A stretch of 64,000 bases of DNA from Pigmentiphaga litoralis (GTDB lineage: Bacteria > Pseudomonadota > Gammaproteobacteria > Burkholderiales > Burkholderiaceae_B): positions 372,001-436,000 of the forward strand of contig NZ_JACCBP010000002.1 of the NCBI RefSeq assembly GCF_013408655.1, written 5' to 3'. The notes under the pieces were generated by a model. That model had not been told where the DNA came from and did no database searches. It saw only the letters and a list, made by a program, of their open reading frames with translations. The position numbers and the translations under genes were made by a program. This document shows positions 1 through 64,000 of this stretch, piece after piece (positions within the stretch are counted from its first letter, which is position 1; every line of letters starts with the position of its first letter).

Positions 1-3000
1 CTTCTGGCGCGTGGATACCTTGGACGCCGGGCACTTACCGCAGAAAGGTTTGTCGCCGATCCGTACGGCACCCCGGGCAGCCGGCTCTACCGATCCGGCG
101 ATCTGGTTCGCTGGGATGCAAATCTCCGTTTGGAGTATCTCGGCCGTGTAGATCACCAGGTAAAGATCCGTGGATTTCGGGTTGAGCTTGGAGAGATTGA
201 AGCTCAGTTGCTGGCCTTCTCAGGTGTCAGGGAAGCGATCGTGGTGGTGAAACGCGAGCCGGCTGGTGCACGTCTGATCGGCTACGTTTCTACCCAAGCC
301 GACGCAGCAGTCGTCGGCGACGACTTGCGTCGTTGGTTGGAGTCCAGGTTGCCCGACTACATGGTGCCAAGTGCAATCCTGGTACTGCGAGCTTTGCCCT
401 TAAATGCCAATGGCAAAGTGGACCGCCACGCACTGCCGGAGGTTGTCCCAGAGCAATCAGAAGAATACGAGATGCCTCTCGGCGACATGGAAACGGCGTT
501 GGCTGATTTGTGGGGCGAAATACTGCGGGTTGCAAGCGTAAGTCGAAACGATAACTTCTTCGCCATGGGAGGAAACTCGATAGCTGCGTTGAGATTGACA
601 GCCCGTATCAAGGCAGACATGCATGTGGAACTGCCGCTGCGTGATGTATTTCAGAACTCGTCTTTGCGATCGCTTGCGTTACACGTCGCCAAGTTGCATA
701 GCCAACCCGCCGAGATGTTGACCGGGCCGACCACGCGCATCGGACGCCAGTCTTCGCAACCCGTCTCTCCAATGCAGCATCGGCTTTGGCTGACTGAGCG
801 TATTGGAAGAGGCTCGGCGTCGCAGGGGCCCGCAGCGTACAACATGGCATTGGCTTTAAGGCTGAACGGCGCTTTGAACTCAGACGCACTCAAGATGGCA
901 ATCGAAGCCGTCGTATTGCGGCATGAGGTACTTCGGACGGTATATCCGGAGGACGACAGCGGGAATCCGGTCGTTGTTATTCAGGCGGCACAGCCACTGG
1001 AGGTGCCGATAGACGTCATTCCGAATGACGCTATGGAAGCAACGGCAAAGGTCGCACAGTTGATAAAACAAACAGCGGACCTGCCTTTCGATCTTGAGAA
1101 CGGTCCGCTGCTGCGCGCTCGGTTGATAAGGTTAAGCAGCAAGAGCCACCTGCTCGTGCTTGCGGTACATCACATCGCTTTCGATGGGTGGTCCGAGTCC
1201 GTCTTCTTTCGTGACCTTGCCGAGTATTACGAAGCGCTGTGCTTGGACCGTAGCGTGGATCTTCCAGCGCTGAACGTCCAATATGCTGACTATGCGGTCT
1301 GGCACAGGAAACATCTTCACGCCACTTTGCTCGAAGCCGCGGCGTTCTGGCAAAAATATCTGTCAGACGCCCCTGCGGTGTCCACACTCAAGCTGGATTT
1401 CCCGCGGCGTCCAGGCGTAACCACTCAGGGCGATGCCGTCACCGTTGTCATACCTGGCAGCACCAGCGACGCAGTCCGCAAAGTCGCTCGCACGAATCGA
1501 ACATCAGTCTTCCTCATTCTGCTTGCAGTCTTCCTTGCCCAAATGCACCGGCTCAGCGAAAAGGACGACTTGGTAGTTGGCACTGATGTTGCAGGACGCG
1601 ATCAGCCCGATCTCGAGGATCTGATTGGCTTCTTCGTGAACGTTGTTCCGATCCGGTCGCGCTGGATGAACGGGGCGAACTTCTGCCAATGGCTCGAACA
1701 AACACAGGCGATGTTTCTGCAAGCCCTTGAGCATGCCTACGTTCCGTTCGACCAGATTATTGGACATGTCAAAGCGCCACGTGGTCGCGGGCACAGTCCC
1801 CTGGTCCAGCTTCTGTTTGTCATGCAAAACGTTCCGCGAAGCAACATCACGATGACTGGCTTGGAAGTCGAAGTCGTTCCGGCTGTCACACGAACATCAA
1901 AGTTCGACCTTGCGGTGTTCGTTAGTGATGATCCGAAGGGCCTGCAAGCAGAGTGGGTCTATTCAAGCGCGCTGTACCGCCGTGAAACGATCGAAAGCTT
2001 ATCGGCCGCCTGGTGCGAAGCTTTGCACCGTGCGGTGGCTGTCCCGAATGGCTCGATGGACAGTCTGTTTCCTTCCCCCCTTAAGGAGTCCTTGATGACG
2101 GTCCCACCGCTATCTCATTCTGCAAAGCTCGACAAGCTCAAGAATCTTGTGCGCAAGGATGTAGCCGCCCCATCGAAGGTTTTGGCTTCGGTCCGAACCT
2201 CGTTCCTGTCATCCGGAAAGGAGTTTCCGTTGGTCATTCAGCCAGCCAGCATGGATCTGGATGCCGTCGCGTGGGCAGAAGGTAACAGGGAGTTCATCGA
2301 AACGTCTCTTCGAAAGCACGCATGCCTCTTGTTCCGCGGATTTGGCCTGGACACGCCACAGGATTTCGAGGCGTTTGCCGAGGCGATGCAACCGGGCCTT
2401 TACGGCGGATACGGAGACCTGCCGAAGAAGCAGGGCGGGCGCAACACCTATCGCTCGACTCCTTACCCAGAACGGCAAATGATCCTGTATCACAACGAAA
2501 GCGCGCATCTGGATCGTTGGCCCAGGAAGCAGTGGTTCTTTTGCGAGCTGCCGTCCAAGGTCGGAGGTGCAACGCCCATCGTCGATTGCCGCGAGATGCT
2601 TCGCCGGCTGCCGGCCGGGATCGTCGCGGACTTTGAGCAGAAGGGCATTCTTTACGTGCGCACCTTCGTACCGCGTCTGGATGTCAGCTGGCAGGATTTC
2701 TTCAAGACAGAGAGCCGGGACGAGGTGGAAGCCCGATTGGCAGGTGCAGGCATCGAGTGGCGATGGCTTGATGAAAACACCTTGCAGACCCGCACGCGCT
2801 GCCCCGCGGTGATTTCGCACCCGCTGACTGGCGAGCGTGTGTTCTTCAACCAAGTCCAACTGCACCACGTCAGTTGCCTCGAAGCCGACGTCCGTGATGA
2901 CCTGCTGGCACTGGTCGGCGCTGAGCGCATGACCCGACAGGCCTTTTATGGGGACGGTTCGCCAATCAGCGACGCGACGATGCACATCGTAGGCCGCACC

Positions 3001-3183
3001 TACGAAGCGTGCGCCGTCCGCTTCGAGTGGCTGCCTGGCGACGTCGTGATGCTGGACAACATGCTTGCCGCACACGCTCGCGATCCCTATGAGGAACCGC
3101 GGAAGATCGTGGTCGCCATGGGTGACATGTTTGACAAGACGATGCTGGCCGATTTTTACCCGTCAACGTCTTCTGGAGAATAA
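1..3183 (+). CDS. Siderophore NRPS, 5'-partial: A - PCP - C - Fe(II)/2-oxoglutarate hydroxylase
   Basis: The reading frame is open at base 1, so the N-terminus lies outside the window. Numbering from base 1, the visible domains are: the end of an adenylation domain (A7 YRSGDL, A8 around GRVDHQVKIRGFR, A10 NGKVDR near 138); a carrier domain whose Ser lies in GGNS near 191 (GGHS is usual); a condensation domain with intact HHIAFDG at 390; and, from about 715, a TauD/SyrP-like non-haem iron hydroxylase. In the hydroxylase the HxE facial-triad part is H831/E833, the distal His is H1025 and the 2-oxoglutarate Arg is probably R1034. Such domains beta-hydroxylate carrier-bound Asp in siderophore synthetases. 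The next gene has an Asp-type A domain, so this hydroxylase probably acts there in trans. Three bases separate the stop from the next start. The residue loaded by this protein's own A domain cannot be read because A3-A5 are missing. Confidence 0.9.
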   Translation, partial: LLARGYLGRRALTAERFVADPYGTPGSRLYRSGDLVRWDANLRLEYLGRVDHQVKIRGFRVELGEIEAQLLAFSGVREAIVVVKREPAGARLIGYVSTQADAAVVGDDLRRWLESRLPDYMVPSAILVLRALPLNANGKVDRHALPEVVPEQSEEYEMPLGDMETALADLWGEILRVASVSRNDNFFAMGGNSIAALRLTARIKADMHVELPLRDVFQNSSLRSLALHVAKLHSQPAEMLTGPTTRIGRQSSQPVSPMQHRLWLTERIGRGSASQGPAAYNMALALRLNGALNSDALKMAIEAVVLRHEVLRTVYPEDDSGNPVVVIQAAQPLEVPIDVIPNDAMEATAKVAQLIKQTADLPFDLENGPLLRARLIRLSSKSHLLVLAVHHIAFDGWSESVFFRDLAEYYEALCLDRSVDLPALNVQYADYAVWHRKHLHATLLEAAAFWQKYLSDAPAVSTLKLDFPRRPGVTTQGDAVTVVIPGSTSDAVRKVARTNRTSVFLILLAVFLAQMHRLSEKDDLVVGTDVAGRDQPDLEDLIGFFVNVVPIRSRWMNGANFCQWLEQTQAMFLQALEHAYVPFDQIIGHVKAPRGRGHSPLVQLLFVMQNVPRSNITMTGLEVEVVPAVTRTSKFDLAVFVSDDPKGLQAEWVYSSALYRRETIESLSAAWCEALHRAVAVPNGSMDSLFPSPLKESLMTVPPLSHSAKLDKLKNLVRKDVAAPSKVLASVRTSFLSSGKEFPLVIQPASMDLDAVAWAEGNREFIETSLRKHACLLFRGFGLDTPQDFEAFAEAMQPGLYGGYGDLPKKQGGRNTYRSTPYPERQMILYHNESAHLDRWPRKQWFFCELPSKVGGATPIVDCREMLRRLPAGIVADFEQKGILYVRTFVPRLDVSWQDFFKTESRDEVEARLAGAGIEWRWLDENTLQTRTRCPAVISHPLTGERVFFNQVQLHHVSCLEADVRDDLLALVGAERMTRQAFYGDGSPISDATMHIVGRTYEACAVRFEWLPGDVVMLDNMLAAHARDPYEEPRKIVVAMGDMFDKTMLADFYPSTSSGE

Positions 3184-3186
3184 GAC

Positions 3187-6100
3187 ATGTCGATTGAGAT
3201 GAACGAGGCCAGCCGTTCGTGCGGGTTGAGTCCGGAACAGCGCGCTGCGATGGCGGCGTGGGGCGGCAGTGCGTCCGCACACCATGCCGTCCACGCAATC
3301 AGCGTGGTGATCGGCGATGAAGTCACGCTGGCGCAGCTTGAAGTGGCTCTCCGCATCGCGCTGCGCGAGCACACCATCTTGCGCTTCTGCATTCGGCATA
3401 TTCCCGGGTTTCGCAGTTTGCGGCTGGTGGAAGCGGATCAGGAGCGGCAGGTGAAGATACTGCGGCTTGAAGGCGAGGCCGACGTCGCTGATTTCTTGCG
3501 TGCCCCCCTCGAGCTGCAAAGGGGAGAATTGCTGCGCGTGGCGGTGGTTGATGACTCGGACCACTCGAAAAAGCTGGTGGTCGCAATGAGCGCTATCGCG
3601 GCGGATCGCGGAAGTCTTACCACTTTCGTTGACAGCGTGGCTGCTGCTTTGAAAAATGACAGCCCCACCGAAGACACCTTTCAATACCAGCAGTACATGG
3701 AATGGCGGCAGGAGTTGGACGCCGACGCATCGGGGTCTGTGGCACCTGCTTATTGGACTGGGTATCTGCAGGACAAGCAGTCATGGGCTCGACCCAAGCT
3801 TGTATATCGCGCCGCCGGCGACCACGTCCCGTCTCTCAGGCGCATCCGCGTCAGCCGTAATGTCGATCGGGCGATAGTGCTACCGCTGGCCAAAGCTGCA
3901 GCGTCAGGGGCACTGTCCGCTGAAATCCATCTCCAGACCGTATGGTGGTTGCTGTTGGCAAGACTTTGCGGTTTCCAAGCCTTCGCAGGCGGGTGGCAGC
4001 ACGATTGCAGGGCAGACTACGAGATCATGCGCGGCGCTGTCGGCGTTTTCGACAAGGTGCTGCCGGTAGTGGTGAACGGACGTGGCGATGAGCCGTTCTC
4101 GTTGTGGCTGAGTCGTATGGCGAGTCGGGCGCACGCGCACATCGACGCGCAAGAGCAATGCCCCATTGAGTCGCTGAGCGAAGGTCATCATCTTGCCGTG
4201 GGATTTGCCTGCGATCTTCCTCGGTCAGCGAATGTGCCGGGATGGAAAGTCGAACAGCTTTCGGGCCCGATGCCTTTTCGAGCTAGCGCTGTGCATTGGG
4301 TCCGAACCAGGCAAGTTGACTATGGCGCTTCATGCGAGTCCCTTGCTCTATTCGCGCCAGTCACTGGAAGTGTTGCTTGCGCAGTACGAATCGCTGCTGA
4401 AAGAGGTCCTTCAGCATCCGGACAGCGCGGTGTCCGAGTTGTCGCTCACCGGCACCGGACGTGCGCTGGATCAGCTTTCAGGTTGGAACGCGCCCACTGT
4501 CGACTTTGGAAACGAGACGGTCGGTCAGCACATTGAGGCCTGGAGCCGACGTAGCCCCGATGCGGTCGCACTGGTGACCGGACTGCGCCGAGTGAGTTAC
4601 CTGGAGCTGGATAGGCAAGCAAACCGGCTGGCGCACTGGTTGCAATCAAAAGGTGTCACTGCGGGCGCGTTGGTCGCAGTAGAACTCCCCCGAAGTACAG
4701 ATCTGATAGTAGCGATCCTTGCCGCCTGGAAGGTCGGCGCAGCCTATTTGCCTTTGGAGCCAGACTGGCCCGAAAAGAGAAAGAACGCGCTGCTGGCTGA
4801 CGCCCAACCGGCCCTGATATTGCATGCTGACCAAACGGTCTCAGAAAGCGTGCGGGCCGGCATCAACATTCTGACGACCCCCCTTAATGACTTTCCGGTA
4901 AGTCCAATCGGCTACACGCCCCGCCTTAGCGATCCTGCCTATGTCTTGTACACGTCGGGCTCGACAGGGCAGCCCAAGGGGGTATTGATCGGTCATGGAC
5001 AGTTGTTGAATTATGTTGCGGCAGCCTCGGCGGCGATGCGGCTCGGTGAAGTCCGTCGTTGGGGACTATGCAGTTCCGTCGTTGCCGACCTGGGAAACAC
5101 GGCCTTGTTCGGTGCCCTGTTCAATGGAGCGTCCTTACACATTGCCGACCAGGGAGAGGCCAAAAACGCGGCTGCATTCGCACGATTCATGGGTCAGCAC
5201 GACATCGACGGGCTCAAAATCGCACCGTCTCATCTCAGCGCGTTGCTCGAGCACGATGCGCCAAGACTTCCACGCACGCTGATCCTGGGTGGTGAGTTTG
5301 CCCCGCGCTCGCTGATCGAACGCATTCTGCAGCTAGCACCTGCAACCTCGATCTTCAATCACTACGGCCCGACAGAAACGACGATTGGCGTAATGATCCA
5401 TGAGGTTGACCCGACGGACCGGCTCGGCGACACCCTACCGTTGTCGACAGTTCTGGCTAACGTCAGCGTCTATGTCCTGGACGAAAAAATGCGGCCTGTC
5501 GCACCAGGGGAACGGGGCCACCTCTATGTCTCTGGCGCGCAACTCTGCGATGGCTACCTGAACACACGTGCAGGCGATGCTTTTGTCACCGATCCATGGG
5601 ACGCCGAAACAAGGCTCTATCGCACGGGTGACGTAGCTGCGGTGCTGCCGTGGGGAGGCCTGGAGCTTGTTGGCCGTGCCGATCAACAAGTCAAGATCCG
5701 AGGTTTCCGCGTCGAGCTTGGCGAGGTCGAGTCCACCCTGTTGACCATCAACGGCGTCAGGCAAGGTGCAGTCGTTCCCCTCCGAAGCGGGTCGGACGTC
5801 GAACTGATCGCATATGTCGTCAATGGTCAGAAAGGGCTGGACGCTGAGAAAGCCCTGCGCCAGGCATTGTCGGCCGCCCTGCCGCAGCACATGCTGCCAT
5901 CCAGGGTCATGTTACTGACCGAACTCCCTCGCTTGCCCAATGGAAAGATCGACCGGGTGGGTCTCGCCGACATGGCGGCATCGACCGATGGGTGCCCAGG
6001 CGATGCTGACTACCAGTCGCCGCTCGAAAAGTTCATCGCCATGGCGATGGCAGACTTGCTGGGACGGGAGCGCGTCGGACCCGATCAGGATTTCTTTGAG

Positions 6101-6283
6101 CTGGGCGGACATTCGCTTCTCGTCATTCGATTGGTCGCGCGCATCCGGAAGCATCTACAGGCAGAAGTCGACCCAGGTCTTGTCTTCGATCATGCCAGTG
6201 CGCGGGCACTGGCAGCGGTTTTGCCTGGTCATGCTCAGCCCAACCCATTCGAATCCACGGAGGTCCGGAATGAATCCCAGTAA
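3187..6283 (+). CDS. Siderophore NRPS, Asp module: degenerate C-like domain - A(Asp) - PCP, frameshifted
   Basis: This is one module read in two frames. The ATG at 3187 has GGAGA 8 bases upstream and opens a condensation-like domain. The HHxxxDG site of that domain (about residues 134-142) reads MSAIAADRG, so it lacks both catalytic His. Frame 1 loses homology near 4275; the domain continues in frame 2 (ELALCIGSEPGK) and runs through an A domain and a PCP (GGHS, Ser codon at 6113). By hand alignment the A-domain specificity residues are D-L-T-K-I-G-H-I-G-K, very close to the standard Asp code. A dead C-like domain before an Asp A domain fits the 'interface' domain described for siderophore aspartyl hydroxylases. 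The gene is either hit by a one-base insertion or error in TTTT at 4275-4278, or decoded by +1 slippage. If the shift is real and not bypassed, the module is broken. Confidence 0.8.
4275..4278 (+). other. Frameshift site in the Asp module
   Basis: Removing one T from this TTTT run restores a continuous protein (SGPMPF joined to ELALCIGS). Frame 1 is open to 4536 and frame 2 is open from before 4193, so the frames overlap across the site. The local codons CCT TTT CGA would let a Phe-tRNA slip from TTT to TTC ahead of a rare CGA. A plain indel or sequencing error is the simpler reading. Confidence 0.7.
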
Positions 6284-9200
6284 CCACAACAACGAGCCCG
6301 GCTTTGGCATTTCCCTGCTCACTCAGCGCACTCCGACGGGTTCGGTCCAAGGTAATGTGCCAGTTACGCAGTCTGGCTCGCAACAGCAACTATGGTTTCT
6401 GCAGCGACTCGATCCGGCACTCACTGCCTACAATCTGCCGAGCGCCTTCAGGTTGGCCGGTGCGCTGAGCGTGACGGCCCTGTCGCGAGCGCTCCAGGCG
6501 GTCGTCGAGAAACACGGAATACTGCGGACCCGCTTCTACGAAAGCGATGGCGTGCCCATGCAATGCACCTTGCCAACGTCGGCGCCTGTGCTGGAATTCG
6601 TCGATCTTTCGTTGCATCACCCATCTGCCCGGCAGTCGCTTCTGGAAACGAATGTCGCAGGCATTACTGATCATCAATTCGACCTGACTTCCGGTGTGCC
6701 GCTGGTGGCGCGATTGGTTCGCATGGATGCCGAAGTTCACATACTTGCCGTGTGCATGCACCACATCGTCTCGGACGGTTGGTCGAATCAGATATTGATT
6801 CGGGATCTCGCTCGCGCGTACCAGTTAGCGTGCCCGCACCAGGAAGAAGTGCAGCTCGATCCATTGCCGCTGCAGTTCACGGACTTTGCTGTATGGCAAA
6901 GGAATCAGATCGACAGTGGTGCGTTCGCGAAGGACATCGATTATTGGAACAACTATCTTGGAAAAGACGTCCCTCCTTTGGAGCTGCCGCTGGATTTCAA
7001 GAGACCTGACGCACAGACATTTTCAGGGAGTGCTGTCGAGTTCGACTTGGGGCCTGTCGTCGCGGAGCAACTGAACTTACTGTGCCGGCAAGAGAAGTGC
7101 ACGCCATTCGTCGCGCTGTTTGCCGCATGGCAGTTGGTCCTGTCGCGTGTCAGCGGACAGCCGGATTTTGCCGTGGGCGTGCCTACGTCAGGTCGCACGC
7201 ATCCTGAGGTTCAGGACCTGATCGGGTTTTTTGTCACCACTCAGGCGTTCATGAGCCGGGCAGCTTCGAGTTCGACAGTGCGGGACCTGTGCCGAGCTGT
7301 CCGCTCGGATGCCATTGCAGCACTCCGCCATGCCGATGCGCCAATTGATCTCATCATGGCCGCCCGGCCAGAACGCCGCGAGCTGAATCGCAGTCCGATT
7401 TTTCAGGTTTTGTTCGGTCTTCAGGTGGCGAATTCGTCGCAGCGTCTTTCCCTGGACGGATTGCAGGTCGAACCCATCAGATTCAAGCAAGACGGCGCCA
7501 AGTATGAACTGGCGCTGGAAATGACCGTCGTCGACACGACCGTGCGAGGACGACTGGAGTTCAATACGGATTTGTTCACCGAGGCAACGGCGCGGCGGCT
7601 TTCCGGGTACTACCTCAGCGTCCTCAAGGGCATGACCGCAGGCGGCGACTGCCTGCTTGCGGCTATCGACATGCTGGACGACACCGATACAGCGGAGTTG
7701 CGTGCGTGGAGTGAGAACCCGCAAGACTATGGCGAGATGGTAGCCGTGCATCGCCTCTTTGAGTCATGCGCGAAACGTAGGCCGCATTCCATCGCAGTTG
7801 TCTTCGAAAGGGAGGCATTGACCTACCGGGAACTCGATGCTCGCAGCAATCGTTTGGCGAACCGCTTGCTCTGCATGGGGGTAGGGGCGGACGCCAAGAT
7901 TGGTGTGGTTATGAATCGCTCGGTGGACATGGTTGCAGCGCTGTTGGCCATACTCAAAGCGGGTGCCGCCTATGTGCCGCTCGATCCGGACTACCCGCGC
8001 GATCGGCTCGCGTTCATGGTGGCGGATAGCGGAGTCAAGCTGCTGCTGACTCAAAGCGTCATCCGCGATCGAACCTGGATGGGCGATGGGGTGCACGTCG
8101 TCGATGTGGATCTCGTGTCTCTGGACGACGTGTCGGATTCCAACCCCACAGTGGACGTTCACTCGAAGAGCCTTGCTTACGTGATCTATACGTCTGGGTC
8201 CACCGGCAGGCCCAAGGGCGTTGGTAATAGCCATGGGGCGTTGTTCAACCGGCTCGCATGGATGCAGCAGGCGTACCGACTCGATGAGTCGGACACGATC
8301 ATCCAGAAGACGCCCTACAGTTTTGATGTGTCAGTGTGGGAGTTCTTCTGGCCGTTGATGATAGGGGCAAGATTGCTGGTTGCCGGACCCGGCGATCATC
8401 GCGATCCTGCTCGGCTGGTCGATCTCATAATTCGGGAGCAGGTAACGACAATACATTTCGTGCCCTCGATGCTCCAGGCTTTCCTTGAATTTCCGGGCGC
8501 GCAGACGTGCACAAGTATCCGACGTATCGTCTGCAGCGGCGAGGCGCTCCCCGCGGAGTCACAGCTCAAGGTCTGGAAGCTGTTGCCCCGCGCGACCCTG
8601 TACAACCTCTACGGACCGACCGAGGCGGCCATTGATGTCACGCACTGGACCTGCGTCAATGAGCAACGCAATCACGTACCGATTGGCAGCCCGATCGGCA
8701 ACGTTACGACGCACGTGCTGGACAACACGATGCGCCGTGTCCCTTGCGGCGTCGCTGGCGAACTCTATCTGGGCGGTGTCGGCCTGGCCCGCGGCTACGA
8801 AGGCAGGCAGGGTCTCACCGCTGAACGGTTTGTTGCGGACCCGACCGCAAACGAAGGCGGGCGGTTGTACCGCACGGGCGACCTGGCGCGTTGGAACGCC
8901 GAGGGGCACCTTGAATACCTCGGGCGGCTCGATCATCAAGTGAAGATCCGGGGTTTTCGTATCGAGCTTGGGGAGCTCGAAGCCATACTTCTGGCGCAGC
9001 CGGAAGTGCGCGAGGCGGTGGTGGTTGCAAGACGCGATCAGGAGGAGCGGCGACTTGTGGGGTACGTTTCGTTGGCACCCGACCATAGTGTTGACGCAAT
9101 CGCACTGAAGCAGCGATTGGTGGCGTCCCTGCCGGACCATATGGTGCCAAGTGCCATTGTTCTCCTCGACAAGCTGCCTTTGAACAGCAATGGCAAGGTC

Positions 9201-12200
9201 GACCGTAACGCTTTGCCCGAGCCTGAGTATGCGTCCGAAGATGCTTACGAGGCGCCAAATGGCGAAACCGAGCAGGCGTTGGCAAGAATGTGGGCAGATA
9301 TGCTCGGCGTGGCGCGCGTCGGTCGCAAAGACAACTTCTTCCGCCTGGGCGGGCATTCGTTGCTGGCGCTGCGCCTGCTTGGGCAGATGCAGTCAAACGG
9401 CTATCACGCGAACGTTCGTGACTTGTTCGCGAACCCGGTGCTGAGCAATTTTGCAACGTCGATCCGAAGCGATCCGGCTAAGCCGCCGTCTGTTTCCCCA
9501 AACCCGATTCCCATGAATTGCTCGGCGATCACTCCGGAAATGTTGACGCTGGTGGATCTAGAGGCGCACCAGATTCGGGACATCGAAGCGAACGTGCCGG
9601 GGGGTGCAGCGAACATCCAGGACATCTACCCGTTAGTGCCGTTGCAAGAGGGGATCCTATTCCACCACCGCTTGCAGTTGCAGGGCGATGCGTATGTGAC
9701 CCCTCGGCTGCTGGCGTTCGACAGCAAGGATCGGCTGGAGCGGTTTATCGCCAGCTTCAATAAAGTGATCCAGCGCCATGACATCCTTCGAACGGCCGTG
9801 CGATGGGAAGGCTTGCCTGAACCCGTTCAGGTCGTTTATCGGAAAGCCGAACTGCAGATGGAATGGCTGCAAGCCGAAGGAGATGTCTCTGCGCGTCTCA
9901 ATGCCATGGTGGACCCGCAATGTCATCGCCTGGACGTCAGGCACGCGCCGATGATCCGAGCGATTGCCGCTCGTGATGAAGTGGCGAATCGCTGGTTGTT
10001 GCAGCTTCCTAGCCACCATCTGGTAATGGACCACACGACGCTTGAACACATCGTCGACGAAATCCGAGTGATCGAAGAAGGTCGCGAATGCGAATTGAGT
10101 GATCCCGTAGGATTCCGTCAGTTTGTTGCTGACATCCGGAGTAACGCCGACAAGGCAGGTGACATCGCGTTTTTCGCGGAAATGCTGGGCGACGTTACCG
10201 AACCGACGATGCCGTTCGGCTGCAACGATGTACATGGAACCGGTGCAAGAACCGAAGTTGCGCGGCTTTCGCTAGATGTTGCTTTATGCGAAACCCTAAG
10301 ACAACAGGCCAAAAGGCACGGGGTGACTGCGGCTGCAGTCTTCCACCTTGCATGGGGCATCGTGCTGTCACGGACGGCAGGCACTGACGACCCCGTATTT
10401 GGAACTGTTCTTTTCGGCCGCATGCAAGAAAGTTCTGGAGCCAGCCAGGCACTGGGCCTGTTCATCAATACGCTGCCCATCCGGATACAGGCTCACGCCC
10501 AAGACGTCGTGCAGAGTCTGCTGAACACGCAAGGATGTCTTAACGGCCTTATGCGGCATGAACATGCCAGCCTTGCACTGGCTCAGCGATGCAGTGGGGT
10601 TTCTGGCGCCGTACCGCTGTTCAGCAGCTTGCTCAATTATCGACATATCCGATCCTCCGAGCGTGATGGGCACGCTGTTAGGTGGGAGGGCATTGAACTG
10701 CTCGCGAGTCATGAACGCAGCAACTATCCGATCAGCATGTCGATTGACGATTCGGGCCTAGGCTTCGATCTGGTCGCCCATGCTGATGTTTCGGTAGGGG
10801 CGAGCCGTCTGTGCGGATTTCTTCAAACTGCGCTGGAGGGCCTGGCCGAGGCGCTGAGCGACGGCCAAAGCCACCCAATGCGTCACCTGTCGATACTGAA
10901 TGAGCAAGAAAGGCATCAACTCCGGGGTTGGATGTCGAACCCAGCAAATGATGAGTCTGCAATGCCGGTCCATCTGGCATTCCAGCGTCAGGCACGTGCG
11001 CGTCCAGCGGCAACTGCTTTGATTTTCAACTCACGTAGCGTCAGCTATGGAGCGTTGAACGGCACTGCCAATGTGTTGGCCCACCGCCTGATCAAATGGG
11101 GGGTCCGGCATGAAGTACGAGTCGGCGTTTTCATGGACCGGTCCATTGAAATGATCGTCGCCTTGCTGGCCATCCTGAAAGCAGGGGGAACCTACGTACC
11201 TTTGGATCCCGATTACCCGACTGATCGGCTTTCTTACATGGTCGAAGATAGCGGTACCGTCCTGCTGCTGTCGCAGGCCCATCTGCGCGGCCGCTTGCCG
11301 GCAGTTGCCACTATCCCAGTGCATGATGTTGACCTGCAGGAGCTTGCACGGATGCACGAGGACGACCCTTCGATAGCCACCCATGGCGAGCATCTGGCGT
11401 ACCTGATCTACACGTCTGGCTCCACGGGTCAGCCTAAGGGTGTCGCCGTGCGGCATCTAGGCCTGGCTATCTGCATGGAGTGGATGCAGGAAACCTACGT
11501 CTTGACGCAGTCGGATACGGTTTTGCATAAGGCGCCATTCAGTTTTGACGTATCCGTGTGGGAAATCTTCTGGCCCTTGAGTGTCGGCGCTCGCTTGGTC
11601 ATTGCAGCGCCTGGCGACCAACGGGATCCCGTTCGAATCACGAAGCTCATCGTCGACCATGACGTGTCGGTGCTGAACTTCGTGCCATCGATGTTGCAGG
11701 CGTTTCTGGCTAATGAGTCCATCGAGATGGCAACGCGACTGCGTTACATCATCTGCGGCGGCGAAGCGATGCCGGCGGCTACCCGATCTGATGCCATCCG
11801 CAGGCTGCGAGGCGTGAGCCTGCAAAACCTCTATGGTCCGACAGAGACAACGATCCACGTCACCCAGTATTCGTGCCGTGACGACGGTGAATCGCTTGTG
11901 CCGATCGGTCGGCCCGTTTCCGGAACGCAGGTCTATGTACTTGACGCAAATATGGAGCTCGTACCCAGGGGCGTAGAGGGTGAGCTTTTCATCGGCGGCG
12001 CCTTGCTCGCTCGTGGCTACTTGAACCGCCAGGCGCTGAGTGCCGAAAGGTTCGTGGCGAATCCGCACGGCGAACTGGGCGACAGGCTTTATCGCACAGG
12101 CGATCTGGTCCGGTGGCGCGAGGATGGCGAACTGCAATACCTGGGGCGGCTGGACCACCAGGTCAAGATCAGAGGACTCAGGATCGAACTCGGTGAGGTC

Positions 12201-15200
12201 GAGGCAAGGTTGAACGCAGTGCAAGGGGTGAAAGCTGCAGTAGTGGTCGCCACAGATGCCCAACTTCTTGGCTACGTTACGGCGATGGCGGGTCACCATC
12301 TCGAAGTATCCAGCATTACCGCCCAATTGCGTCATGGCTTGCCGGATTACATGGTGCCAAGCTCGATAACGGTACTGGATGCCCTACCGCTGAATATCAA
12401 TGGGAAGGTTGACAGGAAAGCTTTGCCATTGCCGTCGTTCGAAACTGGCCTGATTCGTGACGTTCCACATTCCGGCCTTGAACGCCAACTTGCGGATATC
12501 TGGGCTGCCGTGCTTGGCGTCACTCGTGTCGGGCGATTCGACAATTTCTTTGAGTTAGGCGGGCATTCATTATTGGCGTTGAATTTGCTGGATCGTATAC
12601 GGGCTACTGGTCTGCAGGTCGAAGTTCGTACCTTATTCGAACATCCAATCCTCGCTGATTTTGCAAGTGCAGCATCCAGATCTTCCTTGGAAGAGAAGGT
12701 GAAGGTACCGCGGAACCTAATACCGGCGGGATGCACCGCGATAACCAAAGACATGCTGACGCTTATTGAGCTAGAGGACTCGCAGATTGCATGCATCGAG
12801 GCAGCCGTCCCTGGCGGCGCAGCCAACATCCAAGACATCTATCCATTGGCCCCGCTACAGGAAGGAATCTTTTTTCATCATATGCTCCAGCGCCAAGGCG
12901 ATGCGTATGTCACGCCAAGGCTGCTTAGTTTCGATACCAGACAACGCATCGAAAAGTTCATCACGGCATTCAACATGGTGATCCAGCGACACGACATCTT
13001 GCGGTCTGCAATTGTGTGGGAGGGCTTGATCGAGCCTGCACAGGTGGTTTACAGGCAGGCTGATCTGGGCATTGAATGGCTCGATGATCTTCGTGGCGAC
13101 ATCGCGTCAGCGCTCAGTGCCCGAGTTGACCCATCCTTCTACCGTATGGACGTTCAACGTGCACCGCTCGTGCGCGCGGTAGCTGCTCAAGATCCGAACA
13201 ACGACCGCTGGCTTCTTCAACTGCCCAGTCACCATCTGATACTCGATCACACCACACTCGATCAGATCATCTCGGAGGTGGCATTGATCCAAGAGGGCCG
13301 CATCGCTGAGTTGACAGATCCAATCCCGTACCGCCAAGTCGTTGCGCACGCGCGCTTAGGCGTCAGCGAAGCAGAGCATCGAAAATACTTTACGGAGATT
13401 TTAGCCGACGTCGACGAGCCCACTGCGCCGTTTGGATTGACGAATGTTTACAGTGGTGGACTGGATTCGGACGAGGCAGAACTGCGGTTGGACTCCGGCC
13501 TGTCCAAGCAAGTCCGTCAACGCTCGCAGCAATACGGGGTAAGCGCGGCAGCCTTGTTCCATTTGGCGTGGGGGCTAGTGCTAGCCAAAACTTCTGCCAA
13601 AGGCGACGACGTCGTTTTCGGAACGGTGCTGTTTGGCCGAATGGCGAGCGGCGCTGGAGCGCAGCGGGCTGTCGGATTGTTCATCAATACCTTGCCTATT
13701 CGCATCCGCTTTCTTCACCGGAACGTGCTGCAAAGCTTGAAGGAAACGCAGGCTGCGCTGGCGCAACTGCTCAATCACGAACACGCTAGTTTGTCATTGG
13801 CGCAGCGATGCAGCCAAGTACCTGCGGATGCACCCCTTTTCACCGCGCTTTTTAATTATCGCTACAGCGTTGAAGGCAAGTCAGATGTCCCGCCGCCAGG
13901 TCTGCAAGGCATTCAGTCGCTCGGTGGGACAGAACGGTCTAACTACCCGGTCGACATGTCCGTCGATGACCTAGGAGAAGGATTCCGACTAGTAGCCCAG
14001 GTTCCCGAGTCGATCGGTGCAGCCAGACTATGCCGCTATCTTGCTACGGCGGTGGCCGACGTTGTTGACGCCCTGTCGGTCCAACCGCAGCGTGCAATCG
14101 CCGCTCTGTCGATACTTTCGGATGGAGAGGCTAAGCACCTTCTACGACGCGGCGACAAGCGCAAGCCTGCTCAGAACCATTTGCCTGTCCATCGACTGTT
14201 TGAAAAAGTCGCGATGGAGCAACCCGCGACGCTTGCTGTCCTTTGCGGAAATGAGAGCCTCTCTTACGATGCCATCAATCGGAGGGCCAACATTCTTGCA
14301 CGGCATCTTGTCGCACGCGGCGTCACTTTGGAGTCGCGGGTAGGCCTTGCTTTGGAACGGTCTGCAGACATGGTCGTGGGCGTGTTGGCGGTGCTCAAGG
14401 CGGGAGGCGCCTACGTTCCCCTGGATCCCAACTACCCGCTAGATCGTCTAGTGCACATGCTCGCCGACAGTAGGGCAGACTTACTGCTGACTCAACGATC
14501 GCTAGCAAGTCAGCTACCGCGTCTGCCCTATGTAGGCCTCGTGGAACTCGATGACGTAGCGTGGGAATCTGACAGCATCCAGAACCTGGATGTCCAGGTA
14601 GACCTGCGCAATCTGGCTTATTTAATTTACACGTCAGGATCTACTGGAAAGCCTAAAGGAGTAGGTATATCGCACGGGAGCTTGGCCGAGCATGCTCGCG
14701 TCTCGGTGGGATTCTTTGCGCTGACACCTGCAGACAGGGTGCTGCAGTTCGCCACCTTGAATTTTGACGGTTGTATCGAGCAACTCTTTGCACCATTGAT
14801 TATTGGTGCGAGCGTGGTAATTCGCGGTGCAGCAGTCTGGGACAGCGAGACTTTCTACAAAGAGTTGATTCGTCAGCAAATTTCAGTCGTGGATCTGACC
14901 ACTGCCTATTGGATGCTTCTGGTTCAGGACTTCGCGCGTCGTGGCCTGACTGATTACGGAAGGCTGCGGCAGCTTCACGTTGGAGGCGAGGCGCTGCCAC
15001 CTGATGGGCTTAACGCGTGGCGGTTAGCTAATCTTTCCCACGTAAAATTACTCAATACTTATGGGCCGACAGAAGCGACGGTCACAGCGTCGGTTCTTGA
15101 TTGCAGTCCTTATGCAACCCAAATCAAGCCACTGCCGTCACGGATGTCCATTGGCCGAGCGCTAGAAGGTCGATCGCTGCAAGTCGTCGATCCAGCGCTT

Positions 15201-16775
15201 TCGCTAAGCCCTGTAGGGATCCCAGGCGAATTACTCATTGGAGGAGATCTGTTAGCGCGGGGCTACGTCAATCGCCCCGGCTTGACCGCAGAACGCTTTA
15301 TTGCGGACGAGTTTGGCGAGCCCGGGACGAGGCGATACCGGACCGGTGACCTTGTTTGCTGGAATGCTGAAAGCGAATTGGATTACCTGGGTAGGATCGA
15401 CGACCAAGTGAAGATCCGCGGTTTCCGGGTCGAGCCGGGAGAGATAGAGGCGGTAGTGCAGCAGGAGCGCAACGTCAGGCAGACTGTCGTTGTGCACAAG
15501 TCGCAAGCCAGCGGATCGCGTCTGATCGCTTATGTTGCGTTGGAGCGTGGAGAAGCAATAGATATCGACGAGCTGCGCAGGCGGATTGTCTTGCAGCTTC
15601 CCGACTACATGGTTCCGAGTCAATTCGTCATCGTCGATGAACTCCCTATGAGTCCGAACGGAAAAATCAACAAGAAGGCGCTGCCTGAACCGGTGCTGGA
15701 GATTCGGTCGACATATGAGGCACCGTTGGGCAACGAGGAGACAGCAGTGGCTGCAGTATGGGCCGACGTCCTTGGCCTGGCGCGCCTAGGGCGCCATGAC
15801 AACTTCTTCGAGTTGGGTGGGCATTCGCTCCTGGCTCTGAGGGCATTTCAAAAGATCAGAGAAATTCTTCCTGAACAAGGATTCGAGCTCGCCAGTCTTT
15901 ACGGCAATCCTACCGTTGCGACGTTCGTGGCAGCTAAGGAAAGAAAGCCGTCGATTCTTAAATTGAACCGATGCATGGCGGGCCGACCACCGCTGATCAT
16001 TTTGCATGATGGATGGGGCAGCGTGCTGGACTCCGCTTCCTTGGCACAGTCCCTGGGGGGGACCTGCAGCGTCCTTGGCCTGCCTTACTCGCTGGCAGCT
16101 TGCTCGACGGAAGTGCTACCCGAGGGCATGGCCGGCCTTGCGCTTAGGCATTGCGAACATCTCCTCTCTCTTGATTACTCCAGCTATCGGCTCGCCGGCT
16201 GGTGCCTGGGCGGAGCACTCGCACCCTTGGTAGCGAAGGAGCTGGTCAATCGTGGGAAGAAAGTTGACCTTGTCCTTGCGATCGATCCATTTGTACCGCA
16301 ACTAGCTCCACTTTCAGGCGCAGACTTTCAAACGCAGCTTCTTGATTTCTTGGCGATCTTGGTCCCTGTACAAACACACAAGGCCATGCTTAGGCAGTTC
16401 GACTTTGAGACGATGGTCAAGGGAGCGCATGATTCAAGCGATGTCGAACGAGTTATCGAGACCGTGCTTAGCAAGCTGAGTCAATCGGATCTGCATGAAT
16501 ACGGCAGCCTAACGCCGCCTGAGCTCTGCGACATGTTCCTCACTGCTCAATTTTTGGACGTCGCTTCCGCAACCGTTTGCGCGTCTCCTCTCATCAGTGA
16601 GCCGATGACTGTTTGGTGGTCAAGCAATCGTTCGCAGTTGGAGATTCGGCGTTTTTCTGATTGGGCTGCAAGGGGAGCAGTGCAGCACCGGCGCCTGCCA
16701 GAGAGCCATCTGGGGATCATTCGGGCGGCTACGTTGTTTGACGAGATAGGCGCGTTGATTCGTCGCCTGGACTGA
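6270..16775 (+). CDS. Terminal siderophore NRPS: C-A-PCP, E/C-A-PCP, E/C-A-PCP, thioesterase
   Basis: A start at 6270 gives 3501 aa. It has GGAGG 6 bases upstream and overlaps the previous gene by 14 bases. C1 has HHIVSDG near 164. A1 has the residues D-V-W-H-V-S-L-I-D-K, a standard Ser code. PCP1 is near 1021-1034. The second and third condensation domains carry the extended N-terminal His motif HHxxxxxGD (near 1131 and 2202) and SHHLxxDH (near 1248 and 2320), the mark of dual epimerisation/condensation domains, so residues 1 and 2 of this protein are probably D. A2 (D-V-W-N-I-G-L-I-H-K) and A3 (D-G-E-D-H-G-T-V-T-K) are not codes I can assign; with the N-monooxygenase and formyltransferase nearby, at least one probably loads N5-formyl-N5-hydroxyornithine. 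PCP3 is near 3177-3190. The C-terminal thioesterase (about 3230-3500) has GWCLGG with Cys at 3312 in the nucleophile position, Asp in AIDPF and His in ESHLG. Confidence 0.93.
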   Translation: MNPSNHNNEPGFGISLLTQRTPTGSVQGNVPVTQSGSQQQLWFLQRLDPALTAYNLPSAFRLAGALSVTALSRALQAVVEKHGILRTRFYESDGVPMQCTLPTSAPVLEFVDLSLHHPSARQSLLETNVAGITDHQFDLTSGVPLVARLVRMDAEVHILAVCMHHIVSDGWSNQILIRDLARAYQLACPHQEEVQLDPLPLQFTDFAVWQRNQIDSGAFAKDIDYWNNYLGKDVPPLELPLDFKRPDAQTFSGSAVEFDLGPVVAEQLNLLCRQEKCTPFVALFAAWQLVLSRVSGQPDFAVGVPTSGRTHPEVQDLIGFFVTTQAFMSRAASSSTVRDLCRAVRSDAIAALRHADAPIDLIMAARPERRELNRSPIFQVLFGLQVANSSQRLSLDGLQVEPIRFKQDGAKYELALEMTVVDTTVRGRLEFNTDLFTEATARRLSGYYLSVLKGMTAGGDCLLAAIDMLDDTDTAELRAWSENPQDYGEMVAVHRLFESCAKRRPHSIAVVFEREALTYRELDARSNRLANRLLCMGVGADAKIGVVMNRSVDMVAALLAILKAGAAYVPLDPDYPRDRLAFMVADSGVKLLLTQSVIRDRTWMGDGVHVVDVDLVSLDDVSDSNPTVDVHSKSLAYVIYTSGSTGRPKGVGNSHGALFNRLAWMQQAYRLDESDTIIQKTPYSFDVSVWEFFWPLMIGARLLVAGPGDHRDPARLVDLIIREQVTTIHFVPSMLQAFLEFPGAQTCTSIRRIVCSGEALPAESQLKVWKLLPRATLYNLYGPTEAAIDVTHWTCVNEQRNHVPIGSPIGNVTTHVLDNTMRRVPCGVAGELYLGGVGLARGYEGRQGLTAERFVADPTANEGGRLYRTGDLARWNAEGHLEYLGRLDHQVKIRGFRIELGELEAILLAQPEVREAVVVARRDQEERRLVGYVSLAPDHSVDAIALKQRLVASLPDHMVPSAIVLLDKLPLNSNGKVDRNALPEPEYASEDAYEAPNGETEQALARMWADMLGVARVGRKDNFFRLGGHSLLALRLLGQMQSNGYHANVRDLFANPVLSNFATSIRSDPAKPPSVSPNPIPMNCSAITPEMLTLVDLEAHQIRDIEANVPGGAANIQDIYPLVPLQEGILFHHRLQLQGDAYVTPRLLAFDSKDRLERFIASFNKVIQRHDILRTAVRWEGLPEPVQVVYRKAELQMEWLQAEGDVSARLNAMVDPQCHRLDVRHAPMIRAIAARDEVANRWLLQLPSHHLVMDHTTLEHIVDEIRVIEEGRECELSDPVGFRQFVADIRSNADKAGDIAFFAEMLGDVTEPTMPFGCNDVHGTGARTEVARLSLDVALCETLRQQAKRHGVTAAAVFHLAWGIVLSRTAGTDDPVFGTVLFGRMQESSGASQALGLFINTLPIRIQAHAQDVVQSLLNTQGCLNGLMRHEHASLALAQRCSGVSGAVPLFSSLLNYRHIRSSERDGHAVRWEGIELLASHERSNYPISMSIDDSGLGFDLVAHADVSVGASRLCGFLQTALEGLAEALSDGQSHPMRHLSILNEQERHQLRGWMSNPANDESAMPVHLAFQRQARARPAATALIFNSRSVSYGALNGTANVLAHRLIKWGVRHEVRVGVFMDRSIEMIVALLAILKAGGTYVPLDPDYPTDRLSYMVEDSGTVLLLSQAHLRGRLPAVATIPVHDVDLQELARMHEDDPSIATHGEHLAYLIYTSGSTGQPKGVAVRHLGLAICMEWMQETYVLTQSDTVLHKAPFSFDVSVWEIFWPLSVGARLVIAAPGDQRDPVRITKLIVDHDVSVLNFVPSMLQAFLANESIEMATRLRYIICGGEAMPAATRSDAIRRLRGVSLQNLYGPTETTIHVTQYSCRDDGESLVPIGRPVSGTQVYVLDANMELVPRGVEGELFIGGALLARGYLNRQALSAERFVANPHGELGDRLYRTGDLVRWREDGELQYLGRLDHQVKIRGLRIELGEVEARLNAVQGVKAAVVVATDAQLLGYVTAMAGHHLEVSSITAQLRHGLPDYMVPSSITVLDALPLNINGKVDRKALPLPSFETGLIRDVPHSGLERQLADIWAAVLGVTRVGRFDNFFELGGHSLLALNLLDRIRATGLQVEVRTLFEHPILADFASAASRSSLEEKVKVPRNLIPAGCTAITKDMLTLIELEDSQIACIEAAVPGGAANIQDIYPLAPLQEGIFFHHMLQRQGDAYVTPRLLSFDTRQRIEKFITAFNMVIQRHDILRSAIVWEGLIEPAQVVYRQADLGIEWLDDLRGDIASALSARVDPSFYRMDVQRAPLVRAVAAQDPNNDRWLLQLPSHHLILDHTTLDQIISEVALIQEGRIAELTDPIPYRQVVAHARLGVSEAEHRKYFTEILADVDEPTAPFGLTNVYSGGLDSDEAELRLDSGLSKQVRQRSQQYGVSAAALFHLAWGLVLAKTSAKGDDVVFGTVLFGRMASGAGAQRAVGLFINTLPIRIRFLHRNVLQSLKETQAALAQLLNHEHASLSLAQRCSQVPADAPLFTALFNYRYSVEGKSDVPPPGLQGIQSLGGTERSNYPVDMSVDDLGEGFRLVAQVPESIGAARLCRYLATAVADVVDALSVQPQRAIAALSILSDGEAKHLLRRGDKRKPAQNHLPVHRLFEKVAMEQPATLAVLCGNESLSYDAINRRANILARHLVARGVTLESRVGLALERSADMVVGVLAVLKAGGAYVPLDPNYPLDRLVHMLADSRADLLLTQRSLASQLPRLPYVGLVELDDVAWESDSIQNLDVQVDLRNLAYLIYTSGSTGKPKGVGISHGSLAEHARVSVGFFALTPADRVLQFATLNFDGCIEQLFAPLIIGASVVIRGAAVWDSETFYKELIRQQISVVDLTTAYWMLLVQDFARRGLTDYGRLRQLHVGGEALPPDGLNAWRLANLSHVKLLNTYGPTEATVTASVLDCSPYATQIKPLPSRMSIGRALEGRSLQVVDPALSLSPVGIPGELLIGGDLLARGYVNRPGLTAERFIADEFGEPGTRRYRTGDLVCWNAESELDYLGRIDDQVKIRGFRVEPGEIEAVVQQERNVRQTVVVHKSQASGSRLIAYVALERGEAIDIDELRRRIVLQLPDYMVPSQFVIVDELPMSPNGKINKKALPEPVLEIRSTYEAPLGNEETAVAAVWADVLGLARLGRHDNFFELGGHSLLALRAFQKIREILPEQGFELASLYGNPTVATFVAAKERKPSILKLNRCMAGRPPLIILHDGWGSVLDSASLAQSLGGTCSVLGLPYSLAACSTEVLPEGMAGLALRHCEHLLSLDYSSYRLAGWCLGGALAPLVAKELVNRGKKVDLVLAIDPFVPQLAPLSGADFQTQLLDFLAILVPVQTHKAMLRQFDFETMVKGAHDSSDVERVIETVLSKLSQSDLHEYGSLTPPELCDMFLTAQFLDVASATVCASPLISEPMTVWWSSNRSQLEIRRFSDWAARGAVQHRRLPESHLGIIRAATLFDEIGALIRRLD

Positions 16776-16781
16776 CGCGGA

Positions 16782-16818
16782 ATTGACGTCGGGCCGGCTG
16801 TAACAGCTCGACGTCAAT
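16782..16818. terminator. Inverted repeat between convergent NRPS and TonB receptor genes
   Basis: ATTGACGTCG at 16782-16791 pairs perfectly with CGACGTCAAT at 16809-16818. The loop holds a smaller GCTGT-A-ACAGC hairpin. It lies 7 bases after the NRPS stop and 88 bases from the receptor stop. There is no strong T-run, so a bidirectional terminator is likely but not certain. Confidence 0.45.
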
Positions 16819-16905
16819 CATCCTCACGTCCTGCACGCCTATTTCCGGTTGCTCATGGCATGGAATTCAAGCGCTCGTGGATGAAGAACTGCGCAGATCT
16901 TGCAG

Positions 16906-19086
16906 TCACCACGTGTACGTAGCAGTGGCAGTGAGTGTTCGACGCTCGCCAAAGTCCCAGCTCCCGAGCCCCGTCGAAAAATAGCGTCGGTCGAAGAGAT
17001 TTGTCGCGTTCACCGCCAAGCGCCAATGTGAGTTGACGTGGTACCTCACGCTGGCGTCGACCAATGTGTGTCCGCCTTGTCGCGAGGTGTTCGAAGAGTC
17101 GTTCCACCGCTTACCAACGTAACGCGCTCCAACGCCGACATTCATGTCGTTTACAAGTGGACTCGTCATCTTGTAATTGAGCCACAGAGAGGCAAGCTGC
17201 TTGGGAATTCTTACCGGTGCGAGACCTTCCCTCACATACCAGGTATTGCCCTTTACCCCCTCTGCATCGGTGTAACTAAACGCCGTCGTCAGCGAAAGTC
17301 TCTTGGTGATGTCGCCCTTGATTTCCAACTCAACGCCTCTCGACCGCATTTTTCCGACCTGAGCGCGAGTATTGGTAGTTGGATCGGTCACGATCATATT
17401 GGTCTTGTTGAGATCGTAGACCGCGGCTGTGACCAGAAGCCTGCGGTTTGCTGGTTGAAACTTGACGCCCGCTTCCCACTGATTGCCCTTTGTGGCCTTC
17501 GCTTCAAAGTCATCGTAAACACCAATGGCTGGTTGAAATGAGGTGCCATAGCTGACGTAGGGTGCCCAGCCGTTCGGAGCAAGATAGGTAATTCCGGAAC
17601 GGCCTGTCAGAGCACGGTCGCGGTTTTTATCCGTAGCACCGCCCATAGGCGCTACCCTGCCGCTCACGTCGTCATGGCGTCCAGAGAGAGTAACAAGCCA
17701 TCGTTCGCCGAATTTCATCTGGTCCTGAATGTACGTTCCGACGCTGTTGAGCCTATAAGGGCCAAGCACTTCCCCTAGAGTGCTCGGTGATGGAATCGGA
17801 AGGTAGATGGGGTTGTACAAATCCAGGTTTGGCGCGAGGCCTTCCAACTCCTGTTGACCGCCTTTGAAGGTCGTCCAATCCACGCCAGCGATCACGCGAT
17901 GAGCCAATACGCCGGTGCGCAGATTTGCTTCGATAAAGCTGTCCAACGTGTTTTGTTCGATATCCCCGGTCGTATGGATCGCCCCACGGGTGATGGTCCT
18001 GCCGTCATCTTGCAGGTTAGCGGGACGTATATGACGCTTGTTGACACTGCGGTCCGAATATCGATAGTTCTGCCTCAAGCCCCATGTCTCGTTGACGTCA
18101 TGGCGGATTTCGTAACCTACGCTCCAGCCCTTTTGCACGATACGGCTGAACCTGGGGTCCCCCTGACGCACGTTGGTAGGATTGCCGCTTGCATCTAGCT
18201 CGAAGCCGTAATCGTCGCCTGCAGAATGCCTGGTCGTCGATGCCAAGACCGTCACCGATGTCGCAGCGCTAGGCTGCCACCGAAAGGACGGAGCGAAATA
18301 GTCACGATACGTTTTGACCGACTCGCCAGTGGGGTATCTTGCCTGATCGTCACCTGCACGCTTCACCCCTACGAAGCGAAAGGACATCGTGTCGTTGATG
18401 CGATCGCCGTAGTCAAAGGCAGCTTGCTTGTGTCGGAAGCTTCCGAACTGCGCGCGCAGTTCTCGGATCGGATTCGCGAGCGATGGGCGTTTGCTGACGC
18501 CATTGATGATGCCCCCGACATCGCCTTGTCCATAGGTAGCCGAAGCCGGGCCACGAAGCACCTCGATGCGTTCTAAGCCGAATACCTCGGTTACCGGTGC
18601 GATATCAATGAAATCCAGTTGAGGTATCCCGTCCAGATACCTACTGAACGTACCGTTTTGGAAGCCGCGTATCGAACTGAAGTTGTAGCCTCGTTCGTCA
18701 TGGCCGTACGTTCTGGTCGAAACGCCGGGGGTGTAATTCAGCGCGTCTTCAATGTCACGCATGCCCTTGGCGTCAATCTCTTCAGCTCCGATAACAGACA
18801 CCGATTGCGGGACTTCGGTGATCGGCGTGTCAGCCTTGACGCCCGTTGCACTGCGCATCGCTGCGTATCCGACAACAGGCGATGAAGCGGTCTCCTTTTC
18901 AACTGCGCCTTCAACAGCGATTTCCGGCAAAGTGGCAGACGATCTCGCTGAGTTTTCCGAGTTCGATGCCGCGACCGCCGTATTTGTCGCGACCAGACTT
19001 ACCAACAATGCTCGAACTGCTGTACTTAAAGCCGCTAACTGCCACTGTTGGACTTCCCGTCGAATAGAAGTTGGGTCTGGGACCAT
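16906..19086 (-). CDS. TonB-dependent ferric-siderophore receptor
   Basis: This 726-aa outer-membrane receptor has a long signal region (hydrophobic stretch around residues 18-40, probable cleavage after AVAA). The plug domain contains TEVPQSVSVIG and RIEVLRGPASATYGQGDVGG. A 22-strand-type barrel ends in an aromatic residue (YTW), as expected for BAM-inserted proteins. The NLFDRRYF block near the C-terminus is typical of FpvA/FhuE-class receptors. The N-terminus has no secretin/TonB-short signalling domain, so it should not itself signal to an anti-sigma factor. It is convergent with the NRPS genes and transcribed alone. A TAAAC-N16-CGT promoter candidate lies 81 bases upstream. By context it should import the product of the adjacent synthetases. 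Base composition is lower in GC than the genes after 20 kb. Confidence 0.92.
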   Translation of the reverse strand: MVPDPTSIRREVQQWQLAALSTAVRALLVSLVATNTAVAASNSENSARSSATLPEIAVEGAVEKETASSPVVGYAAMRSATGVKADTPITEVPQSVSVIGAEEIDAKGMRDIEDALNYTPGVSTRTYGHDERGYNFSSIRGFQNGTFSRYLDGIPQLDFIDIAPVTEVFGLERIEVLRGPASATYGQGDVGGIINGVSKRPSLANPIRELRAQFGSFRHKQAAFDYGDRINDTMSFRFVGVKRAGDDQARYPTGESVKTYRDYFAPSFRWQPSAATSVTVLASTTRHSAGDDYGFELDASGNPTNVRQGDPRFSRIVQKGWSVGYEIRHDVNETWGLRQNYRYSDRSVNKRHIRPANLQDDGRTITRGAIHTTGDIEQNTLDSFIEANLRTGVLAHRVIAGVDWTTFKGGQQELEGLAPNLDLYNPIYLPIPSPSTLGEVLGPYRLNSVGTYIQDQMKFGERWLVTLSGRHDDVSGRVAPMGGATDKNRDRALTGRSGITYLAPNGWAPYVSYGTSFQPAIGVYDDFEAKATKGNQWEAGVKFQPANRRLLVTAAVYDLNKTNMIVTDPTTNTRAQVGKMRSRGVELEIKGDITKRLSLTTAFSYTDAEGVKGNTWYVREGLAPVRIPKQLASLWLNYKMTSPLVNDMNVGVGARYVGKRWNDSSNTSRQGGHTLVDASVRYHVNSHWRLAVNATNLFDRRYFSTGLGSWDFGERRTLTATATYTW

Positions 19087-19166
19087 AGATGGACACTCCG
19101 CAAGATATTATGGCTCGGCAAAGAAAATGGCGAACCAACCAGGTCGGATGACCGGGCACCTGCGAG

Positions 19167-19190
19167 ACGTGTCGAAGCTAGACGCGTTTA
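19167..19190 (-). promoter_or_regulatory. Candidate iron-starvation ECF promoter of the TonB receptor
   Basis: On the minus strand TAAAC (19190-19186) is followed by 16 bases and then CGT (19169-19167). It is one of five identical-architecture sites in the siderophore locus. PvdS-type promoters are TAAAT-N16/17-CGT. The matching ECF sigma gene is not in the window. Confidence 0.6.
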
Positions 19191-19503
19191 GGTTGCGTCA
19201 CGCGCAATTTGTCATAGTGACTTTTTGATCTCTGATTTGGACCCGGTTGTCGTCTACAAGCCAAGGCATGATGCGACGTGTTGTTAGACGGCCTCGGAAA
19301 CCGGCGTGGAAGTAGCGTGACTTCACGAAACTACTTCTGTTTTGGCAAGTTCATCGCACCTGCTGTATAGCACTCGTGACCGACACCGCTTGGTTCAAGA
19401 CGTCATCTGCGGAGAGAGGCGTGTTATCCAGAAAAATTGCGTAGTAAGCAAACGCTTCGGGAGGCGCCCCAACGGTGATTTACGAGGCAGAGAAGTCAAT
19501 GAA

Positions 19504-19561
19504 ATGCGTGAAACGCATATTCAAATAGCCTACTTTGCGTGAGAAGCTTTGCGTGCGAAGC
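19504..19561. promoter_or_regulatory. Inverted repeat and tandem iterons upstream of the XRE regulator
   Basis: ATGCGT-GAA-ACGCAT (19504-19518) is a perfect inverted repeat. It is followed by two 14-bp direct repeats, TTTGCGTGAGAAGC (19534-19547) and TTTGCGTGCGAAGC (19548-19561), ending 22 bases before the regulator start. All copies share GCGT, so this looks like an autoregulatory operator. The rest of the 19087-19583 gap holds the receptor promoter candidate (19167-19190) and a CGTGA-CT-TCACG hairpin at 19316-19327. No gene is seen there. Confidence 0.4.
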
Positions 19562-19583
19562 AAGCCAATCTGACAATGGAAAC

Positions 19584-19946
19584 ATGCATATCGGAGAAGC
19601 CCTTCGCACAATTCGCGTGCGCCAAGGCAGGACTCAGGAGTCCGTTGCGCTTGACGTGGGCTTCAATTCGGCCAATCTGTCGCGATTGGAATGTGGTGGC
19701 CAAGGTGTCACGCTGGACCGCCTGATGGCCTTGGCTGCCTCTTTGAAAGTGAGGGCGTCCGATCTCGTCAAGATGATCGAAGGGCCAGCCGCAATTGGTG
19801 GAGTACAGCTGCAGGAAGAAGAAATTGCCTATGCCGACGACATTCAGGCCTTGTGTCGGGCGTACGGCAGCCTGGACGCCCATTACCGCATGATTGGGCT
19901 GATGATGATCCGGGATCTGGCGAAAGCTCAGCGCACAGCCAAATAG
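19584..19946 (+). CDS. Small XRE-family (Cro/CI-like HTH) transcriptional regulator
   Basis: The protein is 120 aa from the ATG at 19584 (MHIGEALRTIR). A longer in-frame ATG at 19539 lies inside a tandem repeat and precedes the helix-turn-helix by an unlikely tail, so it was not chosen. Residues 2-60 form a canonical five-helix HTH_3 domain (RTQESVALDVGFNSANLSRLECG is the recognition region). The rest is an uncharacterised helical tail with an acidic QEEEIAYADD segment, perhaps for dimerisation. It diverges from the TonB receptor and is convergent with the N-monooxygenase, which suggests local control of the siderophore genes or their boundary. The operator-like repeats just upstream fit autoregulation. 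It is not the ECF sigma factor that the shared promoter motif calls for. Confidence 0.8.
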   Translation: MHIGEALRTIRVRQGRTQESVALDVGFNSANLSRLECGGQGVTLDRLMALAASLKVRASDLVKMIEGPAAIGGVQLQEEEIAYADDIQALCRAYGSLDAHYRMIGLMMIRDLAKAQRTAK

Positions 19947-20048
19947 TGGCGGAATGTATGGCTGTTGCATGAACACGTGCCGAGCGGCGTCGAAGTTGCG
20001 ATAGAGCAAGCTTCTGCCACATGAGCACGCATTCGCCCGGCTGGGCGC

Positions 20049-21317
20049 TTAGAAAGTTCGCCCCGCCCGCACCGCGGCCAACACCCCCTCGGCAATCTCC
20101 CCACCCCTGACCGACGTGACCGACAACAACGTGTCGCTCAACCCATGCGTCGGCTCGTTGGATCCCTGCAGATAGACCGCGGGCTTGAAGCCGTTCACTG
20201 TCTTCAGCCGATACCCCCGATCGACTTCAAACCCTTCCGAATACGGCGCCAGCCCCGCGAGCATCGTCCGGTGCGACACGCGCTCGTAGCCGGTCGCCAG
20301 CACCACCGCGTCGTACCTTTGCGTGACCTCACGTGACGTGTTCTGGTCGAACAGCGTCAGGTGCACGCCGTCTTCCGCGGCCCGTGCGCGGATGACGTCG
20401 TGCCGGCGCAGGAACTGGTGGCGGGCGTCGCCGCGCACGCGCTGCTCGTAGAAGATCTTGAAGATCTGGTCGATCAGGGCGGGGTCGGGGCAGGCGTAGT
20501 TGGTGTGGCGGAATTCGGCGAGCATGGCGTCGCGGGCTTCGGCGGGCTGGCTGAAGACGTGGTCGACAAATTCGCTGTTGAAGACTTCGTTCACATAGGG
20601 GCTGCTGTCGGCGGGCTTGAGGGCGCGGGCGCGCATGATGAGGTCGACCTGGGGCGCGTTGGCGCGGCCGTGCAGGTCCAGGAAGATTTCGGCGGCGCTC
20701 TGGCCGCCGCCGATCAGGGCGATGCGGGTGGCGTGAGCGTTGGCCTGGATGCTGCGAAGGTAGTGGTGGGTGTGGAAGACACGGTCGTCGCTGGCGCAGT
20801 GTTGGAACACGGGAGGAATGCGCGGAGTGCCGCCGATGCTGAGGACGAGGTTGCGCGTCAGCCGCTCGGAAAATCGGCCTGCCTGGTCACGGGACCTGAT
20901 ACGTAGCAATTCGACGTTGTCGCCACGGACTTCGGGGCGGACGTCGACGACGCTTTCGCCATAGGCCACCTGTTCTGCGAACCGGCTGGCGGCCCAGGCA
21001 AAGTAGTCGCTGAATTCGTGACGGCTCGGGTAGAAGGTTTTGAGGTTGATGAAGTCCTGCAGCCGCTGCTTTTCGTGCAGGTAGTTGACGAAGGTGTAGC
21101 GGCTGGTGGGGTTGCGCAGGGTGGCCAGGTCTTTCAGGAAGGCGATCTGCATGTGGGCGTCGCCCAGCATCATGTCGGGGTGCCACGCAAAGCCGGGTTG
21201 TTGCTCGATGAACAGCGACTTGGTTGCGGGGGCGGCGGGCCGGGCTTCTTCGAGGGCGATGGCAAGCGCAATGTTGGACGGTCCGAAGCCTATGCCGATG
21301 AGGTCGTGAACGAGCAT
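20049..21317 (-). CDS. L-ornithine N5-monooxygenase (PvdA/OrbA/MbaC type)
   Basis: The protein has 422 aa, within the usual range for flavin N-hydroxylating monooxygenases. It has an FAD-binding GIGFGPSN at 8-15, the family block PDMMLGDAHMQIAFLKDLATLRNP, an NADPH-binding GGGQSAAE at 203-210, and ATGYE in the C-terminal FAD region. The reaction is NADPH- and O2-dependent N5-hydroxylation of L-ornithine, the first step to a hydroxamate. It diverges from the formyltransferase, which uses its product. Each divergent arm has its own TAAAC-N16-CGT site, and the two sites lie back to back in the 257-bp gap. Lysine as substrate cannot be excluded from sequence alone, but the PvdF-like partner favours ornithine. 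Confidence 0.94.
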   Translation of the reverse strand: MLVHDLIGIGFGPSNIALAIALEEARPAAPATKSLFIEQQPGFAWHPDMMLGDAHMQIAFLKDLATLRNPTSRYTFVNYLHEKQRLQDFINLKTFYPSRHEFSDYFAWAASRFAEQVAYGESVVDVRPEVRGDNVELLRIRSRDQAGRFSERLTRNLVLSIGGTPRIPPVFQHCASDDRVFHTHHYLRSIQANAHATRIALIGGGQSAAEIFLDLHGRANAPQVDLIMRARALKPADSSPYVNEVFNSEFVDHVFSQPAEARDAMLAEFRHTNYACPDPALIDQIFKIFYEQRVRGDARHQFLRRHDVIRARAAEDGVHLTLFDQNTSREVTQRYDAVVLATGYERVSHRTMLAGLAPYSEGFEVDRGYRLKTVNGFKPAVYLQGSNEPTHGLSDTLLSVTSVRGGEIAEGVLAAVRAGRTF

Positions 21318-21394
21318 GCCGCACTCCTGATGGGTCTCGATCGACAGCAGATGCCGTTCGACGGGGGTCGTTGATCGGTGTGTATGGGCGCCTG

Positions 21395-21418
21395 ACGAGG
21401 TGGCCGCGCGTTTGTTTA
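21395..21418 (-). promoter_or_regulatory. Candidate ECF promoter of the ornithine monooxygenase
   Basis: On the minus strand TAAAC (21418-21414), 16 bases, CGT (21397-21395), 78 bases before the start codon. Same spacing as the four other sites. Confidence 0.6.
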
Positions 21419-21458
21419 CGCGTCAGTGGGCGCTGTTGGTGTGGTGCACTGGGCGGGG

Positions 21459-21482
21459 TAAACGGACCACGGGCGCGTGCGT
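21459..21482 (+). promoter_or_regulatory. Candidate ECF promoter of the formyltransferase operon
   Basis: TAAAC at 21459-21463, 16 bases, CGT at 21480-21482, followed by CTC. It lies 92 bases before the formyltransferase start and is divergent from the site at 21395-21418. Confidence 0.6.
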
Positions 21483-21574
21483 CTCTGGTGTGATCGCGCG
21501 TGACGGGCTTGCCGTTGCGATGGCTGGCGTCTGCGTGCGCTGTTGCCGCGCGATCCGACTGGAGACGGCGACGC

Positions 21575-22417
21575 ATGACAAAAAAGAACCTGGTGTACCT
21601 GTGGTCGATGCGTAATGCCGCAGCTGACAGGGCGGGGCAATACATTCCGTACAAAGGCGATCAGCGCTACATGAAGTCGCCGCTGCAATGCCTGGTGGAG
21701 GCCTTGAACGATACGGACTTGGGCGATGCGTACGTGTTGCGGGGCGTGCTGTTCGATGACGATGAGGAATCCGAGCGCGATCAACTGGCGTTGAAGGGCT
21801 ACGGCTTTTCCTATCGGCCGGGCGCGAGCTGGTTTTATCCCCCCTACCTTGACGTGCAGCGCGTGCGCCTGAACAGCCTGCTGCAGGCGCTACCGTCCAC
21901 CTACCGGCGGTTGCCGCTGGCGTCGCCCGAGCGTCCGGGCGCCAAGCGTGTCTTCGAAGCACGGCTGCTGGCCGTGCTGCAGCAATTGGACGCCGACGTG
22001 GTGGTGATCGACGGATTGCTGGTGATTCTGGACGCCCTGGTCCGCCCTGGGGCACCGTACTGCCGGAGGATCGTCAACATCCATCCTGGCATTACACGTA
22101 GTCATTCGCCTTACCAGCGCCGGGGCGCGCATGCGACGCTGGACGCGCTGTACGGCGCGCGGGGTCTACGAGTCACCGATTGGACCACCCTGGCGACTGA
22201 ACCGGTGCCTGTCGTCGATATGACGGGTGCGTCGTTCCATTATGTCGACACGGGCATCGATTCGGGCGAGGTGATCGTGGACGTGTTGAACACCCGGATC
22301 CATCCGGAAGACACGATTCTGGAGCTGCGCTGGAACAATTTCCATGACAGTCTTTTTCCCGCCTTGTGTGAAGGGTTGGCGGTGATGGCGGGACTGCCGG
22401 ATGACTCGACGCCATGA
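21575..22417 (+). CDS. N5-hydroxyornithine formyltransferase (PvdF-like)
   Basis: The ATG at 21575 has GGAGA upstream and gives 280 aa, the usual size for PvdF. An earlier in-frame ATG (21500) lies close to the promoter candidate and was rejected. The formyl-transferase fold is seen in IVNIHPGI and in the DTGIDSGEVI loop, giving the expected catalytic trio N168, H170 and D229. The enzyme should move a formyl group from N10-formyl-tetrahydrofolate to N5-hydroxyornithine, making the hydroxamate ligand loaded by the NRPS. It is first in an operon of three: its stop overlaps the next start (ATGA at 22414-22417). Confidence 0.9.
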   Translation: MTKKNLVYLWSMRNAAADRAGQYIPYKGDQRYMKSPLQCLVEALNDTDLGDAYVLRGVLFDDDEESERDQLALKGYGFSYRPGASWFYPPYLDVQRVRLNSLLQALPSTYRRLPLASPERPGAKRVFEARLLAVLQQLDADVVVIDGLLVILDALVRPGAPYCRRIVNIHPGITRSHSPYQRRGAHATLDALYGARGLRVTDWTTLATEPVPVVDMTGASFHYVDTGIDSGEVIVDVLNTRIHPEDTILELRWNNFHDSLFPALCEGLAVMAGLPDDSTP

Positions 22418-23460
22418 AGACATTCTTCAATGCCGAGCACGCACACCACGAGGGGATGGTGGAGATGTTTCGCGGCGAGTTCGTGCCGTGTTTCGATGTG
22501 CCTGCGCGTGCTGAACGCGTGTTGGTCGAGATGCGGCGGCGCGGCCTGGGAACGATGGCGAATCCGGCGCCGATCAAGGATGAAGCGTTGTTGCGAGTGC
22601 ACGCGCCGCGTTATGTGGACTTCTTGCGGGATGCCTGGTCGTCGTGGGTGGCGCTGGATCCGGCCAATGCCTATCGTGACGCGTTGCCGTCGGTATGGCC
22701 GGTGCGTCAGCATCGAACTGACGTGGTGCCAGACAATTTTGCCGCACGGTTGGGTTTGTTTTCGTTCGACGCAGGCACACCGCTCACGCAGGGCGCATGG
22801 CGGGCCGCACGGGGTGGGGCGGCATGTGCCATTGCTGCCGCCCGGCATGTGCAGACGGGCGCCAAGGGCGCGTTTGCACTTACGCGTCCGCCGGGTCATC
22901 ACGCGGGCTACGACTTTTTTGGCGGCTATTGTTTTCTGAACAATGCAGCGTTGGCGGCGCAGACCCTGCGGGATGGGGGCGCGGAACGGGTGGCGGTGCT
23001 GGACATTGACTACCACCATGGCAACGGCACCCAGTCGTTGTTCTATGAACGTGCCGATGTGGTCTATGTCAGCATCCACGCGGATCCCCGTACGGACTAT
23101 CCGTTCTATCTTGGCCATGCGGATGAACGGGGCTGCGGGCCGGGGGAGGGGAGTAATGTCAATCTGCCATTGCCGCGTGGCACGCCGTTTGGCGTGTGGC
23201 GGGCGGCGCTTGCCCAGGCCCTGCATGTGATTGCCGAAGCCAGGGTGGACGCGTTGGTCGTGTCGCTGGGCGTCGATACCTTCGAAGGGGATCCGATTTC
23301 GGGCTTCCTGCTCTGTAGTGATGATTACCTGCAGGTTGGCGAGGAAATTGCCTACGCACATTTGCCGCCGGTCTTTGTGCTGGAAGGGGGCTATGCGGTG
23401 GACGCGATTGGTGTGAATGTAGCGAACGTTCTGGAAGGATATGTAGCGTGTCAGTCATGA
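22414..23460 (+). CDS. Histone-deacetylase-superfamily amidohydrolase (acetylpolyamine deacetylase-like)
   Basis: The protein is 348 aa with the arginase/deacetylase fold. Active-site elements are intact: tandem His H162/H163 (RPPGHHAG), zinc ligands D199 and H201 (DIDYHHGNGTQ) and D288 (DTFEGDP), and the oxyanion Tyr Y327 (EGGY). The N-terminal FFNAEHAHHEG is typical of bacterial acetylpolyamine amidohydrolases. It is cytoplasmic (no signal peptide). It overlaps the formyltransferase by 4 bases and is followed by the acylase, so it is co-expressed with siderophore genes. Its role is unknown: it might deacylate an amine building block, remove a mis-added acyl group, or supply a polyamine. The family is sure; the link to siderophore chemistry is inference from the operon. 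Confidence 0.88.
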   Translation: MKTFFNAEHAHHEGMVEMFRGEFVPCFDVPARAERVLVEMRRRGLGTMANPAPIKDEALLRVHAPRYVDFLRDAWSSWVALDPANAYRDALPSVWPVRQHRTDVVPDNFAARLGLFSFDAGTPLTQGAWRAARGGAACAIAAARHVQTGAKGAFALTRPPGHHAGYDFFGGYCFLNNAALAAQTLRDGGAERVAVLDIDYHHGNGTQSLFYERADVVYVSIHADPRTDYPFYLGHADERGCGPGEGSNVNLPLPRGTPFGVWRAALAQALHVIAEARVDALVVSLGVDTFEGDPISGFLLCSDDYLQVGEEIAYAHLPPVFVLEGGYAVDAIGVNVANVLEGYVACQS

Positions 23461-26207
23461 GATCCTGGAAATCGCGGCGCCGAACGGCTTTGACGGGGCG
23501 CGCCGCCACGTGGACGCCGGCGCGCGTCGTCGTGGGCTTTGCGTTGGTGGTGGCCGTGATCGTGTCCGCACGGGAAGTACAGGCCAATGTCGATACGCCT
23601 GTCGTCCAAGCGCCCGAGCGCGACGTAGCGTTTGTGGATGTCACGACGCGTGCTCCGGATGTGCAGGAATCTCTGGAGGTACCCAACCTGTCGGTGCTGC
23701 GTGGCGGCGCGGCGGGTGTTGAGATCCGGCGAACGACAGACGGCATTCCCCATATCCGTGGCACGACGTGGCGCGCGCTGGGGGTAGGGGTCGGCTATGT
23801 CCAGGCGGAAGATGCGCTGTGCACGCTTGCCGAGGCGTTCGTGACCTACCAGGGGCGGCGATCGCTGTTCTTTGGTCCCGATGCCCGTCCGGCGCGCGAT
23901 TCGACGTTTGGCCGCCCCAGGAATGTGGACCTGGATTTCTTCTTTCGGGCGTTTGTGGATGGTGGGGTGCTCGCGCGGTATCGGGCGCAGCACCCACCGG
24001 GCCTGGCGGAACTGGTTGATGGGTTTGCCGAAGGCTACAACCGCTATGTAGCCAATATGCGAGCGCGGCGGGGCGGCGTGGCGTCCAAGGCATCGTCCAA
24101 CGCACCGGGCAGAGCATGCGCGGACGCCTCGTGGGTGCGAGAGATTTCGGCTGACGATGTGCATCGCCGGCTGTATGCGGCGCAGATCGCGGGCGGGTAT
24201 GCCAAGTTCATTACCGAAATGACCAACGTGACGCCGGCAAAGGTGGGTGCGCCGGTGTCGTCATTGCCTGGCGGTGCGACGTCAATGCCTGCTGCCATTG
24301 CGCCAGTGCATCAAGCGTCAGCGTCGGCCGCGACGCTGCCTGCGCTGGGCGGCATGGATCGCGGCAACACGCTGCGCCGTATCCTGGCCCATGGCATCGG
24401 TACCCAGGCGGGCATTGGCAGCAATGCATTGGCTCTGGGCAGCGAGGCGACGGGGGGAGACGGCGCCGTGCTGTTCGGGAATCCGCACTGGTTCTGGGGC
24501 GGGCCCGACCGCTTCTATCAGATGCATCTGACGATCCCGGGCCGCGTTGACGTGGCTGGTGTCGGGTTCCTGGGCGTGCCCCTGGTGATGATCGGCTTCA
24601 ACGACGACGTGGCGTGGACCCATACGGTATCGACCGCGCGCCGGTTCGGCCTGTTCGACCTGACGCTGGATCCCGCCGATCCGCAGCGCTACCAGGTGGA
24701 TGGCCAGAGCGAGCCCATGACGGCGCGGGAGGTCAGCGTGTATGTCCGTGAGGCGGACGGCAAGATCGGGCGGGTAACGCGCACGTTCTACGGTACCCGG
24801 TTCGGGCCGGTGGTGAACCTGGACGGGCATCACCCGTCGCTGGGCTGGGGCGGCGGGCATGTCATGGCGATCCGCGATGTAAACGCCGATAACTTCCGTA
24901 TCTTCCGCAATTTCTTTTTCTGGAATCAGGCGACGTCGCTGGATGACTTTGTTGCCATCCAGCGGCGGGAAGCGGCGGTGCCGTGGGTGAATACGGTGGC
25001 GATCGGAAGGAAGCGACAGCAGGATGGGACAGCGTCCGTGCCCGACGGTCGTGTCTGGTATGCCGATATCGGTGCGGTGCCCAACGTGCCCGACGCCTTG
25101 CGCAAGGCTTGCAGCACCGCGCGTGCGCAAGGCTTTGCGCAGCTGGATGCGGCTACGCCGGTGCTGGATGGCAGCCGGTCGGCGTGCGGCTGGCAGGTAT
25201 CGGCGGATGCTGCGCAGGCGGGCGCCATGCCGGTCGATGGCCTGCCCTCGTTGATGCGCATGGACTACGTCGCCAACATGAACGACAGCCATTGGCTGAG
25301 CAACGCCCGCCAGCCACTGGAAGGCTTTCCTGCCGTGATGGGGGGCGAGCGTGAACCGTTGACGTTGCGCGGGCGGTTGGGGCACCGGATCGCGCTCGAT
25401 ATCCTGGCAGGGTCGCCAGGTTCTTCTGACGCAACCGCCCGGCGGGTGATGGCGGACGTGCTGACGCCCCGGGCCTACTCGGCTGACGTGTTCAAGACGC
25501 AGGTACTGACGCAGGCATGCGCGGCCCCGATCGTGCAGGTGGATGCACAGGCGCTGGTGGCCGCTGGCTTGGGCAAGGGGACCGATAGCGCTACGCCGCG
25601 GTCCGTTGACGTGGGCAAGGCGTGCAATGTCTTGCGCCAATGGTCGAACCTTGCGGACGCGACGGAACGCGGCGCGCTGTTGTGGGAAGCTTTCTGGGCG
25701 CGCCTGACAGCTGCCCCGCGCGCAGGGTTGTATGCCGATGTGTTTTCAAGCGCGACGCCGCTGGATGCGCCGCGTGTGCTGAACGCCGAGGGCGGCCGTG
25801 CCGCGCAGGCCTTGGCGCTGACGGTAGCCGCATTCGATGCGCAGGCGCGTGCGCTGGATGAGCCGTTGCAGGCGCGACGTTATGTCGAAAGCGGCGGCCG
25901 CCGGTGGCCTGTTTATGGCGGGTGCGCTTCAACCGGGTATTTCACCATGGCGTGCAACGAGGATGGCCAGAGCAAGTGGGGACCGGACGCCATGGGCAAC
26001 AGCTACCTGCAGGTGGTGCGCTTTGGCACGAATGGGGTGGACGCACAGACCTTGCTTGCCCACGGGCAGGACGAAGCGGCGCTGACGGGTGGCCGCGGTG
26101 TGGACCCGGTCGCGCGGTATTCGCGCAAGGCGTGGTTGCGCTTTCCTTTCCGTGAGGCGGACATTGCAAGGGATCCCGGACTGCGCAGGGTGGTGTTGCC
26201 GCCTTGA
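23448..26207 (+). CDS. PvdQ-like periplasmic Ntn-hydrolase acylase (penicillin-amidase family)
   Basis: A GTG start at 23448 has GGAAGG 9 bases upstream; an ATG at 23457 is too far from it. The 919-aa precursor begins with a basic N-terminus and one hydrophobic segment (about 27-46), an export signal or anchor. The alpha chain contains IRRTTDGIPHIRG and GVGVGYVQAEDAL. Autoproteolysis should occur at the Gly-Ser bond in GIGSNALAL, making Ser325 the beta-chain N-terminal nucleophile, followed by FGNPHWFWGG. Pyoverdine PvdQ removes the fatty acyl chain of the exported precursor; the same job is likely here and implies that the peptide is made acylated. The protein is about 150 residues longer than PvdQ, mostly from an Ala-rich insert near residues 255-310. 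Quorum-signal (AHL) acylase activity is an alternative. Confidence 0.88.
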   Translation: MSVMRSWKSRRRTALTGRAATWTPARVVVGFALVVAVIVSAREVQANVDTPVVQAPERDVAFVDVTTRAPDVQESLEVPNLSVLRGGAAGVEIRRTTDGIPHIRGTTWRALGVGVGYVQAEDALCTLAEAFVTYQGRRSLFFGPDARPARDSTFGRPRNVDLDFFFRAFVDGGVLARYRAQHPPGLAELVDGFAEGYNRYVANMRARRGGVASKASSNAPGRACADASWVREISADDVHRRLYAAQIAGGYAKFITEMTNVTPAKVGAPVSSLPGGATSMPAAIAPVHQASASAATLPALGGMDRGNTLRRILAHGIGTQAGIGSNALALGSEATGGDGAVLFGNPHWFWGGPDRFYQMHLTIPGRVDVAGVGFLGVPLVMIGFNDDVAWTHTVSTARRFGLFDLTLDPADPQRYQVDGQSEPMTAREVSVYVREADGKIGRVTRTFYGTRFGPVVNLDGHHPSLGWGGGHVMAIRDVNADNFRIFRNFFFWNQATSLDDFVAIQRREAAVPWVNTVAIGRKRQQDGTASVPDGRVWYADIGAVPNVPDALRKACSTARAQGFAQLDAATPVLDGSRSACGWQVSADAAQAGAMPVDGLPSLMRMDYVANMNDSHWLSNARQPLEGFPAVMGGEREPLTLRGRLGHRIALDILAGSPGSSDATARRVMADVLTPRAYSADVFKTQVLTQACAAPIVQVDAQALVAAGLGKGTDSATPRSVDVGKACNVLRQWSNLADATERGALLWEAFWARLTAAPRAGLYADVFSSATPLDAPRVLNAEGGRAAQALALTVAAFDAQARALDEPLQARRYVESGGRRWPVYGGCASTGYFTMACNEDGQSKWGPDAMGNSYLQVVRFGTNGVDAQTLLAHGQDEAALTGGRGVDPVARYSRKAWLRFPFREADIARDPGLRRVVLPP

Positions 26208-26238
26208 GGCGGTCCGTCAACCAGTTCAAAAAACTTTT

Positions 26239-27003
26239 TCAGCTACCCGGAGCCGCACCGCGCCGATGTTCAGGCGCGAGTGGGCACAGGCCGCAGTAGC
26301 CTTCACCCGGCAGCAGGTAGTACAGGCAGCATTGGCGGTGCAGCCGCACAGGCGTCACCACGCCGCCTTGCACGGCTGACGACCGGCGCCGGACGCCATG
26401 CAGGGGATTCGTCGATCCATCTTCGTTGACCGCACATTGCAGCAGTGCGTGATGATCCGCTGCAATGTGCGCCGCGCCGCCCGTCCGTTGCAGGCCGTGC
26501 TCGAGCACGCTTTCCAGATATCTTGCGGCGTTGCCCCACAGAATCTTGCGGGCCACCCGTGTCTGTGCGCGCAGTGCCGCGAACAGCGGGTCCAGGTGGT
26601 CGGCAAGCAGGGGTTCGTACCGTTCCTGTGTCGACGTTCCCGGAAGCGCATCGCCCAGGTGCCGGATATGGAAGCGTGTGGCGGCGCCGTCCTTATCGAA
26701 GCTGACCGCCATGTCGTCGGCGTGCAAGGGGAATCGGTGCTGCAGGATGCTGGCTGCGGCGACAACGGCCGGAAGCAGCGTCCACAGATAGCTGAGGCTC
26801 CATGCCGACGCCGCGGCGCGCAGGTCGGTGCCCGTGACCCGGCGATAGCGTGCGTGCTGCGCAAGCACGTCCTGTAGCAGCGCAGCATCGTCGATCAGCC
26901 GGGATACGGGTATCGCATCGGCGGGCCAGGCGTCCGCACAGGCCAGCGCTTCGCCTTCTTCTGCCCAGTCCCCGGTAAACAGGGGGGCGAGCATCGGGAT
27001 CAT
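26239..27003 (-). CDS. FhuF-like ferric-siderophore reductase
   Basis: The C-terminus carries the FhuF [2Fe-2S] signature CC-x10-C-x2-C (CCLYYLLPGEGYCGLC), close to the end as in the family. A start at 27003 (MIPMLAPLF) gives 254 aa, matching FhuF length; the open frame extends 77 codons further upstream but would run over the promoter candidate at 27087-27110. FhuF proteins reduce hydroxamate-bound Fe(III) at the cytoplasmic face to release iron. It is convergent with the acylase and divergent from the exporter. Start choice is the main uncertainty. Confidence 0.87.
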   Translation of the reverse strand: MIPMLAPLFTGDWAEEGEALACADAWPADAIPVSRLIDDAALLQDVLAQHARYRRVTGTDLRAAASAWSLSYLWTLLPAVVAAASILQHRFPLHADDMAVSFDKDGAATRFHIRHLGDALPGTSTQERYEPLLADHLDPLFAALRAQTRVARKILWGNAARYLESVLEHGLQRTGGAAHIAADHHALLQCAVNEDGSTNPLHGVRRRSSAVQGGVVTPVRLHRQCCLYYLLPGEGYCGLCPLAPEHRRGAAPGS

Positions 27004-27086
27004 TGGCCCGCCTGGTGAAGAGGGCGGCCATTGGCGGGGGCCAGTGGCCCCGGCGTGCAGGGTGGCGCAGGTGTCATGGGCGTGGG

Positions 27087-27110
27087 ACGCGGAGGGGCAG
27101 TGGATGTTTA
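27087..27110 (-). promoter_or_regulatory. Candidate ECF promoter of the FhuF-like reductase
   Basis: On the minus strand TAAAC (27110-27106), 16 bases, CGT (27089-27087), 84 bases before the start chosen at 27003. This placement supports that start over the longer frame. Confidence 0.58.
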
Positions 27111-27190
27111 ACGCCTCGGCGGTCAGGTGCAGACAGGTGCTTCTGCGAACCAAGGTCGCTCGTACTTCCCGAACCTTCGATCGCCCCAAC

Positions 27191-27207
27191 TTTTTAGCCG
27201 CTAAAAA
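27191..27207. promoter_or_regulatory. 17-bp perfect palindrome TTTTTAGC-C-GCTAAAAA
   Basis: The palindrome lies midway between the two divergent ECF-type promoter candidates of the reductase and the exporter. It could be an operator for a dimeric regulator. It does not match the Fur consensus. Its T/A flanks could also let it act as a hairpin, but no gene ends here. Confidence 0.4.
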
Positions 27208-27256
27208 AGGTCCGCGACCCGCCGCCCCCAGCAACCGTTATCCCGAAATTCTCCAC

Positions 27257-27280
27257 TAAACAAATTCGATATATCCGCGT
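27257..27280 (+). promoter_or_regulatory. Candidate ECF promoter of the exporter operon
   Basis: TAAAC at 27257-27261, 16 bases, CGT at 27278-27280. The CGT is only 17 bases before the GTG at 27297, which would leave a very short leader. A start at GTG 27330 would give a leader more like the other four sites. Confidence 0.58.
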
Positions 27281-27296
27281 TCCACAGGAAGTTGAC

Positions 27297-29072
27297 GTGC
27301 AGGGGGCGGCCGGTGGTGCCGGCTTGCACGTGTCCATCTTCCGAGGGCGTCGCTTGCTTACCTATCTCATTCAACAGTCGCGCAACCTGATGATCGGCGC
27401 GGCAGTGGCAAGTGTGCTCAGTGGCATCTGCAGCGTCTTGCTGCTGACGCAGATCACCGCGGCGTTGACGGCGGCATCACCGGCCGAGCGCGCCGTGCTG
27501 GCTTGGCGGTTCGCGGGATTCGCGGTGGTGGCGATGGTCAGCCAGATGGTCGCGTCCGTGCTGTTCGAGCGCTTGAATCAGCGGGCGCATGCGGACATGC
27601 GGCGCTTCATTTCCGGCCGCGTGATCGATGCGGAGTATCGCCGCCTGGAAGAGATTGGCGGGCCGCGTGTGCAGTCGGCGCTGTCCGAGCACAGCACGCA
27701 AGTGGCCGAATTTTTTGTGAGCTTTCCGACGATCCTGGTCAACGCCATCATCGTGACGGGCTGCCTCGTCTACATGGCGCTGCTGTCGTGGTACGTGTTT
27801 TTGGCGGCGGTGGTGGTGATCGGGCTGGGCTCGGTCGGCTATCACCTGGCCCACCTGCGCGCGATCCGGCATCTGGACGTGGCGTCGAAAGAGCAGGACA
27901 AGCTGTTCGATCACTTCCGGTCCTTGATGGACGGCGCAAAGGAATTGCGGCTGCATGCCGGCAAGCGGCGGCGCTTTGCGGACACGGTGCTGGGCGGGTC
28001 GATCGAGACGGTGCGTCGTGAACGTGCATTCGGCATGTCGGTGTTCCTGGTGTCGACGGCCTGGGGCAATTTCCTGATCTACGCGTTTATCGGGTTGGTG
28101 CTGTTCGTGTTGGTGGGGGACGTGCCTGAGCGCGGGCGGGTCATGACCGGCTTTGCGCTGGTGTTCGTGTACATGGTGGCGCCGCTGGAGAACCTGCTGA
28201 TGGCGCTGCCGCGCGCGAACATGGCGCGGGTGTCGGGCGCGCGTATTGATGAGATCACGCAGCAGCTGGATCGGACGACGCTGGATGATGCGTCGCGGGA
28301 TCTGGCGTCATCAACCGGACCCCGCCGCGGCACGCCGTCCTTGGCATCGACGGGGCTGCCGTACCCAGCCCCGGCAGATTTGCCGCACCCAGCATCGACA
28401 GAGTTGCCGTTTGCGGGCCTGGCGCTGCGGGACGTCTGCCATACCTACTACCACGAAGGTCTGGATGACCTGTTCAAGCTGGGCCCGATCGCGTTGACAT
28501 TCGCGCCCGGCGAAATCACATACCTGGTTGGCGGCAACGGGAGCGGAAAGACCTCCCTGGCCAAGTTGCTGGTGGGGCTGTATCAGCCGGAAAGCGGCGA
28601 GATCCTGTGCAACGGGGACTTGGTGACGGACGCCAATCGGGACCGGTATCGGCAGAATTTTTCAGCGATCTTTTCCGACTTCCATCTGTTCGATCAATTG
28701 CTCGAAGGAGCGTCGGCCGATAGGGATGCGCAGGGCAATGCCTTGCTGACCAAGCTCAATCTGCATCACAAGGTGCAGGTGATCAATGGCGCATTCACGA
28801 CGCGCGCCTTGTCGCAGGGGCAGCGCAAGCGCCTGGCGCTGGTGGTGGCCTACCTGGAAGACCGACCTTTCCTGGTGTTCGACGAATGGGCGGCCGACCA
28901 GGATCCGGTGTTCAAGGACGTGTTCTATCGCGAGTTGCTGCCCGAGTTGCGTGCGCGGGGCAAGGCAGTGCTGGTGATCTCGCACGATGACCGGTATTTC
29001 CATCTGGCCGACCGGCTGGTCCGGATGGAGAACGGGCAGGTGATCGCCGTCGAGAGCCCGAGCGGATCTTGA
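27297..29072 (+). CDS. Cyclic-peptide/siderophore ABC exporter (PvdE/SyrD type)
   Basis: The 591-aa half-transporter fuses an N-terminal six-helix membrane domain (about 20-300) to a nucleotide-binding domain. Walker A is GGNGSGKTS near 412-420, the signature LSQGQRKRLAL is near 505 and Walker B is FLVFDEW near 525. The YLIQQSRNLMIG start and the RALSQGQ signature are typical of the cyclic peptide transporter family, whose member PvdE moves the acylated pyoverdine precursor to the periplasm. A Pro/Ala-rich linker (about 340-365) joins the domains. The start used is GTG 27297 with AGGAAG 5 bases upstream; GTG 27330 is an alternative. The stop overlaps the PepSY gene start (TGATG at 29070-29074). 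Confidence 0.9.
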   Translation: MQGAAGGAGLHVSIFRGRRLLTYLIQQSRNLMIGAAVASVLSGICSVLLLTQITAALTAASPAERAVLAWRFAGFAVVAMVSQMVASVLFERLNQRAHADMRRFISGRVIDAEYRRLEEIGGPRVQSALSEHSTQVAEFFVSFPTILVNAIIVTGCLVYMALLSWYVFLAAVVVIGLGSVGYHLAHLRAIRHLDVASKEQDKLFDHFRSLMDGAKELRLHAGKRRRFADTVLGGSIETVRRERAFGMSVFLVSTAWGNFLIYAFIGLVLFVLVGDVPERGRVMTGFALVFVYMVAPLENLLMALPRANMARVSGARIDEITQQLDRTTLDDASRDLASSTGPRRGTPSLASTGLPYPAPADLPHPASTELPFAGLALRDVCHTYYHEGLDDLFKLGPIALTFAPGEITYLVGGNGSGKTSLAKLLVGLYQPESGEILCNGDLVTDANRDRYRQNFSAIFSDFHLFDQLLEGASADRDAQGNALLTKLNLHHKVQVINGAFTTRALSQGQRKRLALVVAYLEDRPFLVFDEWAADQDPVFKDVFYRELLPELRARGKAVLVISHDDRYFHLADRLVRMENGQVIAVESPSGS

Positions 29073-30394
29073 TGCCCGTCCGGCCGATTCCGGTCGGCAG
29101 GCGATGGCCGGTCGACCGTCAGATGTTTGTCGTGGCGCATCGTTGGGTTGGCCTGGTGCTGGCTGGCTTTTTGTTGCTGGCGGGGGTGACGGGGGCGCTG
29201 CTGGTGTGGAACGACGCGTTGGACGAGGCGATATCGCCGGCCTTGTTCCGCGTCACGCCGCCTTCCGCTGAAGCGGTGCCAATGGATCCCGTTGATCTGG
29301 TCGAACGGGTGCAGGCGCGTTATCCGCAGGCGCAGGTTCGCTACGCGCCGTTGCGGGTGGAAGCGGGGCGGACGCTGGTGGTGTATCTGGCGGCGAACAC
29401 CGAGGCCGCCCAGCAGAACGCTGTGGACTTGCCGAACGACCAGATCTTTGTCGATCCCTATCGCGGTGTCGTGGTCGGGGAACGCAAGTGGGGAGACATC
29501 GGGCAAGGGTGGAAGAATCTGATGCCCTTCATTTACCGGCTGCATTTTTCATTGGCGCTGGACACGATCGGCAGCTATGTCTTTGGCGTGATTGCCTTGC
29601 TGTGGACGTTGGACTGTTTTGTGGGCGCGTACCTGACGTTTCCCGCGGCGCTGAAGAAAAAACGGGCGGACAGCAAGCCGTGGCGGCGGCGGTGGTGGCC
29701 GTCGTGGAAGGTGCGGTGGGATGGCGGCGCCTACAAGGTGACTTTCGATCTGCATCGCGCGGGCGGCTTGTGGGTGTGGGCCATGCTGTTCGTGCTGGCG
29801 TGGAGCAGCGTCGCGTTCGATCTGTCGGAGGTGTATGACCCGGTCATGAAGACCGTGCTGGCGCATCAGCCGGAGGGTGTCACGCCGCAGGGCGCTTCGG
29901 CAGCTCAGGCCGCGCCGTTAATGAACTGGCGGCACGCGCACGAAATGGGGCGTCGCTTGATGGCCGAGCAGGCGTCATTGCAGGTGCCGCCGGTGGTCGT
30001 GATCAATGAAGAAGCCCTGGGTTACGACGCGTCTGCGAGGACGTACCGGTATGTGGTGCGCAGCGATCGGGATATCCGGGATCACCGGGGCGCCACCAGC
30101 CTGACGTTCGATGCTGGCGGGCTTGCACATCTGTGGCTACCCACCGGCGCGGCGGCGGGCGATACGGTGCGCACCTGGCTGACCAGCCTGCACATGGCGG
30201 CGGTCTGGGGATTGCCGTTCGATGTGTTCGTGACAGTGATGGGCCTGTTGGTGGCGATGCTGAGCGTGACGGGTGTCGTGATCTGGTGGAAGAAGTGGCG
30301 GGGGCGGCGAGCGCAGGCAGCGCGGCTGGTTGGTGTGGCGCCGTTGGCGGCTGCCAAGGCGACCCGTGCGGCCACCCGCGGTCAGGTGGCCTGA
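29072..30394 (+). CDS. PepSY-domain inner-membrane protein (FoxB/PiuB-like, probable siderophore-iron reductase)
   Basis: The ATG at 29072 shares one base with the exporter stop and gives 440 aa. Four predicted membrane helices fit the PepSY_TM layout: about 22-45, 170-195, 228-250 and 388-410, with periplasmic PepSY-type segments between. Conserved His lie at helix ends (HRWVGL, IYRLHFSL, DLHRAGGLW, SLHMAAVWG), as in haem-carrying FoxB-type reductases. Family members reduce ferri-siderophores or their haems at the inner membrane. Co-transcription with exporter and DUF5916 genes supports an iron role. The biochemical role is inferred. Confidence 0.82.
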   Translation: MPVRPIPVGRRWPVDRQMFVVAHRWVGLVLAGFLLLAGVTGALLVWNDALDEAISPALFRVTPPSAEAVPMDPVDLVERVQARYPQAQVRYAPLRVEAGRTLVVYLAANTEAAQQNAVDLPNDQIFVDPYRGVVVGERKWGDIGQGWKNLMPFIYRLHFSLALDTIGSYVFGVIALLWTLDCFVGAYLTFPAALKKKRADSKPWRRRWWPSWKVRWDGGAYKVTFDLHRAGGLWVWAMLFVLAWSSVAFDLSEVYDPVMKTVLAHQPEGVTPQGASAAQAAPLMNWRHAHEMGRRLMAEQASLQVPPVVVINEEALGYDASARTYRYVVRSDRDIRDHRGATSLTFDAGGLAHLWLPTGAAAGDTVRTWLTSLHMAAVWGLPFDVFVTVMGLLVAMLSVTGVVIWWKKWRGRRAQAARLVGVAPLAAAKATRAATRGQVA

Positions 30395-32773
30395 ATGGCG
30401 AACTTCAGCGCGGCGATCACGCATGGGATTCGGCTGTTCTGCGTCGTGATTTGCGTGGCGGTGCCCTTACTCGCCGCCACAGCCACAGTCGCATCCACTT
30501 CCACCGCTACGTCTGCGTTCAATTCGATTCCTGTGCCTTCTGTCCTGCTGCCGGCCGCGCATCGGCTTGATCCTTTCTCGCCCACCGACGCCATCGCGTT
30601 CCCGTCGCTGGTCAACGCCCCGGTCATCGACCAATTCATCCAGGTTGCGCCGCGCGCGGGCGTGGCGCCGACTCGCCGCACCGAACTGCGTGTGGCGCAC
30701 GACGGCCGCACGCTGTATCTGCGGATCGACGCGTGGGATCCTGCGCCGTCGACTGTTGTCGCGCAGCAGATGCGGCGGGATGTGGAGGGCATGCTGAAAG
30801 AGGATCAGGTCACGGTGGTGATCGACCCCGATGGCGACGGGCGCAACGGGTTCCTGTTCGTGGTGAATGCCAACGGCGCGCAGTTTGACGCGTTGGTGTT
30901 CGATGGCGGGCAGATGCGTTTCGATTGGGACGCACGGTGGGTGAGCCGGGCACGCGTCGGGCCGGAGGGATGGCATGCAGACCTGGCGATTCCGCTATCG
31001 GTATTTGGCCGACGGCGTTCGGGTGGGCAAGGTGCGGACGAAGGCTTTGGCTATCCCCATGCCGTTGACGAGCCGGTGTCCAGCGCTTCCGCGACAGTGA
31101 CCCCTGGCCTGCCCCCCACCTGGCGCCTGAACGCCGAACGCTGGATGCCCAATGGCAGCGAGCGCGTGCGGCTCGCCGGCATCCAGCCCGACAAGTTTGT
31201 GTATTCGCTGGGTGACGCGTTACCGATGCCGGCGATCGTGGCCGAGCAGGACGGCCTGGGCGTGCGGGTGAAGGCGTCGGTGCGAGGGACGGCGGAATCG
31301 TCGGGCGCATCGGGCACGGGTCGCGCTCAGCGGGCGGTGGCGCCGGGGCTGGAGGCGTTCCATGAAAGCGCGGCGGGGTTGCGTTCGACGCTGGCGTTGA
31401 ACGTGGATTTTGGGGATGCCGAGGCGGACGAGCGCAAGGTCAACCTGACCCGCTTTGAACTGTTCCGGCCGGAAAAGCGCGCCTTCTTTCTGCAGGATGC
31501 GGGCCGGTTCAGTTTCGGGGGGCTGGTCGAGACGGCGGTGATTCCGTACTACTCGCGCCGTATCGGGCTGGATGCGTCGGGACGGCCGCGGAGCCTGGAC
31601 GCGGGGGTGAAGCTGTCGGGCGCGGTGGCGGGCTTTGACCTGGGGGTGTTCGGGACGCGGGTGGCGGGCGGGCCGGTGGCGCCTGGCGAGCCGGGGCAAC
31701 GGTCTGCCGATGTGGCCGTGGTGCGAGTCGCCCGGGCGCTGGATGCGCGGCATCGGGTCGGGGTGCTGGGCACGCGCGGCAATCCGGATGGCACGTCCGG
31801 AAGCCGGCTGTGGGGGGTGGATTACCAGTTTCGCGACACGGATTTCTCACCCTTGGGTCGTGCCGCAAGTTCGAGCGGCAAGACGCTGGAAACGCATGCG
31901 TGGACGCAGCGGTCCGAGAATCCGGTGGTCGGCGCCGGACAGGCGTGGGGCGCCAGCGTGCAGTATCCCAACGTGGGACCGACCGGCAATGCCGAGGTGC
32001 AGCGGATTGATGCCGGGTTTCTGCCTGCACTGGGCTATCTGGCCGAGGCGGGCGTGACGCGCGGGAAGGGCGAGATCGGCTGGTGGCACCGGACCCGGAA
32101 AGGCGCCGACATGATCCCGGGGGTCGACTGGAGTTTCCGTCGCAAGCCGGGGGGTGTGGAGAGCTCCGTCGTGATCAATCCCGAGATGGCCTATACGACG
32201 CCGGCAGGGGATACGGCGATGGCCGAGGTGTTCATGGAGACCGATACCGTGGCTGCGCCATTTGCGCCCGTCCCAGGGGTGACGGTGGACAGGGGTCGCT
32301 ATGCCTGGCGTTATCTGTATGCCTATCTGGAGACAGCGCCGTCGCGGCCCCTGTCAGCGGAGGCGCAGTGGCGCGGTGGCGGGTATTACGACGGCCGGCG
32401 GGATGATCAATCGGTCACCCTGGCATGGCAGCCGTCGCCGACGTGGGGGGCGCGCATCGGCATGGCGCGCAACGCGATCCGCTTGCCGTCCGGGGCCTTT
32501 ACGGTGCGGATGGCGACCTTCCGGATGGATCACACGCCGTCGACCCGCCGGTCGGAAAGCGTGCTGCTGCAGTGGGACAACGTGTCGAACCGGCTGGGGA
32601 TCAGCGCCCGGGCGCGGTGGCTGTGGACGGCGCAGCGGGAGGTGATCGTGTCGGTGGATAGGCTGGGGTATGTCGGAGCGGATGGGCATGCGTCGGCGGA
32701 CCAGGCGCTGGGTCGGCAGATGCGGGCGAATGAAACGCGAGCGATGGTGAAGCTCGTTTGGTATCTGGAGTAA
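30395..32773 (+). CDS. CBM9-like/DUF5916 outer-membrane beta-barrel protein
   Basis: The ATG follows the PepSY stop directly (TGA-ATG). The 792-aa protein has a signal peptide (about 1-33), then a CBM9-like beta-sandwich (about 50-200: TELRVAHDGRTLYLRIDAWDP, DPDGDGRNGFLFVVNANGAQFD, WHADLAIPLSVF), then the DUF5916 barrel region with VNLTRFELFRPEKRAFFLQD and YYSRRIGL. It ends in an aromatic-containing strand (VKLVWYLE). The molecular function of DUF5916 is not established to my knowledge. Its position as third gene of the exporter/PepSY operon suggests an outer-membrane role in siderophore traffic. Confidence 0.85.
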   Translation: MANFSAAITHGIRLFCVVICVAVPLLAATATVASTSTATSAFNSIPVPSVLLPAAHRLDPFSPTDAIAFPSLVNAPVIDQFIQVAPRAGVAPTRRTELRVAHDGRTLYLRIDAWDPAPSTVVAQQMRRDVEGMLKEDQVTVVIDPDGDGRNGFLFVVNANGAQFDALVFDGGQMRFDWDARWVSRARVGPEGWHADLAIPLSVFGRRRSGGQGADEGFGYPHAVDEPVSSASATVTPGLPPTWRLNAERWMPNGSERVRLAGIQPDKFVYSLGDALPMPAIVAEQDGLGVRVKASVRGTAESSGASGTGRAQRAVAPGLEAFHESAAGLRSTLALNVDFGDAEADERKVNLTRFELFRPEKRAFFLQDAGRFSFGGLVETAVIPYYSRRIGLDASGRPRSLDAGVKLSGAVAGFDLGVFGTRVAGGPVAPGEPGQRSADVAVVRVARALDARHRVGVLGTRGNPDGTSGSRLWGVDYQFRDTDFSPLGRAASSSGKTLETHAWTQRSENPVVGAGQAWGASVQYPNVGPTGNAEVQRIDAGFLPALGYLAEAGVTRGKGEIGWWHRTRKGADMIPGVDWSFRRKPGGVESSVVINPEMAYTTPAGDTAMAEVFMETDTVAAPFAPVPGVTVDRGRYAWRYLYAYLETAPSRPLSAEAQWRGGGYYDGRRDDQSVTLAWQPSPTWGARIGMARNAIRLPSGAFTVRMATFRMDHTPSTRRSESVLLQWDNVSNRLGISARARWLWTAQREVIVSVDRLGYVGADGHASADQALGRQMRANETRAMVKLVWYLE

Positions 32774-32929
32774 TCAACGCCATCCACCCCGGCAGCCCGT
32801 GGCCAGGCCCGCCGCTGCTTGCCAGACCTGCTTACCGCTTTTCCACCGTTGCATCCCGCTGCAATTGCACCGGTCTTGGAGGCCACGCGATCGGCTACAT
32901 TGCCCGCACTTCTCTTTACCGGAAACGCC

Positions 32930-33397
32930 ATGATCAAAACCTTTGCTGCCGTGGTTCTGACGCTTGCTTCGCTGGGCGCGCACGCCATGGAGCCCGGCGC
33001 GCGTGTCGAGCCGTGGACCCTGGACGATCAGTTCGACAAACCGTACGCATTCAGCAACGACGTGAAGGTGCTGCTGGTGGCGCGCAGCATGGATGCCGCC
33101 AAGGTGGTGAACGCGGCGATGGAAGACCAGCCAGCGGGCTATCTGGAAGCGCGCAAGGTGGTGTACGTGGCGGATATCGCGCGGGTGCCGTCGGTAGGCC
33201 GGATGTTCATGGTGCCTGCCATGAAAAAGGCGAGCTACCGGATCGTGCTGGATCGGGAAGGCACGGTTGCGCAGAAGTATGTGGAACAGAATGACTCGGT
33301 GACATGGTTGCAGCTGCGCGATGGCGTGCTGGTGAACCAGAAGACGTATACCGACCCGGGTGCGCTGCGGGCGGCGCTGGAACGCGCCGCCGACTGA
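32930..33397 (+). CDS. Small secreted thioredoxin-like-fold protein lacking CxxC
   Basis: The ATG at 32930 with GGAAA upstream gives 155 aa; the longer frame from 32819 lacks a signal at its N-terminus. Residues 1-20 are a clear signal peptide (MIKTFAAVVLTLASLGAHA). The mature part begins EPGARVEPWTLDDQFDKPYAF, like AhpC/TSA or Sco-type thioredoxin folds, and ends LDREGTVAQKY...DPGALRAALE. No redox Cys pair is present, so it is not a thiol oxidoreductase. Relatives are sometimes named FAD/FMN-containing dehydrogenase without support. It lies 156 bases after the DUF5916 gene, same strand, and may or may not be in that operon. Confidence 0.75.
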   Translation: MIKTFAAVVLTLASLGAHAMEPGARVEPWTLDDQFDKPYAFSNDVKVLLVARSMDAAKVVNAAMEDQPAGYLEARKVVYVADIARVPSVGRMFMVPAMKKASYRIVLDREGTVAQKYVEQNDSVTWLQLRDGVLVNQKTYTDPGALRAALERAAD

Positions 33398-33416
33398 GGA
33401 TGGTGCGGCGGCGGCC

Positions 33417-34370
33417 TTAGCCCGCCGCGCCCGTCAGCACCGTAGTGCGTTGGACGGCTGGAATCATGGCGGCATCGAACAGCGCGCGCACAAAGGCGCG
33501 GGTGTCTTGCCGGTCGCCCAGCGCGCGGCTCAGGTGCGCGTCGGCATGATGCAAGTGCATGCCAAGCCGGCGGTGGGCCGCTTCGACGCCCAGCAGGGCG
33601 ATCAATGTCGACTTGCCTTCGTCCTTGCAGATGTCTTTGCCCGTGGTGGCGGTGTCGTTGTCGCGCGTGTCGCGCAGGTCGTCCAGCAACTGGAAGGCCT
33701 GGCCCAGTTCCGATGCAAAACTGCCCAGCGTGACGCGCACCGATTCATCGGCCTGCGCAATGATGGCGGCCATGTCGATGGTGGCGCTGAACAGCACACT
33801 GGTTTTCAGATCATTGGTTGACGCGATTTCGTCCGCCGACCGCGCTCGGGTGCCTTCCCGCAGATCCTGATACTGACCCTTGACGAGTCCCTGGGTGCCG
33901 ACCGCGTTGGCCAGCCCGCCGACCAGTTGCGTGCGCAGCAGGGGCGGCACGGACGACAGGCTCGAAACCAGATGGAAGGCACGTGTCAGCAAAGCCACCG
34001 CGGTGAGGATGGCGACATCCTCACCAAAATGCAGGTGAATGGTGGGACGGCCACGGCGCAGGCGGGCATTGTCCATGCAAGGCATGTCATCCAGCACCAG
34101 CGACGCGGCATGCACCATTTCCACGGCGCAGGCCAGGTCCAGCAGGGAAGGGTCGTCGTACCCGAGGTCGCGCGCGGTCAGCACCAGCAGCAGCGGGCGA
34201 ACCCGTTTGCCGGGCGCCAGGGTGCTTTCGCGCATGGCCAGCGCAATCAGGTCTCGTTCGCCACCGGCTTCGGGCAGCAGTTCGGCCAGCCGCTGCTCCA
34301 CTTCCTGGCGAAGCGCGCGCACGTCGCAGGACGGCGGTGCGTCTTGCGTGGCGGTAACGGGTAAAACCAT
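33417..34370 (-). CDS. crtE: Geranylgeranyl diphosphate synthase
   Basis: The ATG at 34370 has AAGGA 8 bases upstream and gives 317 aa; an earlier in-frame ATG (34445) was rejected. The first Asp-rich motif is of the DDxxxxD type (D94, D95, D100 in VLDDMPCMD), typical of bacterial GGPP synthases. The second is LLDDLRD. KRVRP, GQYQDL and KTSVLF are the remaining family blocks. It condenses IPP with FPP or smaller allylic diphosphates to GGPP, the substrate of CrtB. It is divergent from crtX, unlike the co-linear crtE of Pantoea-type clusters, so it can be regulated separately. Confidence 0.92.
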   Translation of the reverse strand: MVLPVTATQDAPPSCDVRALRQEVEQRLAELLPEAGGERDLIALAMRESTLAPGKRVRPLLLVLTARDLGYDDPSLLDLACAVEMVHAASLVLDDMPCMDNARLRRGRPTIHLHFGEDVAILTAVALLTRAFHLVSSLSSVPPLLRTQLVGGLANAVGTQGLVKGQYQDLREGTRARSADEIASTNDLKTSVLFSATIDMAAIIAQADESVRVTLGSFASELGQAFQLLDDLRDTRDNDTATTGKDICKDEGKSTLIALLGVEAAHRRLGMHLHHADAHLSRALGDRQDTRAFVRALFDAAMIPAVQRTTVLTGAAG

Positions 34371-34392
34371 AGGCCAGGTCCTTTGAAAAGCC

Positions 34393-34568
34393 TTGTGACA
34401 CTTCGAACTGCGACAATTCGCCCCAGTGCGGGACCGATGCTGCATGCTTTCGAGCGATTCAGCCCGTCAGGGTACCTGCTTTTCGGGCTAAGTCTTGTAA
34501 ACGATGGAACGCAGCCAGCCGCGGCGGGTTGCGCCTGCCCGGCAGGCGCCCTGACGGATGTTGTACAA
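34393..34568. promoter_or_regulatory. Palindromes in the crtE/crtX divergent promoter region
   Basis: Two candidate operators lie in the 251-bp gap. One is an imperfect 24-bp palindrome at 34393-34416, centred on TTCGAA with TTGT/ACAA outer arms, 23 bases upstream of crtE. The other is the perfect 8-bp palindrome TTGTACAA at 34561-34568, 53 bases before crtX. TTGT-ACAA type sites are used by several light- or redox-responsive regulators of carotenoid genes, but no regulator gene is adjacent and the assignment is tentative. Confidence 0.3.
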
Positions 34569-34621
34569 CGTCATAAGCTGCGCGGGTCAGTACTTTCTTC
34601 TTTCAGATTGGAACGTTGGGC

Positions 34622-36037
34622 ATGATTCATTTTGGCGTCATCGCGCCGGCGTTTTCAAGCCATTTTCAAGTGCTGCAGGCATTGGCCTCGGCCCTGGTGG
34701 ACAAGGGGCATCGCGTCACCTTCATCCACCAGGCAGATACCCGGCCATTCGTGACCGATCCGCGCATCGGGTTCGAGGCCGTGGGCGCCGACACGCATCC
34801 GCTGGGATCCCTGGCGCATACCATCCGCGCCGCGGCCAATCCGGGCAGTCCGTGGGGCCTGCGCCGCGTAATCGTCGATCTGGCCCGCTGCACCGACATG
34901 CTGTGCCGCGAGGTGCCCGCGGCGCTGTCGCGCCTGGGTATCGATGCCTTGCTGTGCGACCAGATGGAAGCCGCAGGCGGGTTGATCGGGGACGGCGTCG
35001 GGCTGCCTTATGTGTCGATCGCCTGCGCCTTGCCTGTCAATCGGGAGCCGGGCGTGCCCTTGCCGGTCATGCCTTTTGTGTGGGATGACACCGAGAAATC
35101 GGCGCAGATGGCCGCGCAAAGCGAGCGGATCTACGACTGGATGATGACGCCGCATCGCCGGGTGATCGAATCGCGGGCGGCCGGCTTTGGCCTGTCCCGG
35201 CGGGGCGCCTTGCACGAGTGCCTGTCGCCCTTGGCCCAGGTGAGCCAGATCATTCCTGAATTTGATTTCCCCCGGCGGTCCTTGCCCGCGCAGTTCCATT
35301 ACGTGGGGCCGCTGCGTCCGGTGGATACGTCCGGGCCGCCGCTGCCATGGCCGATCGAGAATGACCGGCCCTTTGTGTTTGCGTCGCTGGGCACCGTGCA
35401 GGGCTACCGGCTGGACCTGTTCAAACGGATCGCGCAGGCGTGCCGGCGGGTGGATGCGCAGCTGCTGGTGGGGCATTGCGGCGGGCTGAACGCGCAGCAG
35501 TCCCGGGAACTGGAAGCGGCGGGTGCCACGTGGGTGACGGACTACGCACCCCAGGGCGCGGCCTTGATGCGGGCCGATGCGGTGGTGTCGCATGGTGGAC
35601 TGAATACGGTGCTGGATGCGATGGCGACCCGCACGCCAATGCTGGCGATGCCGATTGCGTTCGACCAGCCAGGCGCCGCGGCGCGGATGGTGCGGATCGG
35701 GGCCGGGCGGCGCGCGTCGCCCCGCTTTGCGACCGTGGGCCGGCTGACGACCTTGCTGCGCGAATTGCTGGACGACACAGAGATGGCGGGTCGGCTGGAG
35801 GGCCTGTCGGCGGCGGTGCTGCGCGCGGGCGGGACGCGGCGCGCGGTGGAGATCATTCTGGATGCGGTGGAAGGGCGGGTGACGGCGGACCGCCAGACGG
35901 GCGGCGAGGGGCAACTGCCCGGCGCGTTGCGGATGCCCGCCGCGGTCGCAGAGGGCGGAAGCGCATCTGCCCACCGGACGGCGTACGGCGACGACGGATC
36001 GGCCAAGGCGCGCGCGCCTGCCGCGCAGCAAGCGTGA
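34622..36037 (+). CDS. crtX: Zeaxanthin glucosyltransferase
   Basis: The ATG at 34622 (MIHFGVIAPAFSSHFQVLQALA) matches the known CrtX N-terminus; the TTG two codons earlier was not used. The 471-aa GT-B enzyme transfers glucose from UDP-glucose to the hydroxyls of zeaxanthin. The C-terminal sugar-donor region is seen in WVTDYAPQGALM-like and VVSHGGLNTVLDAM blocks. Pantoea CrtX is about 430 aa; here a roughly 45-residue low-complexity tail follows the conserved domain. The stop overlaps the crtY start by 4 bases (GTGA), giving translational coupling. Confidence 0.9.
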   Translation: MIHFGVIAPAFSSHFQVLQALASALVDKGHRVTFIHQADTRPFVTDPRIGFEAVGADTHPLGSLAHTIRAAANPGSPWGLRRVIVDLARCTDMLCREVPAALSRLGIDALLCDQMEAAGGLIGDGVGLPYVSIACALPVNREPGVPLPVMPFVWDDTEKSAQMAAQSERIYDWMMTPHRRVIESRAAGFGLSRRGALHECLSPLAQVSQIIPEFDFPRRSLPAQFHYVGPLRPVDTSGPPLPWPIENDRPFVFASLGTVQGYRLDLFKRIAQACRRVDAQLLVGHCGGLNAQQSRELEAAGATWVTDYAPQGAALMRADAVVSHGGLNTVLDAMATRTPMLAMPIAFDQPGAAARMVRIGAGRRASPRFATVGRLTTLLRELLDDTEMAGRLEGLSAAVLRAGGTRRAVEIILDAVEGRVTADRQTGGEGQLPGALRMPAAVAEGGSASAHRTAYGDDGSAKARAPAAQQA

Positions 36038-37332
36038 GCGCGGGCGAGCTGCCAGGCGCAGCAGGGCAGGCGACCGGCGTCCACGACGATGCCCGAGTCC
36101 ACGCCAATGCCCGCGTCCACGCCGATGCCCGTGCCGACTCCAATGCCGTCTACCTACCGGAAGGCGCCCCCCTGGACCTGATCCTGGTCGGCGGGGGCCT
36201 GGCCAACGGTCTGCTGGCGTGGCGTCTGGCGACCGAACGGCCGGACGTCAACTTCCTGGTCCTGGAAGGCAGCGAGCACCTGGGCGGCAACCACACCTGG
36301 TCGTTCCACGACAGCGACATCGACCCGGCGCAGCGCGCGTGGCTGGCGCCTGTCATTTCCTGCAGCTGGCAGAGTTATCAGGTGGTCTTTCCGGAACGCC
36401 AACGCACTCTTCACAGCGGCTATGCCAGCATTGCTTCCGACGACTTTGCACGGGTGGTGGGCCCGATCCTTGGCGAACGACTGCGTTTGGGCGTGGCCGT
36501 GACTGACGTCACCCCGACCTCGGTCCGATTGGCGACCGGGCAGACGCTGACGGCCGCCGCCGTCGTCGATGGCCGGGGCCCGCGGGCCAGCGAACATCTG
36601 GCGCTGGGCTACCAGACCTTTCTGGGCCAGGAAGTGCGGCTGGCGCAGCCCCACGGCATGACCGCGCCGATCATCATGGATGCCAGCGTCCCACAGGGCG
36701 GCGGTTATCGATTTGTGTACGTGCTGCCGTTCGGGCCGGATCGGCTGTTGATCGAAGACACGCATTATGTCGACCACCACCGGCTGACCGACGATATCTT
36801 GCGCGCAAATGTCACCGAGTACGCACGGTCCAAGGGATGGACGATCGCCGAGGTAATTCGTGAGGAACGAGGGTCTTTGCCCATCATTCTCGCGGGCGAT
36901 ACGGACGCTTTCTGGGCCGATATCGGCCAGCAGCCGACGACAGGTCTGCGCGCGGCCCTTTTCCACCCGACGACCGGCTATTCTCTACCTCATGCGTTGC
37001 GATTGGCATGGCGTCTGGCGGCCTTGCCCGACTTGCGCGCCCCGGCCCTGTTTGCGGCGATCCGCGACGAGGCTCGCCAGGAATGGCGCGCGCAGGGCTA
37101 CTTCCGTCTTCTGAACCGCATGCTGTTCCTCGCGGGCCGATCGGACGACCGGTGGCGCGTCATGCAACGTTTCTATGGCTTGTCCGAAGGCCTGATCCGC
37201 CGCTTCTATGCCGGGCGCCTTGCCCCGCACGACAAGCTGCGCATTCTGGTCGGCAAGCCACCGGTTCCGGTAGCACAGGCCATGAAGGCCGCGCTGGCGG
37301 TCCATCCCCATCGAATCAGGAATTACGAATGA
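36034..37332 (+). CDS. crtY: Lycopene beta-cyclase
   Basis: A GTG start at 36034 overlaps the crtX stop and gives 432 aa. The FAD-binding motif LILVGGGLANGLLAWRL begins near residue 48. The family blocks NHTWSFHDSD, RGPRA and FHPTTGYSLPHAL follow. It cyclises both ends of lycopene to beta-carotene. CrtY is usually about 385 aa; the extra 45 residues at the N-terminus are encoded by an 18-bp tandem repeat (36080-36151). Starting later would need a non-standard codon, because no ATG occurs before the FAD motif except inside it. ATGA overlap links it to crtI. Confidence 0.9.
   Translation: MSAGELPGAAGQATGVHDDARVHANARVHADARADSNAVYLPEGAPLDLILVGGGLANGLLAWRLATERPDVNFLVLEGSEHLGGNHTWSFHDSDIDPAQRAWLAPVISCSWQSYQVVFPERQRTLHSGYASIASDDFARVVGPILGERLRLGVAVTDVTPTSVRLATGQTLTAAAVVDGRGPRASEHLALGYQTFLGQEVRLAQPHGMTAPIIMDASVPQGGGYRFVYVLPFGPDRLLIEDTHYVDHHRLTDDILRANVTEYARSKGWTIAEVIREERGSLPIILAGDTDAFWADIGQQPTTGLRAALFHPTTGYSLPHALRLAWRLAALPDLRAPALFAAIRDEARQEWRAQGYFRLLNRMLFLAGRSDDRWRVMQRFYGLSEGLIRRFYAGRLAPHDKLRILVGKPPVPVAQAMKAALAVHPHRIRNYE
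36080..36151 (+). repeat. 18-bp tandem repeat in the 5' end of crtY
   Basis: Three near-identical 18-bp units (36080-36097, 36098-36115, 36116-36133; consensus GTCCACGCCRATGCCCGN) and one diverged unit (36134-36151). They encode VHDDAR/VHANAR/VHADAR. In-frame, so copy changes would alter the N-terminal length without a frameshift. Confidence 0.85.
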
Positions 37333-38819
37333 GCGACGCGCAACGTGCCGTGGTGATTGGCGCCGGCTTTGGCGGACTGGCCCTGGCCATCCGCCTGCAG
37401 GCCAGCGGCGTGCAGACCACGCTGCTGGAAAAGCGGGACAAGCCGGGCGGCCGGGCCTATGTGTACGAGGATCAGGGGTTCGTGTTCGATGCCGGGCCGA
37501 CCGTGATCACCGATCCGTCGGCGATCGAAGAACTGTTCACCCTGGCCGGCAAGAAGATGTCGGATTATGTCGAGATGCTGCCCGTCTCGCCGTTCTATCG
37601 CCTGTGCTGGGAAGACGGCTCGAGCTTCGATTACGTCAATGACCAGGAGTCGCTGGACCGCCAGATCCACGCGCGCAATCCGGCTGACGTTGCCGGCTAT
37701 CAGCGCTTCCTGGCGTATTCGAAGGCGGTGTTCGATGAAGGCTATCTGAAGCTGGGGGCCGTGCCTTTCCTGTCGTTCCGCGACATGGTGGCGGTGGGGC
37801 CGCAACTGGCCAAGCTGCAGGCCTGGCGCACCGTGTACAGCATGGTGTCGAAATTCATCCAGGATGAACACCTGCGCCAGGCGTTTTCCTTCCATTCCTT
37901 GCTGGTGGGCGGCAATCCGTTCGCGACGTCGTCGATCTACACGCTGATCCACGCGCTGGAGCGCAAGTGGGGCGTGTGGTTTCCGAAGGGTGGCACGGGG
38001 GCGCTGGTGCGGGGCCTGGTGCGGCTGTTCGAAGACTTGGGCGGGCGTATTGAAGTCAATGCCGCCGTGGCCAAGATCGATGTCGAGAACAATCGGGTGA
38101 AGGGCGTGCGGCTGGAAAGCGGCGAACTGTTCCCGGCCGACTCCGTGGCGTCAAATGCCGACGTCATGTTCACGTACGAGAAGCTGCTCGGGCACCACCC
38201 GCGCGGCGTGTCGCGGGCCAATTCGCTGCGCAAGAAGCGGTTCAGCAATTCACTGTTCGTGCTGTATTTCGGCGTCAATCATCACCATACGCAGCTGCAG
38301 CATCACACCGTCTGTTTTGGTCCGCGCTACCAGCAACTGATCCACGACATCTTCCACCTGGATACGCTGGCGGACGACTTTTCCTTGTACCTGCACGCGC
38401 CGTGCATTACCGACCCGTCGCTCGCACCGCCGGGTTGCGGCAGCCACTATGTGCTGGCGCCGGTGCCGCATCTGGGCAACGCGCCCATCGACTGGGAAGT
38501 GGAAGGCCCGAAGTATCGCGACAAGATCCTGGCGTATCTGGAAGAGCGCTACATGCCCGGCCTGCGCAGCCAGCTGGTCACGACGCGCTTCTTTACGCCG
38601 CTGGATTTCCGTGACGAGCTGAATGCGCATGTGGGGTCGGCGTTTTCGCTGGAGCCCATCCTGACGCAGAGCGCCTGGTTCCGTCCGCATAACCGGGATG
38701 CCGATCTGCCCAATCTGTATCTGGTGGGCGCGGGCACGCATCCGGGCGCCGGCGTGCCGGGCGTGATCGGATCCGCCAAGGCGACGGCGACGTTGATGCT
38801 GGCCGAGGCCGGACGATGA
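37329..38819 (+). CDS. crtI: Phytoene desaturase (lycopene-forming type)
   Basis: The ATG overlaps the crtY stop (ATGA). The 496-aa flavoprotein has the N-terminal dinucleotide fold IGAGFGGLALAIRL (10-23), followed by EKRDKPGGRAYVYEDQGFVFDAGPTVITDP. The C-terminal signature NLYLVGAGTHPGAGVPGVIGSAKATA is the bacterial-type phytoene dehydrogenase motif. It introduces double bases of desaturation (four steps) from phytoene to lycopene, at the membrane. No frame damage is seen. ATGA overlap with crtB (38816-38819). Confidence 0.95.
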   Translation: MSDAQRAVVIGAGFGGLALAIRLQASGVQTTLLEKRDKPGGRAYVYEDQGFVFDAGPTVITDPSAIEELFTLAGKKMSDYVEMLPVSPFYRLCWEDGSSFDYVNDQESLDRQIHARNPADVAGYQRFLAYSKAVFDEGYLKLGAVPFLSFRDMVAVGPQLAKLQAWRTVYSMVSKFIQDEHLRQAFSFHSLLVGGNPFATSSIYTLIHALERKWGVWFPKGGTGALVRGLVRLFEDLGGRIEVNAAVAKIDVENNRVKGVRLESGELFPADSVASNADVMFTYEKLLGHHPRGVSRANSLRKKRFSNSLFVLYFGVNHHHTQLQHHTVCFGPRYQQLIHDIFHLDTLADDFSLYLHAPCITDPSLAPPGCGSHYVLAPVPHLGNAPIDWEVEGPKYRDKILAYLEERYMPGLRSQLVTTRFFTPLDFRDELNAHVGSAFSLEPILTQSAWFRPHNRDADLPNLYLVGAGTHPGAGVPGVIGSAKATATLMLAEAGR

Positions 38820-39853
38820 GCGAGGCGCTGCTGGCCCACGCGACGCAGACCATCGCGGTCGGATCGAAGAGCTTTGCGGCTGCTGCCAAGCTGTTTGCGC
38901 CCGACACCCGCCGCAGCGCCTTGATGTTGTATGCGTGGTGCCGGCATTGCGACGACGTGGTCGACGGCCAGGAATTGGGGTTCGGCGCGGTGGCGGGCAA
39001 GCCCGAAGACGCTGCCCAGGACCGGGCCGAAGGCGAAGCACGCCTGGCCACGCTATATGCCGAAACCCGCCGCGCCTACGCCGGCGAGACCATGACGGAC
39101 CCGGCGTTTGCCGCGTTCCAGGAAGTGGCGTTGAAGCATCGTATTCCCGAGCAGTACGCGTTCGAGCACCTGGACGGCTTTGCGATGGACGTGCATGAAC
39201 GCAAGTACGACACGCTGGAAGACACACTGAGCTATTGCTATCACGTGGCCGGTGTCGTGGGGCTGATGATGGCGGTGATCATGGGCGTGAAAGACGAGGC
39301 GACCCTGGACCGCGCGTGCGACCTGGGGCTGGCGTTCCAGTTGACCAATATCGCCCGGGACATCGTGGACGACGCGGCCGTAGGCAGGTGTTATGTCCCG
39401 TCGGACTGGCTGCGCGACGCGGGCATTCCGCTGGATCGGGTGGGCGACCCGGCGTATCGCGCCCGGCTGGCGCCCCTGGGCGCACGGCTGGTGGACGAGG
39501 CCGAGCCGTATTACGCGTCGGCGCTGGAAGGCGTGAAGGTGTTGCCCGGGCGGTCGGCGTGGTCGATCGCGACGGCGCGCGGCGTGTATCGCGATATCGG
39601 TGTCAAGGTAAAGACGCTGGGCCCGCGTGCCTGGGACAAGCGGGTGTCGACGTCCAAGGCCGACAAGCTGCGACTGCTGGGCGGCGCGGCCGTTACCGCG
39701 CTTCGCCTGCGGGGGCAGACGCCTGCCGCACGGCCCGCGCATCTGTGGTCGCGGCCCCGGCCGGACCTGAATCCGTCAACGGCGCATCTGCCGGAAACGT
39801 CGCGGCCTGACGCAGACCGGCCTCGCCATGGATCTGCTGCAACTGCTGCTTGA
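38816..39853 (+). CDS. crtB: Phytoene synthase
   Basis: The protein is 345 aa. The first Asp-rich motif is DDVVD (D46, D47, D50) and the second is NIARDIVDDAAVGRCYVP. YHVAGVVGLMM is also a family block. It condenses two GGPP to 15-cis-phytoene. The last 45 residues or so (after RLRGQTPAARPAHLW) look like a low-complexity tail; this part overlaps crtZ on the other strand by 161 bases, so the coding constraint here may come from crtZ. Confidence 0.94.
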   Translation: MSEALLAHATQTIAVGSKSFAAAAKLFAPDTRRSALMLYAWCRHCDDVVDGQELGFGAVAGKPEDAAQDRAEGEARLATLYAETRRAYAGETMTDPAFAAFQEVALKHRIPEQYAFEHLDGFAMDVHERKYDTLEDTLSYCYHVAGVVGLMMAVIMGVKDEATLDRACDLGLAFQLTNIARDIVDDAAVGRCYVPSDWLRDAGIPLDRVGDPAYRARLAPLGARLVDEAEPYYASALEGVKVLPGRSAWSIATARGVYRDIGVKVKTLGPRAWDKRVSTSKADKLRLLGGAAVTALRLRGQTPAARPAHLWSRPRPDLNPSTAHLPETSRPDADRPRHGSAATAA

Positions 39854-40289
39854 GCGCAGCCACCGACGGCGCGTACAGAAAACCGAACGAGACGCAGCCT
39901 TCCTTGCCGTGGACGGCATGGTGGATGCGGTGCGCCTGGTACAGCCGCTTCAGGTACCCCTGCCGCGGCGTGTAGCGCCAGGGCAGTCGGCGGTGCACCA
40001 GCCCGTCATGCGCCAGGAAATACAACAGGCCGTAGCCCGTCATGCCCGCGCCTATCCATTCCAGCGGGTGATAGCCGGCTGACCCCAGCGCGATCAGCAC
40101 GATCGACACCCCCGCGAACACCACGGCGTACAGGTCGTTCTTTTCGAACCAGCCGGTGCGCGGCGCGTGGTGCGACGCATGCCAGCCCCATCCCCAGCCG
40201 TGCATGATGTACTTGTGCGCGACGATGGCGAAAAGCTCCATCCCGACTACAGTCGAGACAAAAACGAGGCTGTTGATCAGTACGTTCAT
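39693..40289 (-). CDS. crtZ: Beta-carotene 3-hydroxylase
   Basis: The protein is 198 aa, with histidine clusters of the fatty-acid-hydroxylase type: HKYIMHGWGWGWHASHH (HxxxxH and HxxHH-like), HDGLVH and HRIHHAVHG. Four hydrophobic segments fit a membrane di-iron hydroxylase that adds the 3 and 3' hydroxyls to beta-carotene, giving zeaxanthin, the CrtX substrate. CrtZ is usually about 175 aa; the last 40 residues are Ala-rich and run antisense across the end of crtB. crtZ is convergent with the crtXYIB operon, as in Pantoea. Confidence 0.93.
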   Translation of the reverse strand: MNVLINSLVFVSTVVGMELFAIVAHKYIMHGWGWGWHASHHAPRTGWFEKNDLYAVVFAGVSIVLIALGSAGYHPLEWIGAGMTGYGLLYFLAHDGLVHRRLPWRYTPRQGYLKRLYQAHRIHHAVHGKEGCVSFGFLYAPSVAALKQQLQQIHGEAGLRQAATFPADAPLTDSGPAGAATTDARAVRQASAPAGEAR

Positions 40290-40401
40290 CAGGTCACTTT
40301 AAGGTGATGCATGGTTTGATGATATCCCCATTCGTGCGCGGGACCTGTCGCAGGGCGTGTCTCCTGCGTGTCCGCACGATGAGCACAGCGGCGCGTCTTG
40401 C

Positions 40402-40421
40402 GCCCGCCTGGCGGGCATTTT
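40402..40421 (+). terminator. Hairpin with short T-run in the crtZ-gcd gap
   Basis: GCCCGC-CTG-GCGGGC (40402-40416) followed by ATTTT. On the plus strand it could end transcripts that leave crtB and cross crtZ antisense. The rest of the 301-bp gap 40290-40590 shows no gene; small frames there have no recognisable protein. The gcd ribosome site (GGGGG at 40579-40583) is at its right end. Confidence 0.4.
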
Positions 40422-40590
40422 CCCTGCTGCATGCCCAACGCGTCCGAGCGTCGCGTAACGGTGCATTGCCAGCCGCCCCTGCCGCGGAATCGGTCCGATC
40501 ATGACCAATCTATCCAAGGATTGCCCAAGGGTTATGCCCTGCTGCGCGCCACGGATGTGGGACTATTCGCACTTAACTGGGGGTCAATAG

Positions 40591-43113
40591 ATGTTAGTAC
40601 TAATCACCGGCATGCTTTTCAGTCTGCTTGGTCTCGTCATCGGGGGCTTGGGTATATCCCTCGTCACGGTCGGAGGAAGTCCGTTTTATATCGTGATGGG
40701 GCTGGGCCTCATTCTGTCTGGCGTGCTGATCATGCGCCGCCGCCGCGCCGCATTCGGCGTGTATGCGGTGGTGCTGCTGCTGACGCTGGTCTGGTCCCTG
40801 TGGGAAGTGGGATTCGACAAATGGCAGCTGATTCCGCGCGGCGCCTTGCTGGCCGTGCTGGGGCTGTGGCTGGCGCTGCCGTTCGTGGCGCGCCGCCTGA
40901 ACAACGGGCAGGTCGCTCGGCAGAACAATGTCGATCCGATTTCGAAGCGCCTGAAGGCCCAAGACGGCCGCCGCGGCATCGCGCCTTTGTGGAAGGGCGC
41001 GCATGGCCTGCTGGCCGGCGTCATGGGGCTGCTGATCGTGCTGACGATCGGCATGTGCTTCTACGATCCTTTCCCGACCGAAGGCAGCCTGCCGACCACG
41101 CAAGCCGACGCGGTGCCGCCGCCTGCCATTCCCGGGACGGCGCCGTTCCCGGCCGATGACTGGGTGGCCTATGGGGGCAACAACCTGGGCCAGCGGTACT
41201 CGTCGCTCAAGGACATCAACCTGGATAACGTCGGCAAGCTCAAGCTGGCGTGGGAATACCACACCGGGGACTTGCGCGATCCGGCGCGGGACGCGTCCGA
41301 ATACACGTTCGAGGCCACCCCGCTGAAGGTCAACGGCATGCTGTACCTGTGCACGCCGCACAACCGTATCGTGGCGCTGGACCCGGCGACCGGCAAGGAA
41401 CGCTGGAAGTTCGACCCGGTGGTCGAGCCGGACGCCATGCTGCAGCACCAGACCTGCCGCGGCGTGTCGTATCACGATGAGGATGCGGCAGCTGCGGGCC
41501 GTGCTGGCGCTGCGGGTGCCGGGGGGGCTGCGGCCGGTGCTGCGGTGTCCACGCCTGCGGCTGGCGCGACGGCGGATTGCCGCCGCCGTGTGGTCGCCAC
41601 CACGACCGACGGCCGCCTGTTCGCGGTCGATGCCAACACCGGCAAGTTGTGCCAGGGCTTTGGCGAAGGCGGTTACGTCAACCTGCTCAAGGGCCTGACC
41701 AATATCCGCAAGTCCACGTACATGCAGACCTCGCCGCCGACCGTGACGCGCGACCTGGCGATCGTGGGCGGCTCCATTATCGACAATGCATACGTGAACA
41801 ACCCGTCGGGCGTGACGCGCGCGTTTGACGTGCGGACCGGCAAGCTGGTCTGGAATTTCGATGCAGGCAATCCGTCGGACACGCGTCCGCTGCCGGAAGG
41901 CCGGACCTACACGCCGAACTCGGCCACCAGCTGGACCATCTTTGCGGCCGACGAGGCGCTTGGGCTGGTCTACGTGCCGCTTGGCAACAAGTCGCCTGAC
42001 CAGTTGGGTATCGACCGGTCGATCGACGACGAAGCCTATACCGACACGGTGGTGGCACTGGACCTGAAGACCGGATCGCCCATCTGGCGCTTCCAGACCT
42101 CGCATCACGATCTGTGGGACCGCGACAATCCCTCGCAGCCGTCGCTGCTCGACCTGACCGTGCAGGGCGCCCAGGTGCCTTCCTTGGTGCTGCCGACCAA
42201 GGGCGGCAACCTGTTCGTGCTGGACCGCCGCAACGGCAAGCCCGTGCTGCCAGTTGAAGAAGTGAAGGTTTCGACCGAGACCGACGTGCCCGGCGAAAAA
42301 CCATCGCCCACGCAGCCGGTGTCGTCTCTGAACTTCATTCCGCCCGCACTGAAAGAGCGCGACATGTGGGGCACGACGCCGATCGACCAGCTGATGTGCC
42401 GCATCACGTTCAACAAGCATCGTTACGACGGCAACCCGTGGACGCCGCCAACGATTGCCGGTTCGCTGGTCTACCCCGGCAATATCGGGGTGTTCAACTG
42501 GGGCAGCGTCGCCGTGGACCCGGTGCGCCAAGTCCTGATCGGCACGCCGGTGCGCCTGGCCTACCTGTACCACTTCGTGGAACGGCCCGAGTACCAGCAG
42601 AAGCCTGACCAGCGCATGGTCACGAAAGATGGCAAGCCGGTGTTCAACGAGAACTTCGGCGCCCGTTTCGCCGTCAGCATCCAGCACTTCCGGTCGGGCC
42701 TGGGCCTGCCGTGCCAGGCACCCCCCTGGGGCACCATGGCTGGTGTGGACCTGAAAAGCGGCGAGACCGCCTGGATGCGCCGCAACGGTACCGTCAAGGA
42801 CCAGAAGACGAGCTTCCTGCCGTTCCCGTTCCCGATTCCGCTGCCCATGGGCATCATCAGCCACGGCGGCACGCTGATGACCGGCGGCGGCGTGTCCTTC
42901 ACCGCGGCCACGCTGGACAACTACTTGCGCGCCTATAACGTGAGCACGGGCGAAGAACTGTGGAAGGCCCGCCTGCCCGCCGGCGGCCAGGCCACGCCCA
43001 TGACCTACCGCGGCGCGGACGGCAAGCAGTACGTTGTCCTGGCAGCGGGCGGCCACGGCTCGATCGGCACCACGCCGGGCGATTCGGTGCTGGCGTACAC
43101 CTTGGAAGAGTAA
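40591..43113 (+). CDS. gcd: Membrane-bound PQQ-dependent glucose dehydrogenase
   Basis: The protein is 840 aa. The N-terminal 145 residues form five hydrophobic helices that anchor it in the inner membrane and hold the ubiquinone site. From DWVAYGGNNLGQRYSSL onward comes a periplasmic PQQ beta-propeller. Diagnostic active-site pieces are LQHQTCRGVSYHD and TSHHDLWDRDNPSQP (catalytic Asp region), with APPWGTMAGVDLKSG and GGVSFTAATLDNYLRA near the end. It oxidises glucose to gluconolactone and passes electrons to ubiquinone. E. coli Gcd is 796 aa; the extra length is an Ala/Gly-rich insert (about residues 295-325) right after CRGVSYHD. No PQQ biosynthesis genes are nearby. Single-gene unit between two terminator-like hairpins. 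Confidence 0.93.
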   Translation: MLVLITGMLFSLLGLVIGGLGISLVTVGGSPFYIVMGLGLILSGVLIMRRRRAAFGVYAVVLLLTLVWSLWEVGFDKWQLIPRGALLAVLGLWLALPFVARRLNNGQVARQNNVDPISKRLKAQDGRRGIAPLWKGAHGLLAGVMGLLIVLTIGMCFYDPFPTEGSLPTTQADAVPPPAIPGTAPFPADDWVAYGGNNLGQRYSSLKDINLDNVGKLKLAWEYHTGDLRDPARDASEYTFEATPLKVNGMLYLCTPHNRIVALDPATGKERWKFDPVVEPDAMLQHQTCRGVSYHDEDAAAAGRAGAAGAGGAAAGAAVSTPAAGATADCRRRVVATTTDGRLFAVDANTGKLCQGFGEGGYVNLLKGLTNIRKSTYMQTSPPTVTRDLAIVGGSIIDNAYVNNPSGVTRAFDVRTGKLVWNFDAGNPSDTRPLPEGRTYTPNSATSWTIFAADEALGLVYVPLGNKSPDQLGIDRSIDDEAYTDTVVALDLKTGSPIWRFQTSHHDLWDRDNPSQPSLLDLTVQGAQVPSLVLPTKGGNLFVLDRRNGKPVLPVEEVKVSTETDVPGEKPSPTQPVSSLNFIPPALKERDMWGTTPIDQLMCRITFNKHRYDGNPWTPPTIAGSLVYPGNIGVFNWGSVAVDPVRQVLIGTPVRLAYLYHFVERPEYQQKPDQRMVTKDGKPVFNENFGARFAVSIQHFRSGLGLPCQAPPWGTMAGVDLKSGETAWMRRNGTVKDQKTSFLPFPFPIPLPMGIISHGGTLMTGGGVSFTAATLDNYLRAYNVSTGEELWKARLPAGGQATPMTYRGADGKQYVVLAAGGHGSIGTTPGDSVLAYTLEE

Positions 43114-43147
43114 GCAGACGACACAGCGAAGGTGCTGCGAGGGAGAA

Positions 43148-43181
43148 GGCCCGTGCCAGTGTGCACGGGCCTTTTTCTTTT
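43148..43181 (+). terminator. Rho-independent terminator after gcd
   Basis: GGCCCGTGC (43148-43156), loop CAGTGT, GCACGGGCC (43163-43171), then TTTTTCTTTT. A perfect 9-bp GC-rich stem with T-tract, 35 bases after the stop. Confidence 0.92.
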
Positions 43182-43317
43182 GGAGGGCCGGTATGACAGT
43201 TTGCGCGTAGCGTACAAGCGCGGATCGGACTTGGGTTGGCGGCGGCCGATAACAAGGGCAACGCATACAAGCAGTGGCTTGTTGATTGCACTGGGGTCGC
43301 CGCTGCGCCATGAGTCG

Positions 43318-43348
43318 TTGCGAAAGCGTGTAGCTTTTAAATTACAAT
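43318..43348 (+). promoter_or_regulatory. Possible promoter of the toxin-antitoxin pair
   Basis: TTGCGA (43318-43323) and TACAAT (43343-43348) are separated by 19 bases in an AT-rich patch within GC-rich DNA. The spacing is longer than ideal. It would leave a very short leader to the toxin start. Confidence 0.35.
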
Positions 43349-43359
43349 GGGTGTTGGAT

Positions 43360-43683
43360 ATGGTCGAGGTGCGGCGCTATCAGCGCAGTGATGGTTCAGT
43401 ACCGCTGACTGATTGGCTGACGAGTCTTCGCGATGCGCGAGCGCGATCGAAGCTGGAAATCCGGATTCGTCGTGTATCGCTAGGCCTGCTTGGTGACATC
43501 AGGACCGTGGGTGATGGTGTGCTTGAACTGCGCGAAGACGTCGGTGCGGGATATCGAGTCTATCTGGGTCGCCATGGCTCACAGCTGGTGATCCTTTTGG
43601 CTGGCGGTGACAAAGGATCTCAACAGGCAGACATCGCTATCGCCAAGTCCTATTGGCTTGATTGGAAACGGAGAGAATCATGA
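43360..43683 (+). CDS. HigB/RelE-like toxin of an addiction module (COG3657 type)
   Basis: From the ATG at 43360 the protein is 107 aa, the family size; GTG 43351 is an alternative and the open frame extends further up without homology. The sequence VEVRRYQRSDGSVPLTDWLTSLRDARARSKLEIRIRR starts as in the phage-derived Gp49-like killer proteins, and LELREDVGAGYRVYLGR and QQADIAIAKSYWLDWKRR complete the RelE-type mRNA interferase fold. It precedes its antitoxin (toxin-first, as in higBA) with an ATGA overlap. It sits between the gcd terminator and an unrelated gene pair, a common place for mobile modules. Confidence 0.85.
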   Translation: MVEVRRYQRSDGSVPLTDWLTSLRDARARSKLEIRIRRVSLGLLGDIRTVGDGVLELREDVGAGYRVYLGRHGSQLVILLAGGDKGSQQADIAIAKSYWLDWKRRES

Positions 43684-44021
43684 CGCTTCGGAAGCACACT
43701 GCCTCAGTGTCCCATTCGGAAGCCACTATCGCGGAGTTGCGCGCTGATCGCGAATTCGCGATCGAGTATTTGAAGTCCGCGCTTGAAGAGCTCGACGATC
43801 CGAACTTTCGCGCGGTCGGCCTGCTGGCATTACGTGACGTTGCTGAAGCTTATGGGGGCCTGGGGATGGTGGCGCGCGAGGCGGGTATCAGCCGCGAAGC
43901 TTTGTATCGCGCCTTGTCGCCCACCGGCAACCCAACGCTAAAGACCTTGCTGGCCGTGCTGCATGCGGTGGGGTTGCGGTTGTCCGTGGCTCCGGCAGAG
44001 GCGGCTGCGGTGCGGGGGTAG
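43680..44021 (+). CDS. HTH antitoxin of the addiction module (COG3636 type)
   Basis: The ATG at 43680 has GGAGAG upstream and overlaps the toxin stop; it gives 113 aa. The C-terminal half is a helix-turn-helix: LRDVAEAYGGLGMVAREAGISREALYRALSPTGNPTLKTLLAVLHAVGLRLSV is the family hallmark. The antitoxin should bind the toxin and repress the pair's promoter. Earlier in-frame ATG (43662) lies within the toxin and has no ribosome site. Confidence 0.87.
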   Translation: MTLRKHTASVSHSEATIAELRADREFAIEYLKSALEELDDPNFRAVGLLALRDVAEAYGGLGMVAREAGISREALYRALSPTGNPTLKTLLAVLHAVGLRLSVAPAEAAAVRG

Positions 44022-44131
44022 ACCGCCGCCATCCCCAGTCCTGACATGAAGAACTAGTACCAAGGATGAAGCCGGAAGCAGGACGCGATCGTGGCGGGGG
44101 TGGCCTACACTGGAATTGACTCCTCTAACCG

Positions 44132-45787
44132 ATGCAGGTGGGCGTCCGACGTGTGGTCCGCCGCTGGCCACTTCCGGACAGTATGCCTGCCTGCTGCCGC
44201 CTCGCTCGCGCCGGTTTTGCGCGGGCATCAGGACCGCTCACCATGCCACCCGACGTACGCGCCGATTCGGCGCACACGCCCACGCGCGGCGCGGCCTCGC
44301 GTTTTCTTGCCCAAGCCACGTTTGGCCCCACGCCCGAGGCGATCGATGCGGTCGTCAAGCAGGGCTATGCGCGCTGGCTGGATACGCAGTTGGCCATGCC
44401 GCCGTCGATCACGCATTTCGACTGGCTGCTATCGCAGAAAGTGAATACCGAGGCCTTCAAGGGCAACGGGATCAATGCACCGCTGGATGCCACGATGTGG
44501 CGCGCGTTCATCAGCGCGCCCGACGCGGTGCGCGTGCGCGCGGCGTTTGCGTTGTCGGAAATCTTTGTCGTGAACGTCGCGGCGGTGACGGCGTCGTGGC
44601 CGCTGTTTGGCGCGGCGTCGTTCATGGACCTGCTGACCCGACATGCGTTCGGCACGTTCCGCGAGCTGATCGAAGCGGTGTCGCGCAGCCTGTCGATGGC
44701 GTCGATGCTGACGTTTCGCGGCAACCGCAAGGAAGACGCGAAGACGGGCCGGCAGCCGGACGAAAACTACGCGCGCGAGGTGATGCAGCTGTTCACGATC
44801 GGCCTGTATCAGCTCAATCCGGATGGCACGCCCAAGCTGGTGAAGGGCAAGCCGGTGGACACCTATACCAATGCGGATGTGCAGGGGCTGGCCAAGGTGT
44901 TTACGGGCTGGGATCTGAGTGGCGGGGAAGGCGATGTGGAGTTTCATCGCCGGCCGATGGCGCTGGATGCCGCGCAGCATTCGCCGGGTGAAAAGCGCTT
45001 TTTGGGTACGACGATCAAGGCGGGCACGGACGGCAATACGGCGTTGAAGATGGCGATGGATACGCTGGCCGCGCATCCGAATGTGGGGCCGTTTATCGGG
45101 CGGCAGATGATTCAGCGGCTGGTGACAAGCAATCCGTCGCCGGCGTACGTGCGGCGGGTGTCGGCCGTGTTCGATGACGATGGCAAGGGCGTGCGCGGGA
45201 ACCTGCGCGCGGTGTTCCGTGCGATTTTGCTGGACGCGGAAGCGCGGTCGCCGGACCTGTCGTCGCCGACCTGGGGCAAGGTGCGTGAGCCTATCGTGCG
45301 GTTTGCGGCATGGGCGCGGGCCTTCAAGGCGACGTCGACCAATGGCAAATGGTCGATGCCGGATACGTCGGACAACACGATCCGGCTGGCGCAGAGTCCG
45401 ATGCGTTCGCCGTCGGTGTTCAACTTTTTCCGGCCCGGCTATTCGCCGCCGGGGGACAAGCTGGAACGCAAGGGGCTGGTCGCGCCGGAGCTGCAGATTA
45501 CCGATGAGACCAGTGTGGCCGGGTATCTGAATTTCGTGGCCATTTACGTGGACCGGGGTTGGGAAGACCTGCAGACCGCGTATGCGGACGAGGTGAAGCT
45601 GGCGGGCGATACGCCGGCATTGGTGGATCACATCGTGACCCTGCTGGCCGGGGATGCCTACAGCGACAAGACGGCGGGCCGCATTGCGAAGGCGGTGGCC
45701 GAGATCCCGGCGGATCGCGCGAAGGACCGCGTGCGGGCCGCGGTGATGCTGGTGGTGGCGAGCCCGGAATACCTGGTTCAGAAATGA
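44132..45787 (+). CDS. DUF1800 family protein
   Basis: Up to 551 aa. The conserved region starts at AASRFLAQATFGPTPEAIDAVVKQGYARWLDTQLAMP, the usual DUF1800 N-terminal block, and includes DENYAREVMQLFTIGLYQLNPDG, FTGWDLS and NFFRPGYSPPGD. Starts at 44132, 44183 or 44243 are all possible; the first 45 residues show no homology. The function of DUF1800 is not known. Genes of this family usually sit beside a DUF1501 gene, as here, and the pair is thought to act together in the cell envelope. Confidence 0.85.
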   Translation: MQVGVRRVVRRWPLPDSMPACCRLARAGFARASGPLTMPPDVRADSAHTPTRGAASRFLAQATFGPTPEAIDAVVKQGYARWLDTQLAMPPSITHFDWLLSQKVNTEAFKGNGINAPLDATMWRAFISAPDAVRVRAAFALSEIFVVNVAAVTASWPLFGAASFMDLLTRHAFGTFRELIEAVSRSLSMASMLTFRGNRKEDAKTGRQPDENYAREVMQLFTIGLYQLNPDGTPKLVKGKPVDTYTNADVQGLAKVFTGWDLSGGEGDVEFHRRPMALDAAQHSPGEKRFLGTTIKAGTDGNTALKMAMDTLAAHPNVGPFIGRQMIQRLVTSNPSPAYVRRVSAVFDDDGKGVRGNLRAVFRAILLDAEARSPDLSSPTWGKVREPIVRFAAWARAFKATSTNGKWSMPDTSDNTIRLAQSPMRSPSVFNFFRPGYSPPGDKLERKGLVAPELQITDETSVAGYLNFVAIYVDRGWEDLQTAYADEVKLAGDTPALVDHIVTLLAGDAYSDKTAGRIAKAVAEIPADRAKDRVRAAVMLVVASPEYLVQK

Positions 45788-45892
45788 GCGCAGGGCAATT
45801 TTTCGCGGCGTTCAAGAATGAGCAATGCGCAGAAGTGAGCAGCGCCGGTCTTTCGTGGAGCCCTCGGTCGCATGGAGCCAAGTCGCAGAACC

Positions 45893-46107
45893 CGCTGTCG
45901 TAGAGACGCCTGTCGTAGAACCCCTTGTGGGCGAACAACCTGCCGTAAGAGCAACCTGCCGTAAGAACAAGCTGTCATAGAACAACCTGCCGTAAGAACT
46001 CCCCGTCGTAAGAACTGCCTGTCGTAGAACCACCTGTCGTAGAACCACCTGTCGTAGAACCACCTGTCGTAAGAACCACCTGTCGTAGAACAACCTGTCG
46101 TAGCACT
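45893..46107 (+). repeat. 15-16 bp tandem repeat array filling the DUF1800-DUF1501 gap
   Basis: About 14 head-to-tail units with consensus ACCTGTCGTAGAACC; some units carry one extra A (GTAAGAA), making 16 bp. The left half is diverged; units at about 46018-46090 are nearly identical. The array ends about 13 bases before the DUF1501 ATG. It is the only notable content of the 333-bp gap 45788-46120. Open frames across it are low-complexity translations of the repeat and were not called as genes. Confidence 0.92.
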
Positions 46108-46120
46108 CATCTGGAGCGTC

Positions 46121-47563
46121 ATGTCCGATTCATCCAAGCCATCGCGTCGTTCGCAGCCCTTTCGCCCGGCCAGTCTGGCGGGAGAGGCGCGTCGTACGTT
46201 CCTGAAGCAGATGTCGGCACTGGGGGCGGGCGGTGTCGCGGGTCCTCTCATTTCCGGCCTGGGCGCGGCGAGTCCGCTGGCGCTGGGGCTGGGGGCCATG
46301 AGCGAGGCGGCGGCGCAGTCGGCGACGGATTACAAGGCGCTGGTCTGCATCTTCCTGTACGGCGGCAACGATCCGTACAACACGATCGTTCCGTACGATG
46401 CGGCGGGTTATCGCAAGTACGCGGCGGCGCGCACGGATATCGCCTTGCCGCGCAACAGTCTGGAGGCCACGGCGTTGCGCGTGCAGGGCGGGGCGGACGG
46501 CGATGCGCAGTTTGCGCTGGCGCCTGGTCTGGCGCCGCTCAAGCCTCTGTTCGACAAGGGCCAGCTGGCGGTGCAGTTGAATGTCGGGCCGCTGATGGTG
46601 CCGACGACCAAGGCGCAGTACATCTCGGGCAGTGTGCCCTTGCCGCCCAAGCTCTTTTCGCACAATGACCAGCAGGCCTACTGGCAGGCGTTGGCGCCGG
46701 AAGGCGCGTCGACGGGCTGGGGTGGACGGCTGGCGGATCTGTTTGCATCGGGCAAGGGCAAGAGCACGTTTGCAAACGTGACGGCGGGCGAGGGCGCGGT
46801 GTTGCTGTCGGGCCGGCATGTGGCAGGCTATCGCGTGGGCATCGATGGATCGACGCCGATCGAATTGCTGCGCCGGGACACCTACGGATCGAGCACGTGC
46901 ACTGCCTTGCTGCGCGAGTTGATTACGCAGTCGCAACAGCATGTGCTGGGCGATCTGCATGCGCAAACGGTGGCGCGGTCGATCGAGGCCGATGCCACGT
47001 TGCGCGCGGCGTTGGAGCCGATCACGGTGCAAGGGGATTTTGCGACGCCGTTTGCCAAGCAACTGAAGGTGGTGGCGCGCATGATCGCGGCGCGGCGCAG
47101 CCTGGAGGTGAACCGTCAGGTGTTCGTGGTGACGCTGAATGGCTTTGACAATCACGATGGCCTGATGGGTGCGCACAAGGATTTGCTGACGCAGTTGGGG
47201 TCGGCCATGGCGGCGTTCCAGCAGGCGATCGATGCGATGGGGATGGGCAAGCAGGTGACGACGTTTACGGCGTCGGAGTTTGGCCGCACCTTGACGTCGA
47301 ATGGCAACGGGTCGGACCACGGCTGGGGCGGCCATCACCTGGTGATGGGCGGCGCGGTGCGCGGGGGCCGGTTGTATGGATCGCACCCGGATATCGATGT
47401 GGCCGGGCCAGGCTTTGTCGACCACGGGCGCATGTTGCCGTCGACATCCGTCGAGACCTTTGCCGCCACCCTGGGCGGGTGGTTCGGCGCAAGTGCCGGG
47501 GATCTGGATGACATCTTTCCGGCATTGCGAGAGTTCGGCGCGCGCAAGGCCGGCTTCGTGTGA
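46121..47563 (+). CDS. DUF1501 family protein with Tat signal
   Basis: The protein is 480 aa. It begins with a long n-region and the twin-arginine motif RRTFLKQMSALGAGGVAG (RRxFLK), so it should be exported folded by Tat. The mature part starts KALVCIFLYGGNDPYNTIVPYD and contains the DUF1501 blocks NGFDNHDG and TASEFGRTLTSNGNGSDHGWGGHHLVMGG, which resemble the metal site of sulfatase/alkaline-phosphatase-like folds. Function unknown. Partner of the DUF1800 gene, separated from it by the tandem repeat array. The first codon has a GGAG 8 bases upstream. Confidence 0.88.
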   Translation: MSDSSKPSRRSQPFRPASLAGEARRTFLKQMSALGAGGVAGPLISGLGAASPLALGLGAMSEAAAQSATDYKALVCIFLYGGNDPYNTIVPYDAAGYRKYAAARTDIALPRNSLEATALRVQGGADGDAQFALAPGLAPLKPLFDKGQLAVQLNVGPLMVPTTKAQYISGSVPLPPKLFSHNDQQAYWQALAPEGASTGWGGRLADLFASGKGKSTFANVTAGEGAVLLSGRHVAGYRVGIDGSTPIELLRRDTYGSSTCTALLRELITQSQQHVLGDLHAQTVARSIEADATLRAALEPITVQGDFATPFAKQLKVVARMIAARRSLEVNRQVFVVTLNGFDNHDGLMGAHKDLLTQLGSAMAAFQQAIDAMGMGKQVTTFTASEFGRTLTSNGNGSDHGWGGHHLVMGGAVRGGRLYGSHPDIDVAGPGFVDHGRMLPSTSVETFAATLGGWFGASAGDLDDIFPALREFGARKAGFV

Positions 47564-47730
47564 TCGAGCCGGCCGGGGCACGAGTCGCGGTATCGATTCA
47601 AAGCCTGGGCCGCCGTCCCTGCACCGCAGCACAAACTCTCACCGCTGAGCCCGTCGTCGTCGACGCGGCCGTGACCTTGTGCGGGCTACCCTGACCGCTG
47701 GTCGACTTGGCCGGTCTGGCCATCCGCGAT

Positions 47731-48549
47731 TCACATCGCCGACAAGCCGCCGTCGACCATCAGTGTCGCGCCGGTAATGAAGGACGCTTCGTCCGACGCC
47801 AGCCACAGGATAGGCCAGGCGATTTCTTCCGGACTGGCCCAGCGCCCCAGCATGGACGTGTCCTGCCGCTGGGTCTTGAGCAGCTCCACCGACTTGCCGC
47901 TGGCCTGCGCGCGGCCAAGGTGGAAGCCGGTCAACGTGGACCCCGGGCACAACGCATTGGCGCGCACGCCATGGGCGGCTTCTTCGCACGCCAGGGTGCG
48001 GGTCATGGCGAGCAGGCCGGCTTTGGTCGTGTCGTACAGGCCCATGCCCTTGCGCCCGGTCACGGCGTAACACGAGGACACCGTCACCACACTGCCTTTG
48101 CCCGACGCCCGCAGGGCGGGCAACGCCGCCGTAATGTAGTTGGACGGGCCGACCAGGTTGACGGCGACCATGGCCTGCCACGCGGCGGGGGTGACGTCGG
48201 CCAGCGCGTCGTAATTGCGCATGGCCGCGTTGTTGACCAGGATGTCCAGGCCGCCCAACCCCTTGACCGCCTGGGCCACGGCCTGGCGTGCGCGATCGGC
48301 ATCGGAAACATCGGCGACGCAGGTCAGGACGTGGGCCCTCGGGTGCGCCGCGCGCAGGGCCGCGGCGGTCCGGGCCAGGCCGTCTTCGCTGGCGTCGACC
48401 AGCATCACGGATGCGCCTTCGGCGCAGAACACGTCTGCCGTGGCCGCGCCGATCCCGCCGCCACCACCGGTAATAAGCGCGCATTTTCCGTGCAGCCGTC
48501 CGCCGCGGCGGGTGGCATCGGCAGAGGTAGCGGTGTCGTGCTGTGACAT
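47731..48549 (-). CDS. Short-chain dehydrogenase/reductase
   Basis: A 272-aa classical SDR. The NAD(P)-binding motif is TGGGGGIG (28-35), the structural motif is NNAAM, and the catalytic set is Ser in SSCYAV, Tyr and Lys in YDTTK. The C-terminal GATLMVDGG is typical. D in LVDASE after beta-2 favours NAD. It lies 9 bases downstream of the Bug gene on the same strand and probably belongs to the Rieske oxygenase unit, where an SDR could dehydrogenate a diol or alcohol made by the oxygenase. The exact substrate is unknown. Confidence 0.88.
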   Translation of the reverse strand: MSQHDTATSADATRRGGRLHGKCALITGGGGGIGAATADVFCAEGASVMLVDASEDGLARTAAALRAAHPRAHVLTCVADVSDADRARQAVAQAVKGLGGLDILVNNAAMRNYDALADVTPAAWQAMVAVNLVGPSNYITAALPALRASGKGSVVTVSSCYAVTGRKGMGLYDTTKAGLLAMTRTLACEEAAHGVRANALCPGSTLTGFHLGRAQASGKSVELLKTQRQDTSMLGRWASPEEIAWPILWLASDEASFITGATLMVDGGLSAM

Positions 48550-48558
48550 ACGGGCTCC

Positions 48559-49581
48559 TTAGTCGGCCTTGGCGCCGGTGTCTTTGATGACCTTGCCCCA
48601 GCGCGGGATTTCGGTCTGTATCCAGTCGGCGAATTGGCGGGGCGAACTGGCCACCACGTCAAATTCCATCTGTTCCAGCTTGGCCCGGATTTCCGGTTGC
48701 TTGAGGATCGCCACCAGTTCGCGGTTGTAGCGATCGATGATCGGCTGCGGCGTGCCGCCCGGGGCAAAGAAGCCGATCCACGACAGCGCAACGAAACCGG
48801 GGTAGCCCGACTCGATCATGGTCGGCACATTCGGGGTCGACGCGAACCGCTTTTCGCCGGTGGATGCGATCAGATGCACGCGGCCTTCTTTCGCGAATTG
48901 CTGGACGTTGCCGGGCACCATGAAGGCGGCATCGACCTGTCCGCCGACCAGGTCCACGACGGCCGGGCCCGCGCCTTTGTAGGGCACGTGGGCAATGTCT
49001 ATCTTGGCGGCCGACTTGAGCATTTCCATGGTCAGGTGCGACGCGCTGCCGGTTGATACCGACGCGTAGGCCATGTTCTTGGTCTTGCTCAGCGCGACCA
49101 GGTCGGCCACGGTCTTGACCGGCACGTTGGCATTTACCGCCAGGAACTGGGGCGACGTGACGGCCAGCGTGATGGGCGACAGGTCTTTGATCGGGTCGTA
49201 GGGCAGCTTGCTGTACAGGGTCGGGTTGATGGCGATCGGCCCGTTGAAGCCGACCAGCAAGGTGTGGCCATCGGGCGCGGACCGCGCGACTTCCGCCGTG
49301 CCGATGTTGCCGCCGGCGCCCCCCTTGTTTTCGACGATGACCGTCTGGCCCAGCACGCGCTGCAGTTCGGGCGCGACCAGGCGGGCCAGGACGTCGTTGG
49401 TGCTGCCGACGATAGGCACCACGATGCGGACAAGTTTGGTGGGCGCCCAGTCGGCGGCCTGCGGGGTGGCCTGCGGGGTGGCCTGCGGGGTGGCCGGTGC
49501 AGCGGCCAGCGTAGCGGTCGGCAGCGTACAGGACAGCAGGGCGGCGGCCAGCAGCGCGCGGCGGAACGGGAAGAGGGGCAT
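48559..49581 (-). CDS. Bug-family periplasmic solute receptor (tripartite tricarboxylate type)
   Basis: The ATG at 49581 with GGAGA 8 bases upstream gives 340 aa; the open frame extends further but without homology. Signal peptide at about 1-27 (RRALLAAALLSCTLPTATLAA). The mature protein has the family blocks VRIVVPIVGSTNDVLAR, VENKGGAGGNIGTAEVARSAPDGHTLL and VPYKGAGPAVVDLVGGQVD. Bug proteins bind carboxylates and other small organic molecules. This one lies between the SDR and the Rieske oxygenase, so it probably captures a substrate of that pathway. A 12-bp repeat gives ATPQATPQATPQ after the signal. Confidence 0.9.
   Translation of the reverse strand: MPLFPFRRALLAAALLSCTLPTATLAAAPATPQATPQATPQAADWAPTKLVRIVVPIVGSTNDVLARLVAPELQRVLGQTVIVENKGGAGGNIGTAEVARSAPDGHTLLVGFNGPIAINPTLYSKLPYDPIKDLSPITLAVTSPQFLAVNANVPVKTVADLVALSKTKNMAYASVSTGSASHLTMEMLKSAAKIDIAHVPYKGAGPAVVDLVGGQVDAAFMVPGNVQQFAKEGRVHLIASTGEKRFASTPNVPTMIESGYPGFVALSWIGFFAPGGTPQPIIDRYNRELVAILKQPEIRAKLEQMEFDVVASSPRQFADWIQTEIPRWGKVIKDTGAKAD
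49456..49491 (-). repeat. 12-bp x3 tandem repeat in the Bug gene
   Basis: GGCCTGCGGGGT on the plus strand occurs three times without a break (49456-49467, 49468-49479, 49480-49491) and encodes the ATPQ repeats between signal peptide and mature domain. Confidence 0.9.
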
Positions 49582-49759
49582 GAAGGTGTCTCCGTTGGGG
49601 GAAGGCCAGGCGTCTGCGCGCCGGGTCCGGACGTCGTGCCACGGCGCGGGTGCGTCGTGGCGGAAACTCAAGGCGGAACTGAGGACGGGAACCAGGCCGC
49701 CGCGCCCGGCACCCTTGCCCGGTGGGCTACCGGTGCGCGGGGCTGGCACGCGGCGCGGG

Positions 49760-51052
49760 TCAGATCGTGTAGACGGGCTGGTCCTTGCCGTCCGCCAGGT
49801 GGACGGCGGCCCAGTCTTGCGGGTCCTGGTCGCGCGGCAGCAGTACACCGGCCGCGCGCACCCGCTGCTTGTCGGCGGCCAGCGCGGGCGGATCGGCCTG
49901 TTCCTGTTCCAGCGCGTTGGCCGCCTCAAGCAACATGCGGCGCGCCATGACGATCGCGCGATCCGTGGGCAGCAGTTTTTCGTCGCTGAGGTTCTGGATC
50001 AGTCCCATGCTTTCCTGCAGGGACGAGTCCTGCACCGCAAAGCCGAACACGCCGCTATAGGCCCGTTTGTCTTTCTGCGCCTGGCGGTCCATCAGGTAGT
50101 CGTTGTCTTTGTTGGCCTTGGGCCGGAAGGTGCCACCCGGCTGGTTGCTGCCTGCTTCGTACTCGCAGTGGATGCCCTTGCCGGCTTCCAGGTCGGCCAT
50201 TTCTTCGTCGCTGAGCGGACGGTCCGGCCGGAAGTTGATGCTCCAGGCCCAGCAGGAATGGTCATCGATCGGCACCCAGACATGGCCTGCCAGCGAGTGG
50301 TCGCCAAACGGGGGGATCAGGGTGTACCAGGGGAAGAGGTACTGCGTGACGCGCCAGTAGTAGGTGTCGGCGTCGCCATTGCGGCGGCCGAACAGGGTCA
50401 GCCCGAACGGCGTCTTTTCGATGTCGAAAATGACGTTGCCGTCGGCCTTGATGTAGTCGAGCGCCTTGGTGCCCTGGTGCATGGGATCGGTGTCGACCTC
50501 GTAGCGATGCACGTAGGACACGTGGCTGGTGTCGATGCCGCCTTCCATGGCCTGCAGGTAGTTGCATTCCTGCAGGCGTTTGGACACGAACACATGGCTG
50601 GGCGGCAGGGTGCACCACTCCACATCGGGCGGCGCGGGCATCTTGTCTTTCGGACCCATATAGGCCCACACCAGACCGGCCATTTCCATACAGGGGTAGG
50701 CAGTGATGCCCATCGCCTTGCAGGCCTGCGGGGCGGACGGCACGTCCACACAGTTGCCGTCGCGGTCGAACTTGAGCCCGTGGTAGGCGCAGCGGATGCC
50801 GTTTTCTTCATTGCGGCCAAAGTAGAGCGAGACGCCGCGGTGCGAGCAGAACTCGCTGATCAGCGCGGCCTTGCCTTCGGTGTCGCGAAAGGCCAGCAGC
50901 TTTTCGCCCAGGATCTGCACCTTGACCGGCGGACAGTCGGGTTCGGCAATCTCATTGGCTTGCAGCACCGGCACCCAATAGCGCCGCATGACGTTGCCCA
51001 TCAGGGTGCCCGGGCCGGTACGAACCAAGGTGTCTGCCATCGTTTTGTCCAT
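49760..51052 (-). CDS. Rieske non-haem iron oxygenase, alpha subunit (phthalate-dioxygenase-like)
   Basis: The protein is 430 aa; ATG at 51052 with GAGGAG 6 bases upstream. The Rieske [2Fe-2S] ligands are C69/H71 and C88/H91 (CSHRG and CAYHG). The mononuclear iron site is D174/H177 and H182 (GGIDTSHVSYVH). The GDNV.../HxxxxH layout and length match the phthalate 4,5-dioxygenase / O-demethylase type, which needs a separate reductase. No reductase gene is in the window, so a distant one must supply electrons. It diverges from the IclR regulator; SDR and Bug genes follow on the same strand. Confidence 0.92.
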   Translation of the reverse strand: MDKTMADTLVRTGPGTLMGNVMRRYWVPVLQANEIAEPDCPPVKVQILGEKLLAFRDTEGKAALISEFCSHRGVSLYFGRNEENGIRCAYHGLKFDRDGNCVDVPSAPQACKAMGITAYPCMEMAGLVWAYMGPKDKMPAPPDVEWCTLPPSHVFVSKRLQECNYLQAMEGGIDTSHVSYVHRYEVDTDPMHQGTKALDYIKADGNVIFDIEKTPFGLTLFGRRNGDADTYYWRVTQYLFPWYTLIPPFGDHSLAGHVWVPIDDHSCWAWSINFRPDRPLSDEEMADLEAGKGIHCEYEAGSNQPGGTFRPKANKDNDYLMDRQAQKDKRAYSGVFGFAVQDSSLQESMGLIQNLSDEKLLPTDRAIVMARRMLLEAANALEQEQADPPALAADKQRVRAAGVLLPRDQDPQDWAAVHLADGKDQPVYTI

Positions 51053-51067
51053 CGTGTCTCCTCAACC

Positions 51068-51096
51068 TTGAATCAGGTTGTCCGCTTAGTGATAAT
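51068..51096 (+). promoter_or_regulatory. Sigma-70-type promoter of the IclR regulator
   Basis: TTGAAT (51068-51073), 17 bases, GATAAT (51091-51096). Good matches to both boxes with optimal spacing, in the gap between the divergent Rieske and IclR genes. Confidence 0.6.
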
Positions 51097-51098
51097 GG

Positions 51099-51115
51099 TG
51101 TCCATTCTACGGACA
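51099..51115. promoter_or_regulatory. TGTCC-N7-GGACA inverted repeat, probable IclR operator
   Basis: The repeat directly follows the -10 box and covers the expected transcription start, an ideal site for autorepression. Another TGTCC half-site lies at 51079-51083 between the promoter boxes, 20 bases away. Confidence 0.5.
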
Positions 51116-51195
51116 TGGATTTCGGCGTGTCAACATGCGTGCGGCGGGTGGGCACGGGTTCAGTAACATGCAGGTTTTGCGGATGGCGGGGCGGC

Positions 51196-51960
51196 GTGGA
51201 AAACGACAAGGGGCAGGACAGCGTCCGGGCAGTGGATCGGGCCCTGGAAATTCTTTCGGCCTGGCGGCCGGGAGACGAAGGGCTGACGGTGGCCGAACTG
51301 CTCAAGCGGGTGAACCTGAGCCGGCCGACGCTGTACCGGCTTTTGGCGACGCTGGAGCAGAATCACTTTCTGGTGTCGTCGGGCGATCCGCAGCGTTTTC
51401 GTCTGGGCAGTTCGGTTGCGCGGCTCGCGCATGTGTGGCGGGCCAGCCTGAGCATCCATACGATCGCCGAACCGATGCTGACGCGCCTGTGGGAAGCCAC
51501 GGGCGAGACGGTCGCGCTGTTCGTACCCGAAGGCGTGTACCGGCTGTGCGTGGAAGAGTTGCCCAGCGTGCAGCCTTTGAGCTTCAAGCGCGGCGTGGGC
51601 TATCGCGAGCGGCTGGTGCTGGGCGCCAGCGGCCGTTGCATCCTGGCCAACATGCCTTTGTCGGCGGATGCGCTGGCGACCTATGCCGCGGGGATAGACA
51701 TGGATCTGGCCACGTATCCAGCCGCCCTGGACGAGGTGCGCGAGCGCGGCTACGCCATGAGCCGCGATGAGTTGATCACCGGCGCCGTGGCGGTGGCGGC
51801 GCCGTTCTTTGACGGGTCGGATCGCGTGGCCGGATCCATCTGCATCTTTGGCCCTGGCGTGCGGCTGGATGCGGATGACGTGGCGCGTTTCGGGGCCCTG
51901 CTGGTTGCCGAGGCGGCCGTGCTGTCGCGGGAGCTGGGGCAGCGGCCGACCGGGCGTTAG
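51196..51960 (+). CDS. IclR-family transcriptional regulator
   Basis: A GTG start at 51196 gives 254 aa, the family size. The ATG at 51115 is also in frame but lies inside the operator repeat and has no ribosome site. The winged helix-turn-helix is at about 10-70 (SVRAVDRALEILSAW, LTVAELLKRVNLSRPTLYRLLATLEQNHFLV). The C-terminal effector domain contains RERLVLGASGRCILA and VAVAAPFFDG. It is divergent from the Rieske/Bug/SDR genes and most likely controls them in response to an aromatic or related acid. Its stop overlaps the convergent DapA-family gene by 4 bases. Confidence 0.87.
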   Translation: MENDKGQDSVRAVDRALEILSAWRPGDEGLTVAELLKRVNLSRPTLYRLLATLEQNHFLVSSGDPQRFRLGSSVARLAHVWRASLSIHTIAEPMLTRLWEATGETVALFVPEGVYRLCVEELPSVQPLSFKRGVGYRERLVLGASGRCILANMPLSADALATYAAGIDMDLATYPAALDEVRERGYAMSRDELITGAVAVAAPFFDGSDRVAGSICIFGPGVRLDADDVARFGALLVAEAAVLSRELGQRPTGR

Positions 51961-52895
51961 GACGTCGCCAGCACGTCATCCCGCAGACGCTGCACCAGGT
52001 CGCGCGACGGCAGGGCCGCTGCCAGTGCGTGCACCTGCCGGCCCAGGGTCCGGGAGGCGGGCGTCAGGGGCCGGCGCAGTTCATCGTGGATCCGCCCTTG
52101 CCGGGCGAGCAGCGCTTTGAGCGGCGCCGGGTTGGGTTCCCGGAACAGTGCGTGGATGAGCGGCAGCACGGCATCGAACCATTCTTGCGCAAGCGGCACC
52201 GCATCCGTTTCAACCAGCCGCAGGATCGCCGCGAACAGATCCGGCCGGACATGGGCGGATGCGCTGATCGCGCCCTGTCCCCCCGCGATGGCATGGGCCA
52301 GAAACGCGGTGTCATCCCCACAGAACACCGGGACCCGCCCGCGTGCGACCAGGTCGCTGCGCAGCGTGGCGTCGCAGGCCTTGATGGCCGCGCACGACGT
52401 GGTCTCGCACAAGGATTCCACGGCGCTGGCGGACAGGCGGACACCCGTGCGGCCGGGTACGTCGTAGATCACGATGGGGCGGTCCGACGCGTCGCCCAGC
52501 GTCGCGTAGTGCCAGTGGATGCCGGCTTCTGAAGGCTGCAGATAGCAGGGGGGCGGGATCAGCCAGGCGTCGGGTTGCAGGCTGTCGAGCGCGCGCAGAT
52601 CGCGGGCCACGTCGCGCGTGTCGATGCCGCCCGCGCCAAACATCAGCGGCAGGGACGGCGCGGCCTCGCGCACGGCGTCGGCCGCATCGCGGCGCTCGGC
52701 GATCGAGAGCAGGTGCCCTTCGCCGGTGGAGCCGAAGAGGACGGCGCCCCCCGTGATGCCTTCCTTGACCAAGCCACGGGCCAGTGCCTGCAAGGCGTCC
52801 AGGTCCACCCGGTCACGGTGAAACGGGGTGACCAGCGGGATCCACAAACCTGGCTGGACGCCGCTGGGTCGCATGTGACGCGGCAGGGCGGTCAT
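51957..52895 (-). CDS. DapA-family (DHDPS/NAL superfamily) aldolase or lyase
   Basis: The ATG at 52895 gives 312 aa; an alternative is Met8. The class I aldolase (beta/alpha)8 features are present: GSTGEGHLLS near 55, the catalytic Tyr in VIYDVPGRTG and the Schiff-base Lys in AAIKACD. The family includes dihydrodipicolinate synthase, N-acetylneuraminate lyase, 2-keto-3-deoxy-sugar acid aldolases and hydratase-aldolases of aromatic breakdown. Next to a Rieske oxygenase a catabolic role is more likely than lysine synthesis, but this is inference. Its start shares a base with the stop of the upstream small ORF (TGATG). Confidence 0.85.
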   Translation of the reverse strand: MTALPRHMRPSGVQPGLWIPLVTPFHRDRVDLDALQALARGLVKEGITGGAVLFGSTGEGHLLSIAERRDAADAVREAAPSLPLMFGAGGIDTRDVARDLRALDSLQPDAWLIPPPCYLQPSEAGIHWHYATLGDASDRPIVIYDVPGRTGVRLSASAVESLCETTSCAAIKACDATLRSDLVARGRVPVFCGDDTAFLAHAIAGGQGAISASAHVRPDLFAAILRLVETDAVPLAQEWFDAVLPLIHALFREPNPAPLKALLARQGRIHDELRRPLTPASRTLGRQVHALAAALPSRDLVQRLRDDVLATS

Positions 52896-53320
52896 CAATG
52901 CACCTGCTCGCCGGCCAGCTGGAACCGGTCGAGCTGCTGAAGCCCTGCGGACCGCTCGGTGCGCTCCGTCCGTCCCAGCATTCCGATCGGACCGAACTCG
53001 GCTTCGGGCAGCGACGTCATGATCGTGTGCATCAAGGCGTCGAGGTGATCCGGATCCGTATGCAGCAGCAAGGTGCTGCGGCCACCGCGGCAATCGGTGG
53101 CGATGTCGTCGATCTGGAGGGCGTCGCCCAGGGAGTCCTGCAGGCAACGGTGGGTGTCCTCGGCGCGCGGGGTGTCGATACGCAGGGTCAGGCTGCAAGG
53201 CAGGGCACTGGCCGCGACGGCGGCGCGCGGTACGGCGGCGCGCGGTACGACCCCGGGCCTGACGACGAGGGAGGGGACCGCGGCGAGCGGCACGACGGCG
53301 AACGGCGATCTGGGGGGCAT
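52895..53320 (-). CDS. Small hypothetical protein, translationally coupled to the DapA-family gene
   Basis: The protein has 141 aa. Its stop overlaps the next start (TGATG), which suggests a real, coupled gene. The first 40 residues are low-complexity (VPRAAVPRAAVAAS) and the true start may be later. From SLTLRIDTPRAED to EAEFGPIG the pattern of strands and helices looks like a small ferredoxin-like alpha/beta (ACT- or tautomerase-sized) domain. I do not recognise a family and assign no function. Confidence 0.5.
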   Translation of the reverse strand: MPPRSPFAVVPLAAVPSLVVRPGVVPRAAVPRAAVAASALPCSLTLRIDTPRAEDTHRCLQDSLGDALQIDDIATDCRGGRSTLLLHTDPDHLDALMHTIMTSLPEAEFGPIGMLGRTERTERSAGLQQLDRFQLAGEQVH

Positions 53321-53463
53321 GATGATGGCGGGGTCGCGTAAGACACCGCCGCGTTGTTGAACACGAATCCAGTGTAGGAAGCGTGTTGCAAAAACGGCGT
53401 GCAGATTCAGCGCGAACGCATCAAGAAAGTGTCAATGCGAGCGAGGGGCCGTCGCCGGCGGGT

Positions 53464-54399
53464 TCACGCCGCCTTGTTCTTCTTGAACAGCTTCTTGACG
53501 CCTTCCACCACGACCATCACCAGGCCGCCGGCCACGATCCCGAACAAGGCGTTGCACACCGTCGGCAGGATCGCTTGCAGAATGCCGCCCACGCCACCGA
53601 TCGTGCCGGCCGCGGCTGCCCAGCCTTCGATGGTGTGCGCAACCACCGGAATGCCGTGGGTCAGGATCGAGCCGCCCACCATGAACATGGCGGCGGTGCC
53701 GACGATCGACAGGGTCTTCATCAGTACCGGGGCGGCGCGCACGATGCCTGCACCGATCGCCTTGGCGGCGGCCGAGGTTTTTTGCGTCAGGTACAGGCCC
53801 AGGTCGTCGAGCTTGACGATGCCGGCGACCAGGCCATACACGCCCACGGTCATCAACAGGGCGATCCCGGACAGCACGACCACCTGTTCGGTGAAGGTGC
53901 CGGTCGCCACCGCGCCAAGCGTGATCGCGATGATTTCGGCGGACAGGATGAAGTCGGTGCGCACGGCGCCTTTGATCTTGTCCTTTTCGAACGCGACCAT
54001 GTCGACCTTCGGGTCCTTCAGCGCTTCCGCCCGTTCAGCGTGCGCGTGGTGACCGTTGCTGTCGGGCAGGAAACGGTGCGCCAGTTTTTCGGCGCCTTCA
54101 AAGCACAGGTAGGCGCCGCCCACCATCAGCAGCGGGGTGACGAGCCAGGGCGCAAACGCGCTGATCGCCAGGGCCGACGGGACCAGGATCAGCTTGTTGA
54201 TCAAGGACCCTTTGGCCACGGCCCACACTACGGGCAGTTCGCGGTTGACCGGCACGCCGGTGACCTGCTGCGCGTTCAGGGCCAGGTCGTCGCCCAGCAC
54301 CCCGGCGGTTTTTTTCAACGCCACCTTGGTCATGATGGAGACGTCATCGAGCATCGTGGCGATGTCATCGAGCAAAGCGAAAAAACTGCTGCCGGCCAT
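53464..54399 (-). CDS. DUF808 (YedI-like) inner-membrane protein
   Basis: The protein is 311 aa. The N-terminus [46 protein letters not shown] is the DUF808 hallmark, followed by [16 protein letters not shown] and [12 protein letters not shown]. About six to seven hydrophobic segments follow. E. coli YedI belongs to this family; its function is not known. It is a single gene with no clear link to its neighbours, although it lies between two catabolic groups. Confidence 0.9.
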
Positions 54400-54514
54400 G
54401 GAAACACTTCCTGTTCAGGTGATCGTCAGGAGTCTACCCGTGTGCGATGACGGCGGGTGGGCCGGGGGTGGATGCGTTACGGCTTGCTTACGGAAGAGAC
54501 GCGCATGCAACGAT

Positions 54515-55330
54515 TCAGGGCCCGGCATCGCCATAGCGCGACAGGGCGCCGGGGTGCGTCAGGTCGGCGCGTATTTCGGCGCGTGCCGCGGCGGCGTCGT
54601 GCTGCTGGAAGGCCTTGATGATCCGTCCGTGATGGTCCCCGCTGCCGGCCGAGGTCAATTCGTGATTGCCGGCCATGGCGGCCAGGTTGACGGCAACGAC
54701 CGGCGCCATGCGCAGCCACAGGGCCTCGATCAGGGCCAGCAGGGGTTCGTTGTCGGCCACGCGGTAAATCAGGAAATGGAATTCCATGTTCAGCGTGACA
54801 TACGCCGACAGGTCCCCCGTGCGCAGCGCCTGCTGCATGGCCGTGTCGAGCGACTGCAGCTGGTCGATGTGCCGCTTGGTCATGTTTTCGGCGGCCTGGG
54901 CCGCGGCCATGCTTTCCAGTTCGACCCGCAGTTCCAGGATCTGGCGCACGACCGCCTTGGATAGCACGGGGATGCGAGGGGACCGATTCGGCAGCGCTTC
55001 GAACGCGCCTTCGGCAGTCAGGCGCTTGAGCGCCTCGCGGATGGGCATGTCGCTGGTGCCCAGCATTTCCGACAGCTTGGCCAGGGTGACGGGCGTGCCC
55101 GGATAGAACTTGCCGCCCAGAATGGCTTTCTTCAACGCCAGGTAGGCCAGGTTCTGGGTGGTGTCGGGCGAATCGCTGGTCAGTGGCGCAAGCGTGTACG
55201 CCGCTGGCGTCGGGCGCTTGCGTCGGCGCAGCGGGGGCGCGGGGGCGGCCGCAGGCGCCGCGGCCGGATCGGTCGCGGCGCCTGAGGGGCCGGGGAGCGC
55301 GTCGGCGCGCGGGGTAGGGACTTGCTTCAT
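54515..55330 (-). CDS. GntR-family regulator (FCD/FadR subfamily)
   Basis: The ATG at 55330 gives 271 aa; the longer frame (from 55471) would cover the operator region. The first 50 residues are Ala/Pro-rich and disordered-looking. The winged HTH is at about 60-125 (LALKKAILGGKFYPGTPVTLAKLSEMLGTSDMPIREALKRLTAEG). The all-helical FCD effector domain follows, with metal/ligand-binding residues in NMEFHFLIY and SAGSGDHHGRIIKAFQQHD. It diverges from the SDR-BKACE-Hyu operon and very likely regulates it. No ribosome site is obvious. Confidence 0.87.
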   Translation of the reverse strand: MKQVPTPRADALPGPSGAATDPAAAPAAAPAPPLRRRKRPTPAAYTLAPLTSDSPDTTQNLAYLALKKAILGGKFYPGTPVTLAKLSEMLGTSDMPIREALKRLTAEGAFEALPNRSPRIPVLSKAVVRQILELRVELESMAAAQAAENMTKRHIDQLQSLDTAMQQALRTGDLSAYVTLNMEFHFLIYRVADNEPLLALIEALWLRMAPVVAVNLAAMAGNHELTSAGSGDHHGRIIKAFQQHDAAAARAEIRADLTHPGALSRYGDAGP

Positions 55331-55430
55331 CGTGTGGAAAATGGGGTGACAAGCGCGCGGACCCGGGGGCGATCGCTGGGCAGACGCGGTGCGGGCGCGG
55401 CCAGGTGGGCGCGACCTCGAAAATACCATT

Positions 55431-55505
55431 GATACAAAAATGTATCTGTGATTCAATTCTTCAACGCGCAATATTTGATCAAAGATTTGTTATCTGATCA
55501 TATCA
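55431..55505. promoter_or_regulatory. Three palindromes in the GntR/SDR divergent region
   Basis: GATACA-AAAA-TGTATC (55431-55446), TTTGATCAAA (55474-55483) and TGAT-CAT-ATCA (55495-55505) lie in an AT-rich patch of otherwise GC-rich DNA. The first resembles operators of FCD-type GntR proteins. Together they mark the control region of both divergent units. Confidence 0.5.
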
Positions 55506-55589
55506 TGCGCGTTTTCCCTAGGGCTGGGTCACGCTGCAGCGTATGCGCTTACTGACCCCGCCGTCGAATTCTTCCGGGTCGGATCATTC

Positions 55590-56375
55590 ATGAAGCTGCT
55601 CAAGCACGTTGTCATCGTCACCGGAGGCTCCCAAGGTATCGGCGAAGCCATTGCCCTGCGATTCGCCCAGGAAGGCGCCGCGGTGGCCGTCGTGGCCTCG
55701 TCGGACCTCGGCAAGGCGCAGGGCGTGTGCGACCGGATCACGGAATCCGGCGGCACCGCCCGGCCTTACGTATGCGACGTGCGCCGTTCCGCATCGATGA
55801 CGGCGCTGGTGGCCGATGTCGAACGCGACCTGGGACCCGTCACGATCGCGCTGAGTGCCGCCGGCATGTTCTACCCGACCCCGGCCGGCGCGACGCCCGA
55901 CGACGACTTCGACCGCATGATAGGCGTGAACCTGAAGGGCACGTGGAATCTGATTGGCGGTGTGGTGCCGGGCATGAAGGCACGCGGCGCCGGCAAGATC
56001 ATCTGCATCGCGTCGGTCGCGGCCGTGTATGGCGTTGCGCCGTTTTCGGTGTACTGCGCGACCAAGGCCGCCATTGTGCAGATGGTGCGCGCGCTGGCGC
56101 TGGAACTGGCGCCGGTGGGCATCCAGATCAATGCGATTGCCCCAGGCAATACCGCCACGCCCATGAATGCCGGCCTGCGTGCCGACCCGCGCGCCATGGC
56201 AGCCATCTCGGCATCGACCCCCAGCGGCCGGCCGTTTTCCGCCGTGGAAGACATCGCCGCGATTGCGCTGTTCCTGGCCAGTGACGACAGCCGCGCCATG
56301 CATGGCAGCTGTCTGCTGGCGGATGAAGGCGTGTCGGCCGGCCTGGCCAGTTCGCTGAGCCAGGACGAGGCATGA
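55590..56375 (+). CDS. Short-chain dehydrogenase/reductase
   Basis: A 261-aa classical SDR with TGGSQGIGEA (12-21), catalytic Ser in IASVAAVYG and YCATK. The NAG motif is replaced by SAAG. It is the first gene of the GntR-facing operon and overlaps the second SDR by 4 bases (ATGA). Two different SDRs in one operon suggest two oxidation steps, or a heteromer, in the same pathway. Substrate unknown. Confidence 0.88.
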   Translation: MKLLKHVVIVTGGSQGIGEAIALRFAQEGAAVAVVASSDLGKAQGVCDRITESGGTARPYVCDVRRSASMTALVADVERDLGPVTIALSAAGMFYPTPAGATPDDDFDRMIGVNLKGTWNLIGGVVPGMKARGAGKIICIASVAAVYGVAPFSVYCATKAAIVQMVRALALELAPVGIQINAIAPGNTATPMNAGLRADPRAMAAISASTPSGRPFSAVEDIAAIALFLASDDSRAMHGSCLLADEGVSAGLASSLSQDEA

Positions 56376-57133
56376 GCGCGAACGTTCTTGTGACCGGTGG
56401 CGCCGACAGTGTCGGCAAGGTGATGGCCCTGGCGTTTGCGGCGCGCGGCGACCGTGTCCACATCTGCGACGCCAATGCCGACGCATTGGCCGCCACCCTG
56501 GCCGACCACCCTGAACTGCACGGCACCGTCTGCGACGTGGGCTCGCCCGATGACGTGGCGCGCGTGTTCACCGACGCTCGCGCCTGGATGGGCGACATCA
56601 CCGTGCTGGTCAACAACGTGGGCATTGGCGGTCCGCGCGCGTTGATCGAAGATATTTCGGTAGCCGACTGGCAGCAGTCCATGAACGTGAACGTGGGCGG
56701 CATGCTGTATTGCATGCAGCAGGCGATCCCGTCCATGAAGGCCCGCCGACATGGCGCGATCATCAACTTTTCGACCGGATCCACCCGCACCCGCCTGCCG
56801 CGGCGCACCGCCTACGTCGCGTCCAAATTCGCGGTGGAAGGGCTGACCCTGAACGCCGCGCGCGAACTGGGCCCGTTCAACGTGCGGTGCAACGCGATCC
56901 TGCCGGGCGCCATCAACAACGCCCGCATGCGCAAGATCATTGGAGACCGCGCCGAAGAGGTGGGCGAGCCGATCGAGGCCGTCACCCGCGACATGCTGCG
57001 CTTCATTTCGATGCGGACCACCGTGGAGCCGCAAGAGATTGCCGACATGGTGCTGTTCCTGGCGTCCGATGGCGCCAACAAAGTTACCGGGGAACTGATC
57101 TCCGTCAGCGGCAATGTGGAGTGGGAAGACTGA
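56372..57133 (+). CDS. Short-chain dehydrogenase/reductase, second in operon
   Basis: A 253-aa SDR. Its cofactor loop reads TGGADSVGKV, so the second conserved Gly-Ile-Gly is changed to Ser-Val-Gly. NNVGIG, the Ser in NFSTGS and YVASK complete the classical motifs. CDANAD after beta-2 favours NAD. The C-terminus ends VSGNVEWED in place of the common DGG. It is followed 2 bases later by the BKACE gene and is certainly in the same operon. Confidence 0.88.
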   Translation: MSANVLVTGGADSVGKVMALAFAARGDRVHICDANADALAATLADHPELHGTVCDVGSPDDVARVFTDARAWMGDITVLVNNVGIGGPRALIEDISVADWQQSMNVNVGGMLYCMQQAIPSMKARRHGAIINFSTGSTRTRLPRRTAYVASKFAVEGLTLNAARELGPFNVRCNAILPGAINNARMRKIIGDRAEEVGEPIEAVTRDMLRFISMRTTVEPQEIADMVLFLASDGANKVTGELISVSGNVEWED

Positions 57134-57135
57134 GC

Positions 57136-58029
57136 ATGGACACCAAGACAATCCTGACCTGCGCGGTCAGCGGCAATGCGCCGTTCAATCGCAAGCACCC
57201 GAACTTTCCCGTCACGCCGGCGCAGATTGCGGCCAGCTGCCTGGAAGCGGCCGCGGCGGGCGCATCGGTCGTGCACATCCATGTGCGGGATCCGGAAACC
57301 GGTGAAGGATCGCGGGACCCGGCCCTGTTCCGCGAAGTGGTCGACCGTATCCGCGACAGCGGCGTCGACATCCTGATCAACCTGACCTGCGGGCTGGGCG
57401 CGTTCTTTTTGCCCGATCCTGAAAACGAAGCGCGCGGGCTGCCGGGCAGCGACATGCTGACTGCCCAGGAACGCGTGCGTCACCTGGCCGATTGCCTGCC
57501 GGACATTGCGTCCATGGACATCACCACGGGCAACCAGGAGGAAGGCGATACGCAGTTCGTGTACCTGAATACCACGCGCACCTTGCGGCAGATGGCCAGG
57601 CTGTTTCAACAGCATGGCGTCAAGCCCGAGCTGGAAGTCTTCAGCGCCGGCGACATTCTGTTTGGCAACCAGATGGTGGCCGAAGGCCTGATCGACAATG
57701 CGCCGCTGTACCAGATGGTGCTGGGCGTGAAATGGGCCGCGCCAAGCACGGTCGAAACCATCCTGTACCAGAAGAGCCTGCTGCCCGCGAACGCGCACTG
57801 GGCCGCCTTCGGCATCGGCCGCCAGCAGATGCCCATGGTCGCTCAGGCCGCGCTGCTGGGCGGCAATGTGCGCGTGGGTCTGGAAGACAACCTGTACCTG
57901 TCGCGCGGCGTGTTCGCGTCCAACGGGCAACTGGTGGAACGTGCGGTGACCATCATCGAGATGATTGGCAGGCAGGTGGCGACGCCCGCTGAAGCCCGCA
58001 TCCAGCTGGGCCTGCCGCCGCGCCGCTGA
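57136..58029 (+). CDS. Beta-keto acid cleavage enzyme (BKACE, DUF849)
   Basis: The protein is 297 aa, the family length. Zinc ligands are H47 and H49 (VVHIHVRDPETG) plus a Glu in VGLEDNLYL. The block NLTCGLGAFF and the GKWGAPSTVETI-like VLGVKWAAPSTV also fit. BKACE enzymes split a beta-keto acid with acetyl-CoA into acetoacetate and a new CoA thioester; specificities vary widely. The two SDRs upstream could make the beta-keto acid. It is the best clue that the operon ends in acetoacetyl/CoA chemistry. Confidence 0.9.
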   Translation: MDTKTILTCAVSGNAPFNRKHPNFPVTPAQIAASCLEAAAAGASVVHIHVRDPETGEGSRDPALFREVVDRIRDSGVDILINLTCGLGAFFLPDPENEARGLPGSDMLTAQERVRHLADCLPDIASMDITTGNQEEGDTQFVYLNTTRTLRQMARLFQQHGVKPELEVFSAGDILFGNQMVAEGLIDNAPLYQMVLGVKWAAPSTVETILYQKSLLPANAHWAAFGIGRQQMPMVAQAALLGGNVRVGLEDNLYLSRGVFASNGQLVERAVTIIEMIGRQVATPAEARIQLGLPPRR

Positions 58030-58100
58030 GGACTGCCGTGTGCAGACCTGGCTTGTCGTTTGATTCTTGCAGTCTCGTGTAGTCCCTTCAGGAAGTCGCC

Positions 58101-60305
58101 ATGCGCCTGGCCGTAGATACCGGCGGTACCTTCACCGACCTGCTCGTCGAAGACGACGCGCAGGTGCTGCACATGTTCAAGGCGTCCACCACGCCTGCCG
58201 ATCCCATGTGCGGCGTGATGGATGCCCTGGCGCTGGCCAGCACGCATTTCGGCATGAGCCTGCGGGGGCTGCTCGCGCGGTGCAGCATGTTCATCTATGG
58301 CACCACGCATGCGCTCAATGCCGTGGTGACGGGCAACACGGCGCGCACGGCGTTCCTGACCTCGGCCGGCCATCCGGACGTGCTGACGCTGCGCGAGGGC
58401 GGCCGCGCCGATGCCTTCGATTTCACGGTGGCGTCGCCCGCCCCGTATGTGCCGCGCGCGCTCACCTGGGAGATCCCTGGCCGCATGTTGGCCGACGGGC
58501 AGGAACACGCGCCGTTTGATGATGCGGTCGTGCTGCGGATCGTTGACCAGATGCGTGACCGCCAGGTTGAAGCGGTGGCGGTCTGCCTGCTGTGGTCCAT
58601 CGTCAATCCGGCCCATGAACGCCGGCTTGGGGCCTTGCTGGCCCACCATCTGCCCGGCGTGCCCTTCACCTTGTCGCATGAACTGAATCCGGCGCTGCGG
58701 GAATATCGGCGGGCCTCGTCGACGTGTATCGATGCGTCGCTCAAGCCGATGATGACGGCGTATCTGGAGACCCTGTCGCGGCGCCTGACCGACAACGGCT
58801 TTACCGGCCGCACGCTGGTCGTCACGTCGCAGGGCAGCGTGATGGACAGCGCGGATGTCGCGCGCGCACCGATCTATCTGATCAATTCCGGTCCATCGAT
58901 GGCGCCGGTGTCGGGCCGGCACTTTGCGCTGGCTGACGAAGGCACCGATACCGTCATCGTGGCGGATACCGGCGGCACCACCTACGACGTGAGCCTGGTG
59001 CGCAAAGGCGAAATCCCGTGGACGCGCGATTCGTGGATCGGCCTGCCGTTCCGCGGCCACCTGAGCGGTTTTGCCTCGGTGGATGTGGTGAGCGTGGGTG
59101 CCGGCGGCGGATCGATTGCGTGGGTCGACCATGGCGGGATGCTGCATGTCGGCCCGCAAAGCGCCGGGTCACAGCCCGGTCCGGCCTGCTATGGCCGAGG
59201 CGGCACCTTGCCGACGGTGACCGATGCGTCGGTGGTGCTCGGTCATCTTGATCCCGACTTTTTCCTGGGCGGCACCATGCAGCTGGACCGCGAGGCCGCC
59301 CGGCGCGCGATCCAGGACCACGTGGCCGACCCCTTGTCGCTGGGGGTGGAGCAGGCGGCATCGGCCATTCTGCAATTGGCGACCGAAGCCATGGTGCAGG
59401 CCATCCTGGACACGTCGGTGGCCCAGGGAGTGGACCCGGCCGGCGCCGTGCTGATTGGCGGGGGTGGCGCGGCGGGCTTGAATTCGGTCCTGATCGCCCG
59501 GCGGCTGGGATCGCGCCGCCTGCTGATTCCGCAGGTGGGCGCGGCGCTGTCGGCGGCGGGCGCCTTGCTGTCGGACCTGTCGGCGCGCTTCCAGAGCATG
59601 GTCTACGCGCGCAGTGGCGACTTTGCCTATGACAAGGTCAATGCGGCGTTGGCGGACCTGGAAGCGCGCTGCCGTGCGTTCATTGCGCGGCAGGGCGACG
59701 CCGTGTCGGCGCCGACCCTGACCTTCTGGGCCGAAGCGCGGTATGTCGAGCAGGCGTGGGAAGTGCAGGTGGTGCTGCCCTCGCCGCGCATCGACGGGCC
59801 CGAGGCCCTGGCCGCCGTGTTGGAGGCCTTCCATGCCGCGCACGAGACGCTGTTTGCCGTGCGGGATGAAGGGTCCGAGGTCGAGATCGTCGGATGGGGG
59901 GCGACGGTGGCCTGCCCGGTCACGGGGGCCAGCCGGCAGGTGTTGCCGAGTGGGGCGCCGGCTTCGGAGGGGCGGTCGGATGCCCGTGATGCGGTGGGTT
60001 CGGTTGCTTCGGGTGCTTTGGGTGCGTCGGGTGCTTCGGGTGCTTCGGGTGCTTCGGGTGCCGAGGGTGGCGGGGAGGGTGGGGGTGCCCGGCCGGTCGG
60101 CGCTGGCCGCACCCGCAAGGCCTGGTTCGATGCACTGGGCCATGTCGATGCCGAGGTCCACCGGTTCGAGACCCTGTCGCCGTCGCACATCGTGCACGGG
60201 CCCGCGTTGATCGAATCGTCATTCACGACCGTGGTACTGCATCCGGGCGCCAGCGCCCAGCGGCGGCCGTCGGGCAGTCTTGCCATCACGCCCGGGTCGG
60301 CGTGA
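58101..60305 (+). CDS. hyuA: Hydantoinase A / N-methylhydantoinase-type ATPase subunit
   Basis: The protein is 734 aa; AGGAAG 5 bases before the ATG. The N-terminal Hydant_A domain starts VDTGGTFTDLLVEDD, and VADTGGTTYDVSLV (near 290) is the second nucleotide-binding motif of the actin-like fold. GGGGAAGLN lies near 455. With HyuB it forms ATP-dependent enzymes of the 5-oxoprolinase, N-methylhydantoinase, caprolactamase or acetone/acetophenone carboxylase group. Near residues 635-660 a Gly-Ala-Ser repeat interrupts the C-terminal domain; it is in frame and the domain resumes after it (ARKAWFDALGHVDAEVHRF-like). Confidence 0.9.
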   Translation: MRLAVDTGGTFTDLLVEDDAQVLHMFKASTTPADPMCGVMDALALASTHFGMSLRGLLARCSMFIYGTTHALNAVVTGNTARTAFLTSAGHPDVLTLREGGRADAFDFTVASPAPYVPRALTWEIPGRMLADGQEHAPFDDAVVLRIVDQMRDRQVEAVAVCLLWSIVNPAHERRLGALLAHHLPGVPFTLSHELNPALREYRRASSTCIDASLKPMMTAYLETLSRRLTDNGFTGRTLVVTSQGSVMDSADVARAPIYLINSGPSMAPVSGRHFALADEGTDTVIVADTGGTTYDVSLVRKGEIPWTRDSWIGLPFRGHLSGFASVDVVSVGAGGGSIAWVDHGGMLHVGPQSAGSQPGPACYGRGGTLPTVTDASVVLGHLDPDFFLGGTMQLDREAARRAIQDHVADPLSLGVEQAASAILQLATEAMVQAILDTSVAQGVDPAGAVLIGGGGAAGLNSVLIARRLGSRRLLIPQVGAALSAAGALLSDLSARFQSMVYARSGDFAYDKVNAALADLEARCRAFIARQGDAVSAPTLTFWAEARYVEQAWEVQVVLPSPRIDGPEALAAVLEAFHAAHETLFAVRDEGSEVEIVGWGATVACPVTGASRQVLPSGAPASEGRSDARDAVGSVASGALGASGASGASGASGAEGGGEGGGARPVGAGRTRKAWFDALGHVDAEVHRFETLSPSHIVHGPALIESSFTTVVLHPGASAQRRPSGSLAITPGSA
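60012..60065 (+). repeat. 9-bp tandem repeat inside hyuA
   Basis: Six units of GGTGCTTCG or close variants, encoding repeated Gly-Ala-Ser. In-frame expansion in the C-terminal part of HyuA. Confidence 0.9.
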
Positions 60306-60329
60306 TCCGCACCGCATAGGAAGATGATC

Positions 60330-62249
60330 ATGACGTCTGTTGTTCCTGCCCGGTCCACGACCGCCGCGACCTTGGTTGTGAACCCCGCTGACTCCGCCGC
60401 CAGCCCCGCGCCGGCCGCGGACGGCTTGCGGCTGGCGCTGTTGTCGAACCGCTTCGAAGGCATCGCCCGCAAGATGTCGAACACGCTGATGCGTTCATCG
60501 CGGTCCGGCGTCATCAACATCGCGCGCGACTTTTCGTGCTGCATCGTGACGGCCGACGACCACCTGCTGGCCGCCGCCGAAAGCCTGCCCATCCACGTGC
60601 TGTCGGGTCCCGACCTGATGGCCCAGGCCATGCGCACCTTTCATCCGGACTTGAAGCGGGGCGATGCCTTCCTGCACAACTCGCCCTACCACGGGTGCTC
60701 GCACGCCGCGGACCACACCATCCTGGTCCCGGTGATCGATGACGACGGTCGGCATCGCTACACGGTGGTCGCCAAGGCGCACCAGGCCGACTGCGGCAAT
60801 TCGCAGCCCACCACCTATATGGGCATGGCCAGGGATGTGTATGAAGAGGGCGCGCTGATCTTTCCGGCGGTCAAGGTGCAGCAGGACTATCGCGACATCG
60901 ACGACGTGCTGCGCATGTGCCGGATGCGGATCCGCGTACCCGATCAGTGGCAGGGAGATTACCTGGCCATGGTCGGCGCGGCACGGATTGGCGAACGCGA
61001 ATTGCAGGCGCTGGGCCGCGAGTTGGGATGGGATTTTCTGGCGGCGTATGCCGACGAATATTTCGACTACAGCGAAGCCCGCATGGCGGCCGCGCTGGCC
61101 GCGATCCCGTCGGGGCGCATGTCGGAAACGAGCGTGCACGATGCGTTGCCGGGGATGTCGGGTGACGGCATTCCAATCCGCGTCGATATCCATGTGGATG
61201 CCGCAGCCGGCCGGGTCGAAATCGATCTGCGCCACAACCCTGATTGCATGCCCAACGGACTGAACCTGTCCGAAGCCTGCGCACGCACGGCGGCCATGCT
61301 GGGTGTGTTCAACAGCATCGACCACAGTGTGCCCAAGAACGCGGGCAGCTTCCGGCGGCTGGACGTGGTGCTGCGCGACAACTGCATTGCGGGGCGTCCG
61401 CTGCATCCCACGTCGTGCTCGGCCGCGACCACCAACATTGCCGACCGGGTGGCCAACGCCGTGCAAAGCGCCATGGCCGGGCTGGCCGATGGCATTGGCC
61501 TGGCCGAATGCGGCGGCGTGATCCCGGCATCGGGCGGGGTGGTGTCGGGCGTGCATCCGGTCACGGGCCGGCCGTTCGTCAACCAGGTGATCCTGGGCGT
61601 GTCGGGCGGCGCGGGTGCCCCCTCGGCCGACGCCTGGCAACTGATCGGCCATGTCGGCAACGCCGGCAAGATGTTCATCGACAGTATCGAACTGGACGAG
61701 TTGCGGCAGCCGCTGCTGGTGCATCAGCGCCGCTATGTGCCCGACAGCGAAGGCGCGGGCCGGCAGGTGGGCGCGTCCAGCATCTACGTGGAATTCGGAC
61801 CGGTGGGCGAAGCGTCCATGGATGTGGCCTACGGCTGCGATGGCGTCGTGCATGGGCCCAAGGGCGTGCGCGGCGGCCATGCAGGTGCGACGGCGCAGCA
61901 TGCCGTGCGGCGCGCGGATGGTCAGGTGCTTGCGCTGGAAGCCTGGGGACAGGTGGCGCTGGCGCCGGGTGACCGCGTGCTGGTGGCGTCGTGCGGCGGT
62001 GGCGGGTACGGCGGGCCTGGTGAGCGCGATCCGCAGACGGTGGCGCGCGATGTGGCCGAACGGCGCATCAGCGTGGCCCGGGCGAGGGCGGTGTACCGCG
62101 TGGCCTTGCTGGCAGATGGCCGTGTGGATGAGGGCGAGACGCGCGCGCTGCGGGATGCGCGCGATCCCCAGGCGGTGCATGACGTGCGCGGCGTGCGTGA
62201 GCCGGATGACGTACGCGGCCCTGAGCGGTTGCGCGACAACGATATCTGA
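60330..62249 (+). CDS. hyuB: Hydantoinase B subunit
   Basis: The ATG at 60330 is preferred over 60324 because AGGAAG lies 6 bases before it; it gives 639 aa. Family blocks are RSGVINIARDFSCCIV, HNSPYHGCSHAADH, CRMRIRVPDQWQGDYLA and RGGHAGATAQHAV. HyuB is the catalytic partner of HyuA, just upstream. The protein is longer than many HyuB (about 520-580 aa), with an extra Arg/Asp-rich tail after GGYGGPGERDP. Reaction class as for HyuA; substrate unknown. Confidence 0.9.
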   Translation: MTSVVPARSTTAATLVVNPADSAASPAPAADGLRLALLSNRFEGIARKMSNTLMRSSRSGVINIARDFSCCIVTADDHLLAAAESLPIHVLSGPDLMAQAMRTFHPDLKRGDAFLHNSPYHGCSHAADHTILVPVIDDDGRHRYTVVAKAHQADCGNSQPTTYMGMARDVYEEGALIFPAVKVQQDYRDIDDVLRMCRMRIRVPDQWQGDYLAMVGAARIGERELQALGRELGWDFLAAYADEYFDYSEARMAAALAAIPSGRMSETSVHDALPGMSGDGIPIRVDIHVDAAAGRVEIDLRHNPDCMPNGLNLSEACARTAAMLGVFNSIDHSVPKNAGSFRRLDVVLRDNCIAGRPLHPTSCSAATTNIADRVANAVQSAMAGLADGIGLAECGGVIPASGGVVSGVHPVTGRPFVNQVILGVSGGAGAPSADAWQLIGHVGNAGKMFIDSIELDELRQPLLVHQRRYVPDSEGAGRQVGASSIYVEFGPVGEASMDVAYGCDGVVHGPKGVRGGHAGATAQHAVRRADGQVLALEAWGQVALAPGDRVLVASCGGGGYGGPGERDPQTVARDVAERRISVARARAVYRVALLADGRVDEGETRALRDARDPQAVHDVRGVREPDDVRGPERLRDNDI

Positions 62250-62325
62250 ACGGGGCGTGGCCGGCAGCGTTGCGATCCGCGGCGCTCTGTCACGACCCGC
62301 AGTCCGGTCCGGCGCCCGAGGTTGC

Positions 62326-62347
62326 CGGGGCATGTTCCCCCGTTTTT
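62326..62347 (+). terminator. Hairpin with T-run between hyuB and the porin gene
   Basis: CGGGG (62326-62330), loop CATGTTC, CCCCG (62338-62342), TTTTT. It may end the hyu transcript or attenuate porin expression, since it lies 18 bases before the porin start. Confidence 0.5.
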
Positions 62348-62365
62348 CCACCCACAGGAAATATC

Positions 62366-63418
62366 GTGAACCTATCGTGTCGCAAGCTCTTACGTCGTCA
62401 CCGGCGCGTCCGGCAAGTCATGTTGACCGCAGCGGTTGCCTCTGCCTGCGGCAGCGCCGGTGCGCAGTCCGCCGTGTCGGTATCCGGCGCGGTTGACGCC
62501 GGCATCGCCTACGTCAAGACCGACAGCACCTCGCAAATGCAATTGGCCACCGGCAGCATCGCGGCCAGCAGCCTGGTGTTCCAGGGCACCGAAAACCTGG
62601 GCCGGGGCTACAACGCCTTCTTCCTGCTGCGCACCCTGTTCTTTACCGACACGGGCGAAGTCAGCGCGAACCGCCTGTACGGGTCGGAATCCAAGGTCGG
62701 CCTGTCGGGCCCGCAAGGCCGCATCGAAGCCGGCCGCCTGTTCAACCCGACCCACCAGGCGCTCGTCTTCAAATCGCCGTCGCAGTCCAACTTTGCCGGC
62801 GCGTTCAACATGGCGATCGGCGGCTACCAGCCCTACTGGAACGACTCGGTGCGCTACACCACGCCAAACCTGTATGGCGCGACCTTTGCCGTGCAGCACA
62901 GCTTTGGCGACACAGGTGTCTCGGGCAACAACAATGCGGCCGGCACCGCGTACGCCATCAACTACGACCTGGGCAACCTGTCGCTGTCGGGCATCTACGA
63001 AACGGTATCGACCGTGGCCTTGCCGGCCGTCAACTACCGCGCCAAACGCAGCACCGTCATGGGGGTGTATGACTTCGGCTTCATGAAAGCCCATGCCGGG
63101 TTCTTCAACGAAAACCATGGCGGCTTTGGCGCGCCGTTGGAGTTCAACCTGTCGATCCTGGGCGTGAGCAAGGTGGTCACAGGCGCGCTGCGGGTGACCG
63201 CCGAATACGGTCACAAGGACTTCAAGAATTCGGCGAACCAGGCAAATTATGTGGGTCTGGCGGCGTTCTATTCGCTGTCCAAACGCACCACCCTGTATTC
63301 GGAAATCAATCTGATCAACAACGGGGGCGCGGCGCAGCAGGGCGTCTACCGGGGTATCGTGCCGCGACCTGGTGAAAACACCTCGGGGTATATGGTCGGC
63401 ATGCGGCATACGTTCTAA
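62366..63418 (+). CDS. Neisserial-type general porin (outer-membrane, porin_4 family)
   Basis: A GTG at 62366 with AGGAA 5 bases upstream gives 350 aa and a signal peptide with a very basic n-region (RKLLRRHRRVRQ) and cleavage after GAQ. The longer ATG frame (62270) crosses the terminator hairpin. The mature protein starts AVSVSGAVDAGIAYV and ends MVGMRHTF with C-terminal Phe, as in trimeric 16-strand porins of betaproteobacteria. It follows the hydantoinase genes and may admit their substrate. Confidence 0.9.
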   Translation: MNLSCRKLLRRHRRVRQVMLTAAVASACGSAGAQSAVSVSGAVDAGIAYVKTDSTSQMQLATGSIAASSLVFQGTENLGRGYNAFFLLRTLFFTDTGEVSANRLYGSESKVGLSGPQGRIEAGRLFNPTHQALVFKSPSQSNFAGAFNMAIGGYQPYWNDSVRYTTPNLYGATFAVQHSFGDTGVSGNNNAAGTAYAINYDLGNLSLSGIYETVSTVALPAVNYRAKRSTVMGVYDFGFMKAHAGFFNENHGGFGAPLEFNLSILGVSKVVTGALRVTAEYGHKDFKNSANQANYVGLAAFYSLSKRTTLYSEINLINNGGAAQQGVYRGIVPRPGENTSGYMVGMRHTF

Positions 63419-63576
63419 GGGGATCGTGCGTTGCGGTCCTGCGGCGATTGCAGGGTTGCCGCCGGGGTGGCGGCACGATGCCGTGTCTGTTTTTGGGTTT
63501 GTGTTTGTGTTTGTGTTGTCGCCCGTTGACGGGTGTCCGTTTTTTTGTGCTGTTCCCAGCCTAGCGAGTCCGCCTC

Positions 63577-64000
63577 ATGATTTCGAATCGACGTGCCCTG
63601 ATCCGTACCGCCTGTGTCTGGCTGGCCGCCGTAGCCTTCAGCCCATGGGGCGTGCAGGCGCAGTCCCCGGCGGCGTCGGGGTCGGCAGGTAGTTCGGCAG
63701 GGACGGCCGCGGGCGCGACGGCTGCGGGCTCGGCCGGGGCGGGCTCGGCGGGTGCGGGCTCGGCTGCGGTCGGGGCAGGTCCTGCCGGATCTTCAACCGG
63801 GTCCTGGCCGACGCGCCACGTGCGCATCATTGCGCCATTCGCCGCAGGCGGCACGGCCGACGTCTACGCCCGCCTGCTGGCGATGCACCTGCAGACGGCG
63901 CTGGCGCAACCGGTTGTCGTCGACAACCGCCCGGGCGGCAACTTCGGTATCGGCACGGAAGCGGCCGCCCGGTCCGCGCCCGATGGCTACACCTTCGTCA
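63577..64000 (+). CDS. Bug-family periplasmic receptor, 3'-partial
   Basis: The frame is open to the end of the window (141 codons visible). The N-terminus is a signal peptide (RRALIRTACVWLAAVAFSPWGVQAQ), followed by about 45 residues of Gly/Ser/Ala low-complexity linker, then the Bug domain: HVRIIAPFAAGGTADVYARLL, VVDNRPGGNFGIGTEAAARSAPDGYTF. It is the receptor of the GntR-facing gene set, next to the porin. The upstream gap carries a weak hairpin (63457-63475) and a short GTTTGT repeat (63497-63514). Confidence 0.85.
   Translation, partial: MISNRRALIRTACVWLAAVAFSPWGVQAQSPAASGSAGSSAGTAAGATAAGSAGAGSAGAGSAAVGAGPAGSSTGSWPTRHVRIIAPFAAGGTADVYARLLAMHLQTALAQPVVVDNRPGGNFGIGTEAAARSAPDGYTFV

Follow-up and report, generated by a model that had tools for sequence, protein, structure and literature searches.

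The window, meaning the whole stretch of 64,000 nucleotides that was analysed, covers part of a 49-kb siderophore locus (C2:355860-404773). The genes and predicted promoter sites of this locus that concern us are listed below; all lie in the window except the last.

1..16775, plus strand: NRPS genes, the downstream part of an apparent operon (gene order and short gaps)
16906..19086, minus strand: TonB-dependent siderophore receptor (Pfam PF00593/PF07715; NCBIfam TIGR01783 over cut-off)
19167..19190, minus strand: predicted promoter site of the TonB receptor gene, TAAAC-N16-CGT(C); CGTC to ATG 19086, 79 nt
19539..19946, plus strand: XRE-type helix-turn-helix gene (Pfam HTH_31/HTH_26/HTH_3; also given as 19539-19943)
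20049..21317, minus strand: L-ornithine N5-monooxygenase family (Pfam PF13434, E 5.9e-120)
21395..21418, minus strand: predicted promoter site of the ornithine monooxygenase gene, TAAAC-N16-CGT(C); CGTC to ATG 21317, 76 nt
21459..21482, plus strand: predicted promoter site of the formyltransferase/HDAC-like/PvdQ-like operon, TAAAC-N16-CGT(C); CGT to likely ATG 21575, 92 nt
21575..22417, plus strand: N-hydroxyornithine formyltransferase-like formyltransferase (Pfam PF00551; ORF listed from 21500)
22414..23460, plus strand: histone-deacetylase-like amidohydrolase (Pfam PF00850)
23448..26207, plus strand: PvdQ-like acylase (Pfam PF01804; NF051460 PvdQ, 460.8 bits, under cut-off 950)
26239..27003, minus strand: FhuF-like ferric-siderophore reductase (PF06276; TIGR03951 over cut-off; ORF listed to 27234)
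27087..27110, minus strand: predicted promoter site of the fhuF-like gene, TAAAC-N16-CGT(C); CGT to likely ATG 27003, 83 nt
27257..27280, plus strand: predicted promoter site of the exporter operon, TAAAC-N16-CGT(T)
27330..29072, plus strand: cyclic-peptide-type ABC exporter (TIGR01194 over cut-off; ORF listed from 27297)
29069..30394, plus strand: PepSY_TM protein (PF03929), its gene probably co-transcribed with the exporter
30395..32773, plus strand: 792-aa protein whose gene closes the apparent exporter operon (weak DUF5916 match PF19313, 24.2 bits, cut-off 22.6)
C2:356640-356663, outside the window between a sigma gene and mbtH: sixth site, TAAAC-N16-CGTC

The start codons taken as most likely are ATG 27003 for FhuF, ATG 21575 for the formyltransferase and GTG 27330 for the exporter; they were read from the local sequence and homologue alignments, the FhuF homologue alignment beginning at ATG 27003. 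If the longer listed ORFs were used instead, the reading frame would take in the fhuF site, and the formyltransferase and exporter sites would lie 15-17 nt upstream. Gene order suggests that the NRPS operon begins outside the window, with the sixth site followed by mbtH, TE, PPTase and TauD.

A pattern search of both strands returned exactly five matches to TAAAC-N16-CGT in the window, confirming the coordinates and strands given in a first-pass annotation; in 100 dinucleotide shuffles of the window the mean was 0.67 matches and the maximum 4, so that none reached five. The XRE-type gene inside the locus has no such site in the window search. Across the genome (6.17 Mb) there were 30 matches and 85 to a reversed control pattern, so that the genome as a whole shows no excess of the motif. 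The siderophore locus, however, holds seven of the 30, where about 0.18 would be expected from the density elsewhere. One of these seven (C2:358964-358987, minus strand) falls within the TauD-like gene and was discarded as a chance match. The base after CGT is C in four of the five window sites and in the sixth, and the -10 part is therefore better written CGTC. The stricter TAAAC-N16-CGTC occurs 11 times in the genome, and the locus accounts for 5 of these where about 0.05 would be expected; among the 51 genomic matches to TAAAN-N16-CGTC, base 5 is C in 5/5 locus sites versus 6/46 elsewhere. The first-pass annotation had made much depend on whether the motif is common outside iron genes; it occurs there only at chance level, 23 of the 30 matches being spread over the 6.12 Mb that lie beyond the locus. 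The next same-strand ORF was examined by Pfam at 8 of these 23, giving Fic/DUF4172, UPRTase, TetR and DUF4007 and, in four cases, no hit; none of the eight is a recognisable iron-related gene. A PF08281 hit at C1:1363708, near two motif matches, looks on inspection of its sequence like a response regulator and was set aside. TGAAC was also rejected as a second promoter form in this genome, since TRAAC-N16-CGTC gave 120 matches versus 134 for its control and the TGAAC sites were accordingly taken as chance.

An ECF sigma gene had been predicted to lie outside the window, just upstream of base 1. A gene of the iron-starvation (IS) type does exist upstream, at C2:355860-356381, but it is 15.6 kb from base 1, with mbtH, thioesterase, PPTase, TauD and the first NRPS genes in between. 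Its setting is a hydroxamate NRPS siderophore locus with mbtH adjoining, an ornithine monooxygenase and a formyltransferase. The protein has 173 residues with PF04542 and PF08281 over their cut-offs, and is thus a two-domain ECF sigma factor (regions 2 and 4 only); its best NCBIfam hit is NF005448, with 143 bits, under the cut-off of 190. A search with this protein found no second relative in the genome at E <= 1e-15. All six locus sites have the TAAA-N17(18)-CGT form by which promoters of iron-starvation ECF sigma factors are defined.

Related clusters were searched for T[AG]AAN-N16/17-CGT[CT] within 420 nt upstream of homologous genes, leaving base 5 free. In six clusters (our own and five relatives) a site precedes 18 of 24 homologous genes, all 18 being TAAAC, and with our own genome left out the count is 13 of 18; random stretches drawn from these clusters match in 775 of 20000 cases. 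The receptor homologue of G042 has a site upstream, as do the exporter homologues of G017, G042, G090 and G080; orthologous sites stand before the ornithine monooxygenase gene in G042 and before the formyltransferase operon in G017 and G042. In the same search the receptor and hydroxylase homologues of G090 and G080 have no site, nor has the fhuF gene of G042; our own fhuF-like site was missed in this count owing to the over-long ORF used there. The sites point towards the gene, have a spacer of 16-17 and lie for the most part at comparable distances from the start codon. Where mbtH lies downstream of a related sigma gene, T[AG]AAN-N16/17-CGTC, again with base 5 left free, is present in the 260 nt preceding mbtH at 77 of 82 loci (73 of 78 by distinct sigmas), the five without a site being L157, L159, L160, L163 and L239. 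L163 has a TAAAA-N16-CGTC further upstream, overlapping the end of the sigma gene.

Taken together, these data make it very probable that all six sites, five in the window and one outside, are promoters of the single iron-starvation ECF sigma factor encoded at C2:355860-356381, and the siderophore regulon proposed in the first-pass annotation is supported by the presence of the sigma gene and by the recurrence of such sites upstream of homologues in related clusters. A chance cluster of a short motif, to which the genome-wide total below the control and the one intragenic locus match might point, is contradicted by the shuffles, the density in the locus and the conservation of sites at corresponding places in other species, and has a negligible probability.

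Iron-regulated genes often have Fur boxes, and the sites could in principle be Fur or other repressor/activator sites at genes that use ordinary sigma-70 promoters. A modest Fur-box-like match of 12/19 starts 69 nt before the start of the sigma gene (8 of 300 dinucleotide shuffles were as good), and related sigma genes are preceded by matches of 13/19 in L050-L053 and 9-11/19 in L054-L056; in contrast, the stretches in which the sites lie give 9-10/19 at best. This, together with the orientation, spacing and start-codon distances of the sites and the cognate sigma gene inside the locus, makes such a reading very improbable. With the sites read as sigma-dependent promoters, Fur would leave the promoter of the sigma gene at low iron, and the sigma factor would then bring RNA polymerase to the -35 element TAAAC and the -10 element CGTC, 16 bases apart; the targets under such iron control would be mbtH/NRPS, the receptor, the ornithine hydroxylase, the formyltransferase operon, fhuF and the exporter operon.

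The fixed C at base 5 had been correctly remarked in the first-pass annotation; it characterises a clade of sigma factors and not just this locus. Sigma sequences were compared with their promoters in 86 labelled pairs (82 distinct sigmas) from 128 loci, 42 loci having no label. Nearly identical sigmas make up six pairs among the 128 loci, leaving 122 distinct, and some of these pairs surely come from a single genome present in two collections; L071 (a near copy of L070), L168 and L172-L194 (which re-find earlier loci) were left out before counting. The mbtH rule supplied 77 labels, and nine were given by hand after the sites had been seen and are therefore not blind (L059, L061, L066, L149, L151, L153, L156, L235 and L243). 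Residue 150 predicted base 5 with 0 errors in 86 (baseline 42), A/L going with C, T/P with T and Q with A; of the 173 columns only this one was error-free, the next best making 4 errors. Residue 151 predicted base 2 with 1 error in 86 (baseline 24), the exception being L068 (Ala151 yet TAAAC), and residue 155 did equally well. Results were unchanged with the 82 distinct sigmas only. In the predicted structure residues 150-171 form the last helix, so that 150 and 151 would open the recognition helix.

These associations suggest, tentatively and with somewhat less than an even chance, a two-letter code in iron-starvation sigma factors, in which helix residue 150 would set -31 (A/L giving C, T/P giving T, Q giving A) and residue 151 would set -34 (T giving A, G/A/S giving G), splitting the family into TAAAC, TAAAT, TAAAA, TGAAC and TGAAT dialects. 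The claim that residues 150 and 151 set -35 bases, taken alone, comes close to an even call. In the present sigma factor, C at -31 (base 5) would follow from Ala150, the first residue of the region 4.2 recognition helix, and A at -34 (base 2) from Thr151, the next residue. In sigma-E structures, according to the part of PMC6713349 available, G168 and S172 touch the base at -34 and R171 the base at -31; by alignment these are residues 151, 155 and 154, the last being one turn from 150. Residue 154 also changes (to His) in the TAAAA clade, so that 150 and 154 are not separable there. The equivalent residues of Corynebacterium sigma-H/sigma-D are opposite (Leu with GGAAT, Pro with GTAAC; extracts of PMC11588781, which state the assignment of residue to factor in two ways), and the rule for residue 150 and base 5 would thus hold at best for this family. 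Across ECF sigma factors few residues determine few promoter bases (Todor et al. 2020, cited in excerpts of PMC11588781), and the proposed code would resemble those general pairs in that respect.

A doubtful but substantial alternative is that the promoters are real IS-sigma promoters while base-5 C and residue 150 are clade markers without contact, specificity lying in the spacer or elsewhere. Columns 62, 29, 84 and 53, outside the helix, also separate the classes well at the level of 33 clusters, and Agnoli et al. 2019 reportedly placed the specificity of OrbS partly in an A-tract after the -35 element. Tree-independent contrasts number 3/3 for base 5 and 3/4 for base 2 (the fourth without a difference), so few that the association falls short of significance (sign test p 0.25). 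Several unlabelled loci are partly contrary to the rule, their sites having been noted in passing and mostly outside checked gene context: L058 and L060 (T150) have TAAAT but TAAAC as well; L069 (T150) has TGAAC before a receptor, and L157 (T150) and L161 (P150) have TGAAC in the neighbourhood, against the base-5 rule; L205 (P150) has TAAAT, TAAAC and TGAAT; and L155 has TAAAC twice and TAAAA once. L073 (TAAAC) and the extra stretches G1227 and G1233 (TAAAT) agree with it. Against mere clade markers stand the error-free column 150 and the finding that, for base 2, the top five of the 173 columns all fall within the recognition helix or at the position directly preceding it. Moreover, within one subclade the A150 sigmas L059, L061 and L066 have TAAAC and their sister L062 (T150) has TAAAT, and L065 (A151) has TGAAT versus TAAAT in L062 (T151); each comparison shows a single difference within residues 145-160, that at 150 being the sole recognition-helix difference.

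The literature search, which covered partial texts, turned up no such residue/base rule. The papers nearest to the question are Agnoli 2019, Todor 2020, and Lane and Darst 2006. What began as a motif spotted by eye is now a full regulon that can be tested and whose sigma gene has been identified, and sister sigmas differing at one helix residue offer a simple natural explanation of how siderophore sigmas as alike as PvdS and OrbS discriminate between their promoters. If the code is true, the sigma sequence alone could suffice to predict the promoters of a siderophore regulon, orthogonal promoter/sigma pairs could be obtained from nature, and dialects could insulate parallel siderophore regulons; one genome, G042, has two such sigmas that have different helices.

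The dialect of this locus is a TAAAC variant within the known PvdS/OrbS kind. With the PvdS regulon of Pseudomonas (TAAAT-N16-CGT; PMC2235872 and PMC6037834, in part) it shares a siderophore ECF sigma factor, the spacing, the -10 CGT and the TAAA core. Unlike the strict IS box of PvdS, base 5 is C, not T, in 6/6 promoter sites, and residue 150 is Ala here versus Thr/Pro in the TAAAT sigmas of the loci compared. Dissimilar from PvdS/FecI-type control, no FpvR/FecR-like gene was found beside the sigma gene; the genome has 3 DUF4880 hits, 0 in the locus, and an HMM built from seven small FecR-like genes found no mini-FecR ORF within 1.4 kb downstream. Promoters of OrbS/MbaS in Burkholderia are described, in the portions of PMC4786211 and PMC8908255 consulted, as TAAA, an A/T-rich stretch, a G/C block and CGTC; common to those systems and this locus are the sigma gene, an OrbS-type promoter, mbtH heading the cluster and the -10 CGTC. 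The OrbS/MbaS sigma gene has a Fur box (same sources), and a modest Fur-box-like match precedes the sigma gene here. The OrbS-like loci among those compared have TAAAA and Gln150/His154, not TAAAC and Ala150. OrbS carries a C-terminal iron sensor rich in cysteines (PMC9023288, in part); in contrast, the present sigma factor ends in GCRDMLDD, six residues after Cys167, and its sequence has no OrbS-type cysteine cluster C-terminal to region 4.2. In the PfrI/serobactin locus of Herbaspirillum seropedicae an IS sigma gene lies near mbtH, as here, and in a reporter test the TAAAT-N16-CGT box before mbtH needs PfrI and low iron (PMC6037834, in part); that locus differs in its TAAAT box and in the TonB transducer CirA adjoining the sigma gene. 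Finally, the siderophore-type loci L074-L101 (Variovorax, Duganella, Paracidovorax, Cupriavidus and others) have a related sigma factor, 44-54% identical and usually with mbtH, and are like this locus in the 16-base spacing and CGTC. They differ in a small DUF4880 gene after the sigma gene in 22 of 28 loci, and L079-L101 differ further in that any site found before mbtH is TGAAC and residues 149-151 read ALG or SLG.

The first-pass annotation had placed TAAAC-N16-CGT at five positions in the window, and a pattern scan of both strands returned exactly these five, each on the strand assigned to it; shuffled windows held a mean of 0.67 matches, and five or more occurred in 0/100 shuffles. An ECF sigma gene had also been expected just upstream of base 1, and such a gene does lie upstream, but 15.6 kb away; it contains one of the 16 PF08281 matches in the genome (C2:356193-356333, where C2 is contig NZ_JACCBP010000002.1). 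On this contig the window spans C2:372001-436000. The features are as follows.

C2:355860-356381: ECF sigma P0001, 173 aa, containing a PF08281 match
C2:356640-356664: sixth site, TAAAC-N16-CGTC, between a terminator-like hairpin and mbtH
Window 19167-19190, minus: site before the TonB receptor gene
Window 21395-21418, minus: site before the ornithine monooxygenase gene
Window 21459-21482, plus: site before the formyltransferase operon
Window 27087-27110, minus: site before fhuF
Window 27257-27280, plus: site before the exporter operon

The hairpin, which was read by eye and has a T run, follows the sigma gene, and the sixth site is followed by mbtH, a thioesterase, a PPTase and a TauD-like gene, then by NRPS genes reaching into the window. 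With operon limits taken from gene order, every apparent transcription unit of the locus appears to be headed by one of the six sites, except the sigma gene and the XRE-type gene. Likely start codons lie 77-92 nt beyond CGT at five sites and ~49 nt beyond it at the exporter. The regulon reading was almost certainly right, and the regulon is a C-reading dialect (a variant of the -35 letters) of the PvdS/OrbS kind; the interesting part, beyond the regulon itself, is a wider candidate rule relating sigma residues to promoter bases. Within the siderophore operon, a histone-deacetylase-like amidohydrolase (window 22414-23460) lies between the formyltransferase and a PvdQ-like acylase.

Across the 6.17-Mb genome, TAAAC-N16-CGT was found 30 times, and is thus rarer than its reversed control pattern (85 matches). 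The siderophore locus, taken as everything from the sigma gene through the exporter operon (C2:355860-404773; 0.8% of the genome), held seven of the 30, where ~0.18 was predicted from the density elsewhere. When the next base was required to be C, five of 11 matches fell in the locus, and among all 51 TAAAN-N16-CGTC matches the fifth letter of the -35 element (base 5, at -31) was C in 5/5 inside the locus versus 6/46 outside. For eight of the 23 outside-locus matches, the next same-strand ORF was compared with Pfam and no recognisable iron-related gene was found; the matches were to Fic/DUF4172, UPRTase, TetR and DUF4007, and four ORFs (L006, L009, L021, L029) had none.

A relative of the sigma (E <= 1e-15) was found in 20/268 genomes of the family, the source genome included, and in none of the 10 other listed genomes of the genus; the locus is therefore patchily distributed. 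Between the genes for tRNA-Ala, tRNA-Glu and tRNA-Asp (C2:355181-355594; L047:3181-3594) and the sigma gene, which follows them, there are 265 nt, and because of this adjacency and the 10 genomes lacking the sigma, the locus is possibly an island placed beside tRNA-Asp. Furthermore, G+C is 0.55-0.59 across the NRPS and receptor genes (window 1-20000) versus 0.63-0.67 beyond (20001-64000), a step that suggests a mosaic origin. Six clusters (source genome, G017, G042, G090, G080, G025) were compared over the 420 nt that precede homologous genes; the pattern accepted A or G at base 2 (-34) and any letter at base 5. A site preceded 18/24 genes (13/18 without the source genome) and read TAAAC in 18/18, although the window fhuF site was missed in this count owing to an overlong listed ORF; random 420-nt stretches from the same clusters, real sites retained, held a site in 775/20000. 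G090 and G080 yielded no site in the 420 nt before their receptor and hydroxylase homologues, nor did G042 before fhuF. G017 (L124-L126) has mostly lost the NRPS part, yet four TAAAC sites persist. The sigma gene persists in G005 beside remnants of mbtH and the exporter, and in G001 beside remnants of the exporter; a search for TAAAC sites gave none in either. With the siderophore genes in fragments (L130-L132, L139-L140), both genomes give the picture of an orphan sigma after cluster loss.

A Fur-box-like stretch starts 69 nt before the sigma ATG (12/19 match; as good in 8/300 dinucleotide shuffles), and relatives showed 13/19 in L050-L053 and only 9-11/19 in L054-L056. OrbS is described in part of PMC9023288 as having a cysteine cluster after region 4.2, whereas P0001 has none. 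A small ORF bearing the FecR N-terminal domain (DUF4880) alone follows the sigma in 50/128 loci (L080, L054, L074, L078, L101 and 45 more; 64-113 aa by listed starts), a 51st hit, in a 323-residue frame, being taken as full-length FecR; of five such ORFs run against Pfam, three were over the cut-off and two below. Among mbtH loci with a site, it accompanied TAAAC in 13/16, TGAAC in 17/22, TAAAT in 11/14 and TGAAT in 1/2, and was absent from all 23 TAAAA (OrbS-like) loci. Its product may be a one-domain cytoplasmic regulator; PMC13037486 refers to an ECF sigma-DUF4880 module. No DUF4880 gene adjoins P0001, the source genome's three hits all lying elsewhere, and because P0001 lacks both this neighbor and the cysteine cluster, Fur may be its sole brake.

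The 128 loci of iron-starvation (IS) sigmas, obtained after dropping one near copy, encode 122 distinct sigmas, among them those of Variovorax, Paracidovorax, Duganella, Azohydromonas, Cupriavidus, Rhizobacter, and MAGs labelled Thauera, Zoogloea and others. An mbtH gene lay within 1.5 kb after the sigma in 82 loci, of which 77 had T[AG]AAN-N16/17-CGTC <=260 nt before that gene: TAAAC in 16, TGAAC in 22, TAAAT in 14, TAAAA in 23 and TGAAT in two (15, 21, 14, 21 and two by distinct sigma), with G never occurring at the free base 5. In an alignment of 33 clusters at 85% identity (173 columns), the best columns for base 2 (151, 155, 149, 156 and 158) were confined to the recognition helix and the residue preceding it, and several columns, 150 among them, were good for base 5. 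With 86 labelled pairs (the 77 loci plus nine labelled by hand; 82 distinct sigmas), base 5 was given correctly throughout by column 150 alone (C with all 23 A and all 21 L, T with all 15 T and all four P, A with all 23 Q), the second-best column making four errors, and columns 151 and 155 each gave base 2 with one error; these results were unchanged with the 82 distinct sigmas. Sisters L059, L061 and L066 differ from L062 at 19, 21 and 27 of 159 residues, but within residues 145-160 only by A150 versus T150, and their sites are TAAAC (before a TonB receptor gene in L059 and L066) versus TAAAT; L065 differs from L062 at 45/159 residues, within 145-160 only by A151, and its site is TGAAT. A tree was built from 53 of the 86 sigmas with the helix columns removed; it requires five changes at base 5 and six at base 2. 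Independent contrasts on well supported branches agreed in 3/3 cases for base 5 and 3/4 for base 2, the fourth showing no difference, so significance was out of reach (p 0.25).

In a structure model of P0001 (mean pLDDT 83), the last helix (150-171) follows a turn, which places residues 150 and 151 at the predicted opening of the recognition helix. Residues 150, 151, 154 and 155 align opposite V167, G168, R171 and S172 of E. coli sigma-E, as numbered from the alignment. Passages of PMC6713349, in which V167 does not appear by name, put G168 and S172 in contact with the -34 base and R171 with the -31 base pair. One helix turn separates 150 from 154, and likewise 151 from 155; in this DNA-free model the 150/154 pair would suit base 5 and the 151/155 pair base 2.

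Several loci depart from a code in which residue 150 sets base 5 and residue 151 base 2. L058 and L060 (T150) have both TAAAT and TAAAC, and L058 also TGAAT, so their dialect may be a relaxed one, or their regulon mixed; the sites of L058 in G016 lie near exporter, GNAT and fhuF genes (L060 is from G029). TGAAC stands before a receptor gene in L069 (T150, A151) and, as putative sites known from neighborhood matches, near L157 (T150, S151) and L161 (P150, A151), fitting the code at base 2 but not base 5. L205 (P150) has mixed sites, and L067 and L068 share residues 149-151, yet have TGAAC and TAAAC. In C. glutamicum sigma-H/sigma-D, the equivalents of residue 150 go the opposite way, according to part of PMC11588781. 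Because of these exceptions, the C. glutamicum case and the few independent events, the code is a tendency within one family only, and after the recount we lower it from even odds to slightly less likely than not across IS sigmas. Genome G042 carries two IS sigmas with recognition helices SAT (L051) and STA (L069); TAAAC sites go with the former and one TGAAC site with the latter.
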